Of a stretch of 64,000 nucleotides of DNA, positions 1 to 64,000 are shown one piece after another. The position numbers and the translations under genes were made by a program. Numbering within the stretch: the stretch's first letter is position 1; each line of letters starts with the position of its first letter. The stretch spans positions 186,657 to 250,656 of the forward strand of contig NZ_WTYV01000002.1 of NCBI RefSeq assembly GCF_009827655.1, in the 5' to 3' direction. Below the pieces are notes generated by a model, which was not told the DNA's origin, made no database searches, and worked only from the letters and a program-made list of their open reading frames with translations. The DNA comes from Alteraurantiacibacter buctensis. GTDB lineage: Bacteria > Pseudomonadota > Alphaproteobacteria > Sphingomonadales > Sphingomonadaceae.

Positions 1-1
1 C

Positions 2-196
2 CCGCACAGCGCCGAGGAAATCGCCGATGCCATCGGCCGTGCCCTGGCCATGCCGCTGGACGAGCGGCAACGCCGCTGGCAAGCCCTGATGGAAGGCGTG
101 ACGCGCGAGGACGTGATCTGGTGGCGCAAGCGCTTCACCGACGCCCTGGCCGCAGTTGCAGCGGACCCGCCAGCGACCGCCAGCGCCGAGCCATGA
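2..196 (+). CDS. otsA: Trehalose-6-phosphate synthase, C-terminal end (partial)
   Basis: The window opens inside this gene; 64 codons and a TGA stop remain. The readable tail contains ALAMPLDERQRRW followed by DVIWWRKRF, the typical C-terminal end of GT20 trehalose-6-phosphate synthases (alpha-helix after the nucleotide-sugar-binding lobe). OtsA joins UDP-glucose and glucose-6-phosphate to make trehalose-6-phosphate in the cytoplasm for osmoprotection. The last dozen residues (Ala/Pro rich) are an unconserved tail. The stop lies 10 bases before the start of the next gene, so the two may be cotranscribed. Because only the tail is seen, the family call is good but not certain. Confidence 0.75.
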   Translation, partial: PHSAEEIADAIGRALAMPLDERQRRWQALMEGVTREDVIWWRKRFTDALAAVAADPPATASAEP

Positions 197-206
197 GGGC
201 TCGGTG

Positions 207-668
207 ATGGAAGCCGGCACACTCTCGCCGATCCACATCAGCTGGGCCGAAGCCCTGCTGCGGATCGCTGCCAGCATGGTGCTGCCGCTGCTGATCGGCC
301 TCGACCGCTTCCTGCGCCGCAAGCCGATCGACTTCCGGCCTTTCGTGGTGGTCTCGCTGGCGGCCTGCTCGCTGTCGCTGACGGTCCTCGAACTGGCCGC
401 CCGCGCCGGTGGGCCGGAGCTGGACCCCAGCCCCAGCCGGGTGTTCGCCGGGGTCATCACCGGCATCGGTTTCCTGGGCGCAGGCGCGATGTATCGCGAG
501 GACAGCTATGTCAAAGGAGCCGGCTCGGCAGCGGCGATCTGGGCTTCCGGGGCCATCGGCCTGATCTGCGGCGCGGGGATGCTGTGGCTGGCGGGTCTGC
601 TGGGCGGCGGTGTGCTGTTGGTGCTGATCGCCAGCGCCCCCTTCACCAGCCGCTACGACGCCAACTGA
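207..668 (+). CDS. MgtC/SapB family inner-membrane protein
   Basis: A 153-residue protein with about four hydrophobic segments. It carries the MgtC signature regions: an N-terminal helix ending in LLIGLDRFLRRKP, then GVITGIGFLGAGAMYRED near residues 86-104 and a Gly/Ala-rich segment AAAIWASGAIGLICGAG. Family members sit in the inner membrane and are linked to growth in low magnesium and to inhibition of F-type ATPase in pathogens; the role in environmental bacteria is uncertain. An upstream in-frame ATG at 156 overlaps otsA by 41 bases; the ATG at 207 just after the otsA stop gives the better family start. The protein lacks the extra cytoplasmic C-terminal domain seen in longer MgtC proteins. 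Confidence 0.8.
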   Translation: MEAGTLSPIHISWAEALLRIAASMVLPLLIGLDRFLRRKPIDFRPFVVVSLAACSLSLTVLELAARAGGPELDPSPSRVFAGVITGIGFLGAGAMYREDSYVKGAGSAAAIWASGAIGLICGAGMLWLAGLLGGGVLLVLIASAPFTSRYDAN

Positions 669-686
669 TACCGGCGGGCATGCCGG

Positions 687-1547
687 TCAGCTCGACCGCC
701 ATTCACTCAGCAGCTTGCCGTCGGCCGTCTCGAACGCCACCCGGTCCAGCCGGCTGGCGACCACGCACACTGGCCGGACATCGGCCGAAGCTGACTGGCA
801 GCGCACGGCACGCCCATCAGGGAAGGCCACGGTCCGGCCTTCGAGCACCAGGCGATAGCCCTGTGGCGGGGCGACGAGCTGTTCGTCCCGCTCGCCGCGG
901 ACGGTGAAAGCATAGGGCCGCCCGTTGCGCCGGCCGATGCGCGACCCGCCTTCCTCGAAGATGGCAGCGATGCCCAGGGTCTGCGGTGATGCCGGCACAG
1001 AGTCCGCGCCCGCCTCGCCCCCGCGCGGGGCCGGGCAGCCATTCCCGGTCAGCCAGGGCCGGGGCAGCCAGAAGCCTTCCACTGCCTCCCAGCCGGATTC
1101 CTCACCCTCGCGCGCGATCACGGGGGATTCAGCCCAGCTTGCCGGGGTCAGCCGCAGGGCGATCGCCTCGCGCTCCCCGTCCCACAGGGCCACGGGCAGG
1201 CCCGGCTGCTCGGCGGCGTCTGCGCTTTCCGCCACCGGGCCGCCGCAGCCGAAGGCCATGGTAACCGCAAAGGTGCGCCCAACCAGCGGATCGCTGTCGG
1301 CGCGCACGGTGCCGGCGGCATAATCGGATGCGGCGCGGTTGACTGCCGCGATCAGGTCGGCCCGGGAAAGGCCCGGCAGCACGGCGGGCAGGCTGGGTGC
1401 TGCGGAAGGGAGCGGCTCGGGCTCCGCCACCGGGTCCGCTTCGTCCGCCGGTTGCTCGCAGGCCGCCAGTCCGGCCAGCAGCACGCTTGCCAGGACCGTG
1501 CAGATCATCCGGGGCGGGCGGGCGGACAAGGGCTGGTTCTGGCGCAT
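687..1547 (-). CDS. Hypothetical lipoprotein
   Basis: A 286-residue protein with a basic N-terminus, a hydrophobic stretch (ICTVLASVLLAGLAAC) and a clear lipobox LAAC near residue 28, so it is predicted to be a lipid-anchored envelope protein. The linker after the cysteine is acidic and proline rich. I recognise no catalytic domain; several cysteines occur in the mature part. An upstream in-frame start at 1640 would put about 31 residues ahead of the signal peptide, so the ATG at 1547 is preferred. It is divergent from the SLC13-type permease that starts at 1634, so the two share an 86-base promoter region. Confidence 0.65.
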   Translation of the reverse strand: MRQNQPLSARPPRMICTVLASVLLAGLAACEQPADEADPVAEPEPLPSAAPSLPAVLPGLSRADLIAAVNRAASDYAAGTVRADSDPLVGRTFAVTMAFGCGGPVAESADAAEQPGLPVALWDGEREAIALRLTPASWAESPVIAREGEESGWEAVEGFWLPRPWLTGNGCPAPRGGEAGADSVPASPQTLGIAAIFEEGGSRIGRRNGRPYAFTVRGERDEQLVAPPQGYRLVLEGRTVAFPDGRAVRCQSASADVRPVCVVASRLDRVAFETADGKLLSEWRSS

Positions 1548-1633
1548 TGCCCGACCATAGCAGACAATGGCCGAATCGCGAAAAAGCCCTTGAATTGCTT
1601 GACGCAAGGCGCATCGCGGGGCCACCAGCAGGC

Positions 1634-2929
1634 ATGGCATTCAATCAGATCGCGGCGCTGGTCGTCCTGGTCACCGTGGTCGGCGTGCTGATCCACGGCA
1701 AGGTGCGGTCCGATGTCGCGGCCCTGTCCGCTGCCGCCGCCCTGCTGCTGCTGGGCGTGATCCGCCCTGTGGAGGTGCAGGGTGCCTTTGCCAGCCCGGC
1801 GGTGATCGCGCTCGCCTGCCTGTTCGTGATTGCCTATGCCATCGAGCTGTCCGGCCTGCTGGGCCTGCTGATCCACCAGGCGCAGAAGCTGTGCGCGCGG
1901 ATCGGCTCGGCGGGGCTGTGGATCCTCCTGGTGGCCTGCGGCGGTGCTTCGGCCTTCCTCAACAACACCCCTATCGTGGTGCTGGCCGCCCCGGTGGTGA
2001 AGGACGTGGCAAAGTCCATGGGCCTGTCGCCCAAGCGGTTCCTGATCCCGCTCAGCTACATCACCATCATGGGCGGGGCATGCACCCTGATCGGCACCTC
2101 CACCAACCTGCTGGTGAACGACATGGCCCGCAATGCCGGCGAGCCGGTATTCCGCATCTTCGAGATTACCCCGGTCGCGCTGGTCATCGCCGCAGTCGGG
2201 GGCCTGTACCTGTTCCTGTTCAGCGGCCGGCTGAAACAGGACGACAGCGAATTCGGCGCCCGGCGCGAGCCGCACGACCAGACGGGCGACGGGACCATGG
2301 GCGACCTAGAGCTGTTTGCGGTCGACCGCCCGTTCCAGCCGCGCCGGGCGGCCATCTCGATGCTGGTGTTCATCGCGGTGATTGCCGCTGCGGCCACCGG
2401 CATCACGCCGATCGCGGCGGCGGCCTTTGCCGGGGCCGTGATCCTGATCCTGCTGCGGGTGATCACGCCGGAAGAAGCCTATGCCGGCCTGCGCCCCGAA
2501 GTGCTGCTGCTGATTGCCGGCATGGTGGTGGTGGGCCTGTCGATCGAGGTGACGGGTCTGGCCGAAGCGGGCACCGACCGGCTGATCGCCTTCATCGAAC
2601 CCTTCGGCCCGCTGTTCGCGCTGGCCATCCTCTACGGCGTCACGCTGTTTGCCACCGAGTTCCTGTCGAATGCCGCCGTGGCCGTACTGATCACCCCGGT
2701 GGCCGTGGCCCTGGCCAACAGCCTGGGGGTGGACCCGCGCCCTTTCCTGGTTGCGGTGATGATGGCCGCCAGCGCCGCCTTTGCCACCCCGTTCGGCTAC
2801 CAGACCAACGTGCTCGTCTTCCAGCTTGGCGAATACAAGTACATGGACTTCGTGCGCATCGGCGTGCCGCTGAACCTGCTGACATGGGCCGCAGGGGTGA
2901 TCGCCATCCCGGTGTTCTTTCCTTTTTGA
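1634..2929 (+). CDS. SLC13/DASS-type anion permease
   Basis: A 431-residue very hydrophobic protein with about 10-11 membrane segments arranged as two related halves. The first half carries FLNNTPIVVLAAPVV followed by TLIGTSTNLLV, and the second half carries TEFLSNAAVAVLITPVAVA followed by FATPFGYQTN, which are the paired substrate/sodium-binding hairpin signatures of the SLC13 (divalent anion:Na+ symporter) fold. A polar cytoplasmic loop of about 40 residues separates the halves; the RCK_C domains found in longer relatives are absent. Substrate could be sulfate, a dicarboxylate or another oxyanion and cannot be told from sequence. The frame is open much further upstream, but the ATG at 1634 begins directly before the first hydrophobic helix. 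Confidence 0.85.
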   Translation: MAFNQIAALVVLVTVVGVLIHGKVRSDVAALSAAAALLLLGVIRPVEVQGAFASPAVIALACLFVIAYAIELSGLLGLLIHQAQKLCARIGSAGLWILLVACGGASAFLNNTPIVVLAAPVVKDVAKSMGLSPKRFLIPLSYITIMGGACTLIGTSTNLLVNDMARNAGEPVFRIFEITPVALVIAAVGGLYLFLFSGRLKQDDSEFGARREPHDQTGDGTMGDLELFAVDRPFQPRRAAISMLVFIAVIAAAATGITPIAAAAFAGAVILILLRVITPEEAYAGLRPEVLLLIAGMVVVGLSIEVTGLAEAGTDRLIAFIEPFGPLFALAILYGVTLFATEFLSNAAVAVLITPVAVALANSLGVDPRPFLVAVMMAASAAFATPFGYQTNVLVFQLGEYKYMDFVRIGVPLNLLTWAAGVIAIPVFFPF

Positions 2930-2988
2930 GATCAGCAATGGCGAAGGCAAATCCCGGCGGCTTGGGCTGAATTTCTTCAGCCGCAAAT

Positions 2989-3264
2989 CTAACCGGCTGT
3001 GTTCAGCAGATTGGAGACACCTGTCATGATCTGTGCGGCGACGAACGGTCTGCCAATCATCACACTGCCAGGCACTCCTTGAGAAGCCCACTCATGTTCG
3101 CCCGCCGCACTCACGTATATCACGGGCATATCCTTGTGCAGTTCAGGCGCCTTCGCTCGTTTGCCGGTCGCATCCTCAACTACGCGATCGCCACGGCCCG
3201 TGCGGAGAACAATCCCGCACCGGCGCTGGGAGGCGCTCTCTCTGCACCCATGGTTCGCCATCAT
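2989..3264 (-). pseudogene. Response-regulator receiver domain remnant
   Basis: The last 48 residues of this 91-codon frame (2989-3135) read like the C-terminal part of a single-domain CheY-like receiver: DMPVIYVSA, then EWASQGVPGSVMI and PFVAAQIMTGVSNLLN, which match beta-4 through alpha-5 of the receiver fold common in alphaproteobacteria. The residues upstream do not resemble a receiver N-terminus, so the phospho-acceptor Asp region is missing. The usual conserved Lys of the KPF motif is Arg here (RPF). It lies at the edge of the decayed island next to an integrase fragment and is best read as a gene fragment left by insertion or deletion. Confidence 0.5.
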
Positions 3265-3367
3265 CCGGCAGTCATTGGTCCGATCGAGCTTTGAAAACTA
3301 CTTCGAGCAATCGATGGATACGGAGGGCATGCCTCCACCAAGGCGGCGCTGGCCCTCTCGGTGCGCG

Positions 3368-3475
3368 GTGCGCAAGGCTTACAACCGCACACAGTATTGG
3401 GACCAGCGCGTGCGCATGATGCAGTGGTGGTCCGACAAGGTCGATTCCTTGAAGCAACTGAACGCACAGTCGTGA
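3368..3475 (+). pseudogene. Tyrosine integrase C-terminal remnant
   Basis: A 35-residue tail, VRKAYNRTQYWDQRV followed by RMMQWWSDKVDSLKQL, reads like the extreme C-terminus of a P4-type tyrosine recombinase (the helix after the catalytic Tyr, where AY-R and MMQWW are common). No catalytic Arg-His-Arg-Tyr region can be found upstream in the same frame, so only the tail survives. It ends about 150 bases before the distal copy of the tRNA-derived repeat at 3628. It may belong to a second, older element on the left, or be the rearranged missing end of the integrase fragment at 7277-7762. Confidence 0.5.
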
Positions 3476-3627
3476 CGCCATCGGGGGGCGAAAAATGACC
3501 CCAAAAAAGACCCCCGCAGGGTGTGAATATCAGCAATCAGCCCCGATCACCGGCGGAAGCAGGCTAGAGGTTTTTCGTGATTATTCAGTGATTTCTGTTC
3601 AATCGCGCAACGCGGCGATGAAGCTAC

Positions 3628-3652
3628 TGGTGCCCAGAAGAGGACTCGAACC
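3628..3652. repeat. Distal att repeat (copy of tRNA-Leu 3' end)
   Basis: These 25 bases are identical to 7940-7964, the CCA end, acceptor strand and T-arm part of the minus-strand tRNA-Leu. Identity stops abruptly on both sides, and no other part of the tRNA is present here. This is the classic footprint of tyrosine-recombinase integration into a tRNA 3' end and marks the far end of the island. Confidence 0.85.
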
Positions 3653-3922
3653 GCTCTCAGAATGTCGCAAAACTGCGAGAATCTTGACCTTGGTTACTTA
3701 AGTGAGGCCCCCGTTGGTGCCCCCAGAATGCATTTTTACCAGAGGATTTGGGTCCCATCCTCGAAAAAGTCTAATGATTTCAATAGGCGTCTTTTAACGC
3801 AGGACGCGTCTGATTTCCAGCAAATTTGCATGGCCGACCAGCTCCGAAAATGGGGTGCTAAGTGAAACGATAATCAACTCTGCTACAATGCTGCTCGCCG
3901 CATTGAGGAGGAGAATTGGCGT

Positions 3923-4657
3923 TTGCTTATCGCACCTGAAGATCCCGGTTCCGAAACCATTCGGGTGCCTGTCCTCAAGGTCTTTGACGGCGATGGCTTC
4001 CTAACCCGTATCGACAACCCCCGACGAGGAGCAAGCCTTGAAGTGACAATCAGGCTGGGGTTCATCGATGCTCCGGAGATAGAGCAGCCTGGCGGCATCG
4101 AAGCGCGTGACTTCCTTCAATCGCTCATTGGCGGAAAGCATGTCGATCTGGCCATTCTGATAAAGATGGACACTGGCGGCATTATCGATCGACACAAGCG
4201 GATCGTAGCCGTGCCCTACTTGCAGATGGATCAGAGCAATGAGGCCAACGACCCGGCTTCCCGGCTCGGACAATTCTTTCGGGGAGTGACTGCTCCATCT
4301 CACCGCAACATCGAGTTGGAGATGATCCTCAATGGATGGGCATGGGTGTTTGATCGCTATGGCCCCGATGAAAGCTACTTCGATGCGCTGGAAGATGCTC
4401 AGCGAAATCGGCGCGGCATCTGGAGAAATGACGACAACGTTCATCCGTGGGAATTCAAGAAGCAGCGCTACAGGGCTCGTCGGACGAAACCAAAGCCTGC
4501 TCCACAAACGCCGCTCTTCGACGTATCAGAGTCAGCAATCTCGTGTCCGATGGAAGGCTGCGATGGTCAGTTGGTTGAGAAGAGCGGACGTTTCGGGAGT
4601 TTCCTTGGATGCTCGAATTTTCCGAGGTGCCGTCACTCGCGCAATTTGAATGGATGA
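3923..4657 (+). CDS. TNase-like nuclease with C-terminal topoisomerase-type zinc ribbon
   Basis: A 244-residue protein. Residues about 10-165 form a staphylococcal-nuclease-like (TNase) domain: VLKVFDGDGF at the start, RLGFIDAPE with the expected Arg and Asp, and a closing helix region EMILNGWAWVFDRYGPDESY followed by ARRNRRGIW-like sequence. Residues about 208-240 form a four-Cys zinc ribbon (CPMEGC ... GRFGSFLGC ... C) of the kind found at the end of type IA topoisomerases. No signal peptide is visible, so it probably acts inside the cell on DNA or RNA. The start is TTG at 3923, chosen because a strong GAGGAGGAG Shine-Dalgarno lies about 10 bases upstream. It is the first cargo gene of the island; the fusion suggests nucleic-acid binding by the ribbon and cleavage by the TNase fold. 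Confidence 0.8.
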   Translation: MLIAPEDPGSETIRVPVLKVFDGDGFLTRIDNPRRGASLEVTIRLGFIDAPEIEQPGGIEARDFLQSLIGGKHVDLAILIKMDTGGIIDRHKRIVAVPYLQMDQSNEANDPASRLGQFFRGVTAPSHRNIELEMILNGWAWVFDRYGPDESYFDALEDAQRNRRGIWRNDDNVHPWEFKKQRYRARRTKPKPAPQTPLFDVSESAISCPMEGCDGQLVEKSGRFGSFLGCSNFPRCRHSRNLNG

Positions 4658-4784
4658 CTGGAGTGAGCTCTAAGGGATCGCAGCGATGTCCGAGCGCGTC
4701 TGCAATCGAGGGGCTTTTATCCCGCAAAACGCGATTTTTGAAAAATGCGAGATAAATCGCGGATTGGCCCTCTGCGTTCTTCCT

Positions 4785-4796
4785 ATGTTCGAACAT
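4785..4796. promoter_or_regulatory. Perfect 12-bp palindrome, possible operator
   Basis: ATGTTCGAACAT is a perfect palindrome about 60 bases upstream of the 87-residue gene at 4859, within an AT-rich 200-base intergenic stretch that has no other gene. The location is right for a repressor or autoregulator of the 4859-5807 gene pair. It does not fit the alphaproteobacterial LexA box (GTTC-N7-GTTC). Function is inferred from position only. Confidence 0.3.
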
Positions 4797-4858
4797 TCTT
4801 GTTTTGCTAACGCATGAAGCGTATATTCTCACCCTGAGATCGATTCCGCAGGTTTAAG

Positions 4859-5122
4859 ATGAGCAACCTAACTGCACAGGTTCTGGCAACGGTGAACGCC
4901 CCCTATGGGGCGAACCATTCCGCTCATCAACTCGCTGCGCTCATCGCTGACCCATCGAGTGTGGAAACGTGTGACGCCAGCGTCTTCGCTTTCTTCTCGG
5001 AAGTGGCACCAGCGATCCAGAAAGCCTTCATGGCTGAAATGAAGGTCAATGAGGATATGGCGAAAGCTGTCGCTAGCCAGTTTTCCAAGATGGCTGGGTA
5101 CTCGCTGCCTCTGGCAGCCTGA
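4859..5122 (+). CDS. Small hypothetical protein, partner of AbiEii-like gene
   Basis: An 87-residue, mostly helical, soluble protein that I do not recognise. It has no signal peptide, no membrane segment and no obvious helix-turn-helix. The ATG is preceded by a purine-rich stretch (GGTTTAAG). Its stop is 4 bases before the GTG start of the nucleotidyltransferase gene, so the two are almost certainly cotranscribed. In AbiE-type toxin-antitoxin systems the antitoxin gene comes first, but AbiEi is a larger winged-helix protein and this one is not visibly related. It could be an unrelated antitoxin or a bystander. Confidence 0.6.
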   Translation: MSNLTAQVLATVNAPYGANHSAHQLAALIADPSSVETCDASVFAFFSEVAPAIQKAFMAEMKVNEDMAKAVASQFSKMAGYSLPLAA

Positions 5123-5126
5123 GAAA

Positions 5127-5807
5127 GTGATCTCGCCTCGACAGCAGCCGAGCCAATGGCCGCTTCTATTTGATTTGGCATCCGACATCATCGCGCGAAC
5201 CACCGAAGCCGTTGGCCGCGAGCCAGATTGGTCGTTCGGAGGTGGGACTGCATTGATGCTCCAGATCGATCATCGCGAGAGCCATGACATCGACCTCTTC
5301 CTTTCCGATCCCCAATTCCTCCCTTATCTCAATCCCGAGACGCAGGGGTTTGAGCTTGAACGAATGCCAGACACCTACAAAACAGACGGCGCAGGTTCCC
5401 TCAAACTGATCTTCGAGGACATTGGTGAAATCGACTTCATTTGCTGTGCCGACATTACGCCAGAGCCATCACGGGTCAGTGAGCTACGGGGGCGAACAAT
5501 CCGGCAGGAAACTCCGGCAGAGATAGTTGCTAAGAAGGTCTACTATCGCGGTGCATCGATGCAGCCACGCGATATGTTCGATATCGCGGCCACCAACGAA
5601 AAGCTGGGCAAAGACTACGTGATCAATGCCCTCCGGGAATGTGGAGTTGATCGATGTACGAATGCCCTTCGAGCTGCGGAAAATATGAAGCCTGAGTTCG
5701 CTAGCTCAATCATCAAGCAACTCATGTACCGCGATCATAACGGTCACTTGGTTGACGAAGCGCAGGCGATTACAGTGCAGCTGTTGCGTGCAACGCTAGG
5801 CGCCTAG
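5127..5807 (+). CDS. AbiEii/AbiGii-like nucleotidyltransferase (putative toxin)
   Basis: A 226-residue protein with the core signature of AbiEii-type nucleotidyltransferases: SFGGGTALMLQIDHRESHDIDLF at residues 36-58 (in two parts, GGGTAL and HRESHDIDLF), giving the GG-T and paired Asp (54 and 56) that bind metal and nucleotide. Further down is PAEIVAKKVYYRG and RDMFDIAA, the Lys/Arg-Asp motifs of the second lobe. Family toxins transfer nucleotides to tRNA or other targets and cause growth arrest in phage defence. The GTG at 5127 lies 4 bases after the preceding stop; an ATG at 5049 would overlap the upstream gene by 74 bases and adds unconserved sequence. It appears intact although its neighbours have decayed. 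Confidence 0.75.
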   Translation: MISPRQQPSQWPLLFDLASDIIARTTEAVGREPDWSFGGGTALMLQIDHRESHDIDLFLSDPQFLPYLNPETQGFELERMPDTYKTDGAGSLKLIFEDIGEIDFICCADITPEPSRVSELRGRTIRQETPAEIVAKKVYYRGASMQPRDMFDIAATNEKLGKDYVINALRECGVDRCTNALRAAENMKPEFASSIIKQLMYRDHNGHLVDEAQAITVQLLRATLGA

Positions 5808-5842
5808 GGCTCCCCTCGCTCAGCCCCAATAAGCGGCGTATA

Positions 5843-6925
5843 TTGGCACACTTCGCCGTGGATACCGATGCAGTCTTCATGACGACGCGACTGGCTGGAC
5901 CTGCAACCTACTTCCTGCCTTTCAACCAAGGGCATAATGGTGGGGCAGGCAATCCACCTGACACCAAGGGTCGAAGCTATCGCACTGCCTACCTATGGGA
6001 AGAAGTGCTTCAGCGCGACAGCCTGCTCGATCTGCTCGCCCGGTTCATCCATTTGCAAGTGGAAGAAAAGCGCGACGACGCGGGGCGAAAGGTCAAGAAA
6101 GAAACTCTTATCTTTCCGCGCTACCATCAGCTTGAAGCGGTCCGGGATTTAGTCGCGCGGGCTAAGACTGAAGGCCCCGGCCAAAACTATCTGATCGAGC
6201 ACTCGGCGGGCAAGCCAAAGCTGAAACAGAGTCCTGCCGACCACCAAAAAATGAATGCCATTATCGATCGACCAGTGTCGAACTTCGGCGATCTTGCGAA
6301 AGCCGATCCGGCAGAGGCCGAGGTGTTGCGCGGAAAGATCCTGGCATTCAGCAGTCTCTACGGCTTTCTAAGTCAGATCATCCCCTATCAGGACTCTGAC
6401 CTCGAAACCCTATACGTCTTCCTACGCCATCTGGCTTCCAAGCTGCCGAAGAAGGGCGGAAGCCCCTCCTATCAGTTCGATGACGAGGTGAGACTTGATT
6501 ACTATCGCCTCCAAAAGGTCAGTGAGGGTTCGATCAGTCTTTCCGAAGGGACGGCAAACAAACTCGACGGGCCTTCCTCTGTGGGATCGAAAGTCGCGCG
6601 TGAAGAAGAGGTGCCACTTTCCCGGCTGATTGACGTCGTGAACGAGCGGTTCGGCACTGACTTCAACAATGCTGACCAACTGTTCTTCGATCAGATCGTT
6701 GAGGCCGCGATGGCCGACGCCAATCTGCGCCAAGCCGCGATCGCGAACCCAGGCGAAAAATTCGAGTTATTGTTCAAGAACCTGCTTGAAGCTCTGTTTG
6801 TTGAGCGCATGGATCAGAATGAAGAAATCTTTGCCCGATTCATGAATGACAAAGCCTTTCAAGGTCTTGTCACGAACTGGCTGGCAACCGAAGCATACTC
6901 CAAATTGCGGAACTCAAATGACTAG
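5843..6925 (+). pseudogene. hsdR: Type I restriction HsdR remnant, helicase core deleted in frame
   Basis: The 360-codon frame is a splice of two HsdR parts. The first part (about residues 1-124) has HFAVDTDAVFMTTRLAG, TAYLWEEVLQRDSLLDLLAR, LIFPRYHQLEAVR and NYLIEHSAG, which in intact HsdR leads straight into helicase motif I (SAGSGKS). Here the sequence breaks at that point (SAGKPKLKQ) and resumes about residue 145 with the C-terminal HsdR domain (LRGKILAFSSLYGFLSQIIPYQDSDL and onward). The motor motifs are therefore gone, as is the N-terminal PD-(D/E)XK nuclease domain, because the frame begins at the TTG that encodes a conserved internal Leu. HsdR normally is over 1000 residues. It cannot translocate or cut DNA. 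No HsdS or HsdM gene remains in the island. Confidence 0.75.
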
Positions 6926-7047
6926 TTCGGAAATAGTTGAAGAACGCTCGCCAATGCGCTCCGCGATCCAGCTGTTGATGTACCGTAGTACGCGGTCTGG
7001 CCAAAGATTTGCTGATCGAGGAAAAAACATCCTGCAGAGAGTCGGCG

Positions 7048-7368
7048 ATGAGCGAAGCTGAATTCAAGGAATGGCTTGGAAGGCGGCTTTATCAAGGGAA
7101 GCCACTCAAGACGGTGGGCAACCGTGTCGGTTGGGTCAAGGCTGCCGAGCGGGCGCTGGCCGAATTGGGCTTCGCACAAAAAACCCTCGACGAAGTGCAC
7201 GCAGCCGGACAGTGGGATGCCCTATTACAGGCGCTTTCGCAGCTGCGTTCAGATTGGCGTACCAACGAGGCTGCCGCTAGGGCAATTGCTCCTCAATCGG
7301 CTGATCCACATTTGCAGGTTGCGAACACACGGCAAGCAGTTGGGATGTATTCCCGATTGCGGGCTTGA
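7048..7368 (+). CDS. Truncated unknown protein, possible restriction-system N-terminal domain
   Basis: A 106-residue protein starting MSEAEFKEWLG (ATG at 7048; an upstream in-frame TTG at 7009 is less likely). It is soluble and helical. The pattern (EF-WL at the start, a V--AERAL core, and a closing TRQAVGMYSRLR) resembles helical N-terminal domains found ahead of McrB/MrcB-like or HNH restriction modules, but this is a weak memory-based match. Its 3' end overlaps the broken end of the integrase fragment on the other strand (7277-7368), so the frame probably stops because a deletion junction lies near 7370 and the catalytic part has been lost. Confidence 0.4.
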   Translation: MSEAEFKEWLGRRLYQGKPLKTVGNRVGWVKAAERALAELGFAQKTLDEVHAAGQWDALLQALSQLRSDWRTNEAAARAIAPQSADPHLQVANTRQAVGMYSRLRA

Positions 7369-7762
7369 GCAGTTCGAGGAACCAACGCGCCTTGCGTAGC
7401 GTGGCCTCCGCCCGGCCTTCGGGCACCATCTTCTCATCGATGTACTTCTTAGCGATGACCTCGAAAGTGTTCTCCGCGCCCAGCTTGATCCTGGCCTTCT
7501 TGCGCTTCCGTTCCAGCATCGGATCGATGCCATCGGAAACCTTGAGCCGTGCTCGGTCTCGAAGCTGACGCGCTTGCGACAAACTGATCTCAGGGAACGC
7601 GCCGATGGGCAGCTTCTTTTCCTTCCCGCCGAAGCGGTACTTGAAATACCAGAGCTTGGAGCCGTTCGGCTTCACCAGCAGCAGCAGCCCCCGCGAGTCG
7701 TATTTCTTGTACGACTTGTCGGCAGCCCGGAAGCCTTTGATTTCCTGCACATTGAGGCTCAT
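7277..7762 (-). pseudogene. int: P4-type tyrosine integrase, N-terminal fragment
   Basis: Residues 1 to about 90 form the DUF4102 arm-binding domain typical of P4-family integrases: YKKYDSRGLLLLVKPNGSKLW, FRFGGKEKKLPIGAFPEISL-type sequence and ARQLRDRARLKVSDGIDP. The core-binding domain starts (AENTFEVIAKKYIDEK) and continues to about residue 137 (RWFLELLKPAIG), after which similarity ends. The catalytic domain with the Arg-His-Arg-Tyr residues is absent; a normal member has about 400 residues. The gene begins 178 bases from the tRNA-Leu it presumably used as attachment site and reads away from it. The final about 25 residues are read-through across the deletion junction. Confidence 0.75.
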
Positions 7763-7939
7763 CTGGGGGCCTCACTTTCGTGCGATTTGGGGCCTTTTGG
7801 GCCGGAGCCCCCAGACGAGGCCCCCACAGACGTTGGAACAAAGCGGAACAAAACAAGACCTCGCTTTCTGCGCTGGAGGTCAAGAATGGCAGAATTCCGC
7901 CATTTCTGCAATGTTTTGGAACGTTCTGATGAGAACAAA

Positions 7940-7964
7940 TGGTGCCCAGAAGAGGACTCGAACC
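7940..7964. repeat. Proximal att repeat within tRNA-Leu
   Basis: This is the 25-bp copy, inside the tRNA gene, of the repeat found at 3628-3652. It covers the CCA end, the 3' acceptor strand and part of the T arm, so integration left the tRNA intact. Confidence 0.85.
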
Positions 7965-8029
7965 TCCACGCCCTTGCGAGCGCCGCCACCTGAAGACGGT
8001 GCGTCTACCAATTCCGCCATCTGGGCACC
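7940..8029 (-). tRNA. tRNA-Leu (anticodon CAG)
   Basis: The minus strand folds into a class II tRNA. Acceptor strands GGTGCCC and GGGCACC pair, the D arm is GGCGGAATTGGTAGACGC as in other leucine tRNAs, the anticodon loop CTTCAGG holds CAG (7990-7992 on the plus strand), a long variable arm follows (GCGCTCGCAAGGGCG region) and the T loop is GGTTCGAGTCC. The CCA end is encoded (7940-7942). It reads CUG codons. Its 3' end served as the attachment site of the island to its left. Confidence 0.95.
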
Positions 8030-8222
8030 GGATCGCGGCAAGTCATCGAAGCCTGCCGCTGGTAGGAGCGCGCCACTAGCGGGGGGTGGGGCGGCTTGTC
8101 AACGCGCGAATTGGGCCAATGTGCAGAAACTCTGCCCGCCCCCGCACATTGCCCCATTGCGGGCGGCCCCGCGCTTGTGCCAAGGGCCTCTCCACACGCA
8201 AGGCAATTGATGGGCACGGGCT

Positions 8223-9152
8223 ATGGGCAAGCAACTGGATGGCAAGCTGGTGGTGCTGGTGGGCGGCAGCGGATTCGTGGGCCGGCACCTGGCGCAGGAC
8301 CTGCTGGCCCGCGGCGCGCGCCTGCGGATTGCCGCGCGCCATCCGGAAAAGGCATTTGCGGTCAAGCCGCTGGCGAACCTGGGCCAGATGCAGGCGGTGC
8401 GCTGCGACGTGACCAGGCCAGACTCCCTGCGCGCCGCGATCGCCGGGGCCGATGCCGTGGTCTACCTGGCGGGCACCTTCGGTGCTGGGCAAAAGCAGGT
8501 GCAGGGCGATGGCCCGCGCATCGCGGCAGAGGCGGCGGCGGCAGCGGGGGCGGAGGCCTTCGTGCTGGTTTCCAGCCTGTCGGCCGATGCCGGGTCCGAA
8601 GGCGGCTATGCCTCCAGCAAGGCGGCAGGCGAGGAGGGCGCGCGCCAGGCCTTCCCCCAGGCCACGATCATGCGCCCGTCGGTGATCTTCGGGCAGGACG
8701 ACCAGTTCGTGACCATGTTTGCGGGCCTGGTCAGCTCCATGCCGGCGCTGCCGGTGTTCGGCCCGCAGGCGAAGCTGCAACCCGTCTTTGTCGACGACGT
8801 GGCCGCCGCGATCACCGCCGCGCTGGAGTATCCCGCGCTGCACGGAGGCAAGACCTACGAGCTGGCCGGCCCGCAGGTGCTGACGATGCTGGAGCTGCAC
8901 GAGATGATCGCGCAGGCGCAGGGGCGCGAGCGGATGTTCGTGCCCGTGCCCGATGCCCTCAGCGCCCTGTTCGCCGCGCTGCCCGGCACGCCGATGAGCA
9001 GCGACCAGTGGACCATGCTGAAGGCCGGCAACGTCGCCACGGGCACCCTGCCGGGCCTCGCCAAGCTGGGCGTGGAGGCGCGGCCGCTGTCGCTGTTCCT
9101 CGACAAGTGGATGGTGCGCTTCCGCAAGCACGGGCGCTTCAGCGTGGCGTGA
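8223..9152 (+). CDS. NDUFA9-like NAD(P)-binding epimerase/reductase
   Basis: A 309-residue extended short-chain dehydrogenase with an N-terminal Rossmann motif VVLVGGSGFVGRHLAQDL (residues 10-27), then DVTRPDSLRAAIAGADAVVYLAG and a degenerate active site (YASSKAAGE). It matches the bacterial proteins named complex I NDUFA9 subunit family, which bind NADPH and are thought to stabilise or assist respiratory complex I or quinone metabolism rather than act as true epimerases. No other complex I genes are nearby. The ATG start is preceded by a poor Shine-Dalgarno (GGGCACGGGCT). A terminator follows 16 bases after the stop, so the gene looks monocistronic. Confidence 0.8.
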   Translation: MGKQLDGKLVVLVGGSGFVGRHLAQDLLARGARLRIAARHPEKAFAVKPLANLGQMQAVRCDVTRPDSLRAAIAGADAVVYLAGTFGAGQKQVQGDGPRIAAEAAAAAGAEAFVLVSSLSADAGSEGGYASSKAAGEEGARQAFPQATIMRPSVIFGQDDQFVTMFAGLVSSMPALPVFGPQAKLQPVFVDDVAAAITAALEYPALHGGKTYELAGPQVLTMLELHEMIAQAQGRERMFVPVPDALSALFAALPGTPMSSDQWTMLKAGNVATGTLPGLAKLGVEARPLSLFLDKWMVRFRKHGRFSVA

Positions 9153-9167
9153 TTTTCACTCCCCCAA

Positions 9168-9192
9168 CCCTCTCCCAAGGGGGAGGGCTTTT
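9168..9192 (+). terminator. Rho-independent terminator after NDUFA9-like gene
   Basis: CCCTCTCCC (9168-9176) and GGGGGAGGG (9179-9187) pair with one T-G wobble across a two-base gap (loop closes with AA plus neighbouring bases), followed by CTTTT. The position just after the stop of the upstream gene supports a terminator. Confidence 0.6.
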
Positions 9193-9564
9193 GCAGAAAA
9201 CACTTTCCTACAGCACCCGATCTAGTGCAGCCCGATTCGCGTCCGATGCGTCTGGCCAGAGCAGCGGATGGGCCATCCTCCGGCGTTTAGGCGTGCGGAG
9301 GAAATGACCGGCGCGGGCGTCCCGGCATTATGTCGAACGTTCGCACCAGGCATGGCCGCCACGCGAGTGCTGCCCTCCGTCGCGTCAATAGCTGGAGGAT
9401 GGCCGCGGGCCGGCGGCAACAAATCTCGACGCGATTACCGTACCTCAAATACAAGAAGCGTCGTCGAGTCCGGGCACAGAATGCGGCAACCCCGCGCCGG
9501 TCATTTGCTCTTCCCGTCCACCCCGGCAGCCCAAAGGCTGGCCGGGCCAGCGGCGCGTCCGCCC
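9193..9564. other. Intergenic stretch without recognisable gene
   Basis: This 372-base stretch lies between two convergent genes. I see no convincing coding frame, no tRNA and no clear repeat. Its base composition is less GC-rich in places (for example around 9435-9470), which fits non-coding DNA. Confidence 0.5.
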
Positions 9565-10011
9565 TCAGTCAGCCGCTTCCACCAGCAGCACCGCGCCGTC
9601 GCTGCCGACGATCTTCATGCGTGCGCCCACCGTGGCATCGGGTCCGCGCACCAGCCATTCGCTGTCGCCCAGATGGACCTTGCCGTGGCCGTCCACGATC
9701 GGCTGGCTGACACGGACAACCTCGCCGATCATCCGCGCACCGCGCCGGTTCATCAGCGGGTCGGCCTCCTCAACCGGGTTGCGGCGGATATAGCTGCGCC
9801 CGGCAAAGACCGCGGCGATGGCGAGCACGGCGAAGATCACGATCTGCAGCGGCACGCCCAGCGGCAGGGCGAAGGCGAGAATGCCGGTGACGATCGCCGC
9901 GCCGGCAAGCCAGATCAGGAACACGCCGGGGATGACCATTTCGGCCACGGCCAGCAGCAGGCCGAAGGCCAGCCACAGCCAGTGCGGCTCCCACGATCCT
10001 AGCCAGTCCAT
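9565..10011 (-). CDS. NfeD family membrane protein
   Basis: A 148-residue protein with two to three N-terminal membrane helices (WLWLAFGLLLAVAEMVIPG, LAGAAIVTGILAFALPLG and IVIFAVLAIAAVF) followed by a soluble OB-fold domain of about 60 residues (GEVVRVSQPIVDGHGKVHLGDSEW and ARMKIVGSDGAVLLVE). This is the short NfeD-like type that pairs with SPFH/stomatin proteins. Its ATG overlaps the TGA stop of the SPFH gene (TGATG), so the two are translated together. The pair is thought to organise membrane microdomains or protein quality control. Confidence 0.85.
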   Translation of the reverse strand: MDWLGSWEPHWLWLAFGLLLAVAEMVIPGVFLIWLAGAAIVTGILAFALPLGVPLQIVIFAVLAIAAVFAGRSYIRRNPVEEADPLMNRRGARMIGEVVRVSQPIVDGHGKVHLGDSEWLVRGPDATVGARMKIVGSDGAVLLVEAAD

Positions 10012-11027
10012 CACTCACCACCCCGGACTGGCGGCACGCTGGGCTGGCCCTGCGATCCGCCCAGGCCGGCGGTGCTGGGCGCGCGGCGCGGCGCGGGCGG
10101 GGTGGGGGGCGAGGTGCGGCCATCGGGGTTCAGCGCCTCGCGTGCCAGTTCGCCGATCCCGCCCAGCGTGCCCATCAACTGGGTGGCTTCCACCGGGAAC
10201 AGGATGGTCTTGGCATTGGGGCTGGTGGCAAACTTGCCGACCGCCTCGGTATACTTCTGGGCGATGAAGTAGTTGATCGCCTGCACGCCCGAAGCGCTGA
10301 TGGCATCGCTGACCATCTGCGTGGCCTTGGCTTCGGCCTCGGCCTCGCGCTCGCGCGCCTCGGCATCGCGATAGGCGGCTTCGCGGCGGCCCTCGGCCTC
10401 CAGGATGGCAGACTGCTTCTCGCCCTCGGCACGCAGGATGGCGCTGGCGCGCTTGCCTTCGGCCTCGAGGATCTCGGCGCGCTTCTCGCGCTCGGCCTTC
10501 ATCTGGCGGGCCATCGAATCCGAGATATCCTTGGGCGGGCGGATGTCCTTGATCTCGACGCGGGTGATCTTGACCCCCCACGGTGAGGTGGCGTGATCGA
10601 CCACGTTCAAGAGGCGGGCGTTGATCTCGTCCCGCTTGGACAAGGTCTCGTCGAGGTCCATCGAACCCATGACCGTGCGCAGGTTGGTGGTGGTGAGCGC
10701 CATGATGGCCACGTAGAGGTTCGACACCTCGTAGGCCGCCTTGCCCGCTTCCAGCACCTGGAAGAACACCACCGCGTCCACGCCCACCATGGCGTTGTCC
10801 TTGGTGATGATTTCCTGGCCCGGAATATCCAGCACCTGCTCCATCATGTTGACCTTCTGGCCGACCTTGTCGACGAAGGGGATGAGCAGGTGGAAGCCGG
10901 GCTCTGCCGCAAGGTGGAACTTGCCCAGCCGCTCGATGGTGTAGACGAAGCCCTGGCGCACGATCCTGACGCCCATCATCAGGAACACGAACACCAGCGC
11001 CAGCAATGCCAGCAGGAAACTACCCAT
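10011..11027 (-). CDS. SPFH/stomatin-like protein (QmcA type)
   Basis: A 338-residue protein with one N-terminal transmembrane helix ([16 protein letters not shown]), a band 7/SPFH domain ([21 protein letters not shown] onward to about residue 170) and a long charged Ala/Glu coiled coil rich in AEGEK and AEAR repeats (about residues 185-245). A flexible Pro/Gly-rich tail ends the protein. Family members form large ring or cage oligomers at the inner membrane. The ATG at 11027 puts the membrane helix at the N-terminus; an upstream in-frame start at 11069 adds 14 unconserved residues. It forms an operon with nfeD-like 9565-10011. Confidence 0.88.
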
Positions 11028-11139
11028 GGTCCCTGAAACCTCCCCTTCACCCCCAAGAATGGCGGGCATGGTAGCGCAGGGGCAGGTGGGGGCAAGTGAA
11101 ACCGGCTGTCAGGTTTTCGACAGTTCCCGCGGGCGCAGG

Positions 11140-11427
11140 CTAGTCCTGCTTGTCGCCGGCGCGCAGCAGGCGTTCCACCGATTGCAGGCCTGCCACGCTG
11201 TCAGTCGCCAGCGCCAGGGGGCGGCCGCCGAGTGCGGCATGATCGGTGTTGAGAAAGGCAATCGCCTGCTCGCGGCCCAGCAACTGGAAGGCCAGCGTGG
11301 TGATCGCCCCTTGCCGACGCACGGCATCGCGCGGCAGCAGCGGAGCATTGGAGCGGCGCCGGAAGTGCATGGCGCGGGCCGGGGCGGCCGCGGGAACGGC
11401 AAGGTCTGCCGGGGGCAGGTCGCTCAT
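11140..11427 (-). CDS. MbcA/ParS/Xre-type antitoxin toxin-binding domain protein (DUF2384)
   Basis: A 95-residue protein. The C-terminal half (TTLAFQLLGREQAIAFLN, LGGRPLALATDSVAGLQSVERLLR) matches the toxin-binding domain found at the end of Xre/MbcA/ParS antitoxins. The N-terminal 40 residues are Pro/Arg rich and show no HTH domain. These antitoxins normally pair with RES-domain toxins that degrade NAD+, but no RES gene is adjacent. Instead the gene overlaps the stop of a 77-codon gene (ATGA at 11424-11427). It may be an orphan domain adopted for another role. Confidence 0.65.
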   Translation of the reverse strand: MSDLPPADLAVPAAAPARAMHFRRRSNAPLLPRDAVRRQGAITTLAFQLLGREQAIAFLNTDHAALGGRPLALATDSVAGLQSVERLLRAGDKQD

Positions 11428-11657
11428 GCCGCCAGCCCGCGCGCGGTCAGGGCCGCGCTAAGGGCCGTACCGAGGCGCACAGATTGCGCTTTCCATGCAC
11501 TGGCAGCGGCAGCACCCATGCCTTCCTGATACGATGCGATCCGGCCCGCCAGGGTCTGGGCATCGCCCCGCAGTGAACGACCTGCCAGGCCGGGCCCGGC
11601 ATGGTCGGCCTGCATCAGCAGGACCTGGTGATCGGAATAGAGGCGGTTGAGGTCCAC
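11424..11657 (-). CDS. Small hypothetical protein, upstream partner of DUF2384 gene
   Basis: A 77-residue protein (starts VDLNRLYSDHQVLLMQADHA, GTG) that I cannot assign to a named family. It is helical and Ala-rich with no signal peptide or membrane segment. The GTG start at 11657 is supported by a GGGAGAAAG ribosome-binding site 5 bases upstream; the frame is open further upstream to 11792 but that part is arginine/proline rich and has no such site. Its stop overlaps the start of the DUF2384 gene by 4 bases, so they form a two-gene operon, facing away from the transaminase gene's end. Confidence 0.6.
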   Translation of the reverse strand: MDLNRLYSDHQVLLMQADHAGPGLAGRSLRGDAQTLAGRIASYQEGMGAAAASAWKAQSVRLGTALSAALTARGLAA

Positions 11658-11788
11658 AGGCTTTCTCCCTTGGTAAGCGGGAGCGCGATGGTCTCTCAGC
11701 CGCGGGCGCTTACAAGAGGCGGAACGCGCGGTGTTGCCGATATAGGATGCCGGGGCGGCAATTGTAAGGGGCGGCGCAGGCCGCCGCC

Positions 11789-13114
11789 TCAATCAACCGC
11801 AGCCAGGATTTCCGCCAGCTTGCCGAAAATCCGGTCGATGTGGCTCTTTTCCAGGATCAGCGGCGGGGACAGGGCGATGATGTCACCCGTGGTGCGGATC
11901 AGCAGCCCTTCGTCGAAAGCGCGGCGGAACACGTCCATCGCCCGCATGGTGGGGGCACCGGGGCGCGGTTCCAGTTCGATGCCGCCGATCAGGCCGATGT
12001 TGCGGCAGTCGATCACATGGCGCGCGCCCTTCAGCGAATGGACCGCATCGGCCCAGTAGTCCTCCAGTTCGATCGCTTTTTCGAACAGACCTTCGGTCAC
12101 GTAGAGGTCCAGCGTGGCGATGGCGGCGGCGCTGGCCAGCGGGTGGCCGGAATAGGTATAGCCGTGGAACAGGTGGATCCCGTCAGGCCCGCTGCCCTCG
12201 ATGGTATCGTGGACGTGGCGGCTGACGGCCACCGCGCCCATCGGCACGGCGGCGTTGGTCAGGCCCTTGGCCATGGTGATGAGGTCCGGCGTGACGCCGA
12301 ACCGCTCAGCTGCAGTAGCCTTGCCCACGCGGCCGAAGGCGGTGATCACCTCGTCGAAGATCAGCAGGATATCGTGCTTCGTGCAGATCTCGCGCAGCCG
12401 TTGCAGGTAGCCGACCGGCGGGATCAGCACGCCGGTTGAACCCGCCACCGGCTCCACGATCACCGCCGCGATGGTTTCCGCCCCGTGCAGCGCCACCAGC
12501 CGTTCCAGGTCATCCGCCAGCTCGGCCCCGTGCTGCGGCAGGCCCCGGCTGAAGGCATTGCGCGCCGGATCGTGGGTGTGGCGCAGGTGGTCCACCCCGG
12601 GCAACAGCGTGGCATAGGGCCGCCGGTTGCCCACAATGCCGCCCACCGAGATGCCGCCGAAGTTGACCCCGTGATAGGCCCGCTCGCGCCCGATCAGCCG
12701 GGTGCGGCCCGCCTGCCCACGCGCCTTCTGGTAGGCGAGCGCGATCTTCAGCGCGGTGTCCACGCTCTCGCTGCCGCTGTTGGTGAAGAAGATTTTGTCC
12801 AGCCCCTGCGGCATCAGCATGGCCAGGCGGCTGGCGGCCTCGAAAGCGAGGGGGTGGCCCAGCTGGAAGGTGGGGGCAAAGTCCACACGGCCCGCCGTCT
12901 GGCGGATAGCCTCCACGATCTGCGGCCGGCAGTGCCCGGCGTTGACGCACCACAGCCCGCCCGTGGCATCCAGCACCGAGTGCCCGTCCGCCGCCGTGTA
13001 GTGCATCCCCTCTGCCGCCACCAGCATGCGCGGGTGGGCCTTGAAATAGGCGTTGTCGGTAAAAGGCATCCAGAAGGCGGCCAGATCGTTGGGGGTGTCG
13101 TTGGCTTGGGTCAC
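11789..13114 (-). CDS. Omega-amino acid (beta-alanine):pyruvate transaminase
   Basis: A 441-residue class III PLP aminotransferase. The N-terminus LAAFWMPFTDNAYFK and GLWCVNAGHCRPQIVEAI are typical of the beta-alanine:pyruvate branch. The PLP Asp is in LLIFDEVITAFGR and the Schiff-base Lys in LITMAKGLTNAAVPMGA; the Gly-Ser phosphate site is NSGSESVDTALKIA. It transfers the amino group from beta-alanine or a similar omega-amine to pyruvate, giving malonate semialdehyde and alanine. The start is GTG at 13114; the longer frame upstream is not conserved. An MmsA-like dehydrogenase that would use malonate semialdehyde lies at 30479, so this gene may complete polyamine-derived beta-alanine catabolism. 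Confidence 0.82.
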   Translation of the reverse strand: MTQANDTPNDLAAFWMPFTDNAYFKAHPRMLVAAEGMHYTAADGHSVLDATGGLWCVNAGHCRPQIVEAIRQTAGRVDFAPTFQLGHPLAFEAASRLAMLMPQGLDKIFFTNSGSESVDTALKIALAYQKARGQAGRTRLIGRERAYHGVNFGGISVGGIVGNRRPYATLLPGVDHLRHTHDPARNAFSRGLPQHGAELADDLERLVALHGAETIAAVIVEPVAGSTGVLIPPVGYLQRLREICTKHDILLIFDEVITAFGRVGKATAAERFGVTPDLITMAKGLTNAAVPMGAVAVSRHVHDTIEGSGPDGIHLFHGYTYSGHPLASAAAIATLDLYVTEGLFEKAIELEDYWADAVHSLKGARHVIDCRNIGLIGGIELEPRPGAPTMRAMDVFRRAFDEGLLIRTTGDIIALSPPLILEKSHIDRIFGKLAEILAAVD

Positions 13115-13284
13115 GCGACGGTCCTTGTTGCGGGCTGTACGCCTCTTTTGCCGCCTTGCCCTGTCCGCGACAAGCGGGGGCGGTTGTGCAATCCTTTGCA
13201 CAAAATTGCGGGGCAGGCGCTTGTGCCCCTGTTGTTCCCTGCAAAAATGTAGCATCACGGCCCAAACACAAGGGAATCCAGGGG

Positions 13285-13607
13285 ATGGGAATGGCAAGCG
13301 GACAGGATGCGGCGTTGCTTGATGCCGTGGCGGCAGACCCGCGTTACCACGCGCTGGTGGCGGCCCGCGCGCGGCTGGGCTGGTGGTTGTCGGCCGTGGT
13401 GTTCTTCTGCTTCGTGGGCTACCTGCTGCTGATCGCGTTCGACAAGGCGCTGCTGGCCATGCCTATCGGCGGGGGCATTACCTCGCTGGGCATTCCGGTG
13501 GGGCTGGGGCTGATCGTGCTGGCGATCGCGCTGACCGGCGTTTACGTCGCCGTCGCCAACCGCCGGTTCGACAGCCAGATGGCCGAAATCCTGCGGAGCC
13601 ACGGCGC

Positions 13608-13611
<4 letters not shown>
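13285..13611 (+). CDS. DUF485 membrane protein (YjcH-like)
   Basis: A 108-residue protein with a short cytoplasmic N-terminus ([16 protein letters not shown], the DUF485 signature region) and two membrane helices. DUF485 genes nearly always precede the acetate/cation symporter ActP, as here. The function is unknown; it may assist or regulate the transporter. The ATG at 13285 follows AGGGAATCCAGGGG. The downstream GTG start overlaps its stop (GTGA). Confidence 0.88.
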
Positions 13612-15311
<1,700 letters not shown>

Positions 15312-15336
15312 CGCGGGCAAGCACAAGCGAAGGACC

Positions 15337-15346
15337 GCTATCGGAA
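15337..15346 (-). promoter_or_regulatory. CCGATAGC motif, copy 1
   Basis: On the minus strand this reads TTCCGATAGC, followed by GGTCCTTCGCTT. It lies about 110 bases upstream of the porin gene at 15458. The same core occurs at 22503-22518 and 26733-26748 in other intergenic regions of the polyamine cluster. It is a candidate regulator site, perhaps of the LysR protein encoded at 21590-22492. The third-copy extension is imperfect, so this copy is the weakest. Confidence 0.3.
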
Positions 15347-15457
15347 AAGGCGATATCCCCCCTCTGCATAAATACCATTGGCCTTGCGCCCGTGCCTTAC
15401 GCATAATGCGCTGCACAATGACCCGGCGCACCGGGCGGCAATCACGAGGGCAAGGCG

Positions 15458-16159
15458 ATGAAAACGATCCGAATGGCGGCGCTGGCCGCATGTCTGGTGG
15501 CGGGGCTTCCGGTAGCGGCGCAGGCGCAGAGCGCCGAGGATGAAGCTGCCGAGTGGGAAGTGGACGGCGAGATCGGCCTGTTTTCGGACTATCGCTTCCG
15601 CGGTGTCTCGCTCAGCGGCAAGGACGCCGAAGTAACCGGCGAACTCTCGGTGGCCCACGAAAGCGGGTTCTACGCCGGCACCTGGCTCAGCAACGTGGAC
15701 CTGGGCAGCGGCGCCGACGACCTTGAGGTTGACCTTTACGCCGGCTGGGCGACCGAGGTTGGCCTCGTCTCTCTGGATGTCGGGGCGATCTACTATCTTT
15801 ACCCCAGCGACGGTTCGCTCGATTACATCGAACTGACCGGGTCGGTCGGAACCTCGATCGGACCGGCCTCGGTCAGCCTGGGCGCGGCCTATGCCCCCAG
15901 CCAGGGGGCCCTGGGCAATACCGACAACACTTATGTCTACGTGGCGGGCGAAGTGGCGCTGACCGACATGGCAACGCTGCACGGCAGCTTCGGTATCGAG
16001 GACGGGGCTTTCGGCAACTCCAAGCGCGACTGGACCGTGGGCGTGAACCTCGACGTGGGCCACGGCTTCACCGCCGGCGTGGCCTATGTCGACACCGCGC
16101 GGGCGGGCACCGCGCTGGCCGATCCCACCGCCGTGTTCAGCGTTACCAAGTCTTTCTAA
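15458..16159 (+). CDS. TorF family putative outer-membrane porin
   Basis: A 233-residue protein with a Sec signal peptide (cleavage probably after AQA near residue 23). The mature part is a run of alternating beta strands and ends in Phe (VFSVTKSF), the usual terminal residue for BamA insertion. GLFSDYRFRGVSLS is the hallmark of the TorF/Gcw_chp family common in sphingomonads and other proteobacteria. It would form an outer-membrane barrel for small solutes. It lies 30 bases upstream of a glutamine synthetase-like gene, so it may help polyamine or amine entry. Confidence 0.85.
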   Translation: MKTIRMAALAACLVAGLPVAAQAQSAEDEAAEWEVDGEIGLFSDYRFRGVSLSGKDAEVTGELSVAHESGFYAGTWLSNVDLGSGADDLEVDLYAGWATEVGLVSLDVGAIYYLYPSDGSLDYIELTGSVGTSIGPASVSLGAAYAPSQGALGNTDNTYVYVAGEVALTDMATLHGSFGIEDGAFGNSKRDWTVGVNLDVGHGFTAGVAYVDTARAGTALADPTAVFSVTKSF

Positions 16160-16189
16160 CAAGGGGAGCAGGGCAGGGCAGCCCGCCTT

Positions 16190-17539
16190 ATGGCCACCGA
16201 TATTGCCGCCTGGATCAAGGACCGCGGGATCGCGGAAGTTGAATGCATCATCCCGGACATGAACGGGATCCAGCGCGGCAAGGTGCTGCCCGCCAACAAG
16301 TTCCTGGCCAGCCTGACCAACCGCAGCCTGCGCATTCCGGGCAGCGTGTTCACCGTGACGGTGACGGGCGGCTATCCCGAAGACATCGACCACGTGGTGC
16401 CGGCGATCGATCCGGACGTGGTTCTGGTGCCCGATGCCAGCACCCTGCGCGAGGCGCCGGGTTTTTCCACCCCCACCGCCTATGTGATTGCGGACGCGTT
16501 CAATTCCAACGGCCAGCCGGTGGCCATCGCTCCGCGTCGCATCCTCAAGATGGTGCTGGAGCTTTACGCCAAGCGCGGCTGGCGGCCGGTGATCGCGCCG
16601 GAACTGGAATTCTACCTCGTCTCCAAGAACCTCGACGCCGATTTCCCACTGGTGCCTCCGGCGGGCCGGTCCGGCCGGTCGGAAAGCGGCAGCCAGCCCT
16701 ATGGCCTGGAAGCGCTGAGCGAGTTCGAGGACATCATCGAGCAGACCTATGACTGGTGCGAGAAGGCCGCGTTGAACATCGATACGATGATCCACGAAAG
16801 CGGCGCGGCACAGCTTGAGGTGAATTTCGTCCACGGCGATCCGCTGGCGCTGGCGGACGAGGCGATGCTGTTCAAGCGGATCGTGCGGCAGGTGGCGCTG
16901 CAACACGGGGTCTATGCCACCTTCATGGCCAAGCCCATGGCCGACCAGCCGGGAAGCGCCATGCACATCCACCAGAGCGTGCTGGATATCGAGACGGGCC
17001 GCAACGTCTTCTCCACCGGCAACGGGCGGGATTCGGCGCTGTTCCGCAGCTATATCGCCGGGCTTGCCCGCTTGCTGCCGCAGGTGTGCCCGCTGTTTGC
17101 GCCCAACGTGAATTCCTTCCGCCGGATGCGGCCCGATACCGATGCACCGATCAACGTGCAGTGGGGTAGCGATAACCGCAGCTGCGGCCTGCGCATTCCC
17201 ATTGCTGACAGCAAGAACCGGCGCATCGAGAACCGCCTGCCCGGGGCTGATGCCAACCCTTACCTGGCGATCGCCGCCTCGCTGGTGTGCGGCTATATCG
17301 GCATGGTCGAGCGGATGCAGCCGCCCAAGCCGATCACCGGCAACGCCTATAACCGCGCCCGCACCCTGCCGCGCACGCTGGAAGGGGCGCTGGACCGGTT
17401 CAGCCACTGCAAGGCGGTGCGCGAATACCTGGGCAGCGATTTCTTCGACGTGTTCTACGCGATCAAGGATGCCGAGCTTTACGCCTACCAGTCGGTCATC
17501 AGCTCGTGGGAGCGCGAGCACCTGCTGCTGAAGGTCTAG
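16190..17539 (+). CDS. puuA: Gamma-glutamylpolyamine synthetase (glutamine synthetase family)
   Basis: A 449-residue glutamine-synthetase-fold protein. It has the N-terminal beta-grasp region (VECIIPDMNGIQRGKVLPANKFL), the metal-binding ELEFYLV, the SGAAQLEVNF segment and HIHQSVLDI, NSFRRMRPD and RIENRLPGADANPYLAIAASL in the catalytic barrel. The missing GS adenylylation segment and its neighbours (PuuB-like oxidase, polyamine importer, PuuC, PuuD) point to ATP-dependent ligation of glutamate to putrescine or another amine, the first step of the gamma-glutamylation route. A second paralogue lies at 20171. Which amine each prefers is not visible. Confidence 0.82.
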   Translation: MATDIAAWIKDRGIAEVECIIPDMNGIQRGKVLPANKFLASLTNRSLRIPGSVFTVTVTGGYPEDIDHVVPAIDPDVVLVPDASTLREAPGFSTPTAYVIADAFNSNGQPVAIAPRRILKMVLELYAKRGWRPVIAPELEFYLVSKNLDADFPLVPPAGRSGRSESGSQPYGLEALSEFEDIIEQTYDWCEKAALNIDTMIHESGAAQLEVNFVHGDPLALADEAMLFKRIVRQVALQHGVYATFMAKPMADQPGSAMHIHQSVLDIETGRNVFSTGNGRDSALFRSYIAGLARLLPQVCPLFAPNVNSFRRMRPDTDAPINVQWGSDNRSCGLRIPIADSKNRRIENRLPGADANPYLAIAASLVCGYIGMVERMQPPKPITGNAYNRARTLPRTLEGALDRFSHCKAVREYLGSDFFDVFYAIKDAELYAYQSVISSWEREHLLLKV

Positions 17540-17547
17540 GGCCCCAA

Positions 17548-18822
17548 ATGGCCGCCGCCTATCCGCCGTCGTACTACGCGGCGAGCGCCAAGCCCTTTCC
17601 CCGCCAGCCGGTGCTGGAAGGCGACCTGGCGGCTGACCTGGTGGTGGTGGGCGGCGGCTATACGGGCCTGTCTACGGCGCTCCATGCGGCGGAACGGGGC
17701 CTGTCCGTCATCCTCCTGGAAGCACGACGGATCGGCTGGGGTGCTTCGGGGCGAAACGGCGGGCAGATGATCCCCGGCCTGCGCTGGGGGGCGAAGGAGC
17801 TGGTGGCCGCACTGGGGGAAGGCCGCGCGCGCGAACTGCTGTTGCTGGCCAACTCCGCCGCTGGCAAGGTGCGGGGGCGAATTGCGCGTCACGCCATCGC
17901 CTGCGACCTGCGGCACGGCCATTTCACCGCTGCCGTAAAGCCCGCGCATCTCGACGCTATGAAGCGCGAGCTTGAGGAGCTTGACCGGCTGGTGGGCTAT
18001 CCCGATGGGCGTATCGTGGAGCCGGGCGGAGTGGGCGAATTCGTGGCCAGCCCGCTCTATCACGGCGGCTTCTTCGACGCTGGCGGCGGGCACCTGCATC
18101 CGCTGAACTATGCGCTGGGGCTGGCCGAGGCGGCGCTGGCAGCGGGGGTGCGGGTGTTCGAGGACAGCCCCGTCACCGCGCTGGAGCGGGGCAGCAAAGT
18201 GGTAGCGCGCACGGCCGGCAGCACCGTGACTGCCGCCTATGCGGTGCTGGCGACCGATACCGAGATTGGCGAGCTGGACGCGGCGCAGGGCCGCATGACC
18301 ATGCCGGTGGCCAACTACAACGTCGCCACCGCGCCGTTGGGGGCAGAACAGGCGGCGGCCCTGTTGCCCGCCAATGCGGCGGTGGCCGACAGCAAGTTCG
18401 TGCTCAACTACTACCGCCTCAGCGCCGACAACCGGCTGATCTTTGGCGGGGGCGAGAAGTATACGCCTGCCCCGCCGCCCGATGTGGCGGGCTTCGTGCG
18501 GCCCTACCTCGAACGGGTTTTCCCGCAGCTAGCCGGGGTGGCAATCACCCACGCCTGGGGCGGCATGGTGGGGGTCAGCCTGAACCGCCTGCCGCGCCTG
18601 GGGCGGGATGGGAACATGCTTTATGCCCACGGCTGGTCGGGCCACGGCGTGCTGCTGACCACGCTGGCGGGCGAACTGCTGGCCGATGCGCTGGCGGGCG
18701 AGGGGCGCGGGTTCGACCTGCTGGCCAGCCTGCCCGGACGGCCGTTCCCCGGCGGCCCACTGCTGCGCCACCCGCTGTATGTGCTGGGCATGGCGTGGTT
18801 TGCCCTGAAGGACCGGCTATGA
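17548..18822 (+). CDS. puuB: Gamma-glutamylputrescine oxidase-like FAD oxidoreductase
   Basis: A 424-residue DAO-family flavoprotein. The N-terminal FAD motif is DLVVVGGGYTGLSTALHAAE (residues 31-50), followed by the GASGRNGGQMIPG segment characteristic of PuuB-like oxidases. The C-terminal FAD-closing region is AHGWSGHGVLLTTLAGELLADAL. It oxidises the amine of a gamma-glutamylated polyamine to an aldehyde with release of ammonia and peroxide. The ATG is 8 bases after the upstream stop, and its own stop overlaps the next start (ATGA), so it is part of the 16190-21550 operon. Confidence 0.82.
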   Translation: MAAAYPPSYYAASAKPFPRQPVLEGDLAADLVVVGGGYTGLSTALHAAERGLSVILLEARRIGWGASGRNGGQMIPGLRWGAKELVAALGEGRARELLLLANSAAGKVRGRIARHAIACDLRHGHFTAAVKPAHLDAMKRELEELDRLVGYPDGRIVEPGGVGEFVASPLYHGGFFDAGGGHLHPLNYALGLAEAALAAGVRVFEDSPVTALERGSKVVARTAGSTVTAAYAVLATDTEIGELDAAQGRMTMPVANYNVATAPLGAEQAAALLPANAAVADSKFVLNYYRLSADNRLIFGGGEKYTPAPPPDVAGFVRPYLERVFPQLAGVAITHAWGGMVGVSLNRLPRLGRDGNMLYAHGWSGHGVLLTTLAGELLADALAGEGRGFDLLASLPGRPFPGGPLLRHPLYVLGMAWFALKDRL

Positions 18823-20171
18823 TCACCGATGGCGCCATTGCCCGCATGATCACCGACGAGCGGCAGCGCTATGCCGCGGCCAACCCGCGCTCTGCCGCGC
18901 TGGCGCAGGCGGCCGCGCGCCACTGGCATCGCGGGGTGCCGTTCCACTGGATGCTCGACTGGGGCACGCCGTTCCCGCTGTTCGTGGAGCACGCGCAGGG
19001 GGCCGAGCTGTGGGACGTGGACGGCCACCGCTATGACGATTTCTGCCTAGGCGATACCGGATCGATGTTCGGCCATTCGCCCGCCCCGGTGGCGCAGGCG
19101 ATTGCCCGGCAGGCGAGCCGCGGCCTCACCACCATGCTGCCGGGCGAGGATGCCGTGGCCGTGGCCGATGCGCTGGCGGCCCGCTTTGGCCTGCCATTCT
19201 GGCAGGTGACATCCAGCGCCAGCGAAGCCAACCGCGCGGTGATCCGCTGGTGCCGTGGGATCACGGGCCGCTCCAAGATCCTGGTGTTCAACGGCTGCTA
19301 TCACGGCGCGGTGGACGATGTGTTCGTGGACCTGCGCGATGGGGTGCCGGAGCTGCGCAAAAGCCTCGTCGGCCAGGTCTATGACGTGCGCGAGCATACC
19401 GTGGTGGTGGAATTCAACGACCTGCCGGCGCTGGAGGCCGCGCTGGCCGGCGGCGATATTGCCTGCGTGCTGACCGAACCGGCGCTGACCAACGTGGGCA
19501 TGGTGCTGCCCGATCCGGGCTATCTGCAAGCGATGCGTGACCTGTGCACCCGCCACGGCACGCTGCTGGTGTTTGACGAGACGCACACAATCTCCTCCGG
19601 CTTTGGCGGCCACACCATGACCCACGGGACGCTGCCCGACCTGTTCGTGCTGGGCAAGCCCGTGGCGGGGGGCGTTCCTTGCGCTGTGTTCGGCTTTACC
19701 GCCGAGGTGGCGCAGCGGATGGAGCGGGCGCGGGCGGAAGGGGAAACCGGCCATTCGGGCATCGGCACCACCCTTTCCGCCAATGCCCTGGCGCTGGCCG
19801 CCATGCGCGCCTGCCTGACGCAGGTGATGACGCCGCAGGCCTATGCCCACATGCTGCCGCTGGCGGCCGAACTGGCCGATGCCCTGCGCGCGGTGATCGC
19901 CCGCAATGGCCTGGCCTGGCACGTCACCCACATCGGCGCGCGGGGGGAATTCATCTGCGGTGACACCGCGCCGCGCAACGGCACCCAGGCCCGCGCCGCC
20001 ATGCAGGGGCCCCTGGAGCATGCCCTCCACCTGTACCTGATCAATCGCGGGGTGCTGATCGCCCCGTTCCACAACATGACGCTGATCAGCCCGGCAACCA
20101 CCCGCGCGCAGGTGGACAGGCTGGCGCAAGTGCTCGATGATTGCCTCAAGACCCTGATCGGAAACGCCTGA
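18819..20171 (+). CDS. Class III aminotransferase, HemL-like
   Basis: A 450-residue PLP enzyme related to glutamate-1-semialdehyde aminomutase. Visible features are DVDGHRYDDFCLGDTGSMFGH, the phosphate-binding TSSASEANRAVIRW, DETHTISSGFGG (PLP Asp) and LFVLGKPVAGGVP with the Schiff-base Lys. It sits between a PuuB-like oxidase and the second glutamine-synthetase-like gene with 4-bp and 1-bp overlaps, so it is probably an amine or amino-acid transaminase of the polyamine pathway and not the haem enzyme. The exact donor is unknown; related enzymes are often annotated only as aspartate aminotransferase family. Sequence upstream of the chosen ATG overlaps puuB and is not conserved. Confidence 0.75.
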   Translation: MITDGAIARMITDERQRYAAANPRSAALAQAAARHWHRGVPFHWMLDWGTPFPLFVEHAQGAELWDVDGHRYDDFCLGDTGSMFGHSPAPVAQAIARQASRGLTTMLPGEDAVAVADALAARFGLPFWQVTSSASEANRAVIRWCRGITGRSKILVFNGCYHGAVDDVFVDLRDGVPELRKSLVGQVYDVREHTVVVEFNDLPALEAALAGGDIACVLTEPALTNVGMVLPDPGYLQAMRDLCTRHGTLLVFDETHTISSGFGGHTMTHGTLPDLFVLGKPVAGGVPCAVFGFTAEVAQRMERARAEGETGHSGIGTTLSANALALAAMRACLTQVMTPQAYAHMLPLAAELADALRAVIARNGLAWHVTHIGARGEFICGDTAPRNGTQARAAMQGPLEHALHLYLINRGVLIAPFHNMTLISPATTRAQVDRLAQVLDDCLKTLIGNA

Positions 20172-21550
20172 TGCCTGACAGTTCCAACCAGATCGCCACA
20201 GTTGAAGAGGCCCGCGCCTTCTTTGCCGCCAACCCCGATGTGGACGCGGTGGACATCATCTTCACCAACATGTGCGGCGTGCCGCGCGGCAAGCGGCTGC
20301 GCCAGCACGAGGTGATCGCGGTGTACGAAAGCGGGCGCTTCCTGCCCGGATCGGTGCTGGTGGTGGACATCACCGGCCGCGATACCGAGGAGACGGGGCT
20401 GGTGTGGGAGGACGGCGATGCCGACCGCTATGTGCGCCCCGTGCCCGGCACGCTGGTCCGCGCCCCCTGGCTGGGCGAGCACGCGGCGCAGTTCCTGACC
20501 AGTTTCTACGAGCTGGACGGCACGCCCAATGACCTTGATCCGCGACATGTTCTGGGCCGGGTGGTCGACGAGCTGGCCGCCGAGGGGCTGACCCCGGTGG
20601 CAGCAGTGGAGCTGGAATTCTACCTGGTGGACATCAGCCAGGGCCGCCCGCGCCCGGCGGCAGGGCAGGTGACCGGTCACCGGGGGGATGACATCCAGGT
20701 CTATGGCCTGCGCGAAATGCAGGAATTCAAGCCCTTCTTCGATGACCTTTATGCCGCCTGCGATGCCCAGGGCATCCCGCTGGAATCGGGCATCTCCGAA
20801 TATGCCGCCGGGCAGTTCGAATTTACCCTGCGCCACAAGGCCGACGTGCTGCGCGCGACGGACGAGGCGGTGATGTACAAGCGGCTGGTGAAGGGCGTGG
20901 CCATGCAACACGGCTTCGAGGCCACCTTCATGGCCAAGCCGTTCGCGGAAAGCGCGGGCAACGGCATGCACCTGCACGTTTCCATGAACGATGCCCAGGG
21001 GCGCAACGCCTTTGCCAGCGAAGACCCGGCGGGCACCGAATTGCTGCGCCACGCGATCGGCGGGATGAAGGCGCTGCTGGCTGACAGCATGGCGATTTTT
21101 GCCCCCAATGCGAACTCCTATCGCCGGTTCAAGGCCAATTCCTATGCCCCGGTGGCGCCCACCTGGGGGGTGAACAACCGCACGGTTTCGCTGCGCGTGC
21201 CCGCCGGCCCGCCTGCCTCGCGCCACGTGGAGCACCGCGTGTGCGGAGCCGACGCGCATCCCACGCTGGCGCTGGCGACGGTGCTGGCGGCGATGCTGCA
21301 CGGCATCCGCCACAAGATCGATCCCGGCCCGGCGGTGGTGGGCAACGGCTATGAAAGCCCGGAAGCGGCAGTGAAGCTGCCCAACAACTGGGCCGCCGCC
21401 ATCGATGCGTTCGAGGCATCCCCGCATATGAACGCTCTGCTGGGCGAGCGGTTCGTGACCAACTACGCCTGCGTCAAGCGGGTGGAGATGGCCAACTTCC
21501 TGGGCACCGTGACCGAGCTGGATTACGCCTGGTATCTGCGGAGTGCCTAG
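20171..21550 (+). CDS. Second glutamine synthetase family gamma-glutamyl ligase
   Basis: A 459-residue paralogue of the gene at 16190. It has VDIIFTNMCGVPRGKRLRQHE at the N-terminus, VELEFYLVDI, SEYAAGQFEFTL, HLHVSMNDAQGRNAF and NSYRRFKANSYAP followed by EHRVCGADAHPTLALA. The catalytic segments are all present, so it should be active. Two such ligases in one operon suggest different amine substrates (for example putrescine versus spermidine or an aromatic/ethanol amine). Its ATG overlaps the preceding stop by one base (TGATG). The gene ends 39 bases from the convergent LysR gene. Confidence 0.8.
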   Translation: MPDSSNQIATVEEARAFFAANPDVDAVDIIFTNMCGVPRGKRLRQHEVIAVYESGRFLPGSVLVVDITGRDTEETGLVWEDGDADRYVRPVPGTLVRAPWLGEHAAQFLTSFYELDGTPNDLDPRHVLGRVVDELAAEGLTPVAAVELEFYLVDISQGRPRPAAGQVTGHRGDDIQVYGLREMQEFKPFFDDLYAACDAQGIPLESGISEYAAGQFEFTLRHKADVLRATDEAVMYKRLVKGVAMQHGFEATFMAKPFAESAGNGMHLHVSMNDAQGRNAFASEDPAGTELLRHAIGGMKALLADSMAIFAPNANSYRRFKANSYAPVAPTWGVNNRTVSLRVPAGPPASRHVEHRVCGADAHPTLALATVLAAMLHGIRHKIDPGPAVVGNGYESPEAAVKLPNNWAAAIDAFEASPHMNALLGERFVTNYACVKRVEMANFLGTVTELDYAWYLRSA

Positions 21551-21589
21551 CACTTAGCCACTTCGTGATGGCAATTCGCTGCCCCGGCA

Positions 21590-22492
21590 TCACCGCCGGT
21601 GGTTCTGTGCCGTCTCCAGGAACAGCGCCACCGCTTCGGAATGCCGCGTCAGCCGTCGCCAGCCGATGCCGATGTCCACCGTGGGCAGGCTCTCGCGGGT
21701 GCGTTTGGAAAGCAGGCGGTCGCCCTCCAGCGACCAGGGGCGATAGACCAGGTCGGGCATCAGGGTGATCCCCGCGCCGGTGCCCACCAAGCTGCGCACA
21801 CCTTCCACCGAACTGGTGCGGAAGGCCACGCGCGGCGGGTGGTCGAACATGGCCCAGATGCCCTCGATCAGGCCGTCGAGCTCGTCGAGGCTGAGCATCA
21901 CCACCGGATCGTTTTCCAGTTGCGCCAGCGACAGGCCGTCCACGTTTGCCAGCGGGTGGCTGGGGGCCAGCCAGGCGCGGCATTCACTGCGCAGCAGCAC
22001 CTCGTAGTCGATGGCGCTGCGCTGCTCCAGGTTGCCCACGATCATCAGCGCCAGGTCCAGCTCGCCGCCCACCAGCATGTGTTCGATATAGCTGCGCTTG
22101 TCCTCCACCAGGCTTACCTCGATACGGGGATAGGCACGGCGGAAATGGCTGAGCAGGTCGGCAAAGAAATAGCCGGTGACCAGCGGCGTGGCACCGATGC
22201 GGATGCGCCCTTCGGTCTGGTCTTCCCCCGGGGCGACGCCGCTGGACAGGTTGGCCACGGCATCCACGATCTGGCGGGCATTGCGCAGGAACTGGGCGCC
22301 CTCGCGGGTCAGCGTCACGCCCTTGGCATGGCGCTGGAACAGGGTGCAGTTGGTCTCCAGCTCCAGCGTGCGGATGGCATCGGTCACCGCGCTCTGGCTG
22401 ATGCCCACCGCGCTCGACCCGCCCGATACGCTGCGCGCCTCGGCCACGGCGATGAAATAGCGGATCTGCCGCAGGGTGATGTTGGGCGTCAT
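21590..22492 (-). CDS. LysR-type transcriptional regulator
   Basis: A 300-residue LysR regulator. The N-terminal winged HTH reads LRQIRYFIAVAEARSVSGGSSAVGISQSAVTDAIRTLE (residues about 6-43), followed by an effector-binding domain (GRIRIGATPLVTGYFFADLLSHF). The ATG at 22492 gives the standard family start; a longer open frame continues upstream but is antisense to the importer gene and not conserved. It is divergent from the polyamine-binding protein gene at 22670 and convergent with the GS-family operon, so it is the likely local regulator. A polyamine or gamma-glutamyl intermediate is a plausible ligand, by context only. Confidence 0.88.
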   Translation of the reverse strand: MTPNITLRQIRYFIAVAEARSVSGGSSAVGISQSAVTDAIRTLELETNCTLFQRHAKGVTLTREGAQFLRNARQIVDAVANLSSGVAPGEDQTEGRIRIGATPLVTGYFFADLLSHFRRAYPRIEVSLVEDKRSYIEHMLVGGELDLALMIVGNLEQRSAIDYEVLLRSECRAWLAPSHPLANVDGLSLAQLENDPVVMLSLDELDGLIEGIWAMFDHPPRVAFRTSSVEGVRSLVGTGAGITLMPDLVYRPWSLEGDRLLSKRTRESLPTVDIGIGWRRLTRHSEAVALFLETAQNHRR

Positions 22493-22502
22493 ATCTGGAA
22501 TT

Positions 22503-22518
22503 CCGATAGCTCTCGCTT
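22503..22518 (+). promoter_or_regulatory. CCGATAGCTCTCGCTT motif, copy 2
   Basis: These 16 bases match 26733-26748 at 15 positions and share the CCGATAGC core with 15337-15346. The site lies 11 bases upstream of the LysR start codon, in the divergent region shared with the importer operon. This is the position expected for an autoregulating LysR operator. Confidence 0.4.
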
Positions 22519-22669
22519 CGCATAATCGACTGGCTTGGAGGCGCAAAGCGTTCATTCTCCCGGCCAACAATTGTGCGCTTGCAGCATTTTGTGGCTGCGG
22601 TAGCATCACGGGGTCACAACGCTGCCTGTCCGGCCGCTCCGGACCGGCCTTCATCGGGGGTCTGTTGCC

Positions 22670-23794
22670 ATGAACGCCGTCACCACCCAAACCACTCTTG
22701 CCGCGCTCCGCCAGTCGATCGGTCGCCGCTCGCTCCTCCAGGGTCTGGGTGTTGCCGCCGTGGGCATCAGCTTCGGCGGCCTTGCTGCCTGCAGCGGCGG
22801 CAGCGGGGGCACCGCCAGCACGGGCGAGGAAGCCACGCTCAACTTCTACAACTGGGACACCTACATCGGTGAGACCACGCTGGATGACTTCGCGGAAAGC
22901 AGCGGCATCACGGTGAACATGAGCCTGTTCGCCACCAATGACGAGCTGTTCGCCAAGCTGCGCGCGGGCAATGCCGGGTATGACGTGATCGTGCCCAGCA
23001 ACGATTTCGTGGAACGCATGATCCAGGCCAATCTGATCCAGGAACTGGACCAGTCGAAGATCCCCAACATGGCCAATGTCGATCCCACCTTCATCGACGT
23101 GGCCTATGATCCGGGCCGTAAGTATTCGATGCCCTATACCTGGCTGGCGCTGGGCATCGGCTATCGCAAGTCCGCCGTCAGCGCCCGGCCCGATAGCTGG
23201 AAGGTGCTGTTCGACAGTCCCGAATATGCCGGCAAGATCGCGCTGCTGTCGGAAGCGGGTGACGTGATCCGGCTGGGGGCCAAGTACCTGGGCCATTCGG
23301 TCAACGAAATCACGCCGGAGATCATTGCCGAGGTGGAAGCGATGATGATCCGCCAGAAGCCCAATATCCGCACCTTCCACGAGGACAACGGGCAGGACCT
23401 GCTGCTGTCGGGCGAAGTGGATCTGGTGCTGGAATACAATGGCGACATCGCCCAGATCATGACCGAGGACGATGACATCGACTTCGTCATTCCGGGCGAG
23501 GGCAGCCAGCTCAATTCCGATAACCTGTGCATCCCCGTGGGCGCCCCGCACCCGCTGAACGCGCACATGTTCATCAACAACCTGCTGGATGCCGAAGTGG
23601 GCAAGAAGATCACCGAAACGATCCTCTATCCCACCCCCAACGCCGCGGCCAAGGCGCTGATGCCGGATGATTACAAGAACAACCCGGTGATCTTCCCGCC
23701 GGCCGACCTGCTGGCGAAGTGCGAATACGCCAGCTACAACGCGGAACTCCAGCCGCTGTACGAGGAAGCCTTTACCCGCATCCGCGCGGCCTGA
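22670..23794 (+). CDS. Polyamine ABC transporter substrate-binding protein
   Basis: A 374-residue PotD/PotF-like periplasmic binding protein. The N-terminus combines a twin-arginine-like segment (GRRSLLQGLGVAAVG) with a lipobox (GLAAC), so it is predicted to be an exported lipoprotein. The mature protein starts with LNFYNWDTYIGETTLDDF, the classic first strand of spermidine/putrescine binding proteins, followed by YDVIVPSNDFVERMIQ and YSMPYTWLALGIGY. It delivers putrescine or spermidine to the membrane complex encoded by the next three genes. Divergent from the LysR gene. Confidence 0.88.
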   Translation: MNAVTTQTTLAALRQSIGRRSLLQGLGVAAVGISFGGLAACSGGSGGTASTGEEATLNFYNWDTYIGETTLDDFAESSGITVNMSLFATNDELFAKLRAGNAGYDVIVPSNDFVERMIQANLIQELDQSKIPNMANVDPTFIDVAYDPGRKYSMPYTWLALGIGYRKSAVSARPDSWKVLFDSPEYAGKIALLSEAGDVIRLGAKYLGHSVNEITPEIIAEVEAMMIRQKPNIRTFHEDNGQDLLLSGEVDLVLEYNGDIAQIMTEDDDIDFVIPGEGSQLNSDNLCIPVGAPHPLNAHMFINNLLDAEVGKKITETILYPTPNAAAKALMPDDYKNNPVIFPPADLLAKCEYASYNAELQPLYEEAFTRIRAA

Positions 23795-23816
23795 CCAAAA
23801 GGCTACGGGGGCACAG

Positions 23817-24719
23817 ATGGAGAGCTGGCGCAATGCCAAGGCGCTGTTCGCCGGGGTGGGCTTCCCCCCGGCGGCTTGGCTGTTGGTGTTCTTCGTCGTG
23901 CCCCTGGGTGTGGTCTGGCTGTACAGCTTCGGCACCAACACCAGCCTGACCGAGATCGAGATTTCGGGCACGTTCTCAAACTATGCCCGCGCGCTCGACC
24001 CGCTGTACCTGGGAATCCTGTGGAAGAGCGTGCTGGTGGCGGCGGCCACCACGGTCATCTGCATCGTGGTGGGCTTTCCCGTGGCGCTGGCCATCGTCTT
24101 TGCGCCGGACCGGTGGAAGCCGTGGATGCTGCTGGCGATCATGCTGCCGTTCTGGACCAACCTGTTGATCCGCACCTATGCCCTGATCGCCGTGCTGCGG
24201 CGCGAAGGCTATGCCAACCAGGCGATCGGCTGGCTGCATGACAGCCTGGGCGCGCTGGCCCCTCTGGTTGGCCTGCCGCAGCCGGGCGCCTATGAGCCGA
24301 TGGAGCTGCTGTACAACAACTTCGCGGTGATCTTCGGGCTGGTCTACGTCCACCTGCCCTTCATGGTGCTGCCGCTCTATGCCGCGCTCGACAAGCTGGA
24401 CAAGAGCCTGATCGAAGCCAGCCTTGACCTTGGTGCAGGCCACCTGCGCACCCTGCTGCTGATCGTGGCCCCGCTGGCCGCGCCGGGGATCGTTTCCGGG
24501 GTGATCATCACTTTCGTGCCCGCGCTGGGCGCCTACCTGACGCCCGACCTGCTGGGCGGGCCGGACAGCCAGATGATCGCCAACGTGATCGAACGCCAGT
24601 TCAAGCGTGCGAATGACTGGCCCTTCGGCGCGGCCCTGTCCTTCATCCTGATGTATGCCACCTTCATCGCCATTGCCTTCCAGGCGATGAAGAACCGCCA
24701 GGCGGAGGCGCGGCAGTGA
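23817..24719 (+). CDS. Polyamine ABC transporter permease (PotB/PotH-like)
   Basis: A 300-residue inner-membrane permease with about six helices. The coupling EAA loop that contacts the ATPase is visible as EASLDLGAGHLRTLLLIVAPLAAPGI (in pieces, around residues 201-226). It forms the heteromeric channel with the next gene. The ATG follows an A/G-rich region (GGCTACGGGGGCACAG) 22 bases after the binding-protein stop. Its stop overlaps the next GTG start. Confidence 0.86.
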   Translation: MESWRNAKALFAGVGFPPAAWLLVFFVVPLGVVWLYSFGTNTSLTEIEISGTFSNYARALDPLYLGILWKSVLVAAATTVICIVVGFPVALAIVFAPDRWKPWMLLAIMLPFWTNLLIRTYALIAVLRREGYANQAIGWLHDSLGALAPLVGLPQPGAYEPMELLYNNFAVIFGLVYVHLPFMVLPLYAALDKLDKSLIEASLDLGAGHLRTLLLIVAPLAAPGIVSGVIITFVPALGAYLTPDLLGGPDSQMIANVIERQFKRANDWPFGAALSFILMYATFIAIAFQAMKNRQAEARQ

Positions 24720-25579
24720 TCGCGCTGTTCGCTCGCTTCGGGAGGGGGCGCACCCCCGTCGCCCCGCTGGAATACACCCGCCGCTGGTGGATGCGCGGCT
24801 GGGTGGGGCTGGTGCTGCTGTTCCTCTACCTGCCGCTGATCACCCTTATCGCGTTCAGCTTCAATGACAGCCGCCGCAACATCGTGTGGCGCGGCTTCAC
24901 GCTGGATTATTACGACAAGGCGCTGAACAACACATCGCTGATGGAGGCGTTGCTCAATTCGCTGACCATCGCCGCCCTGGCAACGGCGGTCAGCGTGGTG
25001 CTGGGATCGCTGGCGGCGCTGTGGCTGTGGCGCTTCCGCTTTCCGTTCAAGGCGGGCGCCGAAGGGGTGATGGCGCTGCCCATCGTAGTGCCGGAAATCT
25101 GCATGGGCGTGGCCATGCTGGTGTTCTTCGCCAGGATCGGTTTCCCGACCGACCTGGTCTGGCCGTTCAACCTGGGGGCGATCACCATTGCCCACATCAC
25201 CTTCTGCTTCCCCTTCGTGACCATGGTGGTGCGCAGCCGCCTGACCAGCTTCAACCGCGAGGAGGAGGAGGCGGCGAAGGACCTTGGCGCCAGCGAATGG
25301 CAGGCCCTGCGCGATGTGCTGATCCCGCACATGATGCCCGGCATCGTGGCCGGGGCGCTGCTGGCCTTCACCCTCAGCCTCGACGATTTCGTGATCACCT
25401 TCTTCACCAGCGGTCCCAACACCATCACCTTCCCGGTGAAGATCTATTCGATGGTCCGCTTCTCGGTCACGCCGGAGGTGAACGCGGCATCGGCCATGGT
25501 CATCGCCATCACCGTCATCCTCACCACCGTGGCTTTGAAACTGCAGAGCCGCTCCGGCATTTCCGCGCAAGGGCACTGA
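24716..25579 (+). CDS. Polyamine ABC transporter permease (PotC/PotI-like)
   Basis: A 287-residue permease, with the EAA loop EEAAKDLGASEWQALRDVL and IPHMMPGI near residues 182-208 and the PotC-type segment SLDDFVITFFTSGP. It begins with GTG overlapping the stop of the upstream permease (GTGA), so the two subunits are coupled in translation. It completes the transmembrane part of the polyamine importer. Confidence 0.86.
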   Translation: MIALFARFGRGRTPVAPLEYTRRWWMRGWVGLVLLFLYLPLITLIAFSFNDSRRNIVWRGFTLDYYDKALNNTSLMEALLNSLTIAALATAVSVVLGSLAALWLWRFRFPFKAGAEGVMALPIVVPEICMGVAMLVFFARIGFPTDLVWPFNLGAITIAHITFCFPFVTMVVRSRLTSFNREEEEAAKDLGASEWQALRDVLIPHMMPGIVAGALLAFTLSLDDFVITFFTSGPNTITFPVKIYSMVRFSVTPEVNAASAMVIAITVILTTVALKLQSRSGISAQGH

Positions 25580-25585
25580 TCGCAC

Positions 25586-26710
25586 ATGGCCGAAAACCCG
25601 ATCATCGAGATCCGCAACGTCTGCAAGCGCTTCGGCCAGGTGACGGCGGTGGACAACGTGTCGCTCAACATCATGCCGGGTGAATTCTTCGTGCTGCTGG
25701 GGCCGTCAGGCTGCGGCAAGACCACCTTGCTGCGGATGATCGCGGGCTTCGAACTGCCGACCGAAGGGCAGATCCTGATCGACGGGCAGGACATGGCCCG
25801 CGTGCCGCCCAACAAGCGGCCGGTGAACATGGTGTTCCAGTCCTATGCCGTGTTCCCGCACATGAGCGTGGCAGACAACGTGGGCTATGGCCTGAAGATC
25901 GCCGGCGTGGGCGGCGCCGAGCGCGAGAGCCGGGTGCGCGAGGCGCTGGAACTGGTGAAGCTGGACGGCTTCGGGGCGCGCAAGCCCAACCAGCTATCGG
26001 GCGGCCAGCGGCAGCGCGTGGCGCTGGCCCGTTCGCTGGTCATGCGGCCCAAGGTGCTGCTGCTGGACGAGCCGCTGAGCGCGCTGGATGCCAAGCTGCG
26101 GGCGCAAATGCAGTTCGAGCTGGCGGATTTGCAGGACCAGGTGGGCATCACCTTCATCACCGTGACCCATGACCAGGACGAGGCGCTGTCCATGGCCGGC
26201 CGCATCGCCGTGATGAACAAGGGCGAGGTGGCACAACTGGCCAGCCCGTCGGATCTCTACGAGTTTCCCGCCAACCGCTTCGTGGCCGATTTCGTGGGCT
26301 CGGTGAACCTCTTCGAAGGCAAGCTGACGCTGGACGAGCCGGACCGGGCGGCGGTCGATTGCCCGGGGCTGGGCAAGGTCTACCTGAACCACGGCGTCAC
26401 CGGCCCGCACGGGGCCGATGTGTGGGTGGCGATCCGGCCGGAGAAGATCCAGCTCCACGTGCCGGGGGAAGGCAAGGCCATCCGCGGCGCGGCGGAAGAT
26501 GCGCCGGAGGGCCACAACTTCGCGCGCGGCACGATCAAGGGCATGAGCTACCTGGGCGATATCACCCTGTTCGAGATCAGGTTGGAAAGCGGGGCCATGC
26601 TGCGCGTCAGCCGCCCCAACATGTCACGCCGCGACCAGGAGGATTTCACCTGGGACGACAAGGTGTCCATGCACTGGCGGGCGGATAGTCCGGTGGTGCT
26701 GCTTTCCTGA
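25586..26710 (+). CDS. potA: Polyamine ABC transporter ATP-binding protein (PotA/PotG-like)
   Basis: A 374-residue ABC ATPase. The Walker A is GPSGCGKTTLL, the signature LSGGQRQRVALARSL, the Walker B VLLLDEPLSALDAKLR and the switch His lies in VTHDQDEAL. A C-terminal TOBE-type domain (about residues 240-374) follows, as in PotA and related importers. It powers uptake through the two permeases. It starts 6 bases after the permease stop and ends the four-gene importer operon. Confidence 0.9.
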   Translation: MAENPIIEIRNVCKRFGQVTAVDNVSLNIMPGEFFVLLGPSGCGKTTLLRMIAGFELPTEGQILIDGQDMARVPPNKRPVNMVFQSYAVFPHMSVADNVGYGLKIAGVGGAERESRVREALELVKLDGFGARKPNQLSGGQRQRVALARSLVMRPKVLLLDEPLSALDAKLRAQMQFELADLQDQVGITFITVTHDQDEALSMAGRIAVMNKGEVAQLASPSDLYEFPANRFVADFVGSVNLFEGKLTLDEPDRAAVDCPGLGKVYLNHGVTGPHGADVWVAIRPEKIQLHVPGEGKAIRGAAEDAPEGHNFARGTIKGMSYLGDITLFEIRLESGAMLRVSRPNMSRRDQEDFTWDDKVSMHWRADSPVVLLS

Positions 26711-26732
26711 CAAAACCGGGGCATCGCCCAAA

Positions 26733-26748
26733 CCGATAGCTCCCGCTT
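26733..26748 (+). promoter_or_regulatory. CCGATAGCTCCCGCTT motif, copy 3
   Basis: This copy differs at one position from 22503-22518 and lies about 75 bases upstream of the PuuC-like gene, within the 110-base gap after the importer operon. That suggests a separate promoter for the 26821-30477 genes under the same control. Confidence 0.4.
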
Positions 26749-26820
26749 TCCATTTCCTGTTTCCCCCAAGTCCCCGCAAAGCCTAGCTTTCCGCCATCAC
26801 CAGCCGGAGCGGATTTCGCC

Positions 26821-28251
26821 ATGTTTTCCACGCACAGCCAGTTCATCGCCGGCCAGTTCAGCAATGGCGATGACGCGCCGGAGCCGGTGTTCAACCCCGC
26901 CACCGGGGCCCAGCTTGCCTCGCTCAATGCGGCCAGCCGCGCGCAGGTGAACGCGGCGGTGGCTGCGGCAGAAGAGGCCTTTGCCGTGTGGGCGGCGATG
27001 ACGCCCGCCGAGCGCAGCCGCCTGATGCTGAAGATCGCCGACCGGATCGAGCAACTGGCCGACGATTTCGCCCAGCTCGAGATGGTCAATTGCGGCAAGC
27101 CGCTGGGCACGGCCAAGGCCGTTGACGTGGGCAACACGGTGGACGTGTTCCGCTTCTATGCCGGGGCCGCGCGCACCGCGCCGGGCATTCCGGCGGGCGA
27201 ATACCGCAAGGGCCACACCTCCATGCTGCGGCGCGATCCACTGGGCGTGTGCGTGGGCATCGCCCCGTGGAACTATCCGCTGATGATGGCCAGCTGGAAG
27301 ATCGCCCCGGTGATCGCGGCGGGCAACACCGTGGTGCTTAAGCCCAGCGAGCATACCCCGCTGACCGCGCTGAAGCTGGCCGAGGTCTGTGCCGAGTTCC
27401 TGCCGCCCGGCGTGGTCAACGTGGTCACCGGCCCCGGTGCCAGCGTGGGCGCGCAGCTTGTCGCCCACCCGCGCGTTCGCATGGTCAGCCTGACCGGCGA
27501 CGTGGCCACGGGCCGCAAGATCCTGGAAGCCGTGGCCCCCACCATCAAGCGCACGCACTTCGAACTGGGCGGCAAGGCCCCGGTGATCGTGCTGGAGGAT
27601 GCCGACATTGCCGCCGCGGTGGAGGCGATTGCGGAAGGCGGATACTACAACGCCGGGCAGGATTGCACCGCCGCCTGCCGCGTCTATGCCCATGCTAAGG
27701 TGCACGACCGGCTGGTGGCCGACCTGGCCAGCGCGGTTTCCGCCATCCCGATGGGCGATCCTGCCGCGCCCGGCACCCAGCTTGGCCCCCTGATCACCCA
27801 GCGCCAGCGTGACCGGGTGGATGGCTTCGTGGCCCGCGCCATTGCCGATACAAAGGCGGAGCTGGTCACCGGCGGGCAGGCGGGCGAGGGCCCGGGCTAT
27901 TTCTACCAGCCCACCCTCATCGCCGGGGCGCAGCATCATGACGAGATCGTGCAGAAGGAAGTGTTCGGCCCGGTGGTTTCGGTCACCCGGTTCGAGGAAG
28001 ACGAGCAGGCGCTGAACTGGGCCAACGATTCCGACTATGGCCTGGCCTCCAGCGTGTGGACGCGCGACGTGGGCCGCGCCACCCGCTTCGCCGCGCAGCT
28101 CCAGTATGGCGTGACGTGGATCAACACCCATTCGGTGAACGCCACCGAGATGCCGCATGGCGGGGTGAAGAGTTCCGGCTATGGCTCGGACCTGTCGATC
28201 TACAGCCTGGAGCATTACATGGTTACCCGCCACGTGATGATAAAGCATTGA
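26821..28251 (+). CDS. puuC: Gamma-aminobutyraldehyde dehydrogenase (PuuC/PatD-like)
   Basis: A 476-residue NAD(P)-dependent aldehyde dehydrogenase. The catalytic Glu is in [18 protein letters not shown] and the nucleophilic Cys in [15 protein letters not shown]; the cofactor-binding segment is [19 protein letters not shown]. The protein would oxidise 4-aminobutyraldehyde (or its gamma-glutamyl form) to GABA in the polyamine pathway. The neighbours (importer upstream, PuuD one base downstream) support this over a general ALDH. PatD is an equally good name, since substrate preference between free and glutamylated aldehyde cannot be read. Confidence 0.82.
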
Positions 28252-28252
28252 G

Positions 28253-28996
28253 ATGAGTGACAAGCGCCGCCCTGTCCTTGGCATTATCGCCTGCCAGCGG
28301 CGGGTGGGGATTGAGCCTGCGCAGACGGTGATCGAGCGCTATATCCGCCCCACCATGCGCTATGCCGATGTGGCCGCGCTGATCGTGCCCAGCCTGCCGG
28401 ACCTGATGGGCGTTGCCGAAGTGGCCCCGCTGCTGGATGGCGTGCTGCTGACGGGCAGCCCCAGCAATGTCGCGCCCGAGCGGTATGGCGAGGAGGCGGG
28501 TGAAGGCCCCTTCGATCCGGGCCGCGACGACATCGCCATGGGGCTGGTCGATGCCATGACCCGTGCGGGCAAGCCGGTGTTCGGCATCTGCCGGGGGTTC
28601 CAGGAAATCAACGTGGCGCTGGGCGGCACCCTGCGGCGCGATACTTCGGCCAGCGATGACCTGCTGCGCCACCACGCGCCCGATGACGTTGAATTCAACG
28701 CCATGTTCGATCACCTGCACCCCGTGGAACTGATCCCCGGCGGGGTGCTGGCGCAGGCCTTCGGCAAGGACCGCATCACCGTCAATTCGGTCCATTTCCA
28801 GGGCGTGGGGCGGCTGGCCGATGGGCTGGCCGTGGAAGCCACCGCTCCCGATGGCCTGGTGGAAGCCTATTCCACCCATATCGGCAAGGCCCCGGTGATC
28901 GCCGTCCAGTGGCACCCCGAATGGGGCACCGAGGACAACGAGGACAGCCAGGCCTTCTTCCGCCTGCTGGGCCGCACCTTGCGGGGGGAAGGGTGA
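28253..28996 (+). CDS. puuD: Gamma-glutamyl-GABA hydrolase (PuuD-like)
   Basis: A 247-residue class I glutamine-amidotransferase-like hydrolase. The nucleophile elbow is KPVFGICRGFQEINVALGG (Cys near residue 113) and the His-Glu pair is in VQWHPEWGTEDN near the C-terminus. The N-terminal VLGIIACQRR and LLTGSPSNVAPERYG are typical of peptidase C26 enzymes. It releases GABA and glutamate from gamma-glutamyl-GABA. It starts one base after the dehydrogenase stop. Confidence 0.88.
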   Translation: MSDKRRPVLGIIACQRRVGIEPAQTVIERYIRPTMRYADVAALIVPSLPDLMGVAEVAPLLDGVLLTGSPSNVAPERYGEEAGEGPFDPGRDDIAMGLVDAMTRAGKPVFGICRGFQEINVALGGTLRRDTSASDDLLRHHAPDDVEFNAMFDHLHPVELIPGGVLAQAFGKDRITVNSVHFQGVGRLADGLAVEATAPDGLVEAYSTHIGKAPVIAVQWHPEWGTEDNEDSQAFFRLLGRTLRGEG

Positions 28997-29103
28997 TGCC
29001 GATAACCCGCAACAACCGCTTCCTCGCGCGGATCGGATTCTCCCCCTGACCATTGGGGACTTTCCGCCGCCTGCCCCGATACTCTTGCCCGAAAGACCCA
29101 ACC

Positions 29104-30477
29104 ATGCCCCGCAACTACGAGATCGCCGAACTCAAGCGCCTGGACGTGGCGCACCACCTGCCCGCGCAGCAGGACTACAAGCTGATCGAGGACATGGGCG
29201 GCAGCCGCATCGTCACCCATGCCGAAGGCTGCTACATCCACGATGGCGACGGCAACCGCATCCTTGATGGCATGGCCGGCCTGTGGTGCGTCAACGTGGG
29301 CTATGGCCGCGACGAGCTGGTGGAAGTGGCCGCCGAGCAGATGCGCGAACTGCCGTTCTACAACACCTTCTTCAAGACGGTGACACCGCCCACCGTGCTG
29401 CTGGCGCAGAAGATCGCCCAGCACACCGGCGGCAAGCTGCAGCACGTGTTCTTCAACGCCAGCGGATCGGAAGCGAACGACACCGTTTTCCGCATGGTGC
29501 GCCACTACTGGAAGCTGAAGGGCGAGCCGAAGCGGACCGTCTTCATCAGCCGCTGGAACGCCTATCACGGCAGCACCGTGGCGGGCGTATCGCTGGGCGG
29601 TATGAAGGCGATGCATGCGCAGGGTGACCTGCCCGTGCCCGGTGTGGAGCACGTGCGCCAGCCCTACTGGTTCGGCGAGGGCTTCGGGCAGGATCCGGTG
29701 CAGTTCGGCAAGGATTGCGCCGCCGCCATCGAGGAACGGATCCTGGCCGTGGGGCCGGAAAACGTCGCCGCCTTCATCGGCGAGCCGGTGCAGGGTGCAG
29801 GCGGGGTCATCATCCCGCCGCCGGGATACTGGCAGGAAGTGGAGGCGATCTGCCGCAAGTACGGCATCCTGCTGGTAGCGGACGAGGTGATCTGCGGGTT
29901 CGGCCGCACGGGCCAGTGGTTCGGCCACCAGACCTATGGCTTCACGCCGGACCTGGTGCCAATGGCCAAGGGCCTGTCCAGCGGCTACCTGCCGATCAGC
30001 GCCACCGCCGTTTCCAGTGACATTGTGGAGGTGCTGAAGACCGGCGGCGATTTCGTTCACGGCTTTACCTATTCCGGCCATCCGGTGGCCGCCGCCGTGG
30101 CCCTGGCCAACATCGGCATCATCGAGCGCGAAGGGCTGGTGGAGCGGACCCGCGAGGATACCGGGCCGTACCTGGCCCGCGCGCTCACCCGCCTGCTGGC
30201 GCACGAACTGGTGGGCGAGGTGCGATCCATCGGCCTGCTGGGGGCGGTCGAAATCGTGAGCAAGAAGGGCACCAACCAGCGCTGGCTGGGGGCGGAAGGC
30301 AATGCCGGCCCCGTGGTGCGCGACCTGTGCATCAAGAACGGCCTGATGGTGCGCGGCATCCGCGATACCATCGTGATGTGCCCGCCGCTGATCATCAGCC
30401 ACCAGCAGATCGACGACATGGTGGACATCATCGGCAAGTCCCTGGACGAAGCGCTGCCCGTGCTGCGGGCGCTGTGA
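29104..30477 (+). CDS. spuC: Putrescine/polyamine:pyruvate aminotransferase (SpuC-like)
   Basis: A 457-residue class III aminotransferase. The PLP Lys lies in [17 protein letters not shown], the Asp in [15 protein letters not shown] and the phosphate site in [19 protein letters not shown]. It has the N-terminal [14 protein letters not shown] and [23 protein letters not shown] seen in SpuC and related diamine transaminases. It would convert putrescine (or GABA-type amines) with pyruvate to the aldehyde, giving a second, non-glutamylated route. The ATG at 29104 is taken; upstream frame is unconserved. A 107-base gap follows puuD. Confidence 0.82.
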
Positions 30478-30478
30478 G

Positions 30479-31966
30479 ATGATCGGGCACTGGATCGACG
30501 GCGCGGCTGCGGCGGGCATCGGCCGTTTCACCCCGGTGTTCAACCCGGCCACCGGGGAACAGAGCGGCACGGTGGCGCTGGCCTCCGCCGCCGAGGTGGC
30601 AGGGGCCGTGCGCGCCGCCGCCGCCGCCTTTCCCGCCTGGGCGGCCACCCCGCCGCTGGCGCGGGCGCGCATCCTGAACCGCTTCCTGCGGCTGGTGGAG
30701 GAGCGGGCGGACCAGTTGGCCGCCGTGATCACGGCAGAACACGGCAAGGTCCTGTCCGACGCGAAGGGCGAGGTGCAGCGCGGGCTGGAGGTGATAGAAT
30801 TCGCCACCGGCATCCCGCATCTCCTCAAGGGCGAGATGAGCCCCCAGGTTGGCCGCGGGGTGGACAGCCATGACCTGCGCCAGCCGCTGGGCGTGGTGGC
30901 CGGGATCACCCCGTTCAATTTCCCCGCCATGGTGCCGCTGTGGATGTTCCCGGTGGCGCTGGCCTGCGGCAACTGCTTCGTCCTCAAGCCCAGCGAGCGC
31001 GATCCATCCGCCAGCCTGCTGCTGGCCGCATGGCTGGCCGAGGCCGGCTTGCCCGCCGGCGTGTTCAGCGTGGTGCAGGGGGACAAGGAAGCAGTGGATG
31101 CGCTGCTCACCGATCCGCACGTGCAGGCGGTCAGCTTCGTCGGATCCACCCCGATTGCCCGCTACATCTACGAAACAGCAGCCAGGAACGGCAAGCGCTG
31201 CCAGGCGCTGGGCGGGGCCAAGAACCACATGGTCATCATGCCCGATGCCGACCTGGACCAGGCGGCCGATGCGCTGATGGGCGCGGCCTATGGCTCTGCC
31301 GGAGAACGCTGCATGGCCATCTCCGTAGCCGTGCCGGTGGGCGAGGCGACGGCCGATGCCCTGATCGCCCGGCTGGCCCCGCGCGTGCGGGCGCTGAAGG
31401 TGGGGCCGGGCACCGACCCCGAGGCCGAGATGGGCCCGCTGGTCACCGCCGCCCATCGTGACAAGGTGCGCGGCTATATCGACCAGGGCGTGGCCCAAGG
31501 GGCCGAACTGGTGGTGGACGGGCGCGGGCTGGAACTGCAAGGTTACGAAGGCGGCTATTTCATCGGCGGCACCCTGTTCGACCGGGTCACGCCGGAGATG
31601 GCAATCTACCGCGAGGAGATTTTCGGCCCGGTCCTGTCGGTGGTTCGCAGCGCCGATTTCGACAGCGCGCTGCAACTGGTGAACGACCACGAATTCGGCA
31701 ACGGCACATCGCTGTTCACCCGCGACGGCGATGCCGCGCGCGAATTCGCCGCCCGGGTGCAGGCCGGTATGGTGGGGATCAACGTGCCGATCCCGGTGCC
31801 GATGGCCTTCCACAGCTTCGGCGGCTGGAAGGCCAGCCTGTTTGGTGACCATCACATGCATGGCATGGAAGGGGTGCGGTTCTATACCCGCCTCAAGACC
31901 GTCACCAGCCGCTGGCCCACCGGGATCAGGGCGGGGGCGGAATTCACCATGCCCACGATGGGATAG
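30479..31966 (+). CDS. mmsA: (Methyl)malonate-semialdehyde dehydrogenase, CoA-acylating
   Basis: A 495-residue ALDH of the MmsA branch. The catalytic Cys is in [14 protein letters not shown]. The position that holds a catalytic Glu in hydrolytic ALDHs reads [15 protein letters not shown], the mark of CoA-acylating MmsA enzymes. Other features are [17 protein letters not shown] and [16 protein letters not shown]. It converts malonate semialdehyde or methylmalonate semialdehyde to acetyl-CoA or propionyl-CoA. Starting one base after the SpuC-like stop, it probably takes malonate semialdehyde formed from beta-alanine, a product of spermidine and diaminopropane breakdown; valine catabolism is the other option. 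Confidence 0.88.
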
Positions 31967-32086
31967 CGGCTCACCCGAGCAGAACCCTTGTGCTGCAAGT
32001 GCGAAAGGCGTAAGGGGCCGCCAATCCGCGCGCCTGCCGCCGCTTTGCCGCTGCCCTTCGCGCCCCCTCCTGTTCAGGCGTTTTCC

Positions 32087-33898
32087 ATGTCGTTCCCCAC
32101 CCCGTTCCCCATGCTGGCCGAAGCGCTGGCCACCCGCGGCTATGCTGCCCCCACTCCCGTGCAGGCCGAAGTCCTCACCCCCGAGGCAGAGGGGCGCGAC
32201 CTGATCGTTTCGGCGCAGACCGGCAGTGGCAAGACGGTGGCCTTCGGCCTGGCGCTGGCGCCGCAGGTGCTGGATGCCAATGGCATCGCCCGCCCCGCGA
32301 TGGCCCCGCTGGCGCTGGTAATCGCCCCTACGCGCGAACTGGCCTTGCAGGTCAGCCTCGAACTGGCCTGGCTGTTTGCCGCCACCGGCCTGAAGGTGGC
32401 CACCTGCGTGGGCGGGATGGACGCCAGCAAGGAACGGCGTGCGCTGTCGCACGGCCCGCAGATCGTGGTCGGCACCCCCGGCCGCCTGCGCGACCATCTG
32501 GAGCGCGGCGCACTGGTGCTGTCGGACATTGCCGTGGCGGTGCTGGATGAGGCGGACGAGATGCTCGACATGGGCTTCCGCGAGGACCTGGAGGAACTGC
32601 TCGACGCCACGCCGCAGGACCGCCGCACGCTGCTGTTCTCGGCCACGCTGCCGCACTCGATCGTTGCCCTGGCCCGGCGCTACCAGCGCGATGCCCTGCG
32701 CATCTCCACGGTTGAGAGCGGGCGCGGGCATGGCGATATCGAATACCAGGCGATCGCCGTGGCCCCGGCCGATATCGAGCATGCGGTGATCAACCTGCTG
32801 CGCTTTCACGAGGCGGAAACGGCCATGCTGTTTTGCGCGACCCGTGACAACGTGCGCCACCTCCACGCCAGCCTGACCGAGCGCGGCTTTGCCGCCGTGG
32901 CCCTGTCTGGCGAGCACAGCCAGAACGAGCGCAACCACGCCCTTCAGGCCCTGCGTGACCGGCGCGCCCGCGTGTGCGTGGCGACCGACGTGGCCGCACG
33001 CGGGATCGACCTGCCCAGCCTGTCGCTGGTGGTCCACGTGGAAGTGCCGCGCGATCCCGAAGTGCTCCAACACCGTTCGGGCCGCACGGGCCGGGCGGGC
33101 AAGAAGGGCACGGCGATCCTGCTGGTGCCCTATCCGCGCCGCAAGCGGGTGGAATACCTGCTGCGCGATGCCAAGGTGAATGCCGAGTGGGTCAAGGCCC
33201 CCAGCGCCGCCGATATCCGCGCGGCCGACAACACGCGGATGCTGGCAGACCTGCTGGCCCCGGTGGAAGCCGACGAGGCCGACCGCGAACTGGCGGCCCG
33301 CCTGCTGGCCGAGAAGAGCGCCGAGGATATCGCCATCGCGCTGGTGCGCGCCCACCGCAGCCGCCTGCCCGAGCCGGAAGAACTGCTGGCCACCGATGCG
33401 CCCCCGCCCAAGGGGCCGCGCGCCGGGTTTGAGGGCAGCCAGTGGTTCCGCCTGAACCTGGGCCGCCGGCAGAACGCCGATCCGCGCTGGATCCTGCCGC
33501 TGCTGTGCCGCAAGGGCCATGTCAGCCGCACCGATATCGGCGCGATCCGCCTGGCCGGGAACGAAACGCTGTTCGAGATCGCCGCCCATGCCGCGCCGGG
33601 CTTCCTCGATGCGGTGAACCGCACGGCGGGCGAGGATGACGACGGGGTGGAGATCACCCGCGTCGATGGCCCGCCCCGCGCCGAGGCCCGCCAGAACCGC
33701 AAGGAATATCGCGGCAACGACCAGCAGCAGCGCCCCGGCGGCTTCGTCAAGCCGCACGGTGCCAAGCCGCCGTTCAAGGGCAAGCCGGGCTTCAAGGGCA
33801 AGCCCCATGGCGATGGCCCGCGTGGTGATGGCCCGCGGGGCGATGGCGGCAAGCCGTTCCACAAGAAGGCACCGTGGAAGGCCAAACCCAAGGGTTGA
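32087..33898 (+). CDS. DEAD-box RNA helicase with DbpA-like RNA-binding domain
   Basis: A 603-residue DEAD-box protein. Motifs run in order: Q motif (TPVQAEVL), AQTGSGKT (43-50), PTRELALQ, TPGRLRDHLE, VLDEADEMLDMG, SAT, and ATDVAARGIDLP with HRSGRTGRAG. A DbpA-like RNA-recognition domain follows (about residues 450-530, LGRRQNADPRWILPLLCRKG), then a basic Gly/Lys/Pro tail (GKPGFKGKPHGDGPRG). It probably acts in rRNA maturation, cold adaptation or RNA decay. The ATG at 32087 begins right before the Q motif; an upstream in-frame ATG at 31988 adds 33 unconserved residues. Confidence 0.88.
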   Translation: MSFPTPFPMLAEALATRGYAAPTPVQAEVLTPEAEGRDLIVSAQTGSGKTVAFGLALAPQVLDANGIARPAMAPLALVIAPTRELALQVSLELAWLFAATGLKVATCVGGMDASKERRALSHGPQIVVGTPGRLRDHLERGALVLSDIAVAVLDEADEMLDMGFREDLEELLDATPQDRRTLLFSATLPHSIVALARRYQRDALRISTVESGRGHGDIEYQAIAVAPADIEHAVINLLRFHEAETAMLFCATRDNVRHLHASLTERGFAAVALSGEHSQNERNHALQALRDRRARVCVATDVAARGIDLPSLSLVVHVEVPRDPEVLQHRSGRTGRAGKKGTAILLVPYPRRKRVEYLLRDAKVNAEWVKAPSAADIRAADNTRMLADLLAPVEADEADRELAARLLAEKSAEDIAIALVRAHRSRLPEPEELLATDAPPPKGPRAGFEGSQWFRLNLGRRQNADPRWILPLLCRKGHVSRTDIGAIRLAGNETLFEIAAHAAPGFLDAVNRTAGEDDDGVEITRVDGPPRAEARQNRKEYRGNDQQQRPGGFVKPHGAKPPFKGKPGFKGKPHGDGPRGDGPRGDGGKPFHKKAPWKAKPKG

Positions 33899-33930
33899 CC
33901 CGGGCGGCTCGACGAAGGCACAGCGGGGGG

Positions 33931-35901
33931 ATGATTAGAACCCCGCTTCGCATCGCCCTGCTGTCCTCCCTGGCCACCCTGGCCGCTTGCGCCACGGTGC
34001 CTTCGGCTCCCGTCGCGCAACTGCCGCTGGCCAGCCGCGCGGTGCCGCTGGTCAACGCTGACGGCCTGCAATTCCGCGACCTTGACCGCAATGGCGCGCT
34101 GACGCCCTATGAGGACTGGCGCCTTTCGCCCGAAGCGCGCGCGGCGGACCTGCTGGCCCGCATGACCCTGGCCGAAAAGGCGGGGCAGATGGTGGTCGGC
34201 AACCTGCCCGGCAACACCCCGCCGTGGCAACCGGCGACCGGCTATGGCGAAGACGGGGTGCGGACGATGATCCGCGACAACCACGTCACCTCTGCCGTCT
34301 CGCGCCTGTCGGTACCCGCGCGGCCCCTGCTGGCGGCCAACAACCACCTGCAGGAAATTGCCGAGGAGGGTCGGCTGGGTATCCCCTTCCTGGTCACCAC
34401 CGATCCGCGCCACGGCTTTACCGAACTGGTCGGTGCCAGCACCACCGGCGGGCAGTTCAGCCAGTGGCCCAACGGGGTGGGGCTTGCAGCACTGGCCGAT
34501 CCCGTGGTTACCCGCCGCTATGCCGAACTGGTAGCGGAAGACTTGCGCGCCACCGGCTTTGCCATGCTGCTCGGCCCGCAAATCGACCTGGCGAGCGAGC
34601 CGCGCTGGCCGCGCAATTTCGATACCCTGGGTGAAGATGCGGAAGTGTCCGCCAGCCTGGCCGAAGCCTTCGTTACCGGCCTGCAGGGCGGGGCGGACGG
34701 GATCGCTCCGGGCGGGGTGGCCGCCGTGGTCAAGCACTTTGCCGGCTATGGCGCATCTAGCAACGGGTTTGACGCGCACAATTACTATGGCCGCCATGCC
34801 CGCGTGACAGCTGCCGAATGGCCCGCGCAGGTGCGCCCGTTCGAGGGGGCCTTCCGCGCCCGTCCCAGCAGCGTGATGCCTGCCTATCCGATCATCCAGG
34901 AACTCACCATCAACGGCGCGGCGGTGGAGCAGGTGGGCGCTGGCTACAGCCGCCACGTGATGGTGGACGAGCTGCGCGAACGGCTGGGCTTTACCGGCGT
35001 CACCCTGTCGGACTGGGCGATCACCAACGATTGCAGCCAGGTGTGCCGCGATGGCGTGCCGGCGGGGCAGATGCCAGACTGGTCCTCGATCTCCACCGCC
35101 TGGGGCGTGGAGGAGCTGACCCGGCCGCAACGTTTCGCCAAGGCGATCGCGGTGGGCATGGACCAGTTCGGCGGGGTGGACGACCCCGCACCGCTGGTTG
35201 CAGCGGTGGAGCAGGGCCTGGTGAGCGAGGCGCAGGTGGATGCGGCAGTCACCCGCATCCTGGTCCGTTCGTTCGAACTGGGCCTGTTCGATGCCCCCTT
35301 CGTGGACGAGGCGCTGGCCGATACGGTGGGCACGCCGGAGGAAGTGGCATGGGGCCTGCGCGTGCAGGCCCAATCCAGCGTGCTGCTGGAGGCGGATCGC
35401 CCCCTGAACCTGGCCCCCGGCACCCGTATCCTGCTGTCCGGCGTCAGCGAGGAAGCGGCGCGCGCCGCAGGGCTGGTGCCGGTGAGCGATCCGGCCGAGG
35501 CACAGGCGGCGATCCTGCGGACCCGGTCACCGTCCGAGATGCTCCACCCGGGCTATCCCTTCGGAGCCATGCACCAGGAAGGCAGCCTGGCTTTTCCCGC
35601 CGATCACCCGGCGCGCCAGTTCATCGATGGCCTGCCTGCCGGCCTGCCGCTTTACGCCGCCGTGCAGCTTGACCGGCCGGCGATCCTGACGCCCGTAAAG
35701 GCGCGGGCCAACGTGCTGCTGGCCACCTTCGGCACCGGCGATGCCGCACTGTTGCAGGTGCTGACCGGCACCGAGGAGCCCAAGGGGCGCCTGCCGTTCG
35801 AACTGCCCAGCAGCATGGCGGCGGTGGAAGCGCAGAGCCCCGGCACGGCCGCAGACAGCGCAGACCCGCTTTACCGGCTGGGCTACCGGCTGGAGCGGTA
35901 A
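33931..35901 (+). CDS. Glycoside hydrolase family 3 lipoprotein
   Basis: A 656-residue enzyme with a lipoprotein signal (lipobox TLAAC near residue 18). Just inside the mature protein is DLDRNGALTPYEDWR, an exact EF-hand-like calcium loop found in this GH3 group. The (beta/alpha) barrel contains AEKAGQMVVGN, KHFAGYGASSNG and the nucleophile Asp in GVTLSDWAITND. The alpha/beta sandwich domain follows from about residue 480. There is no fibronectin III domain. It would cleave beta-linked glucosides or xylosides at the envelope. No sugar transporter or other CAZyme is adjacent, so the substrate is open. Confidence 0.82.
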   Translation: MIRTPLRIALLSSLATLAACATVPSAPVAQLPLASRAVPLVNADGLQFRDLDRNGALTPYEDWRLSPEARAADLLARMTLAEKAGQMVVGNLPGNTPPWQPATGYGEDGVRTMIRDNHVTSAVSRLSVPARPLLAANNHLQEIAEEGRLGIPFLVTTDPRHGFTELVGASTTGGQFSQWPNGVGLAALADPVVTRRYAELVAEDLRATGFAMLLGPQIDLASEPRWPRNFDTLGEDAEVSASLAEAFVTGLQGGADGIAPGGVAAVVKHFAGYGASSNGFDAHNYYGRHARVTAAEWPAQVRPFEGAFRARPSSVMPAYPIIQELTINGAAVEQVGAGYSRHVMVDELRERLGFTGVTLSDWAITNDCSQVCRDGVPAGQMPDWSSISTAWGVEELTRPQRFAKAIAVGMDQFGGVDDPAPLVAAVEQGLVSEAQVDAAVTRILVRSFELGLFDAPFVDEALADTVGTPEEVAWGLRVQAQSSVLLEADRPLNLAPGTRILLSGVSEEAARAAGLVPVSDPAEAQAAILRTRSPSEMLHPGYPFGAMHQEGSLAFPADHPARQFIDGLPAGLPLYAAVQLDRPAILTPVKARANVLLATFGTGDAALLQVLTGTEEPKGRLPFELPSSMAAVEAQSPGTAADSADPLYRLGYRLER

Positions 35902-35909
35902 CCTCTCAT

Positions 35910-35993
35910 TTCGTCATTGCGAGGCCAAAGGCCGAAGCAATCCAGGGCAGTTTACGCGATCCTGGATTGCTTCGCTGCGCTTGCAATGACGAA
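35910..35993. repeat. Palindromic interspersed repeat (REP-like)
   Basis: An imperfect inverted repeat: the left arm starts TTCGTCATTGCGAG and ends GAAGCAATCCAGG (to about 35946), and the right arm starts CCTGGATTGCTTCG (35961) and ends GCAATGACGAA (35993). The arms enclose a 14-base loop. Repeats built from CGTCATTGCGAG/GCAATCCAGG are dispersed in many alphaproteobacterial genomes. Here it sits between two convergent genes and could act as a bidirectional terminator. Confidence 0.75.
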
Positions 35994-36001
35994 ACAGGAA
36001 C

Positions 36002-37438
36002 TCAATACCCCAGCATCGCCTTGGTCTCGAGGTATTCCTCCACCCCATAAACCCCGTATTCACGCCCGTTGCCGCTCTGGCGATAGCCGCCGAATGGGGC
36101 ATAGCCGGACCAGGCCGGGAAGTTGATGTGCACCTGCCCAGCGCGGATGCGGTGGGCGAAGGCGCGGGCATTGTCGATGCTGGCGGACTGCACGTGGCTG
36201 CTGAGGCCATAGACCGTGGCATTGGCGATCCGCTCGGCATCGTCGAGGTCGGTATAGGGCATGATTACCACCACCGGGCCGAAGATTTCTTCCTGCGCCA
36301 CCCGCATGTCCGTGGTCACGGCGGAGAAGATGGTGGGCTTCGCATAATAGCCCCTGGTGAGGCCCTCGGGCCGGCCCGGGCCGCCGCAGATCAACTTCGC
36401 GCCCTCGGCAATCCCGGCCTCGATCAGGCCCTGCACCTTGGTGAACTGCGGGCCGTTGGCCAGCGGCCCCAGCACCGATGCTTCATCCAGCGGATCGCCC
36501 ACCACGATGGCGTTGGCGGCATCGGCGGCCAGTTGCTCAACTTCTGCCAGCCGGTCCGCGGGCACCAGGATGCGGGTTGGCGCGGCGCACGACTGGCCGC
36601 AGTTGCGCATGGCGCCCATCACCGCCTTGGGGATGGAGCCGGCAAAGTCGGCATCGGGCAGGAACACGTTGGGGCTCTTGCCCCCCAGCTCCTGCACCAC
36701 GCGCTTGATCGTGCCCGCCGCACCTTGCGCCACCAGCACGCCCGCGCGGGTGGAGCCGGTGAAGGACACCATGTCCACGTCCGGGTGGCCGCTCATCGCA
36801 TTGCCCACAACGTCACCCGTGCCATTGACCAGGTTGAACACGCCCGCCGGGCAACCGGCTTCGTGCATCACTTCGGCAAACAGCATGGCGGAGAAGGGGG
36901 ACAGCTCGCTGGGCTTCAGCACCACGGTGCAGCCCGCCGCGATGGCCGGTGCGACCTTCGCGGTAATCTGGTACAGCGGCCAGTTCCACGGCGTGATCGC
37001 GGCGACCACGCCAATCGGCTCGCGCCGGATGGTGATCGGTGCGCCGGGGTTCGGCTCCAGCAGGTGCTGGAACCGGAAGGTCTTGAGCACCTCGATCGCC
37101 ACGCGCACATGCTCCACGCCGAAATAGACCTGGCCCGCGCGGGCAAAGCCGATCTGCGCGCCCATCTCGGTCACGATCGCCTGGGCGAATTCCTCGGTGC
37201 GGGCTTCCAGCCCTTCACGCACCCGCTCCAGCAGGGCCATCCGCTCCTCGGGTGAGGTCTTGCTGAAGCTGGCAAAGGCCCGCTTCGCCGCCGCCACGGC
37301 AAGGTCCACATCATCCGCGCTGCCCGCCGCCACCTGGCCGAATACCTCTTCGGTCGCCGGGTTCACCACCGGCAGCAGCGGGGCATTGGGGCGGTCGGTA
37401 AACTGGCCGTCGATGTAGAAGCGGGTATCGGTCTGCAC
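36002..37438 (-). CDS. Aldehyde dehydrogenase, probable 4-hydroxymuconic semialdehyde dehydrogenase
   Basis: A 478-residue NAD(P)-dependent ALDH. The nucleophilic Cys is in MRNCGQSCAAPTR, the general-base Glu in VQELGGKSPNVFLPDADF, and the cofactor site has AAITPWNWPLYQITAK. It reads divergently from the two hydroquinone dioxygenase genes starting at 37587. In other hydroquinone clusters the ring-cleavage product, 4-hydroxymuconic semialdehyde, is oxidised to maleylacetate by an ALDH, so that role fits. By sequence alone a general aldehyde dehydrogenase is equally possible. Confidence 0.65.
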   Translation of the reverse strand: MQTDTRFYIDGQFTDRPNAPLLPVVNPATEEVFGQVAAGSADDVDLAVAAAKRAFASFSKTSPEERMALLERVREGLEARTEEFAQAIVTEMGAQIGFARAGQVYFGVEHVRVAIEVLKTFRFQHLLEPNPGAPITIRREPIGVVAAITPWNWPLYQITAKVAPAIAAGCTVVLKPSELSPFSAMLFAEVMHEAGCPAGVFNLVNGTGDVVGNAMSGHPDVDMVSFTGSTRAGVLVAQGAAGTIKRVVQELGGKSPNVFLPDADFAGSIPKAVMGAMRNCGQSCAAPTRILVPADRLAEVEQLAADAANAIVVGDPLDEASVLGPLANGPQFTKVQGLIEAGIAEGAKLICGGPGRPEGLTRGYYAKPTIFSAVTTDMRVAQEEIFGPVVVIMPYTDLDDAERIANATVYGLSSHVQSASIDNARAFAHRIRAGQVHINFPAWSGYAPFGGYRQSGNGREYGVYGVEEYLETKAMLGY

Positions 37439-37586
37439 GGGGTATCTCTCCTCTTGGTTGGGCTTTCCTGCGCGCCGCCCGTCATGCGGTCAAGGGCCCA
37501 GCCAAAGCCATTGCGGAATGTGACGACGCAGTGTTAGCTTGCCTGTCACGAGGCCGCCGAAGCGGCCCGCCGGGAGAGAGATACGC

Positions 37587-38084
37587 ATGGCCTACAAGAC
37601 CCGCACCGGTTCGCTGGCGTCCTATGAAAAGGGCGTGATCGAGCTGGATGACGACCTTCGCAAATACGCCTTTTCCAACGTGTTCGAGGTGGCCGGCAAG
37701 TCCGCCCCCTATGAACGCGTGGCCGTGGTGCAGAACCTGGAATACGTGGCCGAGGTTGTCCGCGCCGAGGGAGACAGCCCCTGGTATGCCGCCCCGCATG
37801 ACGAATTCGCCATCGTGATGGATGGGGAAGTCACCTTCCGCTTCGTGCAGTTGCAGGATGACCAGGTGCCTGGCCACGAGGGCGGTGCGATCCGCCTGGG
37901 GGCGGAGCCCAACGGCCCGCGCATGGGCCGCGTCACGGCGCGCAAGGGCCACCAGGTGCTGCTGCCCAAGGGGGCGGCCTACCAGCTTTCCAGCGCCAGG
38001 CCCTCGGTCGCCATTATCCAGACGGTGGACGGGCCGGAGACGGTGAAGAAGTGGAACGACATCTGCGTGCTGAAGGAGGCCTGA
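37587..38084 (+). CDS. Hydroquinone 1,2-dioxygenase, small subunit
   Basis: A 165-residue protein that matches the small subunit (HapC/PnpC type) of the two-component hydroquinone dioxygenase: it begins MAYKTRTGSLASYEKGVIEL, and has a cupin-like centre (HDEFAIVMDGEVTFRFV) and KGHQVLLPKGAAYQL. It lacks the metal-binding set and probably completes the dimer interface of the heterotetramer. The ATG at 37587 follows the GGGAGAGAGA ribosome-binding site. The large subunit starts 3 bases after its stop. Together they cleave hydroquinone to 4-hydroxymuconic semialdehyde. Confidence 0.82.
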   Translation: MAYKTRTGSLASYEKGVIELDDDLRKYAFSNVFEVAGKSAPYERVAVVQNLEYVAEVVRAEGDSPWYAAPHDEFAIVMDGEVTFRFVQLQDDQVPGHEGGAIRLGAEPNGPRMGRVTARKGHQVLLPKGAAYQLSSARPSVAIIQTVDGPETVKKWNDICVLKEA

Positions 38085-38087
38085 GAC

Positions 38088-39077
38088 ATGACCGTGCTTG
38101 ATGCAAAAGTGGAGCGTCTGGAAACCGACGAGGCCACCGGCTACACCGCTTTCCGCCTGGGCAGCTTCACCTTCCGGCGGGACGAGTATTTCGCCCATAT
38201 CTCATGGCCCAAGGGCAACCACATCATCGAGATCGACCGCTTCCTGCGCGCCACCGTGCGCGATATCGGCTGGGGGTTCTTCTACGGCTGGATCTTCTTC
38301 GATGACGTGTTCGGCACCACCAACCACTATGGCACGGTGGACGTCTTCGCCGGCAGCTATGACAAGGGCTGCAAGGACGCCGGGATCGACCATCTGGAGA
38401 CCTTCACAGCCGAAGCGGTGAGCGAGGCCTTCACCGCGATCAGCCAGGACTGGATCAGCCAGGGGTATGACCCGCTCAACGCCCCGCTGGAAACCGGCAC
38501 GCCGATCGGCCCCAAGGGTCCGGAGCGGACCGACCCGCTGCTGCGCGCCTTCATCGCGGCCGACCGGATGCTGGGCCTGCCGGGTGACAAGCCGGTGCGG
38601 TCCGATGCCAGCGGCTTCCCGGTCAACCGCGCCTTCGCCGACCTGGATTTCGACCTGCCCGACGTGGAGTGCGAACCCGGCTTCGAAGGCCAGTTGCACG
38701 CGATCAACCTGTTCGACCATATCGCCCGCAGCGACGTGACGTGGAACCCGTCGATCAGCGCCGTCACCCGGGCCAACATCTGCTGCGTCACATCCGAGGA
38801 GCACATGCTGCCGGTGATCCACGGCAACGACCGGAACGAGTGGTTCATCCAGCTGTCCGACGAGATCCACTGGAACATCGCCGACAAGAACAGCGGCGCA
38901 CCGCGCGGGCGGATCGTGATGAAGGCGGGCGACGTGTGCGCCATGCCGGCCGACATCCGCCACCAGGGCTTTGCGCCCAAGCGCTCGATGCTGATGGTGA
39001 TGGAAAACGGCACGCCGGGGCTGGAACAGCGCTATGCCAGCGGCGAGCTGAAGCCCTATCCGGTGGATTTCGGCTGA
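38088..39077 (+). CDS. Hydroquinone 1,2-dioxygenase, large (catalytic) subunit
   Basis: A 329-residue protein of the HapD/PnpD type with a bicupin-like fold. The iron ligands visible are His245, Asn247 and Glu251 in VIHGNDRNEWFI and His292 in DIRHQGF. These have the same spacing as the metal ligands I recall for PnpD of Pseudomonas (His256, Asn258, Glu262, His303, a constant offset of 11). Sphingomonas TTNP3 has an enzyme of this type that degrades hydroquinone from alkylphenol or bisphenol breakdown. It forms an operon with the small subunit and is followed by a TetR regulator 33 bases away. Confidence 0.85.
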   Translation: MTVLDAKVERLETDEATGYTAFRLGSFTFRRDEYFAHISWPKGNHIIEIDRFLRATVRDIGWGFFYGWIFFDDVFGTTNHYGTVDVFAGSYDKGCKDAGIDHLETFTAEAVSEAFTAISQDWISQGYDPLNAPLETGTPIGPKGPERTDPLLRAFIAADRMLGLPGDKPVRSDASGFPVNRAFADLDFDLPDVECEPGFEGQLHAINLFDHIARSDVTWNPSISAVTRANICCVTSEEHMLPVIHGNDRNEWFIQLSDEIHWNIADKNSGAPRGRIVMKAGDVCAMPADIRHQGFAPKRSMLMVMENGTPGLEQRYASGELKPYPVDFG

Positions 39078-39109
39078 CACGGCGGTCTCCCGCCGCCAGA
39101 AGGGCGTGC

Positions 39110-39742
39110 ATGGGACGAGCGAACTTCGTGCGCGAGGATGCCGATACCAGGCGGCAGAGCCTGATCGCGGCATGTGCGGCCTGCCTGGCTGAGGAAGGGG
39201 CGCGGGGCGTTTCGGTGCGCTCGATCTGTCGCCGGGCGGGAGTCTCTGCCGGGCTGCTGACGCACTACTTCGCCGGGATCGACGAGCTGATCCTGGCAAC
39301 CTATCGCGACACCACCCGCAAGGTGACCGAGGCCACCGATGCCGCCGTCGCCGCCGCGGGCAGCGATCCGCGCGCGCGGTTAAAGGCCTATGTCACCGCC
39401 AGCCTGCGCCCGCCGCTACTTGATCCGCAACTGCTCGCCACCTGGCTGGCCTTCTGGAGCATGATGACTTCCAACGTGGCCGTGGCCCAGGTCCACGGCG
39501 AAACCTACGGCGAGTTCCGCCGCGGGCTGGAGGATCTGCTGCGCGAATGCTGCGGGGGCAGGCAAGGTGTCGATGACCTGCGTCTGGCCGCCATCGGCAT
39601 CACCGCCCTGGTGGACGGGCTGTGGCTGGAACTGTGCCTGGACCAGCGTGGCCCTTTCACGTCGGAAGAAGCGGAGAAGCTGGCACAGGTCCAGCTCGAT
39701 GCCCTGCTGGCACGCGAAGGCTGGGCCGGGCAGACCGGATAA
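39110..39742 (+). CDS. TetR/BetI family transcriptional regulator
   Basis: A 210-residue repressor with an N-terminal HTH (RQSLIAACAACLAEEGARGVSVRSICRRAGVSAGLLTHYFAG, residues about 15-55) and a helical ligand-binding domain resembling BetI-type regulators. It lies directly downstream of the hydroquinone dioxygenase genes in the same direction and probably controls them or the divergent dehydrogenase. It is also a candidate binder of the TGTTTTACA palindromes at 46-55 kb, although none is in its own operon. The ATG at 39110 is the first after the dioxygenase stop. Confidence 0.8.
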   Translation: MGRANFVREDADTRRQSLIAACAACLAEEGARGVSVRSICRRAGVSAGLLTHYFAGIDELILATYRDTTRKVTEATDAAVAAAGSDPRARLKAYVTASLRPPLLDPQLLATWLAFWSMMTSNVAVAQVHGETYGEFRRGLEDLLRECCGGRQGVDDLRLAAIGITALVDGLWLELCLDQRGPFTSEEAEKLAQVQLDALLAREGWAGQTG

Positions 39743-39924
39743 ATGGACACTTTGGTAAGTTGGTCATTGCGCTGGCGGTTGTCGCAATACACAGATCACT
39801 GGACTAACACGCAAGCCCGGGTCGTGAATCCTGCCGGCTGGAATGACCGGTTGCGGACTGTCTGCCAGGCAGGGTAATCTCGCTGGGCCGGCGCGGTCCG
39901 TCCCGGCAACATGGGGGAACGCCA

Positions 39925-41409
39925 TTGCCAGTCATCAGGCGATTGCCGATCGACACCCATCCCGAAAACACCGCTTTCCTGCTGCGGCGCGGAAATGGCT
40001 ATTCGGCCGAGCAGTTCCAGGCGCTGCGCAAGATCCGGGTCACCGGCACGGGATGCGAGATCCTGGCCACGCTGGCGCTGGTCGATGACGAAGCGATCAT
40101 CGGCGCGGGCGAGATCGGCCTGGGCGAACAGGCCTTCAGGCGGCTGGGCCTGCCGGAAGGGGCGGAAGTGGCAATCGCCCAGGCCCGCCCGCCGGCAAGC
40201 CTTGAATTAGTCCGCCGCAAGATCGAGGGCGAGACGCTGGGTGAGGCGGAGATTGCCGCCATTGTGGCAGACATTGCCGGGCACCTCTATTCGCCAATGG
40301 AAATCGCGGCCTTCCTGGTGGCCTGTGCCGGCTTCATGAGCACGCCGGAAACCCTGGCCCTGACGAAGGCCATGGTGGAGGTGGGTAATCACCTGCACTG
40401 GGATTCGCCGCTGGTGGTGGACAAGCACTGCATCGGCGGGATTCCCGGCAATCGGACTTCCATGATCGTGGTGCCGATCGTGGCGGCGCACGGCCTGATC
40501 TGCCCCAAGACTTCCTCGCGCGCGATCACCTCGCCCTGCGGCACGGCGGACGTGATGGAAGTGCTGGCAGAGGTGGACCTGGGCGAAGACAAGCTGGCCG
40601 ACGTGGTGGCGCGGGAAAGCGCGGTGCTGGCCTGGGGCGGGCGGGTCAACCTGTCGCCTGCCGATGACGTGCTGATCTCGGTCGAGCGGCCCCTGCGGCT
40701 CGATACCTTCGAACAGATGGTCGCCTCGATCATCTCGAAGAAGGTTGCTGCCGGGTCCACCCACCTGGTGATCGATATCCCGGTTGGACCCACGGCCAAG
40801 GTGCGCAGCCAGGACGATGCGGTGCGGCTTCGCAAGCTGTTCGAATATGTCGCCCGCCACATGGGCCTGGTGACCACTATCGTGTTCTCCGACGGATCGC
40901 AACCGGTAGGGCGCGGGGTGGGGCCGGTGCTGGAGGCGCGTGACGTGATGGCCGTGCTGCGCAATGAACCCGATGCTCCGGCCGACCTGCGCGACCATGC
41001 GCTGATGCTGGCGGGGCATGTGCTGGACTTCGATCCCGCGATCGAAGGCGGAAGCGGCTATGCGCGGGCGGCGGAACTGCTCGCCTCTGGCGCGGCGCTG
41101 GCCAAGATGGAGGCGCTGATCAGCGCCCAGGGCCGCAACCCGGTCAAGCCGGTGCCGGGCAAACACCATTACGATGTGGTGGCCCCAGCTTCCGGGCGGA
41201 TCGCGGCGATCGATTGCGAACGGATTGCGCGCATTGCCCGGTCTGCCGGGGCGCCGCTGGACAAGGGGGCGGGGATCGACCTGCTGCACAAGGTCGGCGC
41301 GCCGGTCCGCCAGGGCGAGGCGCTGTTTCGCATCCACGCCAACTCGCAGACCGGGCTTGGTTTTGCCTGCGAACTGGCGGCCGAGGCGAGCGGCTATACC
41401 ATCGCATGA
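39925..41409 (+). CDS. Thymidine phosphorylase family protein, AMP/NMP phosphorylase type
   Basis: A 494-residue protein of the archaeal-like (AMPpase) branch of the thymidine phosphorylase family. It has an N-terminal extension of about 80 residues, then VDKHCIGGIPGNRTSMIVVPIVAA and SSRAITSPCGTADVMEVLAEV, which are phosphate- and nucleotide-binding motifs; canonical DeoA has KHSTGG-DK instead. The C-terminus has the glycine-rich barrel-sandwich domain. Members cleave nucleoside monophosphates with phosphate to free base and ribose-1,5-bisphosphate. It starts with TTG at 39925 behind GGGGGAAC. Its stop overlaps the PRPP synthetase-like start (ATGA), so it leads a three-gene operon. Confidence 0.82.
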   Translation: MPVIRRLPIDTHPENTAFLLRRGNGYSAEQFQALRKIRVTGTGCEILATLALVDDEAIIGAGEIGLGEQAFRRLGLPEGAEVAIAQARPPASLELVRRKIEGETLGEAEIAAIVADIAGHLYSPMEIAAFLVACAGFMSTPETLALTKAMVEVGNHLHWDSPLVVDKHCIGGIPGNRTSMIVVPIVAAHGLICPKTSSRAITSPCGTADVMEVLAEVDLGEDKLADVVARESAVLAWGGRVNLSPADDVLISVERPLRLDTFEQMVASIISKKVAAGSTHLVIDIPVGPTAKVRSQDDAVRLRKLFEYVARHMGLVTTIVFSDGSQPVGRGVGPVLEARDVMAVLRNEPDAPADLRDHALMLAGHVLDFDPAIEGGSGYARAAELLASGAALAKMEALISAQGRNPVKPVPGKHHYDVVAPASGRIAAIDCERIARIARSAGAPLDKGAGIDLLHKVGAPVRQGEALFRIHANSQTGLGFACELAAEASGYTIA

Positions 41410-42314
41410 CGCGCGCGGCGCTTCACGCCTTTGCAGATGGCGTCGGCCCGGCGGCGGATCTGGCACGGGCGCTGGGGGCCGCCTTCGCGCCCATCAGCCT
41501 GCACCGCTTCCCCGATGGCGAGAGCCTGGTGCAGGTTAACCCGGCCCAGGCGGGAGGCTGCGCGCTCCTTTACTGCTCGCTAAACGATCCCAATGCCAGG
41601 CTGGTCGAACTGCTGCTGGCTGCGTCCGCCTTGCGGGATAGCGGGGCCACGCGCGTGATGCTGGTGGCGCCCTATCTTGGCTACATGCGGCAGGACATGG
41701 CTTTTGCGCCGGGGCAGGCGGTCAGCCAGCGGGTGGTGGGCAGCCTGCTGGCGGCGCATTTCGACGGCTTGTTGACCGTTGATCCGCACCTGCACCGCAT
41801 TGCCGCGCTGGATGAGGTGATGCCGGGGATCGACGCCATCAGCGTGTCTGTCGCCAGCGTGCTGGCCGCAGTCCTGGGCCTTCCCACGGATACGGTGCTG
41901 GCCGGACCGGATGCAGAATCGCGCCAGTGGGTCGAGAAGATTGCCCGCCCGTTCGGGCTGCCCTTTGTGATGGGCTCCAAGCAGCGCCACGGTGACCGCG
42001 CCGTCACCGTCACCTTCGATCAGCCTGGCATCGTGCGCGAGTGCCGCGTGGTGCTGGTGGATGATGTCATCTCCAGCGGCACCACGCTGGCGCGCGCAGC
42101 CGAAGCGCTGCTGGCGGCAGGGGCCAGCTCGGTCGAGGTTCTGGCGACGCATTGCCTGGCCAGCGAGGATGACCTTGCCCGCCTGGCGGCCGCCGGGATC
42201 ACCCGGATCAGGGCCACCGATTCGGTCGCCGGCCCGGTGGCGACCATTCCGCTGGCGGCACTCCTGGCAGACGCCGTCCGCCAGGCCCGCTGGATTGAAG
42301 GAACCATGTCATGA
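41406..42314 (+). CDS. Ribose-phosphate pyrophosphokinase-like protein
   Basis: A 302-residue divergent member of the PRPP synthetase family. It has HRFPDGESLV near the N-terminus, the flexible-loop region PYLGYMRQDMAFAPGQAVSQR, VDPHLHR in place of the usual DLHA-Q motif, and the ribose-phosphate-binding VVLVDDVISSGTTLARAAE. The DPHLHR form is closer to archaeal and small bacterial paralogues than to the housekeeping PrsA. It could turn ribose-5-phosphate, or an upstream product of the phosphorylase, into PRPP. Its ATG overlaps the preceding stop by 4 bases and its stop overlaps the next start by 4. Confidence 0.8.
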   Translation: MTRAALHAFADGVGPAADLARALGAAFAPISLHRFPDGESLVQVNPAQAGGCALLYCSLNDPNARLVELLLAASALRDSGATRVMLVAPYLGYMRQDMAFAPGQAVSQRVVGSLLAAHFDGLLTVDPHLHRIAALDEVMPGIDAISVSVASVLAAVLGLPTDTVLAGPDAESRQWVEKIARPFGLPFVMGSKQRHGDRAVTVTFDQPGIVRECRVVLVDDVISSGTTLARAAEALLAAGASSVEVLATHCLASEDDLARLAAAGITRIRATDSVAGPVATIPLAALLADAVRQARWIEGTMS

Positions 42315-43921
42315 CCAGTAACCCCATAAGGCTGTCGTTCCACGGCGCGGCGAAGACCGTGACCGGATCGTGTATGGAATTCACCCACGGATCGCGCCGG
42401 GTACTGGTCGATTGCGGGATGTTCCAGGGATCGCGCACGCTGGAACGGCTGAACCTGGAACCGTTCGCCTTCGATCCGCGCAAGGTGGATGCGGTGATCG
42501 TGACCCACGCGCATATCGATCACAGCGGCCTGCTGCCCAAGCTGGCGGCGCAGGGCTATTCCGGGCCGGTCTGGTGCACGCCGCCCACCCGCGACCTGCT
42601 GGAACACATGCTGGCCGATGCCGGCCGCCTGCAGGAAGGCGAGGCCGAGCGGCACAACCGCCGCCGGGACCGGGCAGGCGAGGAACCGTTCGAGCCGCTC
42701 TATACTGCCGAAGACGCCAGGACCGCCTTCGAGCTGTGTCGCATCGTCGATCTGGGCGGGACCTTCGAACCGGCTCCCGGTTTCCGTGCCCGCCTGTGGA
42801 ATGCCGGGCACATCCTTGGCTCCGCCTCGGTCGAGCTGGAGGCGGGCGGGGTCAGCGTGCTGTGTTCGGGTGATCTGGGGCCGGACAACAAGGCCTTCCA
42901 GCGCGATCCGGAGGGGCGATCGGGCTATGACCACGTCATCTGCGAGAGCACCTATGGCGACCGCCAGCGCGAGCAGGTGACCATCACCGAACGCCGCCTG
43001 CTGCTGCAAGCGGAAGTGGAAGCGGCCCTGCTGCGCGGGGGCAACCTGGTGATCCCGGTCTTTGCGCTGGAGCGGACGCAGGAACTGCTGCTGGACCTGG
43101 GGCACCTGCTTTCCAGCGGGGCGATCCCCGATGTGCCGGTGTTTATCGATTCCCCGCTGGCGATCCGCACCACGGGGGTCTTTGCCCGCTATGCCGTGGA
43201 CCTGGAAGATACCGCGGCCAGCAATGTCTTCTCGCATCCGTCGTTTCACTATGTGACCGATGTGGCCGGATCGGTGGCGCTCAATGCCATGTCCGGCGCG
43301 ATCATCATGGCGGCTTCGGGGATGTGCGAGGGCGGACGCATCCGCCACCACCTGTTGCACAACCTGCACCGGCGCGATTCCACGGTGCTGTTCGTGGGCT
43401 TCCAGGCGCAGGGCTCGCTGGGGCGGGTCATCATGGAGGGGGCGGAACGCGTGCGGATCAGCGGCGAGGACGTGCGCGTGCGGGCGCAGATCCGCGCGAT
43501 CCAGAGCTATTCCGCCCATGCCGACCAGGGCGAACTGCTTGACTGGATTGCCGACCGGATGCCGATCGCGGGCAGCCTGTTCCTCGATCACGGCGAGGCC
43601 GACGCGCAGGAAACGATGCGCCGGGAGCTGCAACGCCGCCATCCGGATCTGGAGGTGCGCATTCCCGAGATCGGCGAGGAGTACATCCTGCCGCCGGGCG
43701 AACCAGCCATGCGCAGCGCCACGGGCCGCGTGGACCTGGATGCGGCGCTGGGGCGCGACTGGCAGAACGATTACGCGGCTTTTGCCACATCGTTGAAGCA
43801 GAACCTTGCCCGGCTGGAAAACGACCGCGAGCGCGAGAAGGCGCTGGCCCAGATGCAGCAGGTGCTCGATTCCTATGCGGCGCACAGGGAGCGGCGGGCG
43901 CGCCGGTCGCGCCAGCACTGA
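42311..43921 (+). CDS. MBL-fold beta-CASP protein (RNA-specificity metallohydrolase)
   Basis: A 536-residue metallo-beta-lactamase protein. Zinc-binding VIVTHAHIDHSGLLPK lies near residues 57-72, followed by GHILGSASVELE and CSGDLG. The beta-CASP and Zn-dependent RNA-specificity segments are IMAASGMCEGGRIRHHL and IQSYSAHADQGELLDW near the C-terminus. Bacterial relatives of CPSF73/RNase J-like nucleases cut RNA. It is the last gene of the operon with the phosphorylase and PRPP synthetase-like genes and overlaps the latter by 4 bases, which suggests a joint RNA-degradation and nucleotide-salvage job. Confidence 0.85.
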   Translation: MTSNPIRLSFHGAAKTVTGSCMEFTHGSRRVLVDCGMFQGSRTLERLNLEPFAFDPRKVDAVIVTHAHIDHSGLLPKLAAQGYSGPVWCTPPTRDLLEHMLADAGRLQEGEAERHNRRRDRAGEEPFEPLYTAEDARTAFELCRIVDLGGTFEPAPGFRARLWNAGHILGSASVELEAGGVSVLCSGDLGPDNKAFQRDPEGRSGYDHVICESTYGDRQREQVTITERRLLLQAEVEAALLRGGNLVIPVFALERTQELLLDLGHLLSSGAIPDVPVFIDSPLAIRTTGVFARYAVDLEDTAASNVFSHPSFHYVTDVAGSVALNAMSGAIIMAASGMCEGGRIRHHLLHNLHRRDSTVLFVGFQAQGSLGRVIMEGAERVRISGEDVRVRAQIRAIQSYSAHADQGELLDWIADRMPIAGSLFLDHGEADAQETMRRELQRRHPDLEVRIPEIGEEYILPPGEPAMRSATGRVDLDAALGRDWQNDYAAFATSLKQNLARLENDREREKALAQMQQVLDSYAAHRERRARRSRQH

Positions 43922-43931
43922 AAGCGGCCGA

Positions 43932-44378
43932 TCAGGCGTCCCCGGCGCGGGCGATCAACTGGTCCAGCGCGGCGCGCCCCCGGCGCAGGTCACCCAGGAT
44001 CGCCTGCAACTCGCGCCGCGTAATGCGCTCGCCGCCATCGCTGCCGGTCGCCTGCACGTCGATGATCCGGTGCAGCGCCGTGACAATGGCCAGCGCCGGA
44101 TCGCCCAGCTTGCCGCCCTGCGGCAAGGGCACGGCGCGCGAGTTGGCGAGCGCCAGGAAGGGATCGATCGCACCGGGGCCGAATTCCTGCTCGATGCGCA
44201 GCAACAGCGCCGGATCAAGGCTGGTGTGGCCGCTGCGGGCATTGCGCACGGTGGACGCGGAACAGCCGATCCGGTCGGCCAGCCGGGCATCGGACAGGCC
44301 GGACGCGCGGCGGATCTGGCGCAGTATCTCCTCCACCGCCTCGCGATAGGCACTGGTGCTGATTGCCTTCCTGCTCAT
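43932..44378 (-). CDS. Xre-like HTH regulator
   Basis: A 148-residue protein with a helix-turn-helix near residues 20-55 (LRQIRRASGLSDARLADRIGCSASTVRNARSG) and a helical C-terminal half of unknown function (ITRRELQAILGDLRRGRAALD). The ATG at 44378 follows GGAGG at good spacing; a GTG directly before it is less likely. It is convergent with the beta-CASP gene and divergent from the L,D-transpeptidase-like gene at 44480, which it could control. Confidence 0.75.
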   Translation of the reverse strand: MSRKAISTSAYREAVEEILRQIRRASGLSDARLADRIGCSASTVRNARSGHTSLDPALLLRIEQEFGPGAIDPFLALANSRAVPLPQGGKLGDPALAIVTALHRIIDVQATGSDGGERITRRELQAILGDLRRGRAALDQLIARAGDA

Positions 44379-44479
44379 CACGCATCCTCCCGCCGGATAG
44401 CCCCGCTGCGCAACATCCTATGCGTCATGGCGCCAGCCTGGCCAAGACCTTGCGACGAAGGGTGCCTTATGCCGGGGCG

Positions 44480-45139
44480 ATGCTGTTCGACCGTCGTGAC
44501 ATGATTGCCGGGCTGCTGGCCGTGCTGGGGGGATCGTCCATGCCCGGTTCTGCCAGCATGCTGCGGCCCGCCCCCGATAGCCGCCTCCCGTTGCCGCCCG
44601 CAGCTGTCGCCCCGCAGGCCGCAGGCCCGCCCGGCGTGCCCTTGTGGGATCAGGCGATGGCGGCACTGGAGCGCCATGCCGGCACCTTGCTGGCCGACCG
44701 GCTGGCGATTGCCGATTTTACCGCCGGATCGGCCCGGCCGCGCTTCCACCTTGTGGACCGCGAGGCAGGCAGCGTTACGGCGCTGCACGTGACCCACGGC
44801 TCCGGCTCGGACCCGGGCCACACCGGGCTGTTGCACCGCTTTTCCAACCAGCCGGGCTCCAACGCGACCAGTGCGGGGGCCTTTGTCACCCGGAACCCCT
44901 ACCACGGCCGGCACGGGCTGTCGCAACGGCTGGAAGGACTGGACCCCACAAACAACCTGGCGCTGGACCGGGCCATCGTGGTGCACGCGGCCTGGTATGC
45001 GGAAGCCGACGTGCTGGCACAGACCGGCAAGCTGGGGCGCAGCCAGGGCTGCTTCGCCTTCGCCCAGGCCGATCTGGCGCGGGTGATGGACTTCCTGGGT
45101 GAAGGCCGGCTGATCTACAGCGGCCGCAGCGTGGGTTAG
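44480..45139 (+). CDS. Murein L,D-transpeptidase catalytic domain family protein
   Basis: A 219-residue exported protein. The chosen start gives a twin-arginine-type signal (MLFDRRDMIAGLLAVLGG). The C-terminal half contains LHVTHGSGSDPGHTG, an NPYHGRHGLSQRLEGLDP segment and GRSQGCFAFAQADL, where the conserved Cys of the S-x-G-C active site stands. Proteins of this type are placed near YkuD-like L,D-transpeptidases, which crosslink or trim peptidoglycan. An upstream ATG at 44420 is possible. The stop overlaps the convergent oxidoreductase stop by 4 bases. Confidence 0.75.
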   Translation: MLFDRRDMIAGLLAVLGGSSMPGSASMLRPAPDSRLPLPPAAVAPQAAGPPGVPLWDQAMAALERHAGTLLADRLAIADFTAGSARPRFHLVDREAGSVTALHVTHGSGSDPGHTGLLHRFSNQPGSNATSAGAFVTRNPYHGRHGLSQRLEGLDPTNNLALDRAIVVHAAWYAEADVLAQTGKLGRSQGCFAFAQADLARVMDFLGEGRLIYSGRSVG

Positions 45140-46740
45140 CCGAACAGGCGCCCTAGCACGCTGCGGTCCTTCAGGATGGCGGCGGCGGCGTTGTGTCCCG
45201 GCGCGCCGGTTACCCCGCCGCCCGGATGGGTGCCCGCGCCGCACATGTACAGGCCCTTCACCGGCGCGCGATAGCTGCCGTGGCCCAGCACCGGGCGCGC
45301 GGCCCAGAGCTGGTCCAGCCCCATGTTGCCGTGCATGATGTCGCCGCCGATCAGCCCGAACTTGCGTTCAAGATCCAGCGGGGAGTGGACCTGGCGGGCG
45401 ATCACGCTGGCGCGGAAGCCGGGGGCGTGGGCCTCCACCGTGTCGATGATGCAATCGGCCGCTACCTCGCGCTCGTCATCCCAGCTTCGCCCGTCGGGCA
45501 GTTCGGGGGCGAACTGCTGGCAGAACAGGCTGGCCACATGCTGGCCCGGCGGGGCCAGGGTGTCGTCCACGGTGGAGGGGATCAGCATTTCCACGATCGG
45601 CTGCTTCGACCAGCCATAACGCTTCGCGTCCAGGAAGGCGCGGTCCATGTAATCCAGCGTGGGGGCAATGATGATGCCGCTCTGGTGGTGTTCACCGGGT
45701 TCGGGCAGGCAGGTAAAGCGCGGCAGCTCGCTCAGCGCCACGTTCATGCGGAAGGTGCCGCTGCCGGCCTTAAAGCCGCGCATCCGGCGGCGGAAATCCT
45801 CGGGCAGGGCGCTTTGCGGCACCAGCCGGTCATAGAGCAGCTTGGGCCCCACGTTGGCCGCCACGATCGGCGCCACCAGTTCCTCGCCGCTGACCAGCTT
45901 CACGCCCACGGCCTTGCCACCATCGACCAGCACCTCGGCCACCGGGCTTTCCAGGCTGATTTCCACACCCAGCTTCTCGCAGGCCTGGCGCATGGCCCCG
46001 GTGATTGCGCCCATGCCGCCCACGGCGTGGCCCCAGGCACCCTTCTTGCCGTTCACCTCGCCGAACACGTGGTGCAGCAGGACATAGGCGCTGCCGGGGG
46101 TGTCCGGGCTGGCATAGTTGCCGACTACGGCATCGAAGCCGAAGGCGGCCTTGACAGCCTCGCTCTCGAACCACTGGTCCAGCATCCCGCGCGCGCTCTT
46201 GGCGAACATGTCGAGCAGGTCGCGCTTGGCTTCCAGCGGCAGGCTGGCCAGCGGGCGGCCCTGCGCGGCGGCGGCGATCAGCGTGGTCAGCCCTTCGCCC
46301 ATGTTGGGCGGAGCCTTGAGGGCGAGGCTGCGCAAGATGTCGGCAATCCGCTCCAGCGCATCGTAATAGGCGGGCAGCGCCTCGGCATCGCGGGCGGAAA
46401 ACTTGCGGAATTCCTCCTGCGTTTTCAGCATACCTCCACCAAGCTTCAGGTAGCCTCCGTCTTCCTGCGGCAGGAAATTGCTGATCGGCCGCTCGATCAC
46501 GCGATAGCCGTAATCGGCCAGCCGCATGTCCGCGATCACCTTGGGTTGCAGCAGGCTGACGGTGTAGCTGGCGGTGGAATTGCGGAAGCCGGGGGCAAAT
46601 TCCTCTGTCACCGCCGCGCCGCCGACCACGGCCCTCGCTTCCAGAACGCGCACTGACAGGCCGGCGCGGGCGAGGTAGAAGGCGCAGGTGAGGCCGTTGT
46701 GGCCACCGCCGATGATCAGGGCGTCATAAGTCTTGGTCAT
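45136..46740 (-). CDS. FAD-dependent oxidoreductase (phytoene desaturase/PYROXD2-like)
   Basis: A 534-residue flavoprotein. The N-terminal dinucleotide motif is DALIIGGGHNGLTCAFYLARAG followed by VLEARAVVGGAAVTEEFAPG, and the C-terminal FAD region is YMCGAGTHPGGGVTGAPGHNAA. It belongs to the CrtI-like group that includes PYROXD2, not to the carotenoid desaturases of the crt operon, and its substrate is unknown. It shares a promoter region with the amidohydrolase at 46806, including the palindrome at 46753-46776, which starts only 12 bases from its ATG. Confidence 0.8.
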   Translation of the reverse strand: MTKTYDALIIGGGHNGLTCAFYLARAGLSVRVLEARAVVGGAAVTEEFAPGFRNSTASYTVSLLQPKVIADMRLADYGYRVIERPISNFLPQEDGGYLKLGGGMLKTQEEFRKFSARDAEALPAYYDALERIADILRSLALKAPPNMGEGLTTLIAAAAQGRPLASLPLEAKRDLLDMFAKSARGMLDQWFESEAVKAAFGFDAVVGNYASPDTPGSAYVLLHHVFGEVNGKKGAWGHAVGGMGAITGAMRQACEKLGVEISLESPVAEVLVDGGKAVGVKLVSGEELVAPIVAANVGPKLLYDRLVPQSALPEDFRRRMRGFKAGSGTFRMNVALSELPRFTCLPEPGEHHQSGIIIAPTLDYMDRAFLDAKRYGWSKQPIVEMLIPSTVDDTLAPPGQHVASLFCQQFAPELPDGRSWDDEREVAADCIIDTVEAHAPGFRASVIARQVHSPLDLERKFGLIGGDIMHGNMGLDQLWAARPVLGHGSYRAPVKGLYMCGAGTHPGGGVTGAPGHNAAAAILKDRSVLGRLFG

Positions 46741-46752
46741 GGATGATCCTTG

Positions 46753-46776
46753 CTTGTTTTACACTTGTAAGACAAG
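46753..46776. promoter_or_regulatory. Palindromic operator, site 1 (CTTGTTTTACA...)
   Basis: A near-perfect 24-base palindrome, CTTGTTTTACAC joined to TTGTAAGACAAG, between the divergent FAD oxidoreductase and amidohydrolase genes. The 20-base core fits TGTTTTACA-N2-TGTNAAACA, which recurs at 50411, 51901 and 55290. The position at both promoters suggests a TetR-like repressor. Confidence 0.6.
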
Positions 46777-46805
46777 ATTGGCGGCGAAACAAGCGAGGAG
46801 GGCTT

Positions 46806-48089
46806 ATGGCACGGTTGGCGGCGGCGGCAATTGGTCTGGCGGCGATAGTGGCGCTGGGCACCTCGCCCGCGCTGGCGGACCCGGCCTATGTTCACGCCGG
46901 GCGGCTGGTGGATGTGCAGGCGGGCCGCGTGCTGACCGACCAGCGCATTGTCATCGAGGACGAGCGGATCGTGGCAGTGGAGCCGTGGAGCCCGCCCGGC
47001 CCCGGTTCGCAGGTGATCGACTGGTCCGGCATGACCGTGTTGCCCGGCCTGATCGATGCCCATACCCACCTGGCGGACTGGGGCCAGAGCAACAACGTGG
47101 CCGAGCCGCTGCTGCATTCCCCACAGGAAATCGCCCTGATCGGCGCGCACCATGCGCGGGTCACGCTGGAGGCAGGGTTCACCAGTGTGCGTGACGTGGG
47201 CACCTTCCGCGCTTTTGGCGACGTGGCGCTGCGCGATGCCATCCATCGCGGCTGGGTGCCCGGCCCGCGCATGTGGGTGGCCAGTTCCTACATCACCGTG
47301 CCCGGCGGGGGCGGGGAGGTGACCGGCTTTGCCCACGGGGTTGAAGTGCCCGAGGACATGCGCGTGGGCGTGGTCCGCAATGCCGACGAGGTGCGCGAGA
47401 AGAGCCGCTACCTGTTCCAGCACGGGGTCGATTTCCTGAAGCTGATCGCCACCGGCGCCGTACTGGCTGAAGGGACCGAACCAGGCGCGATCGAGCTGTC
47501 CGAAGAAGAGATTGCCGCCGCGGTGGAAGTGGCGCGCGGCTATGGCAGCTATGCCACGGCCCATGCCCACGGGGCCGAGGGCATCCGCCAGGCGATCCGC
47601 GCCGGGGTCCGCTCTATCGAGCACGCCAGCCTGATCGACGCCGAAGGTATCCGCATGGCGCGCGAGGCCGGCACCTGGCTGGTGATGGACATCTACAACG
47701 GCGATTTCATCGAGGAGGTGGGCACGCGCGACGGCTGGCCCGCCGACATGCTGCGCAAGAACGAGGAGACGACCGACGCCCAGCGCGAAGGTTTCACCCG
47801 CGCGGTGCAGGCCGGGGTGCGGATTGCCTATGGCACCGATGCGGGCGTCTTCCCGCACGGCGATAACGCCCGCCAGTTCGCCTACATGGTCCGCTATGGC
47901 ATGACGCCGATGCAAGCCATCCAGAGCGCCACGATCAGCGTGGCCGAGCTGATGATGGCGCAGGATGTGGGGGCGATTGCCCCGGGCCGCTTTGCCGACA
48001 TGGTGGCGGTTGACGAAGACCCGCTGGCCGACATCACCGCGCTGGAGCGGATCGACCACGTGATGCAGGGGGGCAGGGTGGTGCGCTAG
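46806..48089 (+). CDS. Exported amidohydrolase (prolidase/imidazolonepropionase-like)
   Basis: A 427-residue TIM-barrel metal hydrolase with a Sec signal peptide (cleavage probably after LA at about residue 23). Metal ligands are visible: GLIDAHTHL (His pair), a Lys in FLKLIATGA, TAHAHGAEG, SIEHASL and the Asp in AYGTDAGVFPHG. This group includes Xaa-Pro (Xaa-Arg) dipeptidases of the amidohydrolase superfamily. Position beside S9 and M20 peptidase genes fits periplasmic dipeptide breakdown. The first in-frame ATG is upstream at 46743, but 46806 begins the signal sequence. Confidence 0.82.
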   Translation: MARLAAAAIGLAAIVALGTSPALADPAYVHAGRLVDVQAGRVLTDQRIVIEDERIVAVEPWSPPGPGSQVIDWSGMTVLPGLIDAHTHLADWGQSNNVAEPLLHSPQEIALIGAHHARVTLEAGFTSVRDVGTFRAFGDVALRDAIHRGWVPGPRMWVASSYITVPGGGGEVTGFAHGVEVPEDMRVGVVRNADEVREKSRYLFQHGVDFLKLIATGAVLAEGTEPGAIELSEEEIAAAVEVARGYGSYATAHAHGAEGIRQAIRAGVRSIEHASLIDAEGIRMAREAGTWLVMDIYNGDFIEEVGTRDGWPADMLRKNEETTDAQREGFTRAVQAGVRIAYGTDAGVFPHGDNARQFAYMVRYGMTPMQAIQSATISVAELMMAQDVGAIAPGRFADMVAVDEDPLADITALERIDHVMQGGRVVR

Positions 48090-48394
48090 TCGCGCCGCCG
48101 TTTGCCCTCCACCAGCACTGCATGCTGCCACTTGCCCGGCACCTTGTCGGTCCGGTGGATACAGCCGGCCCAGCAGCAGGGGCGGCGGTTGCCTTCGGCC
48201 AGCTCCGCAAGCGTGCGGGTGATGCGTTTTGCGCGGGTGGCGGGTTGCTTTGCGTCTTCCACCCAACAGATAAACTCGTTGCGGCCGAGCGGGGTCAGGC
48301 CCTGCCACAGGGCCAATTGCGCAGGCTGTTCTCTCAGCGCGGCCTCAAGATCCGCTGGAACTTCGTGGACGGTGCCCTGGGCGATTGCAGTCAT
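48086..48394 (-). CDS. YdeI/OmpD-associated family protein
   Basis: A 102-residue protein with the typical pattern PADLEAALREQPAQLALWQGLTPLGRNEFICWVEDAKQPATRAKRITRTLAELAEG, seen in the short C-terminal domain of YdeI/OmpD-associated proteins. Members have been linked to bacteriocin or stress tolerance, but the mechanism is unknown. It lacks a signal peptide. A basic tail with two cysteines follows. The stop overlaps that of the amidohydrolase gene, and it lies 12 bases downstream of the S9 peptidase start region on the same strand order (peptidase stop at 48407). Confidence 0.7.
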   Translation of the reverse strand: MTAIAQGTVHEVPADLEAALREQPAQLALWQGLTPLGRNEFICWVEDAKQPATRAKRITRTLAELAEGNRRPCCWAGCIHRTDKVPGKWQHAVLVEGKRRRD

Positions 48395-48406
48395 CCGGCC
48401 TTACCC

Positions 48407-50398
48407 TCATTGCCCCCGCAGCCACCTATCATACCAAGCAATAGACCGCACCATGCGGTCCTTCAGGTAGCTGGGCACCACCAGCCCGTGGTTCTGCCCC
48501 GGATAGACCACCAGCGTGGTCGGCACGTCGTTGCTTTGCAGCGCCTGGTACATCGCCAGCGAGCCTTCGCACGGCACGTTCCAGTCCTTCTCGGCGCACA
48601 GGTACAGGGTGGGGGCGGTGATGCGTTCGGACTGGAAGAAGGGGTAGGATAGCTGCATCCACCGCTCCACGTTGTTCCACGGCTCGCCCAGTTCCAGCAC
48701 GTAGTCGCGGGCATATTCGTCCACGCCGAAGCCGCCGAAGAAGTTGGCCATACCGGCGCCCGCCACCGCCGCCTTCACGCGGGTGTCGCTGGCGATCATG
48801 TAGTTCGACAGGATGCCGCCATAGGACCAGCCGCCCACGCCGATCTGGTCCGGACGGGACACGCCGTTGTCGATCGCCCAGGTGATCCCGGCGCTGATGT
48901 CGGCCGCGTCGACCGTGCCCCAGCGGCCCATCTGTGCCTGGGCAAAGGCCGCCCCGCGCCCGGAAGATCCGCGCGGGTTGATCGCCAGCACGGCATAGCC
49001 GGCGGCGGCGAACACCTGGTGGTCGGCCATGAATTCGTGGCTGAACTGGTACACCGGCCCCCCGTGCAGCCGCACGATCATGGGCAGGGGTGTATCCTGC
49101 TCGCGCCCCGCAGGCAGGGTGAGCAGGCCGTGGATTTGCACCCCGTCGCTGGTGAAGCTGACATCCTGCGTAGTCGCCAGGCGGCGGTTGGCCAGCCAGC
49201 GGTTGTGCGGCGACAGCATACGCGGGCTCGCCTCGACCGAGCGCAGCGCCAGCGGTGTCAGCGGGTCGCCGTCCAGCACTGCCAGTTGACCCTGCGGCCC
49301 CTCGGCAAAGTCATAGGCGAAGCGCGCCCCGCCGGTCAGGTATTCCACCGCATCGGTGGCGGGGTCGATGCGGGCCAGCCAGGTGTCCTGCGGCTGCTCG
49401 ACCAGCGCCAGGATATGGCGGCCATCGTGGCTCCATTCGGGCTGCTGCACCCAGCGGTCGATCCAGGCGACCTGCCGTTCCTGCCCGCTGGCGAGATCGG
49501 CCACCACCAGTTGCAGCGGGTTGTACCAGGTCTCCTGCGGCGGGCCGCTGCGCAGCCACAGCAGGCGGCGGCCATCCGGCGACCACTGCGGGGCATTGGT
49601 GTCCATGCCGGGGTCGGCGTCTTCGCCCTTGAACGTGTCGATCCGCCGCGCCGGGCCGCCGGCTACCGGCATCACGTAAACGTCCGAACAGCGCAGGCGA
49701 ACGGCGGGATCGCACTGGCGCGAGACATAGGCGAGCTGGGTGCCATCGGGCGAGAGGCTGGGATGGCCCACATCGTAATCGCCGCTGGTCACCGGCACGG
49801 CCTCGCTGCCGGGCGTAAAGTCCACGCGGAACAGGTGGGTACGGCGATCGTCCACGAAGCCGCGATAGTCCTCGCGCGCGGTGAAGCGGGTGATCACGAT
49901 GGGCGGGGCCACTGCGGGCGCTTCGGCCACCACGTTGGTGCCAACCTCGGTGAGGACTATGGCAAAGCTGCCGTCGGGAGCCAGCGAATAGTCACTGACG
50001 CCGCCCGCCAGCGTGCTGACCTGGCGCGGCGGTTCGCCAGCGGTACTGGCCCACAGCTGCGCCGCCTCGCCTTCCGCCCCGCTGCGGATGAAAGCGAAAA
50101 CGCGCCCGTCGGCGCTCCAGCGGGGCATGGCCTCGTCGCGGTCCAGCGTGGGGTAGAGCGGCTGCGCGCTGCTGCCGTCCCATTGGGCGATCCAGATGTC
50201 GGACTGCGAAGCATCCCCCTCGGCCGGGCCATTGACCACATAGGCAATCCGCGCGCCATCGGGGGCGAAGACCGGGTCTGACAGGTCCTCCAGCCGCAGC
50301 ACGTCGTCCACGGTAAAGGGCGCGGCCTCCTGCGCGGCCAGCGCGCCAGGCAGGGTGGCAAGCGCCACGGTGGCGAGGAGCAGCGGCAGGCGAAGCAT
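48407..50398 (-). CDS. S9 family (prolyl oligopeptidase/acylaminoacyl) peptidase
   Basis: A 663-residue exported serine peptidase with a signal peptide (MLRLPLLLATVALATLPGALAA). A beta-propeller of WD-like TolB-type repeats (PVFAPDGARIAYV, PRWSADGRVFAFI, PSLSPDGTQLAYV, PQWSPDGRRLLWL, PEWSHDGRHILAL) covers about residues 30-400. The alpha/beta-hydrolase domain has the nucleophile in GGWSYGG, Asp in CAEKDWNVP and His in GQNHGL. The protein likely removes peptides N- or C-terminal of Pro or acyl groups in the periplasm. The ATG at 50398 is preferred over 50437. It is divergent from the M20 peptidase. Confidence 0.88.
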   Translation of the reverse strand: MLRLPLLLATVALATLPGALAAQEAAPFTVDDVLRLEDLSDPVFAPDGARIAYVVNGPAEGDASQSDIWIAQWDGSSAQPLYPTLDRDEAMPRWSADGRVFAFIRSGAEGEAAQLWASTAGEPPRQVSTLAGGVSDYSLAPDGSFAIVLTEVGTNVVAEAPAVAPPIVITRFTAREDYRGFVDDRRTHLFRVDFTPGSEAVPVTSGDYDVGHPSLSPDGTQLAYVSRQCDPAVRLRCSDVYVMPVAGGPARRIDTFKGEDADPGMDTNAPQWSPDGRRLLWLRSGPPQETWYNPLQLVVADLASGQERQVAWIDRWVQQPEWSHDGRHILALVEQPQDTWLARIDPATDAVEYLTGGARFAYDFAEGPQGQLAVLDGDPLTPLALRSVEASPRMLSPHNRWLANRRLATTQDVSFTSDGVQIHGLLTLPAGREQDTPLPMIVRLHGGPVYQFSHEFMADHQVFAAAGYAVLAINPRGSSGRGAAFAQAQMGRWGTVDAADISAGITWAIDNGVSRPDQIGVGGWSYGGILSNYMIASDTRVKAAVAGAGMANFFGGFGVDEYARDYVLELGEPWNNVERWMQLSYPFFQSERITAPTLYLCAEKDWNVPCEGSLAMYQALQSNDVPTTLVVYPGQNHGLVVPSYLKDRMVRSIAWYDRWLRGQ

Positions 50399-50410
50399 GG
50401 CTATGGGTCC

Positions 50411-50430
50411 TGTTTTACAACTGTCCACTT
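50411..50430. promoter_or_regulatory. Operator, site 2 (degenerate right half)
   Basis: TGTTTTACAACTGTCCACTT. The left half fits the consensus exactly; the right half fits only its first three bases (TGT). It lies between the divergent S9 and M20 peptidase genes, 13 bases from the S9 start codon. Confidence 0.5.
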
Positions 50431-50485
50431 GCAGCACGGCGCGGCTTGCGGTTCAAGGGTGGTTCCAGACGAAAGGAATTTTGCC

Positions 50486-51895
50486 GTGCGCCCCTCTCCC
50501 AAGCGCCATGCCGCCACCCTGCTCGCCGCTGCCGCCCTTGCAGGACTGGCCCAGCCCGCCGCCGCGCAGGCCGATCAGACGCTGGCACGGCAACTGCTGG
50601 CGGAAGCGGTCGCCAGCAACACCGCGCCCAGCGGCGGCACCACCACGCGGCCCTTGGTGGACCTGCTGGTGCGCCACCTGCGCGCCGCGGACTTCAGCGA
50701 GGCGGACATCGCCACCCCCGCCATCAGCGAAGCGCTGCCCAGCCTGGTCGTCCGCTATCGCAGCCCGAACCCGCAAGCGCGCCCGGTGTTGCTGATGGCG
50801 CACATGGACGTGGTGGAGGCCCTGCCAGCGGACTGGTCCTACCCCCCGTTCGAACTGACCGAGGAGGACGGCTGGCTCTATGGCCGCGGTTCTGAGGACA
50901 ACAAGGCGGGCGTCGCCATCCTGGTGGCCAATTTCATCCGCCTGAAGCAGGAAGGCTTCGTGCCCGACCGCGACCTGATCGTGATGCTGACGGCAGACGA
51001 GGAAACCAACGGCCTCTCCGCCCAGCAACTGCTCAGCCAGCATAGCGATCTGGTGGATGCAGAATTCGCCCTCAACACCGATGGCGGCGGGGTGATCGCG
51101 GACGAAGCAGGCAATCCGCAGGCCTTCATCATGCAGACGGCGGAAAAGGTCTATGCCACCTATGCCTTCACCGCCAGCGACCCCGGCGGCCATTCCAGCC
51201 TGCCCAAGCCCGACAGCCCGATCTCGGCCGTGGCGCGCGCGCTGGTGGCGCTGGAGGACTGGCACTTCCCGATCAACCTGGGCGAGACAAGTCGCAGCTT
51301 TTTCCGGCAATGGAGCGTGGTGGCCGACGCCGACGAGCGCCCGCTGCTGGCGGCGCTGGCAGCCTACCAGCCCGGTGATCTGGAGCCGGCAGGGCTGGCG
51401 GCCAACCCCTATTACAATTCGCTGGCGCGGACCACCTGCGTTGCCACGGGATTGACCGGTGGCCATGCCGAGAACGCCCTGCCGCAGAATGCCCGTGCGG
51501 TGATCAACTGCCGTGTCCTGCCGCAGGAAAGCGAGGCTTCGGTGCGTGAGCGGCTGGCCGCGCTGGCTGCGCCCTATGGCGTGACGGTGGAGGAGGTATT
51601 CCCCTATGCCGGCAGCCCGCCTTCGGCGCTGGAACCGGGGATCATGCAACTGGTGAGCGATACTGCGGCTCGCCATTTCGGGGTCATTCCGGTGATCCCG
51701 GAACTCAGCACCGGGGCCACCGACGGCTCGTTCACCCGCAGCGAGGGCATCCCCACCTATGGCGTGGGCGCGGTTGCCGAAGACCCCGCCGGCACCCGCA
51801 TCCACGGCAAGGACGAGCGGATCGCGATCACCTCGTTCAACCTGGCGCTGGATTACTGGTACGATCTGACCCGATCCGTAGCGACGCTCGATTGA
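50486..51895 (+). CDS. M20 family metallopeptidase, exported
   Basis: A 469-residue M20 zinc peptidase (carboxypeptidase/dipeptidase type) with a signal peptide ending AAAQA. Metal ligands: His-Asp in LLMAHMDVVEALP, Asp in GRGSEDNKAG, Glu pair in LTADEETNGLS and a C-terminal His in TRIHGKDER. A lid/dimerisation domain lies between about residues 200 and 340. Start is GTG at 50486 behind AAAGGA; the earlier in-frame ATG at 50429 overlaps the divergent operator region. It would process short peptides released by its S9 neighbour. Confidence 0.85.
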   Translation: MRPSPKRHAATLLAAAALAGLAQPAAAQADQTLARQLLAEAVASNTAPSGGTTTRPLVDLLVRHLRAADFSEADIATPAISEALPSLVVRYRSPNPQARPVLLMAHMDVVEALPADWSYPPFELTEEDGWLYGRGSEDNKAGVAILVANFIRLKQEGFVPDRDLIVMLTADEETNGLSAQQLLSQHSDLVDAEFALNTDGGGVIADEAGNPQAFIMQTAEKVYATYAFTASDPGGHSSLPKPDSPISAVARALVALEDWHFPINLGETSRSFFRQWSVVADADERPLLAALAAYQPGDLEPAGLAANPYYNSLARTTCVATGLTGGHAENALPQNARAVINCRVLPQESEASVRERLAALAAPYGVTVEEVFPYAGSPPSALEPGIMQLVSDTAARHFGVIPVIPELSTGATDGSFTRSEGIPTYGVGAVAEDPAGTRIHGKDERIAITSFNLALDYWYDLTRSVATLD

Positions 51896-51900
51896 TCCGC

Positions 51901-51920
51901 TGTTTTACATCTGTTAAACA
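51901..51920. promoter_or_regulatory. Palindromic operator, site 3
   Basis: TGTTTTACATCTGTTAAACA is an almost perfect palindrome. It ends 6 bases before the ATG of the Rieske oxygenase gene. It therefore covers the position of the ribosome-binding site and no Shine-Dalgarno is visible between, so a leaderless transcript or direct blocking by a repressor is likely. Confidence 0.6.
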
Positions 51921-51926
51921 AGCGCC

Positions 51927-53099
51927 ATGACCGAGATGACCAAACCCGTTGCCGACCAGTCCGGCTGGAGCCTGCCGGCCTGGACCTATTCCGATGCCGA
52001 CTTCATGGCGCTGGAAAAGGCCAAGCTGTTTATGCCGGCCTGGCACCTGGTGTGCCACGTGTCCGACATTCCGCGGCCCGGCGATTACCAGACCTTCGCC
52101 ATGATGGGCGAGCGGGCCGTGGTGGTGCGCGGGCGCGACGGGGCGATCCGCGCCTTCCACAACGTCTGCCCGCACCGCGCGGCACGGTTGCTGGATGGCG
52201 AGAGCGGCAATTGCGGCGGGCGCGTCACCTGCCCCTATCATGCCTGGTCCTTCGGGCTTGATGGCAAGCTGCTGGCGGTGCCCTTCATCGAGGAATACGA
52301 GAATTTCGAGAAGGCGGATTTCGGCCTGTTCCCGCTGGAGCACGCGGTCAGCCACGGCTTCGTCTATATCCGCTTCGAAAACGGCGGGCAGAGCCTCGAC
52401 GAATTCCTCGCCCCGATCGAGGAGGAGATGGGCCTCTACCGCTTCGGGGCGATGGAGCCGCTGGTGCCGATCCGCAGCCGCGTGCGCGAGGTCAACTGGA
52501 AGAACGCCTGCGACAATTATGTGGATGCCCTGCACGTGCGCGTGGCGCACCCCGGTTTGAACAGCCTGGTGCGCGATACCTATCGCCTGACGATTGATCG
52601 CGGGGTGGACAAGATCTTCGCCGAAGCGGGCGCGGGCAAGAGCGCGCACGCCAGCGTCACCGCCTATCGCGAGGTGCTGCCCCGGGTGGACCATCTGCCC
52701 GAGGAGCGGCAGCAGATGTGGACCTATTACCGGCTGTTTCCCGGCCTGATGTTCGATGTCTACCCGGACCAGATCGACTTCATGCAGTTCATTCCGCTAA
52801 CCCCCACCACCTGCATCCTGCGCGACGGGGCCTATGCCCTGCCTGACAGCCGGCGCGAGATGAAGGCAGCGCGCTATCTCAACGGGCGGATCAACCGCGA
52901 CGTGAACTTCGAGGACAAGGGCCTGATCGAGCGGGTGCAGGACGGCATGGGCACCAGCCGCTTCCGGCAAGGGCCGCTGGGGAAGAACGAGATTTGCCTG
53001 CGCGCATTTGCCCAGCGGATGCGGCGCGAAATCCCGATCAGCGCCGAAGTCGACCGGCCATCGCCGGAACGGTTGCGCGAAAGCCTGAACGCGGCCTAA
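51927..53099 (+). CDS. Rieske non-haem iron oxygenase, alpha subunit
   Basis: A 390-residue ring-hydroxylating-type oxygenase. The Rieske cluster ligands are Cys81, His83 (CPHR) and Cys102, His105 (CPYHAW). The mononuclear iron site is NWKNACDNYVDALHVRVAHPG with bridging Asp200, His203 and His208, the same spacing as in naphthalene dioxygenase (Asp205, His208, His213). The sequence resembles single-component choline/carnitine/stachydrine-type monooxygenases more than aromatic dioxygenases. No reductase or ferredoxin gene is in the window. The ATG at 51927 lies next to operator site 3, so it belongs to the 45-57 kb regulon. Confidence 0.82.
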   Translation: MTEMTKPVADQSGWSLPAWTYSDADFMALEKAKLFMPAWHLVCHVSDIPRPGDYQTFAMMGERAVVVRGRDGAIRAFHNVCPHRAARLLDGESGNCGGRVTCPYHAWSFGLDGKLLAVPFIEEYENFEKADFGLFPLEHAVSHGFVYIRFENGGQSLDEFLAPIEEEMGLYRFGAMEPLVPIRSRVREVNWKNACDNYVDALHVRVAHPGLNSLVRDTYRLTIDRGVDKIFAEAGAGKSAHASVTAYREVLPRVDHLPEERQQMWTYYRLFPGLMFDVYPDQIDFMQFIPLTPTTCILRDGAYALPDSRREMKAARYLNGRINRDVNFEDKGLIERVQDGMGTSRFRQGPLGKNEICLRAFAQRMRREIPISAEVDRPSPERLRESLNAA

Positions 53100-53109
53100 C
53101 CTGCCCGCC

Positions 53110-53460
53110 ATGAGCGGACACAAGATCTACGGCATGGCCTTTGCGCGCATCTATCCGATGTACGTGGCCAAGGTGAAGAGGAAGGGCCGCAGCACGGGCG
53201 AGCTGGACCAGGTGATTGCCTGGCATACCGGTTATGCGGGCGCATCGCTGGACGCGGCGCTGGGGGACGAGCGCAGCATGGAAGCTTTCTTCGCCCAGGC
53301 TCCGGCGCTGAACCCGGCGCGCGAGCTGGTCACCGGCAAGGTTTGCGGGGTGCAGGTGGAAACGGTGGCAGAGCCGCTGATGCGGGAGATACGCATACTC
53401 GACAAGCTGGTGGACGAACTGGCCAGGGGCCGCTCGCTGGAGAAGATCCTGCGCGCATGA
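53110..53460 (+). CDS. DUF2200 family protein
   Basis: A 116-residue soluble protein; KIYGMAFARIYPMYVAKVKRKGR, ELDQVIAWHTGY and KVCGVQVETVAEPLMREIRILDKLVDELARG are the core of DUF2200. The function is unknown. The ATG is 10 bases after the Rieske stop, and the stop overlaps the next start by 4 bases, so it is within the same operon. Confidence 0.8.
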   Translation: MSGHKIYGMAFARIYPMYVAKVKRKGRSTGELDQVIAWHTGYAGASLDAALGDERSMEAFFAQAPALNPARELVTGKVCGVQVETVAEPLMREIRILDKLVDELARGRSLEKILRA

Positions 53461-55199
53461 GCCAGTCCGCCGCTCCCACCATCTCCCAGCTACAGGCCTT
53501 CCTGGCCGCCAATCCGCAATCGGCCGATGGCTGGCGGGTGCTGGGCGATGCCTTCACGGCTGCAGGCAAGGTGGCCGATGCCGATGCGGCCTATGCCCGT
53601 GCAATCAAGGCCGCCACGCGCGACCCGGAGCTGCTGCAGGCGGCCGATGCGCTGGTGCGGGGCGAGCTGGCCGTGGCCGAGCCGATCCTGCGCGGCCGCC
53701 TGAAGCGCGCGCCCACCGATGTCGCAGCGATCCGAATGCTGGCCGAACTGGCCAGCCGCCTGGGCCGGTTCGGCGATGCCGAGAAGCTGTTGCGCCGCGC
53801 GCTGGAACTGGCGCCCAGCTTCCGCGTCGCCCGCCACAACCTGGCGCTGGTGCTGCACCGCCAGGGCCGCAGCGTGGAGGCGCTGGACGAGATTGCCGCG
53901 CTGGAAGCCGATGGCGAGGACACTGCCGCCTTGGCCAACCTGAAGGCGGCGGCTCTGGGCCGCATCGGCGACTATGGCGATGCCCTGGCCCTTTACGAGG
54001 AGGCGCTGGATCGCCGTCCCGCACAGCCCAAGACCTGGATGAGCTATGCCCACGCTCTCAAGACCGTGGGCCGCCAGGCCGATGCCGTGGCCGCCTATCG
54101 CCGGGCAATCGAACTGCAGCCGGGCATGGGAGAGGCCTGGTGGAGCCTCGCCAACCTGAAGCGCGTGGCCTTCGCGCCGGAGGACCGCGCTGCCATGCGC
54201 CGGGCGCTGGCGGGGGAGCTGTCGCAGGAAGACCGCTTCCACCTGGAATTCGCGCTGGGCAAGGCGGAGGAGGACGCGGGCGATTTTCCCGCCTCGTTCG
54301 CCCACTATGCGCGCGGCAATGCCCTGCGCCGCACGATGATCCGGCACGATCCGGCAGAACTGGACGACCAGGTGGCACGCGCGCGCGCGCTGTTCACCCC
54401 GAGCTTCCTCGCGCAACGGCAGGGGTGGGGTTGCCAGGCGACGGACCCGATCTTCATCCTCGGGATGCCCCGCGCCGGATCGACGCTGCTGGAACAGGTG
54501 CTGGCCAGCCATCCGGCGGTGGAAGGCACGATGGAACTGCCCGATATCCCGCAGCTCGTCACCCGCGTGTCAGGCCGCAAGCTGCGCAGCGAGCCGAGCG
54601 CCTATCCCGAGGCGTTGGCCGCCCTCACGGCGGAGCATGCCCGGGCGCTGGGCGAGGAATACCTGGAAAACACCCGCGTGCAGCGCAAGACCGATGCACC
54701 GCATTTCATCGACAAGCTGCCCAACAACTGGCTGCACGTGGGCCTGATCCGCCTGATCCTGCCCAATGCGCGGATCATCGATGCGCGCCGCCACCCGCTG
54801 GCCTGCTGTTTTTCCAACTTCAAGCAGCACTTCGCGCGGGGCCAGACTTTCTCCTACAGCCTGGAGGATATGGGCCACTATTACCGCCGCTATACCGAGC
54901 TTCTGGCCCATTTCGACGAGGTGCAGCCCGGCCTGGTGCACCGCGTGTTCTACGAGCGGGTGGTAGAGGACCTTGAGGGCGAGGTGCGCCGGATGCTGGC
55001 CTTCCTGGGCCTGCCGTTCGATCCGGCCTGCCTGCGCTATTACGAAAGCGAGCGGGCGGTGCGCACCGCCAGTTCCGAACAGGTGCGCGAGCCGATCTTC
55101 CGCCAGGGGCTGGACCAGTGGCGGCACTACGAACCCTGGCTCGATCCGCTGAAACAGGCCCTCGGGCCGGCGCTCGCGGACTATCCGCACCAGTCCTGA
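53457..55199 (+). CDS. TPR-repeat sulfotransferase
   Basis: A 580-residue protein. Residues about 10-290 form tetratricopeptide repeats (for example GWRVLGDAFTAAGKVADADAAYARAI). The C-terminal sulfotransferase domain begins with the PAPS-binding loop PIFILGMPRAGSTLLEQVL (331-349), followed by FIDKLPNNWLHVGLIRLILPNARIIDARRHPLACC, a second PAPS contact. It transfers sulfate from PAPS to a peptide, sugar or small molecule. No PAPS-synthesis gene is nearby. The start overlaps the DUF2200 stop (ATGA), so it is cotranscribed with DUF2200 and the Rieske gene. Confidence 0.85.
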   Translation: MSQSAAPTISQLQAFLAANPQSADGWRVLGDAFTAAGKVADADAAYARAIKAATRDPELLQAADALVRGELAVAEPILRGRLKRAPTDVAAIRMLAELASRLGRFGDAEKLLRRALELAPSFRVARHNLALVLHRQGRSVEALDEIAALEADGEDTAALANLKAAALGRIGDYGDALALYEEALDRRPAQPKTWMSYAHALKTVGRQADAVAAYRRAIELQPGMGEAWWSLANLKRVAFAPEDRAAMRRALAGELSQEDRFHLEFALGKAEEDAGDFPASFAHYARGNALRRTMIRHDPAELDDQVARARALFTPSFLAQRQGWGCQATDPIFILGMPRAGSTLLEQVLASHPAVEGTMELPDIPQLVTRVSGRKLRSEPSAYPEALAALTAEHARALGEEYLENTRVQRKTDAPHFIDKLPNNWLHVGLIRLILPNARIIDARRHPLACCFSNFKQHFARGQTFSYSLEDMGHYYRRYTELLAHFDEVQPGLVHRVFYERVVEDLEGEVRRMLAFLGLPFDPACLRYYESERAVRTASSEQVREPIFRQGLDQWRHYEPWLDPLKQALGPALADYPHQS

Positions 55200-55289
55200 G
55201 CCGTGGGGAGACTGTGGCCTTTGCGCCATAGTCTCTCGCCTTCGCAACATGGTTTCAGCGCAAACTTGACAGTTCGGTGACGGAGGAGT

Positions 55290-55309
55290 TCTTTTACACC
55301 TGTCAAACT
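55290..55309. promoter_or_regulatory. Palindromic operator, site 4
   Basis: TCTTTTACACCTGTCAAACT fits TGTTTTACA-N2-TGTNAAACA with mismatches only at the ends. It lies about 65 bases upstream of the TonB-dependent receptor start, in the 5' promoter zone. Confidence 0.5.
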
Positions 55310-55373
55310 GGGTGCCGTGCCGGGGGACAGGCCGCCGGCGCCTTGATCGATGGCGAACAGAAAAGGGGTCAAT

Positions 55374-57806
55374 ATGGGTACTGTGCGCATTGGCATGGCA
55401 GCGGGGCGGACCGGCAGGGCGCTGGGCGGTCTGCTGCTGGGGTCAACCATTCTGGCGGGCGTGCCCGCGCTGGCGCAGGATGCCGCCACTACCGAAGCAG
55501 AGGATGACGTGATCGTCGTGACCTCGCAGCGGCGCGAGCAGGACCTGCAGGACGTGCCGCTGTCCGTACAGGTGCTGGGCACCGAGCAGATGGACAACCT
55601 CCAAGTCAGCGACTTCGAGGACTATGTGAAGTTCCTGCCCAGCGTTTCCACCACCAACTTCGGCGGGCCGTTCAACCAGCTGGTCTACATGCGCGGCGTC
55701 GCCAGCGGGGGTGACGGCAACCACTCCGGCCCGATGCCTTCGGTCGGCACTTATCTGGACGAGCAGCCGATCACCACGGCGCAGGGCAACCTCAACGTCC
55801 ACCTCTACGATATCGCCCGCGTGGAATCGCTGGCCGGGCCGCAGGGCACCCTCTACGGCGCCAGCAGCCAGGCTGGCACCATCCGCATCATCACCAACAA
55901 GCCCGACACGTCGGGTTTTGACATGAGCCTGGATGGAGAGCTCAACACCGTGGCGCATGGCGCCGAGGGCGGCTCACTGGAAGGCATGATCAACCTGCCG
56001 CTGAACGACATGGCTGCACTTCGCGTGGTGGGCTGGTACGTGCAGGACGCGGGCTACATCGACAACGTCCGCGTACGCCGGGTCTATCCCACGTCCGGCG
56101 CAGCCGATGACAACGGCTTTCTGGCCGAAGACAACTTCAATAACGTCGAGACCTATGGTGCCCGCGCGGCGCTGGGCATCGATCTGGACGACAACTGGAC
56201 CGTGACCCCGGCGGTGATGGCCCAGCACCAGCGCGCCAACGGCAGCTTCGCGTGGAACCCGCGCTTGGGTGACCTCAATACCGCCGTCTATCGCGACAAT
56301 TACGGCGTAGATGAATGGTATCAGGCATCGCTGGCGGTGGAAGGCAAGATTGGCAACTTCGATCTGGTCTATTCGGGCGCCTACCTTGATCGCGCGATCG
56401 ACAGCCTGAACGACTATTCGGACTACTCGTACTTCTACGATACCGAAGCGGGCTATGGCACCTACTTCGTGGGCGATTGCCCGGCCAACGACTATTCGTG
56501 TGATCCGATCAACCCCTCGCAATACATCCGCGGCCGCGACCGGTTCACCAAGCTGAGCCAGGAACTGCGCCTGTCGACCGATATCGGGGACCGGCTGCGC
56601 TTCACCGGCGGTGCGTTCTTCCAGCGCCAGACGCACAACATCGAGCAGGCCTACACCATCGACAACCTGGCCCAGTTCCTGGGCGTGACCGGTTGGGACG
56701 ATACCATCTGGCTGACCAAGCAGGAACGCGTGGACCGCGACTTTGCCGTGTTCGGCCAGGCCGAATTCGACCTCACCGACGATCTGACGCTGACCGGCGG
56801 CGCGCGCTATTTCCGCTACAACAACACGCTGGTGGGCTTCTTCGGCTATTCCACCGGCAACGCCTTCTCCAGCGGCGAAAAGCAGTGCTTCGCCGGGCCG
56901 GTGGTGGAAGGTTCGCCCTGTACCAACCTCGGCTCGGTAAGCGGCGGCGTGGTCAACCCGGCGCGGTCGAAGGACGATGGCTACATCCACCGCCTCAACC
57001 TCACCTGGAATGCGACTCCGGACAACATGTTCTATGCCACCTGGTCGCGCGGGTTCCGTCCCGGCGGCAGCAACCGGCGCGGCGGCTTTGCCTATGGGGC
57101 GGACTTCCTGACCAACTACGAAGTAGGCATGAAGCACACCCTGGCCGATGGCATGGTGCGGTGGAACACGGCGGTCTTCCAGCAGGACTGGAACAACTTC
57201 CAGTTTGCCATCCTTGGTCCCAACGGCCTGACCGAGATCCGCAACGCCGCCCAGGCCCGTATCCGGGGCATCGAAAGCGACGTGACGATCATGCCCGGCG
57301 ACGGGCTTACCATCGGCGTGGGCGGGACCTACCTTGATGCCAAGCTGTCGGCCAACTACTGCGGCACCACGGACGCTCAGGGTGTGCCGATTACCAATTG
57401 CGGGGCCCCGCTGGCGGCGCGTGGCACCCAGCTTCCCGCATCGCCCGATTTCAAGGGCAACGTGGTAGCCCGCTACGAGTTCGAAACCGATCTGGACCTG
57501 CTGGGCCACATCCAGCTGGCGGGAGTTTACCAGACGGGCATTCGCACCGAGTTGCAGGACGCCGACGACGCGCTGATCGGTCGCCAGGCCGGGTATGGCA
57601 CGATCGACTTCGCGGCGGGCGTGGAAAGCGAGGAGGACGGATGGAACCTGGAGTTCTACATCACCAACCTGCTGGATGAACGCGGTACCAATTACCAGTA
57701 TACCCAGTGCTTCATCTCGGTGTGCGCCAATCCCACCACCGGTATCGTATACCAGGTGCCCAACCAGCCCGCGACAATGGGCATCAAGTTCGGCTGGGAG
57801 TACTGA
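55374..57806 (+). CDS. TonB-dependent outer-membrane receptor
   Basis: An 810-residue receptor with a signal peptide ending ALAQ (about residue 35), a TonB box/plug region (DDVIVVTSQRREQDLQDVPLSVQV, YMRGVASGGD, LYGASSQAGTIRIITNKP) and a C-terminal beta barrel ending in FGWEY. Arg/Gly and aromatic-rich strands (GFRPGGSNRRGGF) are typical. It imports an energy-dependent nutrient. The ATG at 55374 is preferred over 55350 because AAAAGGGG lies about 6 bases upstream. Operator site 4 and the catabolic neighbours suggest that it imports the substrate of the peptidase/Rieske pathway. Confidence 0.9.
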   Translation: MGTVRIGMAAGRTGRALGGLLLGSTILAGVPALAQDAATTEAEDDVIVVTSQRREQDLQDVPLSVQVLGTEQMDNLQVSDFEDYVKFLPSVSTTNFGGPFNQLVYMRGVASGGDGNHSGPMPSVGTYLDEQPITTAQGNLNVHLYDIARVESLAGPQGTLYGASSQAGTIRIITNKPDTSGFDMSLDGELNTVAHGAEGGSLEGMINLPLNDMAALRVVGWYVQDAGYIDNVRVRRVYPTSGAADDNGFLAEDNFNNVETYGARAALGIDLDDNWTVTPAVMAQHQRANGSFAWNPRLGDLNTAVYRDNYGVDEWYQASLAVEGKIGNFDLVYSGAYLDRAIDSLNDYSDYSYFYDTEAGYGTYFVGDCPANDYSCDPINPSQYIRGRDRFTKLSQELRLSTDIGDRLRFTGGAFFQRQTHNIEQAYTIDNLAQFLGVTGWDDTIWLTKQERVDRDFAVFGQAEFDLTDDLTLTGGARYFRYNNTLVGFFGYSTGNAFSSGEKQCFAGPVVEGSPCTNLGSVSGGVVNPARSKDDGYIHRLNLTWNATPDNMFYATWSRGFRPGGSNRRGGFAYGADFLTNYEVGMKHTLADGMVRWNTAVFQQDWNNFQFAILGPNGLTEIRNAAQARIRGIESDVTIMPGDGLTIGVGGTYLDAKLSANYCGTTDAQGVPITNCGAPLAARGTQLPASPDFKGNVVARYEFETDLDLLGHIQLAGVYQTGIRTELQDADDALIGRQAGYGTIDFAAGVESEEDGWNLEFYITNLLDERGTNYQYTQCFISVCANPTTGIVYQVPNQPATMGIKFGWEY

Positions 57807-57811
57807 TCGGA

Positions 57812-57841
57812 AAGGGGGGCGGCCGCAGGGCCGCCCCCCTT
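57812..57841. terminator. Strong hairpin terminator
   Basis: AAGGGGGGCGGCC (57812-57824) pairs perfectly with GGCCGCCCCCCTT (57829-57841) around a 4-base loop. It sits just after the receptor stop and before the convergent MerR gene's end, so it can work in both directions. Confidence 0.85.
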
Positions 57842-57866
57842 GTCCCTTTACGGATCGCCTGTTGGC

Positions 57867-58256
57867 CTAGCCGCGCGTGGCTGTAACCAGCCGTTCGTTG
57901 GCCTCGCGCACGATCTGTTCCAGTTCGGTGATGGTTTCCTCGATCGCGGTCTTCTGGGCCTGCAGGCTGTCGAGCCGCTCCTCCACCCGGCCGATCAGGT
58001 GCTCCATCTGCTCGCGGTGGCTGGGATCTGCGTCGTAGAGGTCCAGGAACTCGCGGATCTCGCGGATGGTGAAGCCCAGCCGCTTGCCGCGCAGGATCAG
58101 TTGCATCCGCCCGATATCGCGCCGCGAATAGACACGGGTGGAGCCCACCCGCTGCGGGCTGATCAGGCCGTTGTCCTCGTAGAAGCGCAGGGTCCGCGGG
58201 GTTACCCCCAACTGGCTCGCCACTTCCTGGATGCCCTTGTGCTGGCTGTCAGGCAC
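57867..58256 (-). CDS. MerR family transcriptional regulator
   Basis: A 129-residue MerR protein: winged HTH (IQEVASQLGVTPRTLRFYEDNGLISPQR, residues 9-36), IGRMQLILRGKRLGFTIREIREFLDLY, then a dimerising coiled coil (MEHLIGRVEERLDSLQAQK). It lacks metal-binding cysteines, as in the MerR subgroup (LiuR/AceR-like) controlling fatty-acid and branched-chain catabolism. It begins with GTG and overlaps the end of the acyl-CoA ligase gene by 8 bases. It probably controls beta-oxidation genes at 58249-64000. Confidence 0.85.
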   Translation of the reverse strand: MPDSQHKGIQEVASQLGVTPRTLRFYEDNGLISPQRVGSTRVYSRRDIGRMQLILRGKRLGFTIREIREFLDLYDADPSHREQMEHLIGRVEERLDSLQAQKTAIEETITELEQIVREANERLVTATRG

Positions 58257-60015
58257 GCTTGCGCTTCTCCTCTTCGACGAGTTCCTTCTTCGACAGCTTG
58301 CCGATCATGGTCTTGGGCAGGCTGTCGCGGAACTCGAATTCGGTGGGCATTTCTATCTTGTTGATGCGCGTGGCAAGGAATTCCCGCAAGCCCTCCACCG
58401 TCAGGTCCGATCCCGGCCGGGCAGCGATGAACAGCTTGGGCACCTGGCCCAGCATCGGGTGGGGGATGGCAATGGCAATTGCCTCGCGCACATCGGGGTG
58501 TTCGTAGGCGGCATCCTCGATCACGCGGGGATAGACGTTGTAGCCGCCGCGCAGGATCAGGTCCTTGATCCGGTCGACCAGGAACAGGTAGCCGTCCTCG
58601 TCCAGATAACCGATGTCACCCGTGCGCAGGGCACCGTGATAGAAGGTCGCCTCGGTCGCCTGCGGGTTGTTCCAGTAGCCCTTCATCAGTTGCGGCCCGC
58701 GTGCCATCACTTCGCCACGCTCGCCCTGCGAGCAGACATGGGCGGGGTTTTCGGGGTCGCGGATCTCGATGATCGTTCCGGGAAAGCGCGGCCCGGCGCT
58801 GTCTGCCTTCACCAGCCCGAACAGCGGGTTGCAGGTGATGATAGGGCTGGCCTCGGACAGGCCATAGCCTTCCACCACGCGCGTCTTGGTGCGCGCCTCG
58901 AACACGGTGCGCACTTCCAGCGGCAGCGGCGCACCACCGGAGATGGCGCAATAGACCGAGCTGAAATCGGGCACCTGGTTTTCGGGCAGGGCATTGAAGG
59001 CAGCCCACATGGTCGGCACGCCATAGATCTGCGTGGGCGGCTTGCGCTTGGCTGCGGCCAGCACTTCCTTCATCACGAAGCGCGGCAGCAGAACCAGTTC
59101 GGCCCCTGTCTCGATGGTAAAGTTGAGCACCGAGGTAAGCGCGAAGACGTGGAACATCGGCAGCACGCCCAGCGTGCGCTGCTGCTCCACCGGATGCCCG
59201 CCGAAATGGGCCAGCATCTGCGCGCAGTTGGCGGCCAGGCTGGCGTGGGTCAGCATGGCACCCTTGGGCAGGCCGGTGGTGCCGCCGGTATATTGCAGCA
59301 CGGCCACGTCATCGGGATGCCGCTCCACCGGATCGGGCTTGCCGGCATTGGCCAGCAGGTCGGCCAGTTCCAGCGTCAGGTCGGGCCGGGTTACGCGGAT
59401 ATGGTCGGCGCGGCGCAGCAGGCGGAAGCCCAGGTTCAGGTGCCAGGGCAGGATGTCGCGCATCCGGCAGACCAGCAGCTTCTCGATCCCTGCCTCGTCG
59501 GCCAGCTGCTCCACCTTCTCGTGCACGAAGCGCACTTCCGGCACGGCGACCATGCGGATGCCGGCATCGCGGGCGAGCTCGATCATCTCCGGCTCGGTAT
59601 AAAGCGGGTTGAGGTTGACCACGATCAGCCCGATCCGCAGCGCGGCGAAATAGAGCACCACGTGATAGGGCGAGTTGCCCAGGCAAAGGCCGAACCTGTC
59701 GCCGGGCTGCATACCCGCGTCCTGCAACCCGCGCGCCGCACGTTCCACCAGCGCACCGATCTCGGCATAGGACCAGCAGCGCCCGTAATAGTCGATCGCG
59801 TTGCGCCCAGGCCAGCGGGCCACCGCATGGTCGATAAGGTCGGTTAGCAGGCGCGGGGGGAAGACATGCTCGCCGTTCTCGTCGAAATGCCAGGGCACGG
59901 GCACGTCGGACATGGCGCCGGGAAACTTGCCGTCCAGTGTGGCGGTTGCAGCCTTCTGCGAGGCCCGATCATGCGGGGGTGGGGCCAGCCCGCTTCCCAT
60001 GGCTTTTCTCTCCAT
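58249..60015 (-). CDS. fadD: Long-chain fatty acid-CoA ligase (FadD-like)
   Basis: A 588-residue AMP-forming acyl-CoA synthetase. The P-loop-like AMP-binding motif is LQYTGGTTGLPKGAMLTH, the A5 motif VEGYGLSEASPI, the A7 motif LRTGDIGYLDEDGYLFLVDRIKDLI and the C-terminal A10 Lys lies in DSLPKTMIGKLSKKEL. It activates fatty acids to acyl-CoA at the cytoplasmic membrane. The ATG at 60015 is used; an in-frame ATG at 60000 is also possible. The gene faces the thiolase operon divergently and ends in the MerR gene, so the three units are likely coregulated. Confidence 0.88.
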   Translation of the reverse strand: MERKAMGSGLAPPPHDRASQKAATATLDGKFPGAMSDVPVPWHFDENGEHVFPPRLLTDLIDHAVARWPGRNAIDYYGRCWSYAEIGALVERAARGLQDAGMQPGDRFGLCLGNSPYHVVLYFAALRIGLIVVNLNPLYTEPEMIELARDAGIRMVAVPEVRFVHEKVEQLADEAGIEKLLVCRMRDILPWHLNLGFRLLRRADHIRVTRPDLTLELADLLANAGKPDPVERHPDDVAVLQYTGGTTGLPKGAMLTHASLAANCAQMLAHFGGHPVEQQRTLGVLPMFHVFALTSVLNFTIETGAELVLLPRFVMKEVLAAAKRKPPTQIYGVPTMWAAFNALPENQVPDFSSVYCAISGGAPLPLEVRTVFEARTKTRVVEGYGLSEASPIITCNPLFGLVKADSAGPRFPGTIIEIRDPENPAHVCSQGERGEVMARGPQLMKGYWNNPQATEATFYHGALRTGDIGYLDEDGYLFLVDRIKDLILRGGYNVYPRVIEDAAYEHPDVREAIAIAIPHPMLGQVPKLFIAARPGSDLTVEGLREFLATRINKIEMPTEFEFRDSLPKTMIGKLSKKELVEEEKRKRA

Positions 60016-60088
60016 CGTGGCCGCCGGACATGGAATTGCCGCAAGCCCGTTCTATCTGATTCGCATAGTGCACATTTTTTGATTGACG

Positions 60089-60117
60089 TATAGGGAATTT
60101 GTATCACCTATAGGGAA
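60089..60117 (+). promoter_or_regulatory. Direct repeat TATAGGGAA in divergent fad promoter
   Basis: TATAGGGAA occurs at 60089-60097 and 60109-60117, a spacing of 20 bases or about two helical turns. It lies in the 149-base region between the FadD-like and thiolase genes, near a TTGACG that could be a -35 element (60084-60089). It may bind the MerR regulator or another factor. Confidence 0.35.
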
Positions 60118-60164
60118 AGTAACTGCCGGGCCTGCCGAGTCCCGGTCTGCGGAGAGACTGTATC

Positions 60165-61286
60165 ATGCGCGATGTCGTGATTGCCGGCTATGCCCGGTCC
60201 CCCTTTACCCTGGCCAACAAGGGCGCGCTGGCCAAGGTGCGGCCGGACGATCTGGCCGCCGAAGTGGTCAAGGGCCTGGTCGCCCGCACCGGCGTGAATG
60301 CGGAGGATATCGAGGACCTGGTGCTGGGCTGCGCCTTCCCCGAAGGCGAGCAGGGCTTCAACCTGGCCCGCCTGGTGGTGCTGCTGGCCGACCTGCCGAT
60401 CAGCATCGGTGGGATGACCATCAACCGCTTCTGCGGCAGTTCGATGAGCAGCGTCCACTATGCCGCCGGCCAGATCCAGCTTGGCGCGGGCGAGGCGTTC
60501 ATCTGCGCGGGCGTGGAATCGATGAGCCGGGTGCCGATGATGGGCTTCAATCCCATGCCCAATCCTTCGCTGGCCAAGTCCAGCTATGCCTATATCGGCA
60601 TGGGCGACACGGCGGAGAACGTGGCCAAGGCCTATTCGCTAAGCCGCGCCGACCAGGAGGCATTCGCCGTGCTCAGCCAGCAGAAGGCGCGCGACGCGAT
60701 TGCCGCTGGCAAGCTGATGGACGAGATCGTGCCCGTGGCCGGCGTGACCGCCGATGGCACCCCGCGCCCCGATACCACGGCGGAGACGCTGGCCGGCCTG
60801 AAGCCCGCTTTCAGCGCTGACGGCACGGTGACGGCAGGCACGTCTTCGCCGCTTACCGATGGTGCGGCGGCGGTGCTGGTCTGCAGCGCGGACTATGCCG
60901 CAGCCAACAACCTTGAGGTTCTGGCCAAGGTGAAGTCGGTGGCCATTTCCGGCTGCGCGCCGGAGATCATGGGCATCGGCCCGGTTGCTTCCAGCCGCAA
61001 GGCGCTGGAGCGGGCGGGCATCACCGCCGCCGACCTGGACGTGGTGGAACTGAACGAAGCGTTTGCCAGCCAGAGCCTGGCCGTGATCCGCGATCTGGGC
61101 CTCGATATCGCCAAGGTGAACCTTGATGGCGGTGCCATCGCCATCGGCCACCCGCTGGGGGCCACCGGCGCGCGCATCGTGGGCAAGGCGGCCGCGCTGC
61201 TCAAGCGCCAGGGCGGCAAATACGCGCTCGCCACCCAGTGCATCGGCGGCGGGCAGGGCATTGCCACGGTGCTGGAGGCGATCTGA
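60165..61286 (+). CDS. fadA: Acetyl-CoA C-acyltransferase (thiolase, FadA-like)
   Basis: A 373-residue thiolase. The nucleophilic Cys90 is in INRFCGSSMSS, and the C-terminal His and Cys are in GHPLGATGAR and CIGGGQG. The dimer-loop region EQGFNLARLVVLLAD precedes the active Cys. It cleaves 3-ketoacyl-CoA with CoA to shorten fatty acids by two carbons. Its stop overlaps the start of the bifunctional enzyme by one base, as is usual for fadAB-type operons. Confidence 0.9.
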   Translation: MRDVVIAGYARSPFTLANKGALAKVRPDDLAAEVVKGLVARTGVNAEDIEDLVLGCAFPEGEQGFNLARLVVLLADLPISIGGMTINRFCGSSMSSVHYAAGQIQLGAGEAFICAGVESMSRVPMMGFNPMPNPSLAKSSYAYIGMGDTAENVAKAYSLSRADQEAFAVLSQQKARDAIAAGKLMDEIVPVAGVTADGTPRPDTTAETLAGLKPAFSADGTVTAGTSSPLTDGAAAVLVCSADYAAANNLEVLAKVKSVAISGCAPEIMGIGPVASSRKALERAGITAADLDVVELNEAFASQSLAVIRDLGLDIAKVNLDGGAIAIGHPLGATGARIVGKAAALLKRQGGKYALATQCIGGGQGIATVLEAI

Positions 61287-63613
61287 TGGCAGACGGTTCG
61301 GTGAAAAAGGTCTGCGTGATCGGCGCTGGCACCATGGGTGCCGGCATCGCCGCGCAGGTGGCCAACGCCGGGGTGCCGGTCCTGCTGCTCGACATCGTGC
61401 GCGATCCGGCGGACCGCAATGCGGTGGCGCGCGGTGCGGTGGAGAAGATGCTCAAGACCGATCCCGCCCCCTTCATGGGCAAGGGCGCGGCGCGGCTGGT
61501 CGAGGTGGGCAACATCGAGGACGACTTGGCCAGGGTGGCCGAGTGCGACTGGGTGGTGGAAGCCATCATCGAGAAGCTGGAACTGAAGCAGGACCTCTAC
61601 GCAAAGCTGGAAGCGGTGCGTAAACCCGGCACGGCAGTATCCTCGAACACCAGCACCATCCCGCTGGCGCAACTGACCGCTGGCCGCAGCGATGCGTTCA
61701 AGCGCGACTTCCTGATCACCCACTTCTTCAATCCGCCGCGCTACATGCGGCTGATCGAGATCGTGGCGGGGCCGGAGAGCGATCCGGCCACCGTGGCGAA
61801 GATCCGCGACTTTACCGATCGCGTGCTGGGCAAGACCCCGGTGGATGCCGAGGACAGCCCCGGCTTCATCGCCAACCGCATCGGAACTTTCTGGATCCAG
61901 GCGGCGGTGAACGCGGCGTTCGACATGGGCGTTTCGGTGGAAGAGGCCGATGCCATCGGCGGCAAGCCGATGGGGGTGCCCAAGACCGGCGTGTTCGGGC
62001 TGATCGACCTGATCGGGCTGGACCTGATGCCCTACCTGCAGAAGAGCCTGACCAGCACGCTGCCGGCCAGCGATGCCTACCAGCAGATCGCCCGCAGCGA
62101 ACCGCTGATCGAGCGTCTGATTGCCGAAGGCTACACCGGTCGCAAGGGCAAGGGCGGGTTCTATCGCCTCAACCGTGAAGGCGGGAAGAAGGCCAAGGAA
62201 GCGATCAACCTGCAAACGGGGGAATATGCCCCGCAGGCGAAGGCCCCGGAGATTTCCGGCCCCGCCGGCAAGGGTGATCTGGCTGCGCTGGTGGCCCTGC
62301 CGGGCAAGACCGGCGCCTATGCCTGGGCCGTGCTTGGCCCCACGCTGGCCTATGCCGCCAGCATCGTGCCCGAAGCCACCAGGAGCGTGCTGGGCGTGGA
62401 TGACGCGATGAAGCTGGGCTATAACTGGAAGGCCGGCCCGTTCGAGATGATCGACGCCTTCGGCCCCGCAGCGCTCCGCGCCAGCCTGGCGGAAAGCGGC
62501 ATCCCCGTGCCGCCGATCCTGGAAGCCGTGGGCGATGGCAAGTTCTACCGGATCGAGAACGGCAAGCGCCAGTACTTCGGCCTTGATGGCCAGTATCACG
62601 ATGTGGTGCGCCCCGATGGTGTGCTGCTGCTGGCGGATATCAAGCTGGCATCCAAGCCGCTGCTGAAGACCGCCTCCGCCGCGCTGTGGGACGTCGGCGA
62701 TGGCGTGGTGGCGCTGGAATTCACCGGCAAGATGAACGCCCTCGACGTAGAGGTGATGAAGCTGATCGAACAGGCGATCCCGCTGGTTGCCGAGAAGTAC
62801 AAGGCGCTGGTGGTCTATAACGAAGGCACCCACTTCTCCGCCGGGGCCAACCTGGGCCTGGCGCTGTTCGCGGTGAACATTGCCGCGTGGAGCGAGATCG
62901 ACAAGCTGATCGCCGGCGGGCAGCAGGCGTTCAAGGCGCTGAAATATGCCCCGTTCCCTGTGGTGGCTGCCCCCGCCGGCATGGCGCTGGGCGGCGGGTG
63001 TGAGATCGTGCTCAATTCCGATGCGGCGCAGGCCCATGCGGAAACCTATATCGGGCTGGTGGAGCCGGGCGTGGGCCTGATCCCCGGCTGGGGCGGCTGC
63101 GGCGAGATGCTCGACCGCTGGCGCAACATGCCCAGAATGCCCAAGGGGCCGATGCCCGCCGTGGGTAAGGTGTTCGAGATCGTCTCCACCGCCACCGTGG
63201 CCAAGTCTGCTGCCGAGGCCAAGGAGCTGGGCTTCCTGCGCCATACCGATGGCGTGACCATGAACCGTGACCGGCTGCTGGCCGATGCCAAGGCCCGCGC
63301 GCTGGCCATGGCGGAAGGCTACATGCCGCCCGCACCGCCCGAATTCCGCCTGCCCGGACCCAGTGGCAAGGCGGCGCTGGACCTGGCGGTGCAAGGCTTC
63401 CGCGCCCGTGGCCTCGCCACCCCCTATGACGAAGTGGTGGCCGGCAAGCTGGCCACCGTGCTGACCGGAGGCGACACCGACCCGACCGAAGTGATCACCG
63501 AGGAGCGGATGCTGGAGCTGGAGCGGATCGAGTTCATGCACCTGGTCCACGAAAGCGGCACCCAGGCGCGCATCGAACACATGCTGGCCACCGGCAAGCC
63601 GCTGAGAAACTGA
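61286..63613 (+). CDS. Bifunctional 3-hydroxyacyl-CoA dehydrogenase/enoyl-CoA hydratase (FadN type)
   Basis: A 775-residue protein. The NAD-binding dehydrogenase comes first (KVCVIGAGTMGAGIAAQVANAG, then NTSTIPLAQL and HFFNPPRYMRLIEIV), followed by the helical 3HCDH domain and, in the last third, an enoyl-CoA hydratase domain: HFSAGANLGL, ALGGGCE and GLVEPGVGLIPGWGG with the two catalytic Glu. This order is the reverse of E. coli FadB and matches the FadN/YusL type. It catalyses hydration and oxidation of enoyl-CoA. The chosen ATG overlaps the thiolase stop. Confidence 0.88.
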   Translation: MADGSVKKVCVIGAGTMGAGIAAQVANAGVPVLLLDIVRDPADRNAVARGAVEKMLKTDPAPFMGKGAARLVEVGNIEDDLARVAECDWVVEAIIEKLELKQDLYAKLEAVRKPGTAVSSNTSTIPLAQLTAGRSDAFKRDFLITHFFNPPRYMRLIEIVAGPESDPATVAKIRDFTDRVLGKTPVDAEDSPGFIANRIGTFWIQAAVNAAFDMGVSVEEADAIGGKPMGVPKTGVFGLIDLIGLDLMPYLQKSLTSTLPASDAYQQIARSEPLIERLIAEGYTGRKGKGGFYRLNREGGKKAKEAINLQTGEYAPQAKAPEISGPAGKGDLAALVALPGKTGAYAWAVLGPTLAYAASIVPEATRSVLGVDDAMKLGYNWKAGPFEMIDAFGPAALRASLAESGIPVPPILEAVGDGKFYRIENGKRQYFGLDGQYHDVVRPDGVLLLADIKLASKPLLKTASAALWDVGDGVVALEFTGKMNALDVEVMKLIEQAIPLVAEKYKALVVYNEGTHFSAGANLGLALFAVNIAAWSEIDKLIAGGQQAFKALKYAPFPVVAAPAGMALGGGCEIVLNSDAAQAHAETYIGLVEPGVGLIPGWGGCGEMLDRWRNMPRMPKGPMPAVGKVFEIVSTATVAKSAAEAKELGFLRHTDGVTMNRDRLLADAKARALAMAEGYMPPAPPEFRLPGPSGKAALDLAVQGFRARGLATPYDEVVAGKLATVLTGGDTDPTEVITEERMLELERIEFMHLVHESGTQARIEHMLATGKPLRN

Positions 63614-63641
63614 CGAGATAGACCCGAGAGAGGACTGAACA

Positions 63642-64000
63642 ATGCAGGTCTATGAAGCCCCCTTGCGCGATATGCGCTTCGTGCTGGACGAGCTGTGGGT
63701 GGACGATGGCTTCGGCGATCTCCCCGCGCTGGCAGAATTCGACGCTGACCTGACCAGCGCGATCCTGGAGGAAGCGGCCCGCTTTTCCCGCGAGGTGCTG
63801 CTGCCGCTGAACCGCACCGGTGACGAGGAAGGCTGCGTGCTGGAAAACGGCGTGGTCCGCACCCCAGCCGGGTTCAAGGATGCCTACAAGCAGTTCACCG
63901 AAAGCGGCTGGGCGGCGCTCGCCGCCGATCCGCAGTGGGGCGGGCAGGGCCTGCCGGAACGGGTCAACAAGCTGGTGGAGGAGATGACCTGTTCCACCAA
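63642..64000 (+). CDS. Acyl-CoA dehydrogenase, N-terminal part (partial)
   Basis: The window ends 119 codons into this gene. The start MQVYEAPLRDMRFVLDEL is the short N-terminal extension (AcylCoA_DH_N) found ahead of long-chain acyl-CoA dehydrogenases, followed by helical EEAARFSREVLLPLNRTGDEEG and KQFTESGWAALAADPQWGGQG. It carries out the first step of beta-oxidation using FAD. It begins 28 bases after the bifunctional enzyme and belongs to the same operon. Confidence 0.85.
   Translation, partial: MQVYEAPLRDMRFVLDELWVDDGFGDLPALAEFDADLTSAILEEAARFSREVLLPLNRTGDEEGCVLENGVVRTPAGFKDAYKQFTESGWAALAADPQWGGQGLPERVNKLVEEMTCST

Follow-up and report, generated by a model that had tools for sequence, protein, structure and literature searches.

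A conserved palindromic operator and a candidate TetR-family repressor mark a predicted peptide-import and oxidation regulon in Alteraurantiacibacter buctensis

CntA, GbcA and stachydrine demethylase are Rieske oxygenases that demethylate quaternary amines at nitrogen or cleave their C-N bond. CntA and GbcA are two-component systems with a dedicated FNR-type reductase, and in CntA a Glu sits between the two metal sites. Among regulators, BetI is a choline-sensing TetR repressor of betaine regulons, which place a palindromic operator beside oxidative genes, while BlaI/MecI-type repressors use operators with the core TACA-N2-TGTA. Cc2672 of Caulobacter is an L-Xaa-L-Arg/Lys carboxypeptidase. In the available part of one study, human PYROXD2 is genetically tied to blood N6-methyl-, dimethyl- and trimethyl-lysine (PMC8109053), and in that of another it is about 35% identical to the carotenoid ketolase CrtO (PMC12010460); no report of the PYROXD2 reaction was found in the literature as far as its text was available.

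We analyzed a 64,000-nucleotide stretch of the A. buctensis genome (the window), for which a sequence-only reading had proposed that one palindromic operator marks one catabolic regulon. Restriction of the sites to the cluster and their conservation support this proposal, and the encoded families are consistent with the suggested combination of outer-membrane import, peptide cleavage and oxidation (Table 1). We consider it likely that the TetR-family repressor in the window controls this regulon through the four sites as its operators. Judged by titles and abstract openings, our literature search found no description of this regulator, operator and gene set, and it returned nothing on a Rieske-dimethylargininase cluster or on methyllysine catabolism. 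Once regulator, operator and conserved genes are named, the vague "catabolic regulon" becomes a specific testable proposal.

Table 1 Predicted genes and operator sites of the proposed regulon (window coordinates)
Feature	Position	Strand	Basis and remarks
TetR-family regulator, BetI-like C-terminal domain, proposed repressor	39110..39742	+	Pfam TetR_N and TetR_C_6 over cut-off
FAD oxidoreductase, CrtO/CrtI branch	45136..46740	-	Profile matches; model
Operator 1	46755..46774		Common to FAD oxidoreductase and amidohydrolase genes; pattern and both matrices
Amidohydrolase	46806..48089	+	NF051886 over cut-off; nearest solved relative Cc2672; N-terminus signal-peptide-like (by eye)
S9 prolyl-oligopeptidase-family peptidase	48407..50398	-	Profile matches; N-terminus signal-peptide-like (by eye)
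Operator 2, weak	50411..50430		Between divergent S9 and M20 genes; 18.3 / 16.0 bits by two matrices
M20-family peptidase	50486..51895	+	Profile matches
Operator 3, strongest	51901..51920		Precedes Rieske operon; pattern and both matrices
Rieske oxygenase, carnitine/betaine monooxygenase relative	51927..53099	+	Profile and structure-relative searches; model
DUF2200 protein, Rieske operon	53110..53460	+	Domain match
TPR-sulfotransferase	53457..55199	+	Domain match; 4-base overlap with DUF2200 gene
Operator 4	55290..55309		Precedes TonB receptor; pattern and both matrices
TonB-dependent receptor	55374..57806	+	Profile matches; alternative start 55350

The window Rieske protein carries a Rieske domain (82.3 bits vs cut-off 20.3) and a ring-hydroxylating catalytic domain (122.7 vs 24.9). 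CntA, GbcA and stachydrine demethylase are its nearest solved relatives, and the folds closest to its model (pLDDT 91.2) are those of CntA and stachydrine demethylase. However, it scores only 125.4 against the GbcA equivalog cut-off of 670, and where CntA has its Glu the window protein has Asp200, a residue shared by at least 90% of 42 aligned relatives. The host differs from the CntA system as well, since its genome (99.73% complete) gave no PF00175 match indicating an FNR-type reductase in a search whose control rings were found in 10 of 14 genomes; three PF14759 reductases are present. The FAD protein (model pLDDT 90.0) resembles carotenoid desaturases most closely in fold, followed by amine oxidases. 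Its best NCBIfam match is CrtO, but at 257.4 it lies far under the cut-off of 1000 for that ketolase, and PYROXD2 is linked to it indirectly, via CrtO.

The amidohydrolase exceeds the cut-off of NF051886, an NCBIfam family named Xaa-Pro dipeptidase (535.1 vs 500), whereas its closest solved relative is Cc2672 (E 1.7e-100), so that the Pro specificity in the family name is doubtful. The S9 gene was also considered as an Atxe2 lasso-peptide isopeptidase and rejected (150.1 vs cut-off 400). The loci of relatives add a basic-amino-acid-type permease, and three of them a dimethylargininase-like gene; the AdiC-like permease is absent from the window regulon, and its own genome holds just a 37% relative elsewhere. 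N-methylated lysine or arginine is our best guess for the substrate class, and a tentative one. The N-methylated peptide or betaine suggested earlier agrees with the Rieske fold and the neighboring genes, whereas the proline-rich part of that suggestion gave way to basic Lys/Arg residues. A more detailed proposal, less likely than not, is that the regulon scavenges post-translationally methylated basic amino acids: methyl-lysine peptides (methyl-arginine in some relatives) might be imported and trimmed, the Rieske enzyme might attack trimethyl-lysine, and the CrtO/PYROXD2-branch flavoprotein might oxidize the di- and monomethyl forms. If this were true, it would explain how bacteria recycle methylated residues from dead protein, human PYROXD2 would gain a bacterial counterpart and model with testable chemistry, and the repressor could be used as a sensor for the methylated compound.

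The same regulon and regulator could instead serve a betaine-type substrate (proline betaine, glycine betaine or carnitine) with a BetI-like sensor, as the Rieske fold and the BetI-type C-terminal domain of the TetR protein would suggest. We regard this as unlikely, because the TetR protein misses both BetI equivalog cut-offs (112.7 vs 201.3 and 109.2 vs 118), the Rieske protein is far under that of GbcA, and peptidases, together with the permease and dimethylargininase-like genes of relatives, would be unexpected for free betaines. The gene set and operator differ from those of betaine regulons. It is improbable that this regulon serves an aromatic substrate (amino acid or amide): a PnpD-like gene adjoins the TetR gene, one related locus (L048) has a flavin monooxygenase gene between its Rieske and FAD genes, and ochratoxin-type amidohydrolases are also among the solved relatives of the window amidohydrolase, but quaternary-ammonium Rieske enzymes rank first by fold, Cc2672 is nearer than the ochratoxin-type enzymes, and none of the eight common gene families is an aromatic one.

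When the window was searched for the 20-bp palindrome TGTTTTACA-N2-TGTNAAACA with up to 3 mismatches, three sites were found, at 46755, 51901 and 55290 (1, 0 and 2 mismatches on the best strand), or 6 strand-matches, where 100 shuffles gave a mean of 0.01; the copy at 50411, with 4 mismatches, lies beyond this search. All four copies named in the sequence-only reading were recovered as the top positions of the window (30.2, 29.8, 21.7 and 18.3 bits; next 8.8) by a matrix whose values derive from other genera (19 sites, 14 loci). By a larger leave-out matrix the two weaker sites score 16.0 bits each (next position 8.2) and only just exceed the chance maximum, 15.3 bits in 60 Markov windows. The first copy had been read as a 24-base palindrome; its extent holds, at 46753-46776 (CTTGTTTTACACTTGTAAGACAAG), but 2 base pairs are mismatched. 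Throughout the 3.77-Mb genome the palindrome pattern matches just these three sites (reversed control 0), and a looser pattern gives no excess beyond the cluster (15 forward and 15 reverse matches vs 24 and 28 in controls). Three weak matches (window 54807, L042:2115 and L061:886) share nearly the same letters. The window and L042 ones fall within sulfotransferase genes, and all three were set aside as coding coincidences.

The sites had been placed in promoter zones, and with the gene caller's starts all four are intergenic: in 46741-46805 between the divergent FAD oxidoreductase and amidohydrolase genes, in 50399-50485 between the divergent S9 and M20 genes, in 51896-51926 upstream of the Rieske gene and in 55200-55349 upstream of the TonB gene. 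For the first two this placement hinges on the choice of start, because the longest open frames would overlap them; the amidohydrolase start was set at 46806 rather than 46743.

The earlier candidate regulator has a TetR_N DNA-binding domain (42.6 bits vs Pfam cut-off 24) and is very probably the regulator of these operators, because its orthologs adjoin the operator in other genera (49-58% identity; 72% in the same-genus locus L051) and it is the sole ortholog of the regulon TetR in the genome (303 bits vs 32 for the next). An operator at the regulator's own promoter had been set as a test; it is absent in the window (best matrix score -8.9), whereas relatives do have this layout. It is improbable that the operators belong to another regulator, such as a BlaI/MecI-type repressor or another TetR, while the window TetR serves the adjoining hydroquinone genes. 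The operator core ACA-N2-TGT and the position of the TetR gene, which starts 32 bp behind the hydroquinone-dioxygenase-like (PnpD-like) gene without an operator of its own, would fit this, but the only BlaI-family gene detected lies far off (C15:730343), TetR orthologs adjoin the operator in other genera, and the gene preceding the TetR gene in L051 is unrelated to PnpD, for which reason PnpD was dropped as a conserved TetR partner.

In other bacteria the same operator type lies upstream of 43 of 87 related Rieske genes and 30 of 38 TetR genes, frequently between divergent TetR and Rieske genes; the other 44 Rieske genes lack any site scoring more than 9 bits. Rieske relatives at about 31-39% identity (L124, L125, L127, L128, L133-L136, L138) are partially covered. 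The other-genera matrix was applied to 77 of 80 motif-blind loci (L070, L075 and L100 excluded) and gave 31 sites of at least 18 bits (Markov control 0), 27 near the starts of cluster genes and 3 more directly upstream of a Rieske match; its training positions were picked by an earlier matrix built on all loci, so its independence concerns the matrix values only. Four loci fetched by motif (L055, L056, L057, L058), in which the eight families are missing, were kept out of training. Across the 70 of 80 loci having a Rieske-family gene and about 1.2 kb before it, TetR and operator occurred together in 24, TetR only in 3, operator only in 5 and neither in 38 (Fisher p 7e-11, a value that ignores shared ancestry and whose matrix included sites of the tested loci). 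The 3 TetR-only loci do have the operator elsewhere, upstream of the FAD gene in L083 and L085 and beside TetR in L115. Chance matching or local duplication without a regulatory role is an extremely unlikely account of the four copies, for although two are imperfect, 0.01 matches were expected and the operator recurs upstream of related genes in other genera.

The predicted operators, their restriction to the cluster, their conservation with TetR and cluster genes and a promoter-like context are all evident at the sequence level. In the 43 Rieske promoters with a site of at least 15 bits and full flanks (one genome present twice, L039 and L075, and L048, L100 and L129 being near-copies), the three letters of TTG occur at -18 to -16 in 26, 29 and 29 cases, 17 bp from a TACRAT-like element within the operator. 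By eye, the -35/-10 spacing is visible at the window FAD promoter and not at the Rieske or TonB promoters. Because promoter-like elements flank and lie inside the operator, a repressor role is suggested. A TetR dimer on the 20-bp palindrome would mask core promoter elements and repress the FAD oxidoreductase, amidohydrolase, S9 and M20 peptidase genes, the Rieske-DUF2200-sulfotransferase operon and the TonB receptor gene. TetR might be released by a derivative of the imported nutrient; the derepressed genes would then allow import of peptides across the outer membrane and trimming by putatively exported peptidases, after which a presumed N-methylated amino acid would be oxidized by the Rieske oxygenase and the flavoprotein.

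Orthologs of the FAD protein scored above 570 bits at 10 loci of other bacterial families (L176-L184, L195). None of the 10 matched the GcvT-like reference (L179 and L183 are short stretches), and the Rieske and TetR references were matched by L176 only. Since most of these loci are without Rieske or TetR matches, the FAD enzyme also exists outside this cluster.

The sequence-only reading had described a palindromic operator, TGTTTTACA-N2-TGTNAAACA, at four promoters, and the palindrome was borne out as described. Allowing up to three mismatches, a pattern search of the window gave three places, before the FAD oxidoreductase/amidohydrolase pair, the Rieske operon and the TonB receptor gene (0.01 expected). 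The 3.77-Mb genome as a whole added no further place, and the reversed pattern gave none there; the site before the S9/M20 peptidase pair has four mismatches and surfaces in looser searches. Given the gene-caller starts, all four sites are intergenic; divergent genes flank two of them, and the amidohydrolase start is better taken at 46806 (behind AGGAGG) than at 46743. A separate palindrome elsewhere in the genome, TCATCTACATATGTAGAACA, resembles BlaI-type operators.

The operator matrix has the consensus TGTTATACAATTGTATAACA, with Rieske-oriented sites reading about TGTTATACRATYGTNCAACA. The cleanest test used matrix values from 19 sites in 14 loci of other genomes, with neither the window nor the same-genus locus L051, to scan 77 loci fetched regardless of motif. 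A threshold of 18 bits gave 31 sites, 27 of them near starts of cluster-family genes and three more (L098, L103, L131) just before a Rieske homology match, leaving a single exception in L061; simulated Markov sequence gave none. The figures were 42 sites, 34 near starts and eight exceptions (L098, L103 and L131 among them) at 15 bits or more (control 1), and 49, 37 and 12 at 12 bits or more (control 6). With this matrix, the four sites of the earlier reading are the top four window positions (30.2, 29.8, 21.7 and 18.3 bits; next 8.8). A larger leave-out matrix of 56 sites gave 28.1, 26.4, 16.0 and 16.0 bits (next 8.2); 60 Markov windows reached at most 15.3 bits. Since 16.0 bits must be read against this maximum, support for the two weaker sites comes in addition from where they lie and from operators elsewhere before TonB (L040, L054) and M20 genes (L047, L052, L054, L117).

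Among 298 same-family genomes, including the window's own, 34 contain sites with at most two mismatches. Many of these short motif loci contain relatives of the same genes by tblastn, with identities to the window proteins of about 47-51% for Rieske, 72-88% for the FAD oxidoreductase (often partial alignments), 67-69% for the amidohydrolase, 35-40% for M20 and 49-59% for TetR. Genes were then called and clustered in larger stretches of 20 motif loci and in 80 loci picked solely for Rieske homology in named genomes, including Polymorphobacter, Sandaracinobacter, Sphingomonas, Novosphingobium, Qipengyuania, Sphingopyxis, Caulobacter and Kordiimonas. Over 101 sources including the window (a few being the same genome twice), the families were Rieske (87), FAD oxidoreductase (61), amino-acid permease (47), TetR (38), TPR-sulfotransferase (36), TonB receptor (33), M20 (28) and amidohydrolase (17), and no further family occurred in more than five. 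Sites above 9 bits, counted together with those that built the matrix, precede 43 of 87 Rieske, 30 of 38 TetR, 10 of 18 amidohydrolase, 7 of 63 FAD, 7 of 33 TonB, 6 of 28 M20, 2 of 37 sulfotransferase and 2 of 48 permease genes. In L059 and L060, the loci with the closest Rieske relatives, an M16-type peptidase gene (called by clustering and by Pfam scan, respectively) lies between the FAD and Rieske genes.

A common layout in relatives has the operator between divergent TetR and Rieske genes. TetR and operator occur together in 24 of 70 usable loci, TetR only in 3, the operator only in 5 and neither in 38 (Fisher p 7e-11, shared ancestry uncorrected). A search of the window genome for orthologs of this TetR gene gave one (303 bits; next candidate 32), and in L051 a 72% identical TetR adjoins the FAD gene. 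The regulator had been expected to carry a site at its own promoter; no operator was found at the window TetR gene, which follows a PnpD-like hydroquinone dioxygenase gene at a distance of 32 bp. Because L041, L045 and L049 combine a more distant TetR (31-34%) with similar operators, some clusters may be under a sister regulator. Taken together, the comparative evidence supports the operator set and its regulator well.

In the 43 Rieske promoters compared, conservation beyond the operator edges is highest in a TTG at -18 to -16 (letters conserved in 26, 29 and 29), 17 bp away from a TACRAT-like element in positions 5-10 of the operator. The window FAD promoter conforms, with TTGTTT at -18; this spacing was not seen in the window Rieske and TonB promoters. 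Judging by layout, a repressor dimer on the palindrome would cover the -10 element and repress, and an inducer would relieve repression. The device is an ordinary TetR-type system; for the gene set it controls, no description was found among the open-access papers searched, judged from titles and abstract openings.

The nearest solved sequences to the Rieske protein are those of carnitine monooxygenase CntA; Asp200 stands in place of the CntA Glu. Its model (pLDDT 91.2) matches CntA and stachydrine demethylase first and aromatic dioxygenases later, the uncharacterised ring-hydroxylating-type structure 3n0q being among the first fold matches. A PF00175-type reductase pairs with CntA or GbcA. 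Given that a genome search found no PF00175 reductase (the control was found in 10 of 14 genomes) and that three PF14759 ferredoxin reductases are present, a shared ferredoxin may supply the Rieske protein with electrons. The FAD protein has CrtO as best family match, far below cut-off, and its model (pLDDT 90.0) has carotenoid desaturases as its first fold matches, followed by nicotine and amine oxidases. The permease of relatives is closest to basic amino acid/polyamine antiporters in NCBIfam and to AdiC among solved proteins, all below cut-offs; the window cluster has no such permease, and its genome only a 37% relative. The closest solved relative of the amidohydrolase, Cc2672, is reported to cleave L-Xaa-L-Arg/Lys dipeptides (PMC11342369).

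The nutrient of the regulon is a reasoned guess. An arginine deiminase/dimethylargininase-like gene occurs, seemingly in the same operon, in 3 of 87 Rieske-family loci (L069, L079, L082), and in L133 a fourth match is separated from a distant Rieske gene by about 8 kb. Among solved proteins, dimethylarginine dimethylaminohydrolases are the nearest to the L082 protein (E 3.6e-45), but the NCBIfam scores of this protein and the L069 protein are below cut-off. Among 20 FAD-protein stretches taken from other members of the class, 5 contain a GcvT-like gene, which adjoins a tandem FAD pair in three (L185, L188, L192), is the next called gene in L189 and lies nearby on the other strand in L186; the FAD proteins of these five are more distant paralogs, and the stretches of the ten closest FAD proteins contain none. 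GcvT-like folate enzymes often accept methyl groups from oxidised N-methyl amines. Variants of human PYROXD2 are reported to account for about half of the variance in N6-methyl-lysine and N6,N6-dimethyl-lysine in blood and to be associated with trimethyl-lysine (PMC8109053), with further reports for mono- and dimethyl-lysine (PMC11988406), methyl-lysine (PMC9763692), dimethylamine (PMC3706909) and trimethylamine (PMC8777681). House-finch PYROXD2, about 35% identical to CrtO, is reported to have shown no carotenoid activity (PMC12010460). Together, the dimethylargininase-like, GcvT-like and PYROXD2 clues lead us to favour N-methylated lysine or arginine as the substrate. They are circumstantial, because PYROXD2 variants reportedly track symmetric dimethylarginine too (PMC11988406), the window locus has neither permease nor dimethylargininase-like gene, and the tie of the FAD protein to PYROXD2 is indirect, through CrtO.

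Features of the window, of its genome (G000) and of loci from other genomes (L numbers)
Source	Position	Strand	Feature
Window	16190-31966		Polyamine-utilisation-like cluster
Window	36002-39077		Aldehyde dehydrogenase and PnpD-like hydroquinone dioxygenase genes, directly before TetR gene
Window	39110-39742	+	TetR gene, proposed repressor
Window	45136-46740	-	CrtO/CrtI-branch FAD oxidoreductase gene
Window	46755		Operator, FAD oxidoreductase/amidohydrolase
Window	46806-48089	+	Amidohydrolase gene
Window	50411		Operator, S9/M20
Window	51901		Operator, Rieske operon
Window	51927-53099		Rieske oxygenase gene
Window	55290		Operator, TonB receptor
G000, C22	2030-2049		Separate palindrome, outside window
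L059	7503-9962		M16-type peptidase gene
L060	7555-9975		M16-type peptidase gene
L061	10875		Exceptional site
L069	7764-11110		APC-DDAH-Rieske
L079	9965-14862		Rieske-FAD-DDAH-APC
L082	7804-11131		DDAH-APC-Rieske, 121 bp DDAH to APC
L185	3225-7599		Tandem CrtO-branch FAD genes, GcvT-like gene; other alphaproteobacterial family
L188	3033-7644		As L185
L192	1-4568		As L185

The polyamine-utilisation-like cluster of the window comprises two glutamine-synthetase-type genes, ABC transporter parts, two aldehyde dehydrogenases and a class III aminotransferase, and in L054 relatives of its genes 16190, 17548 and 20171 also adjoin the regulon.
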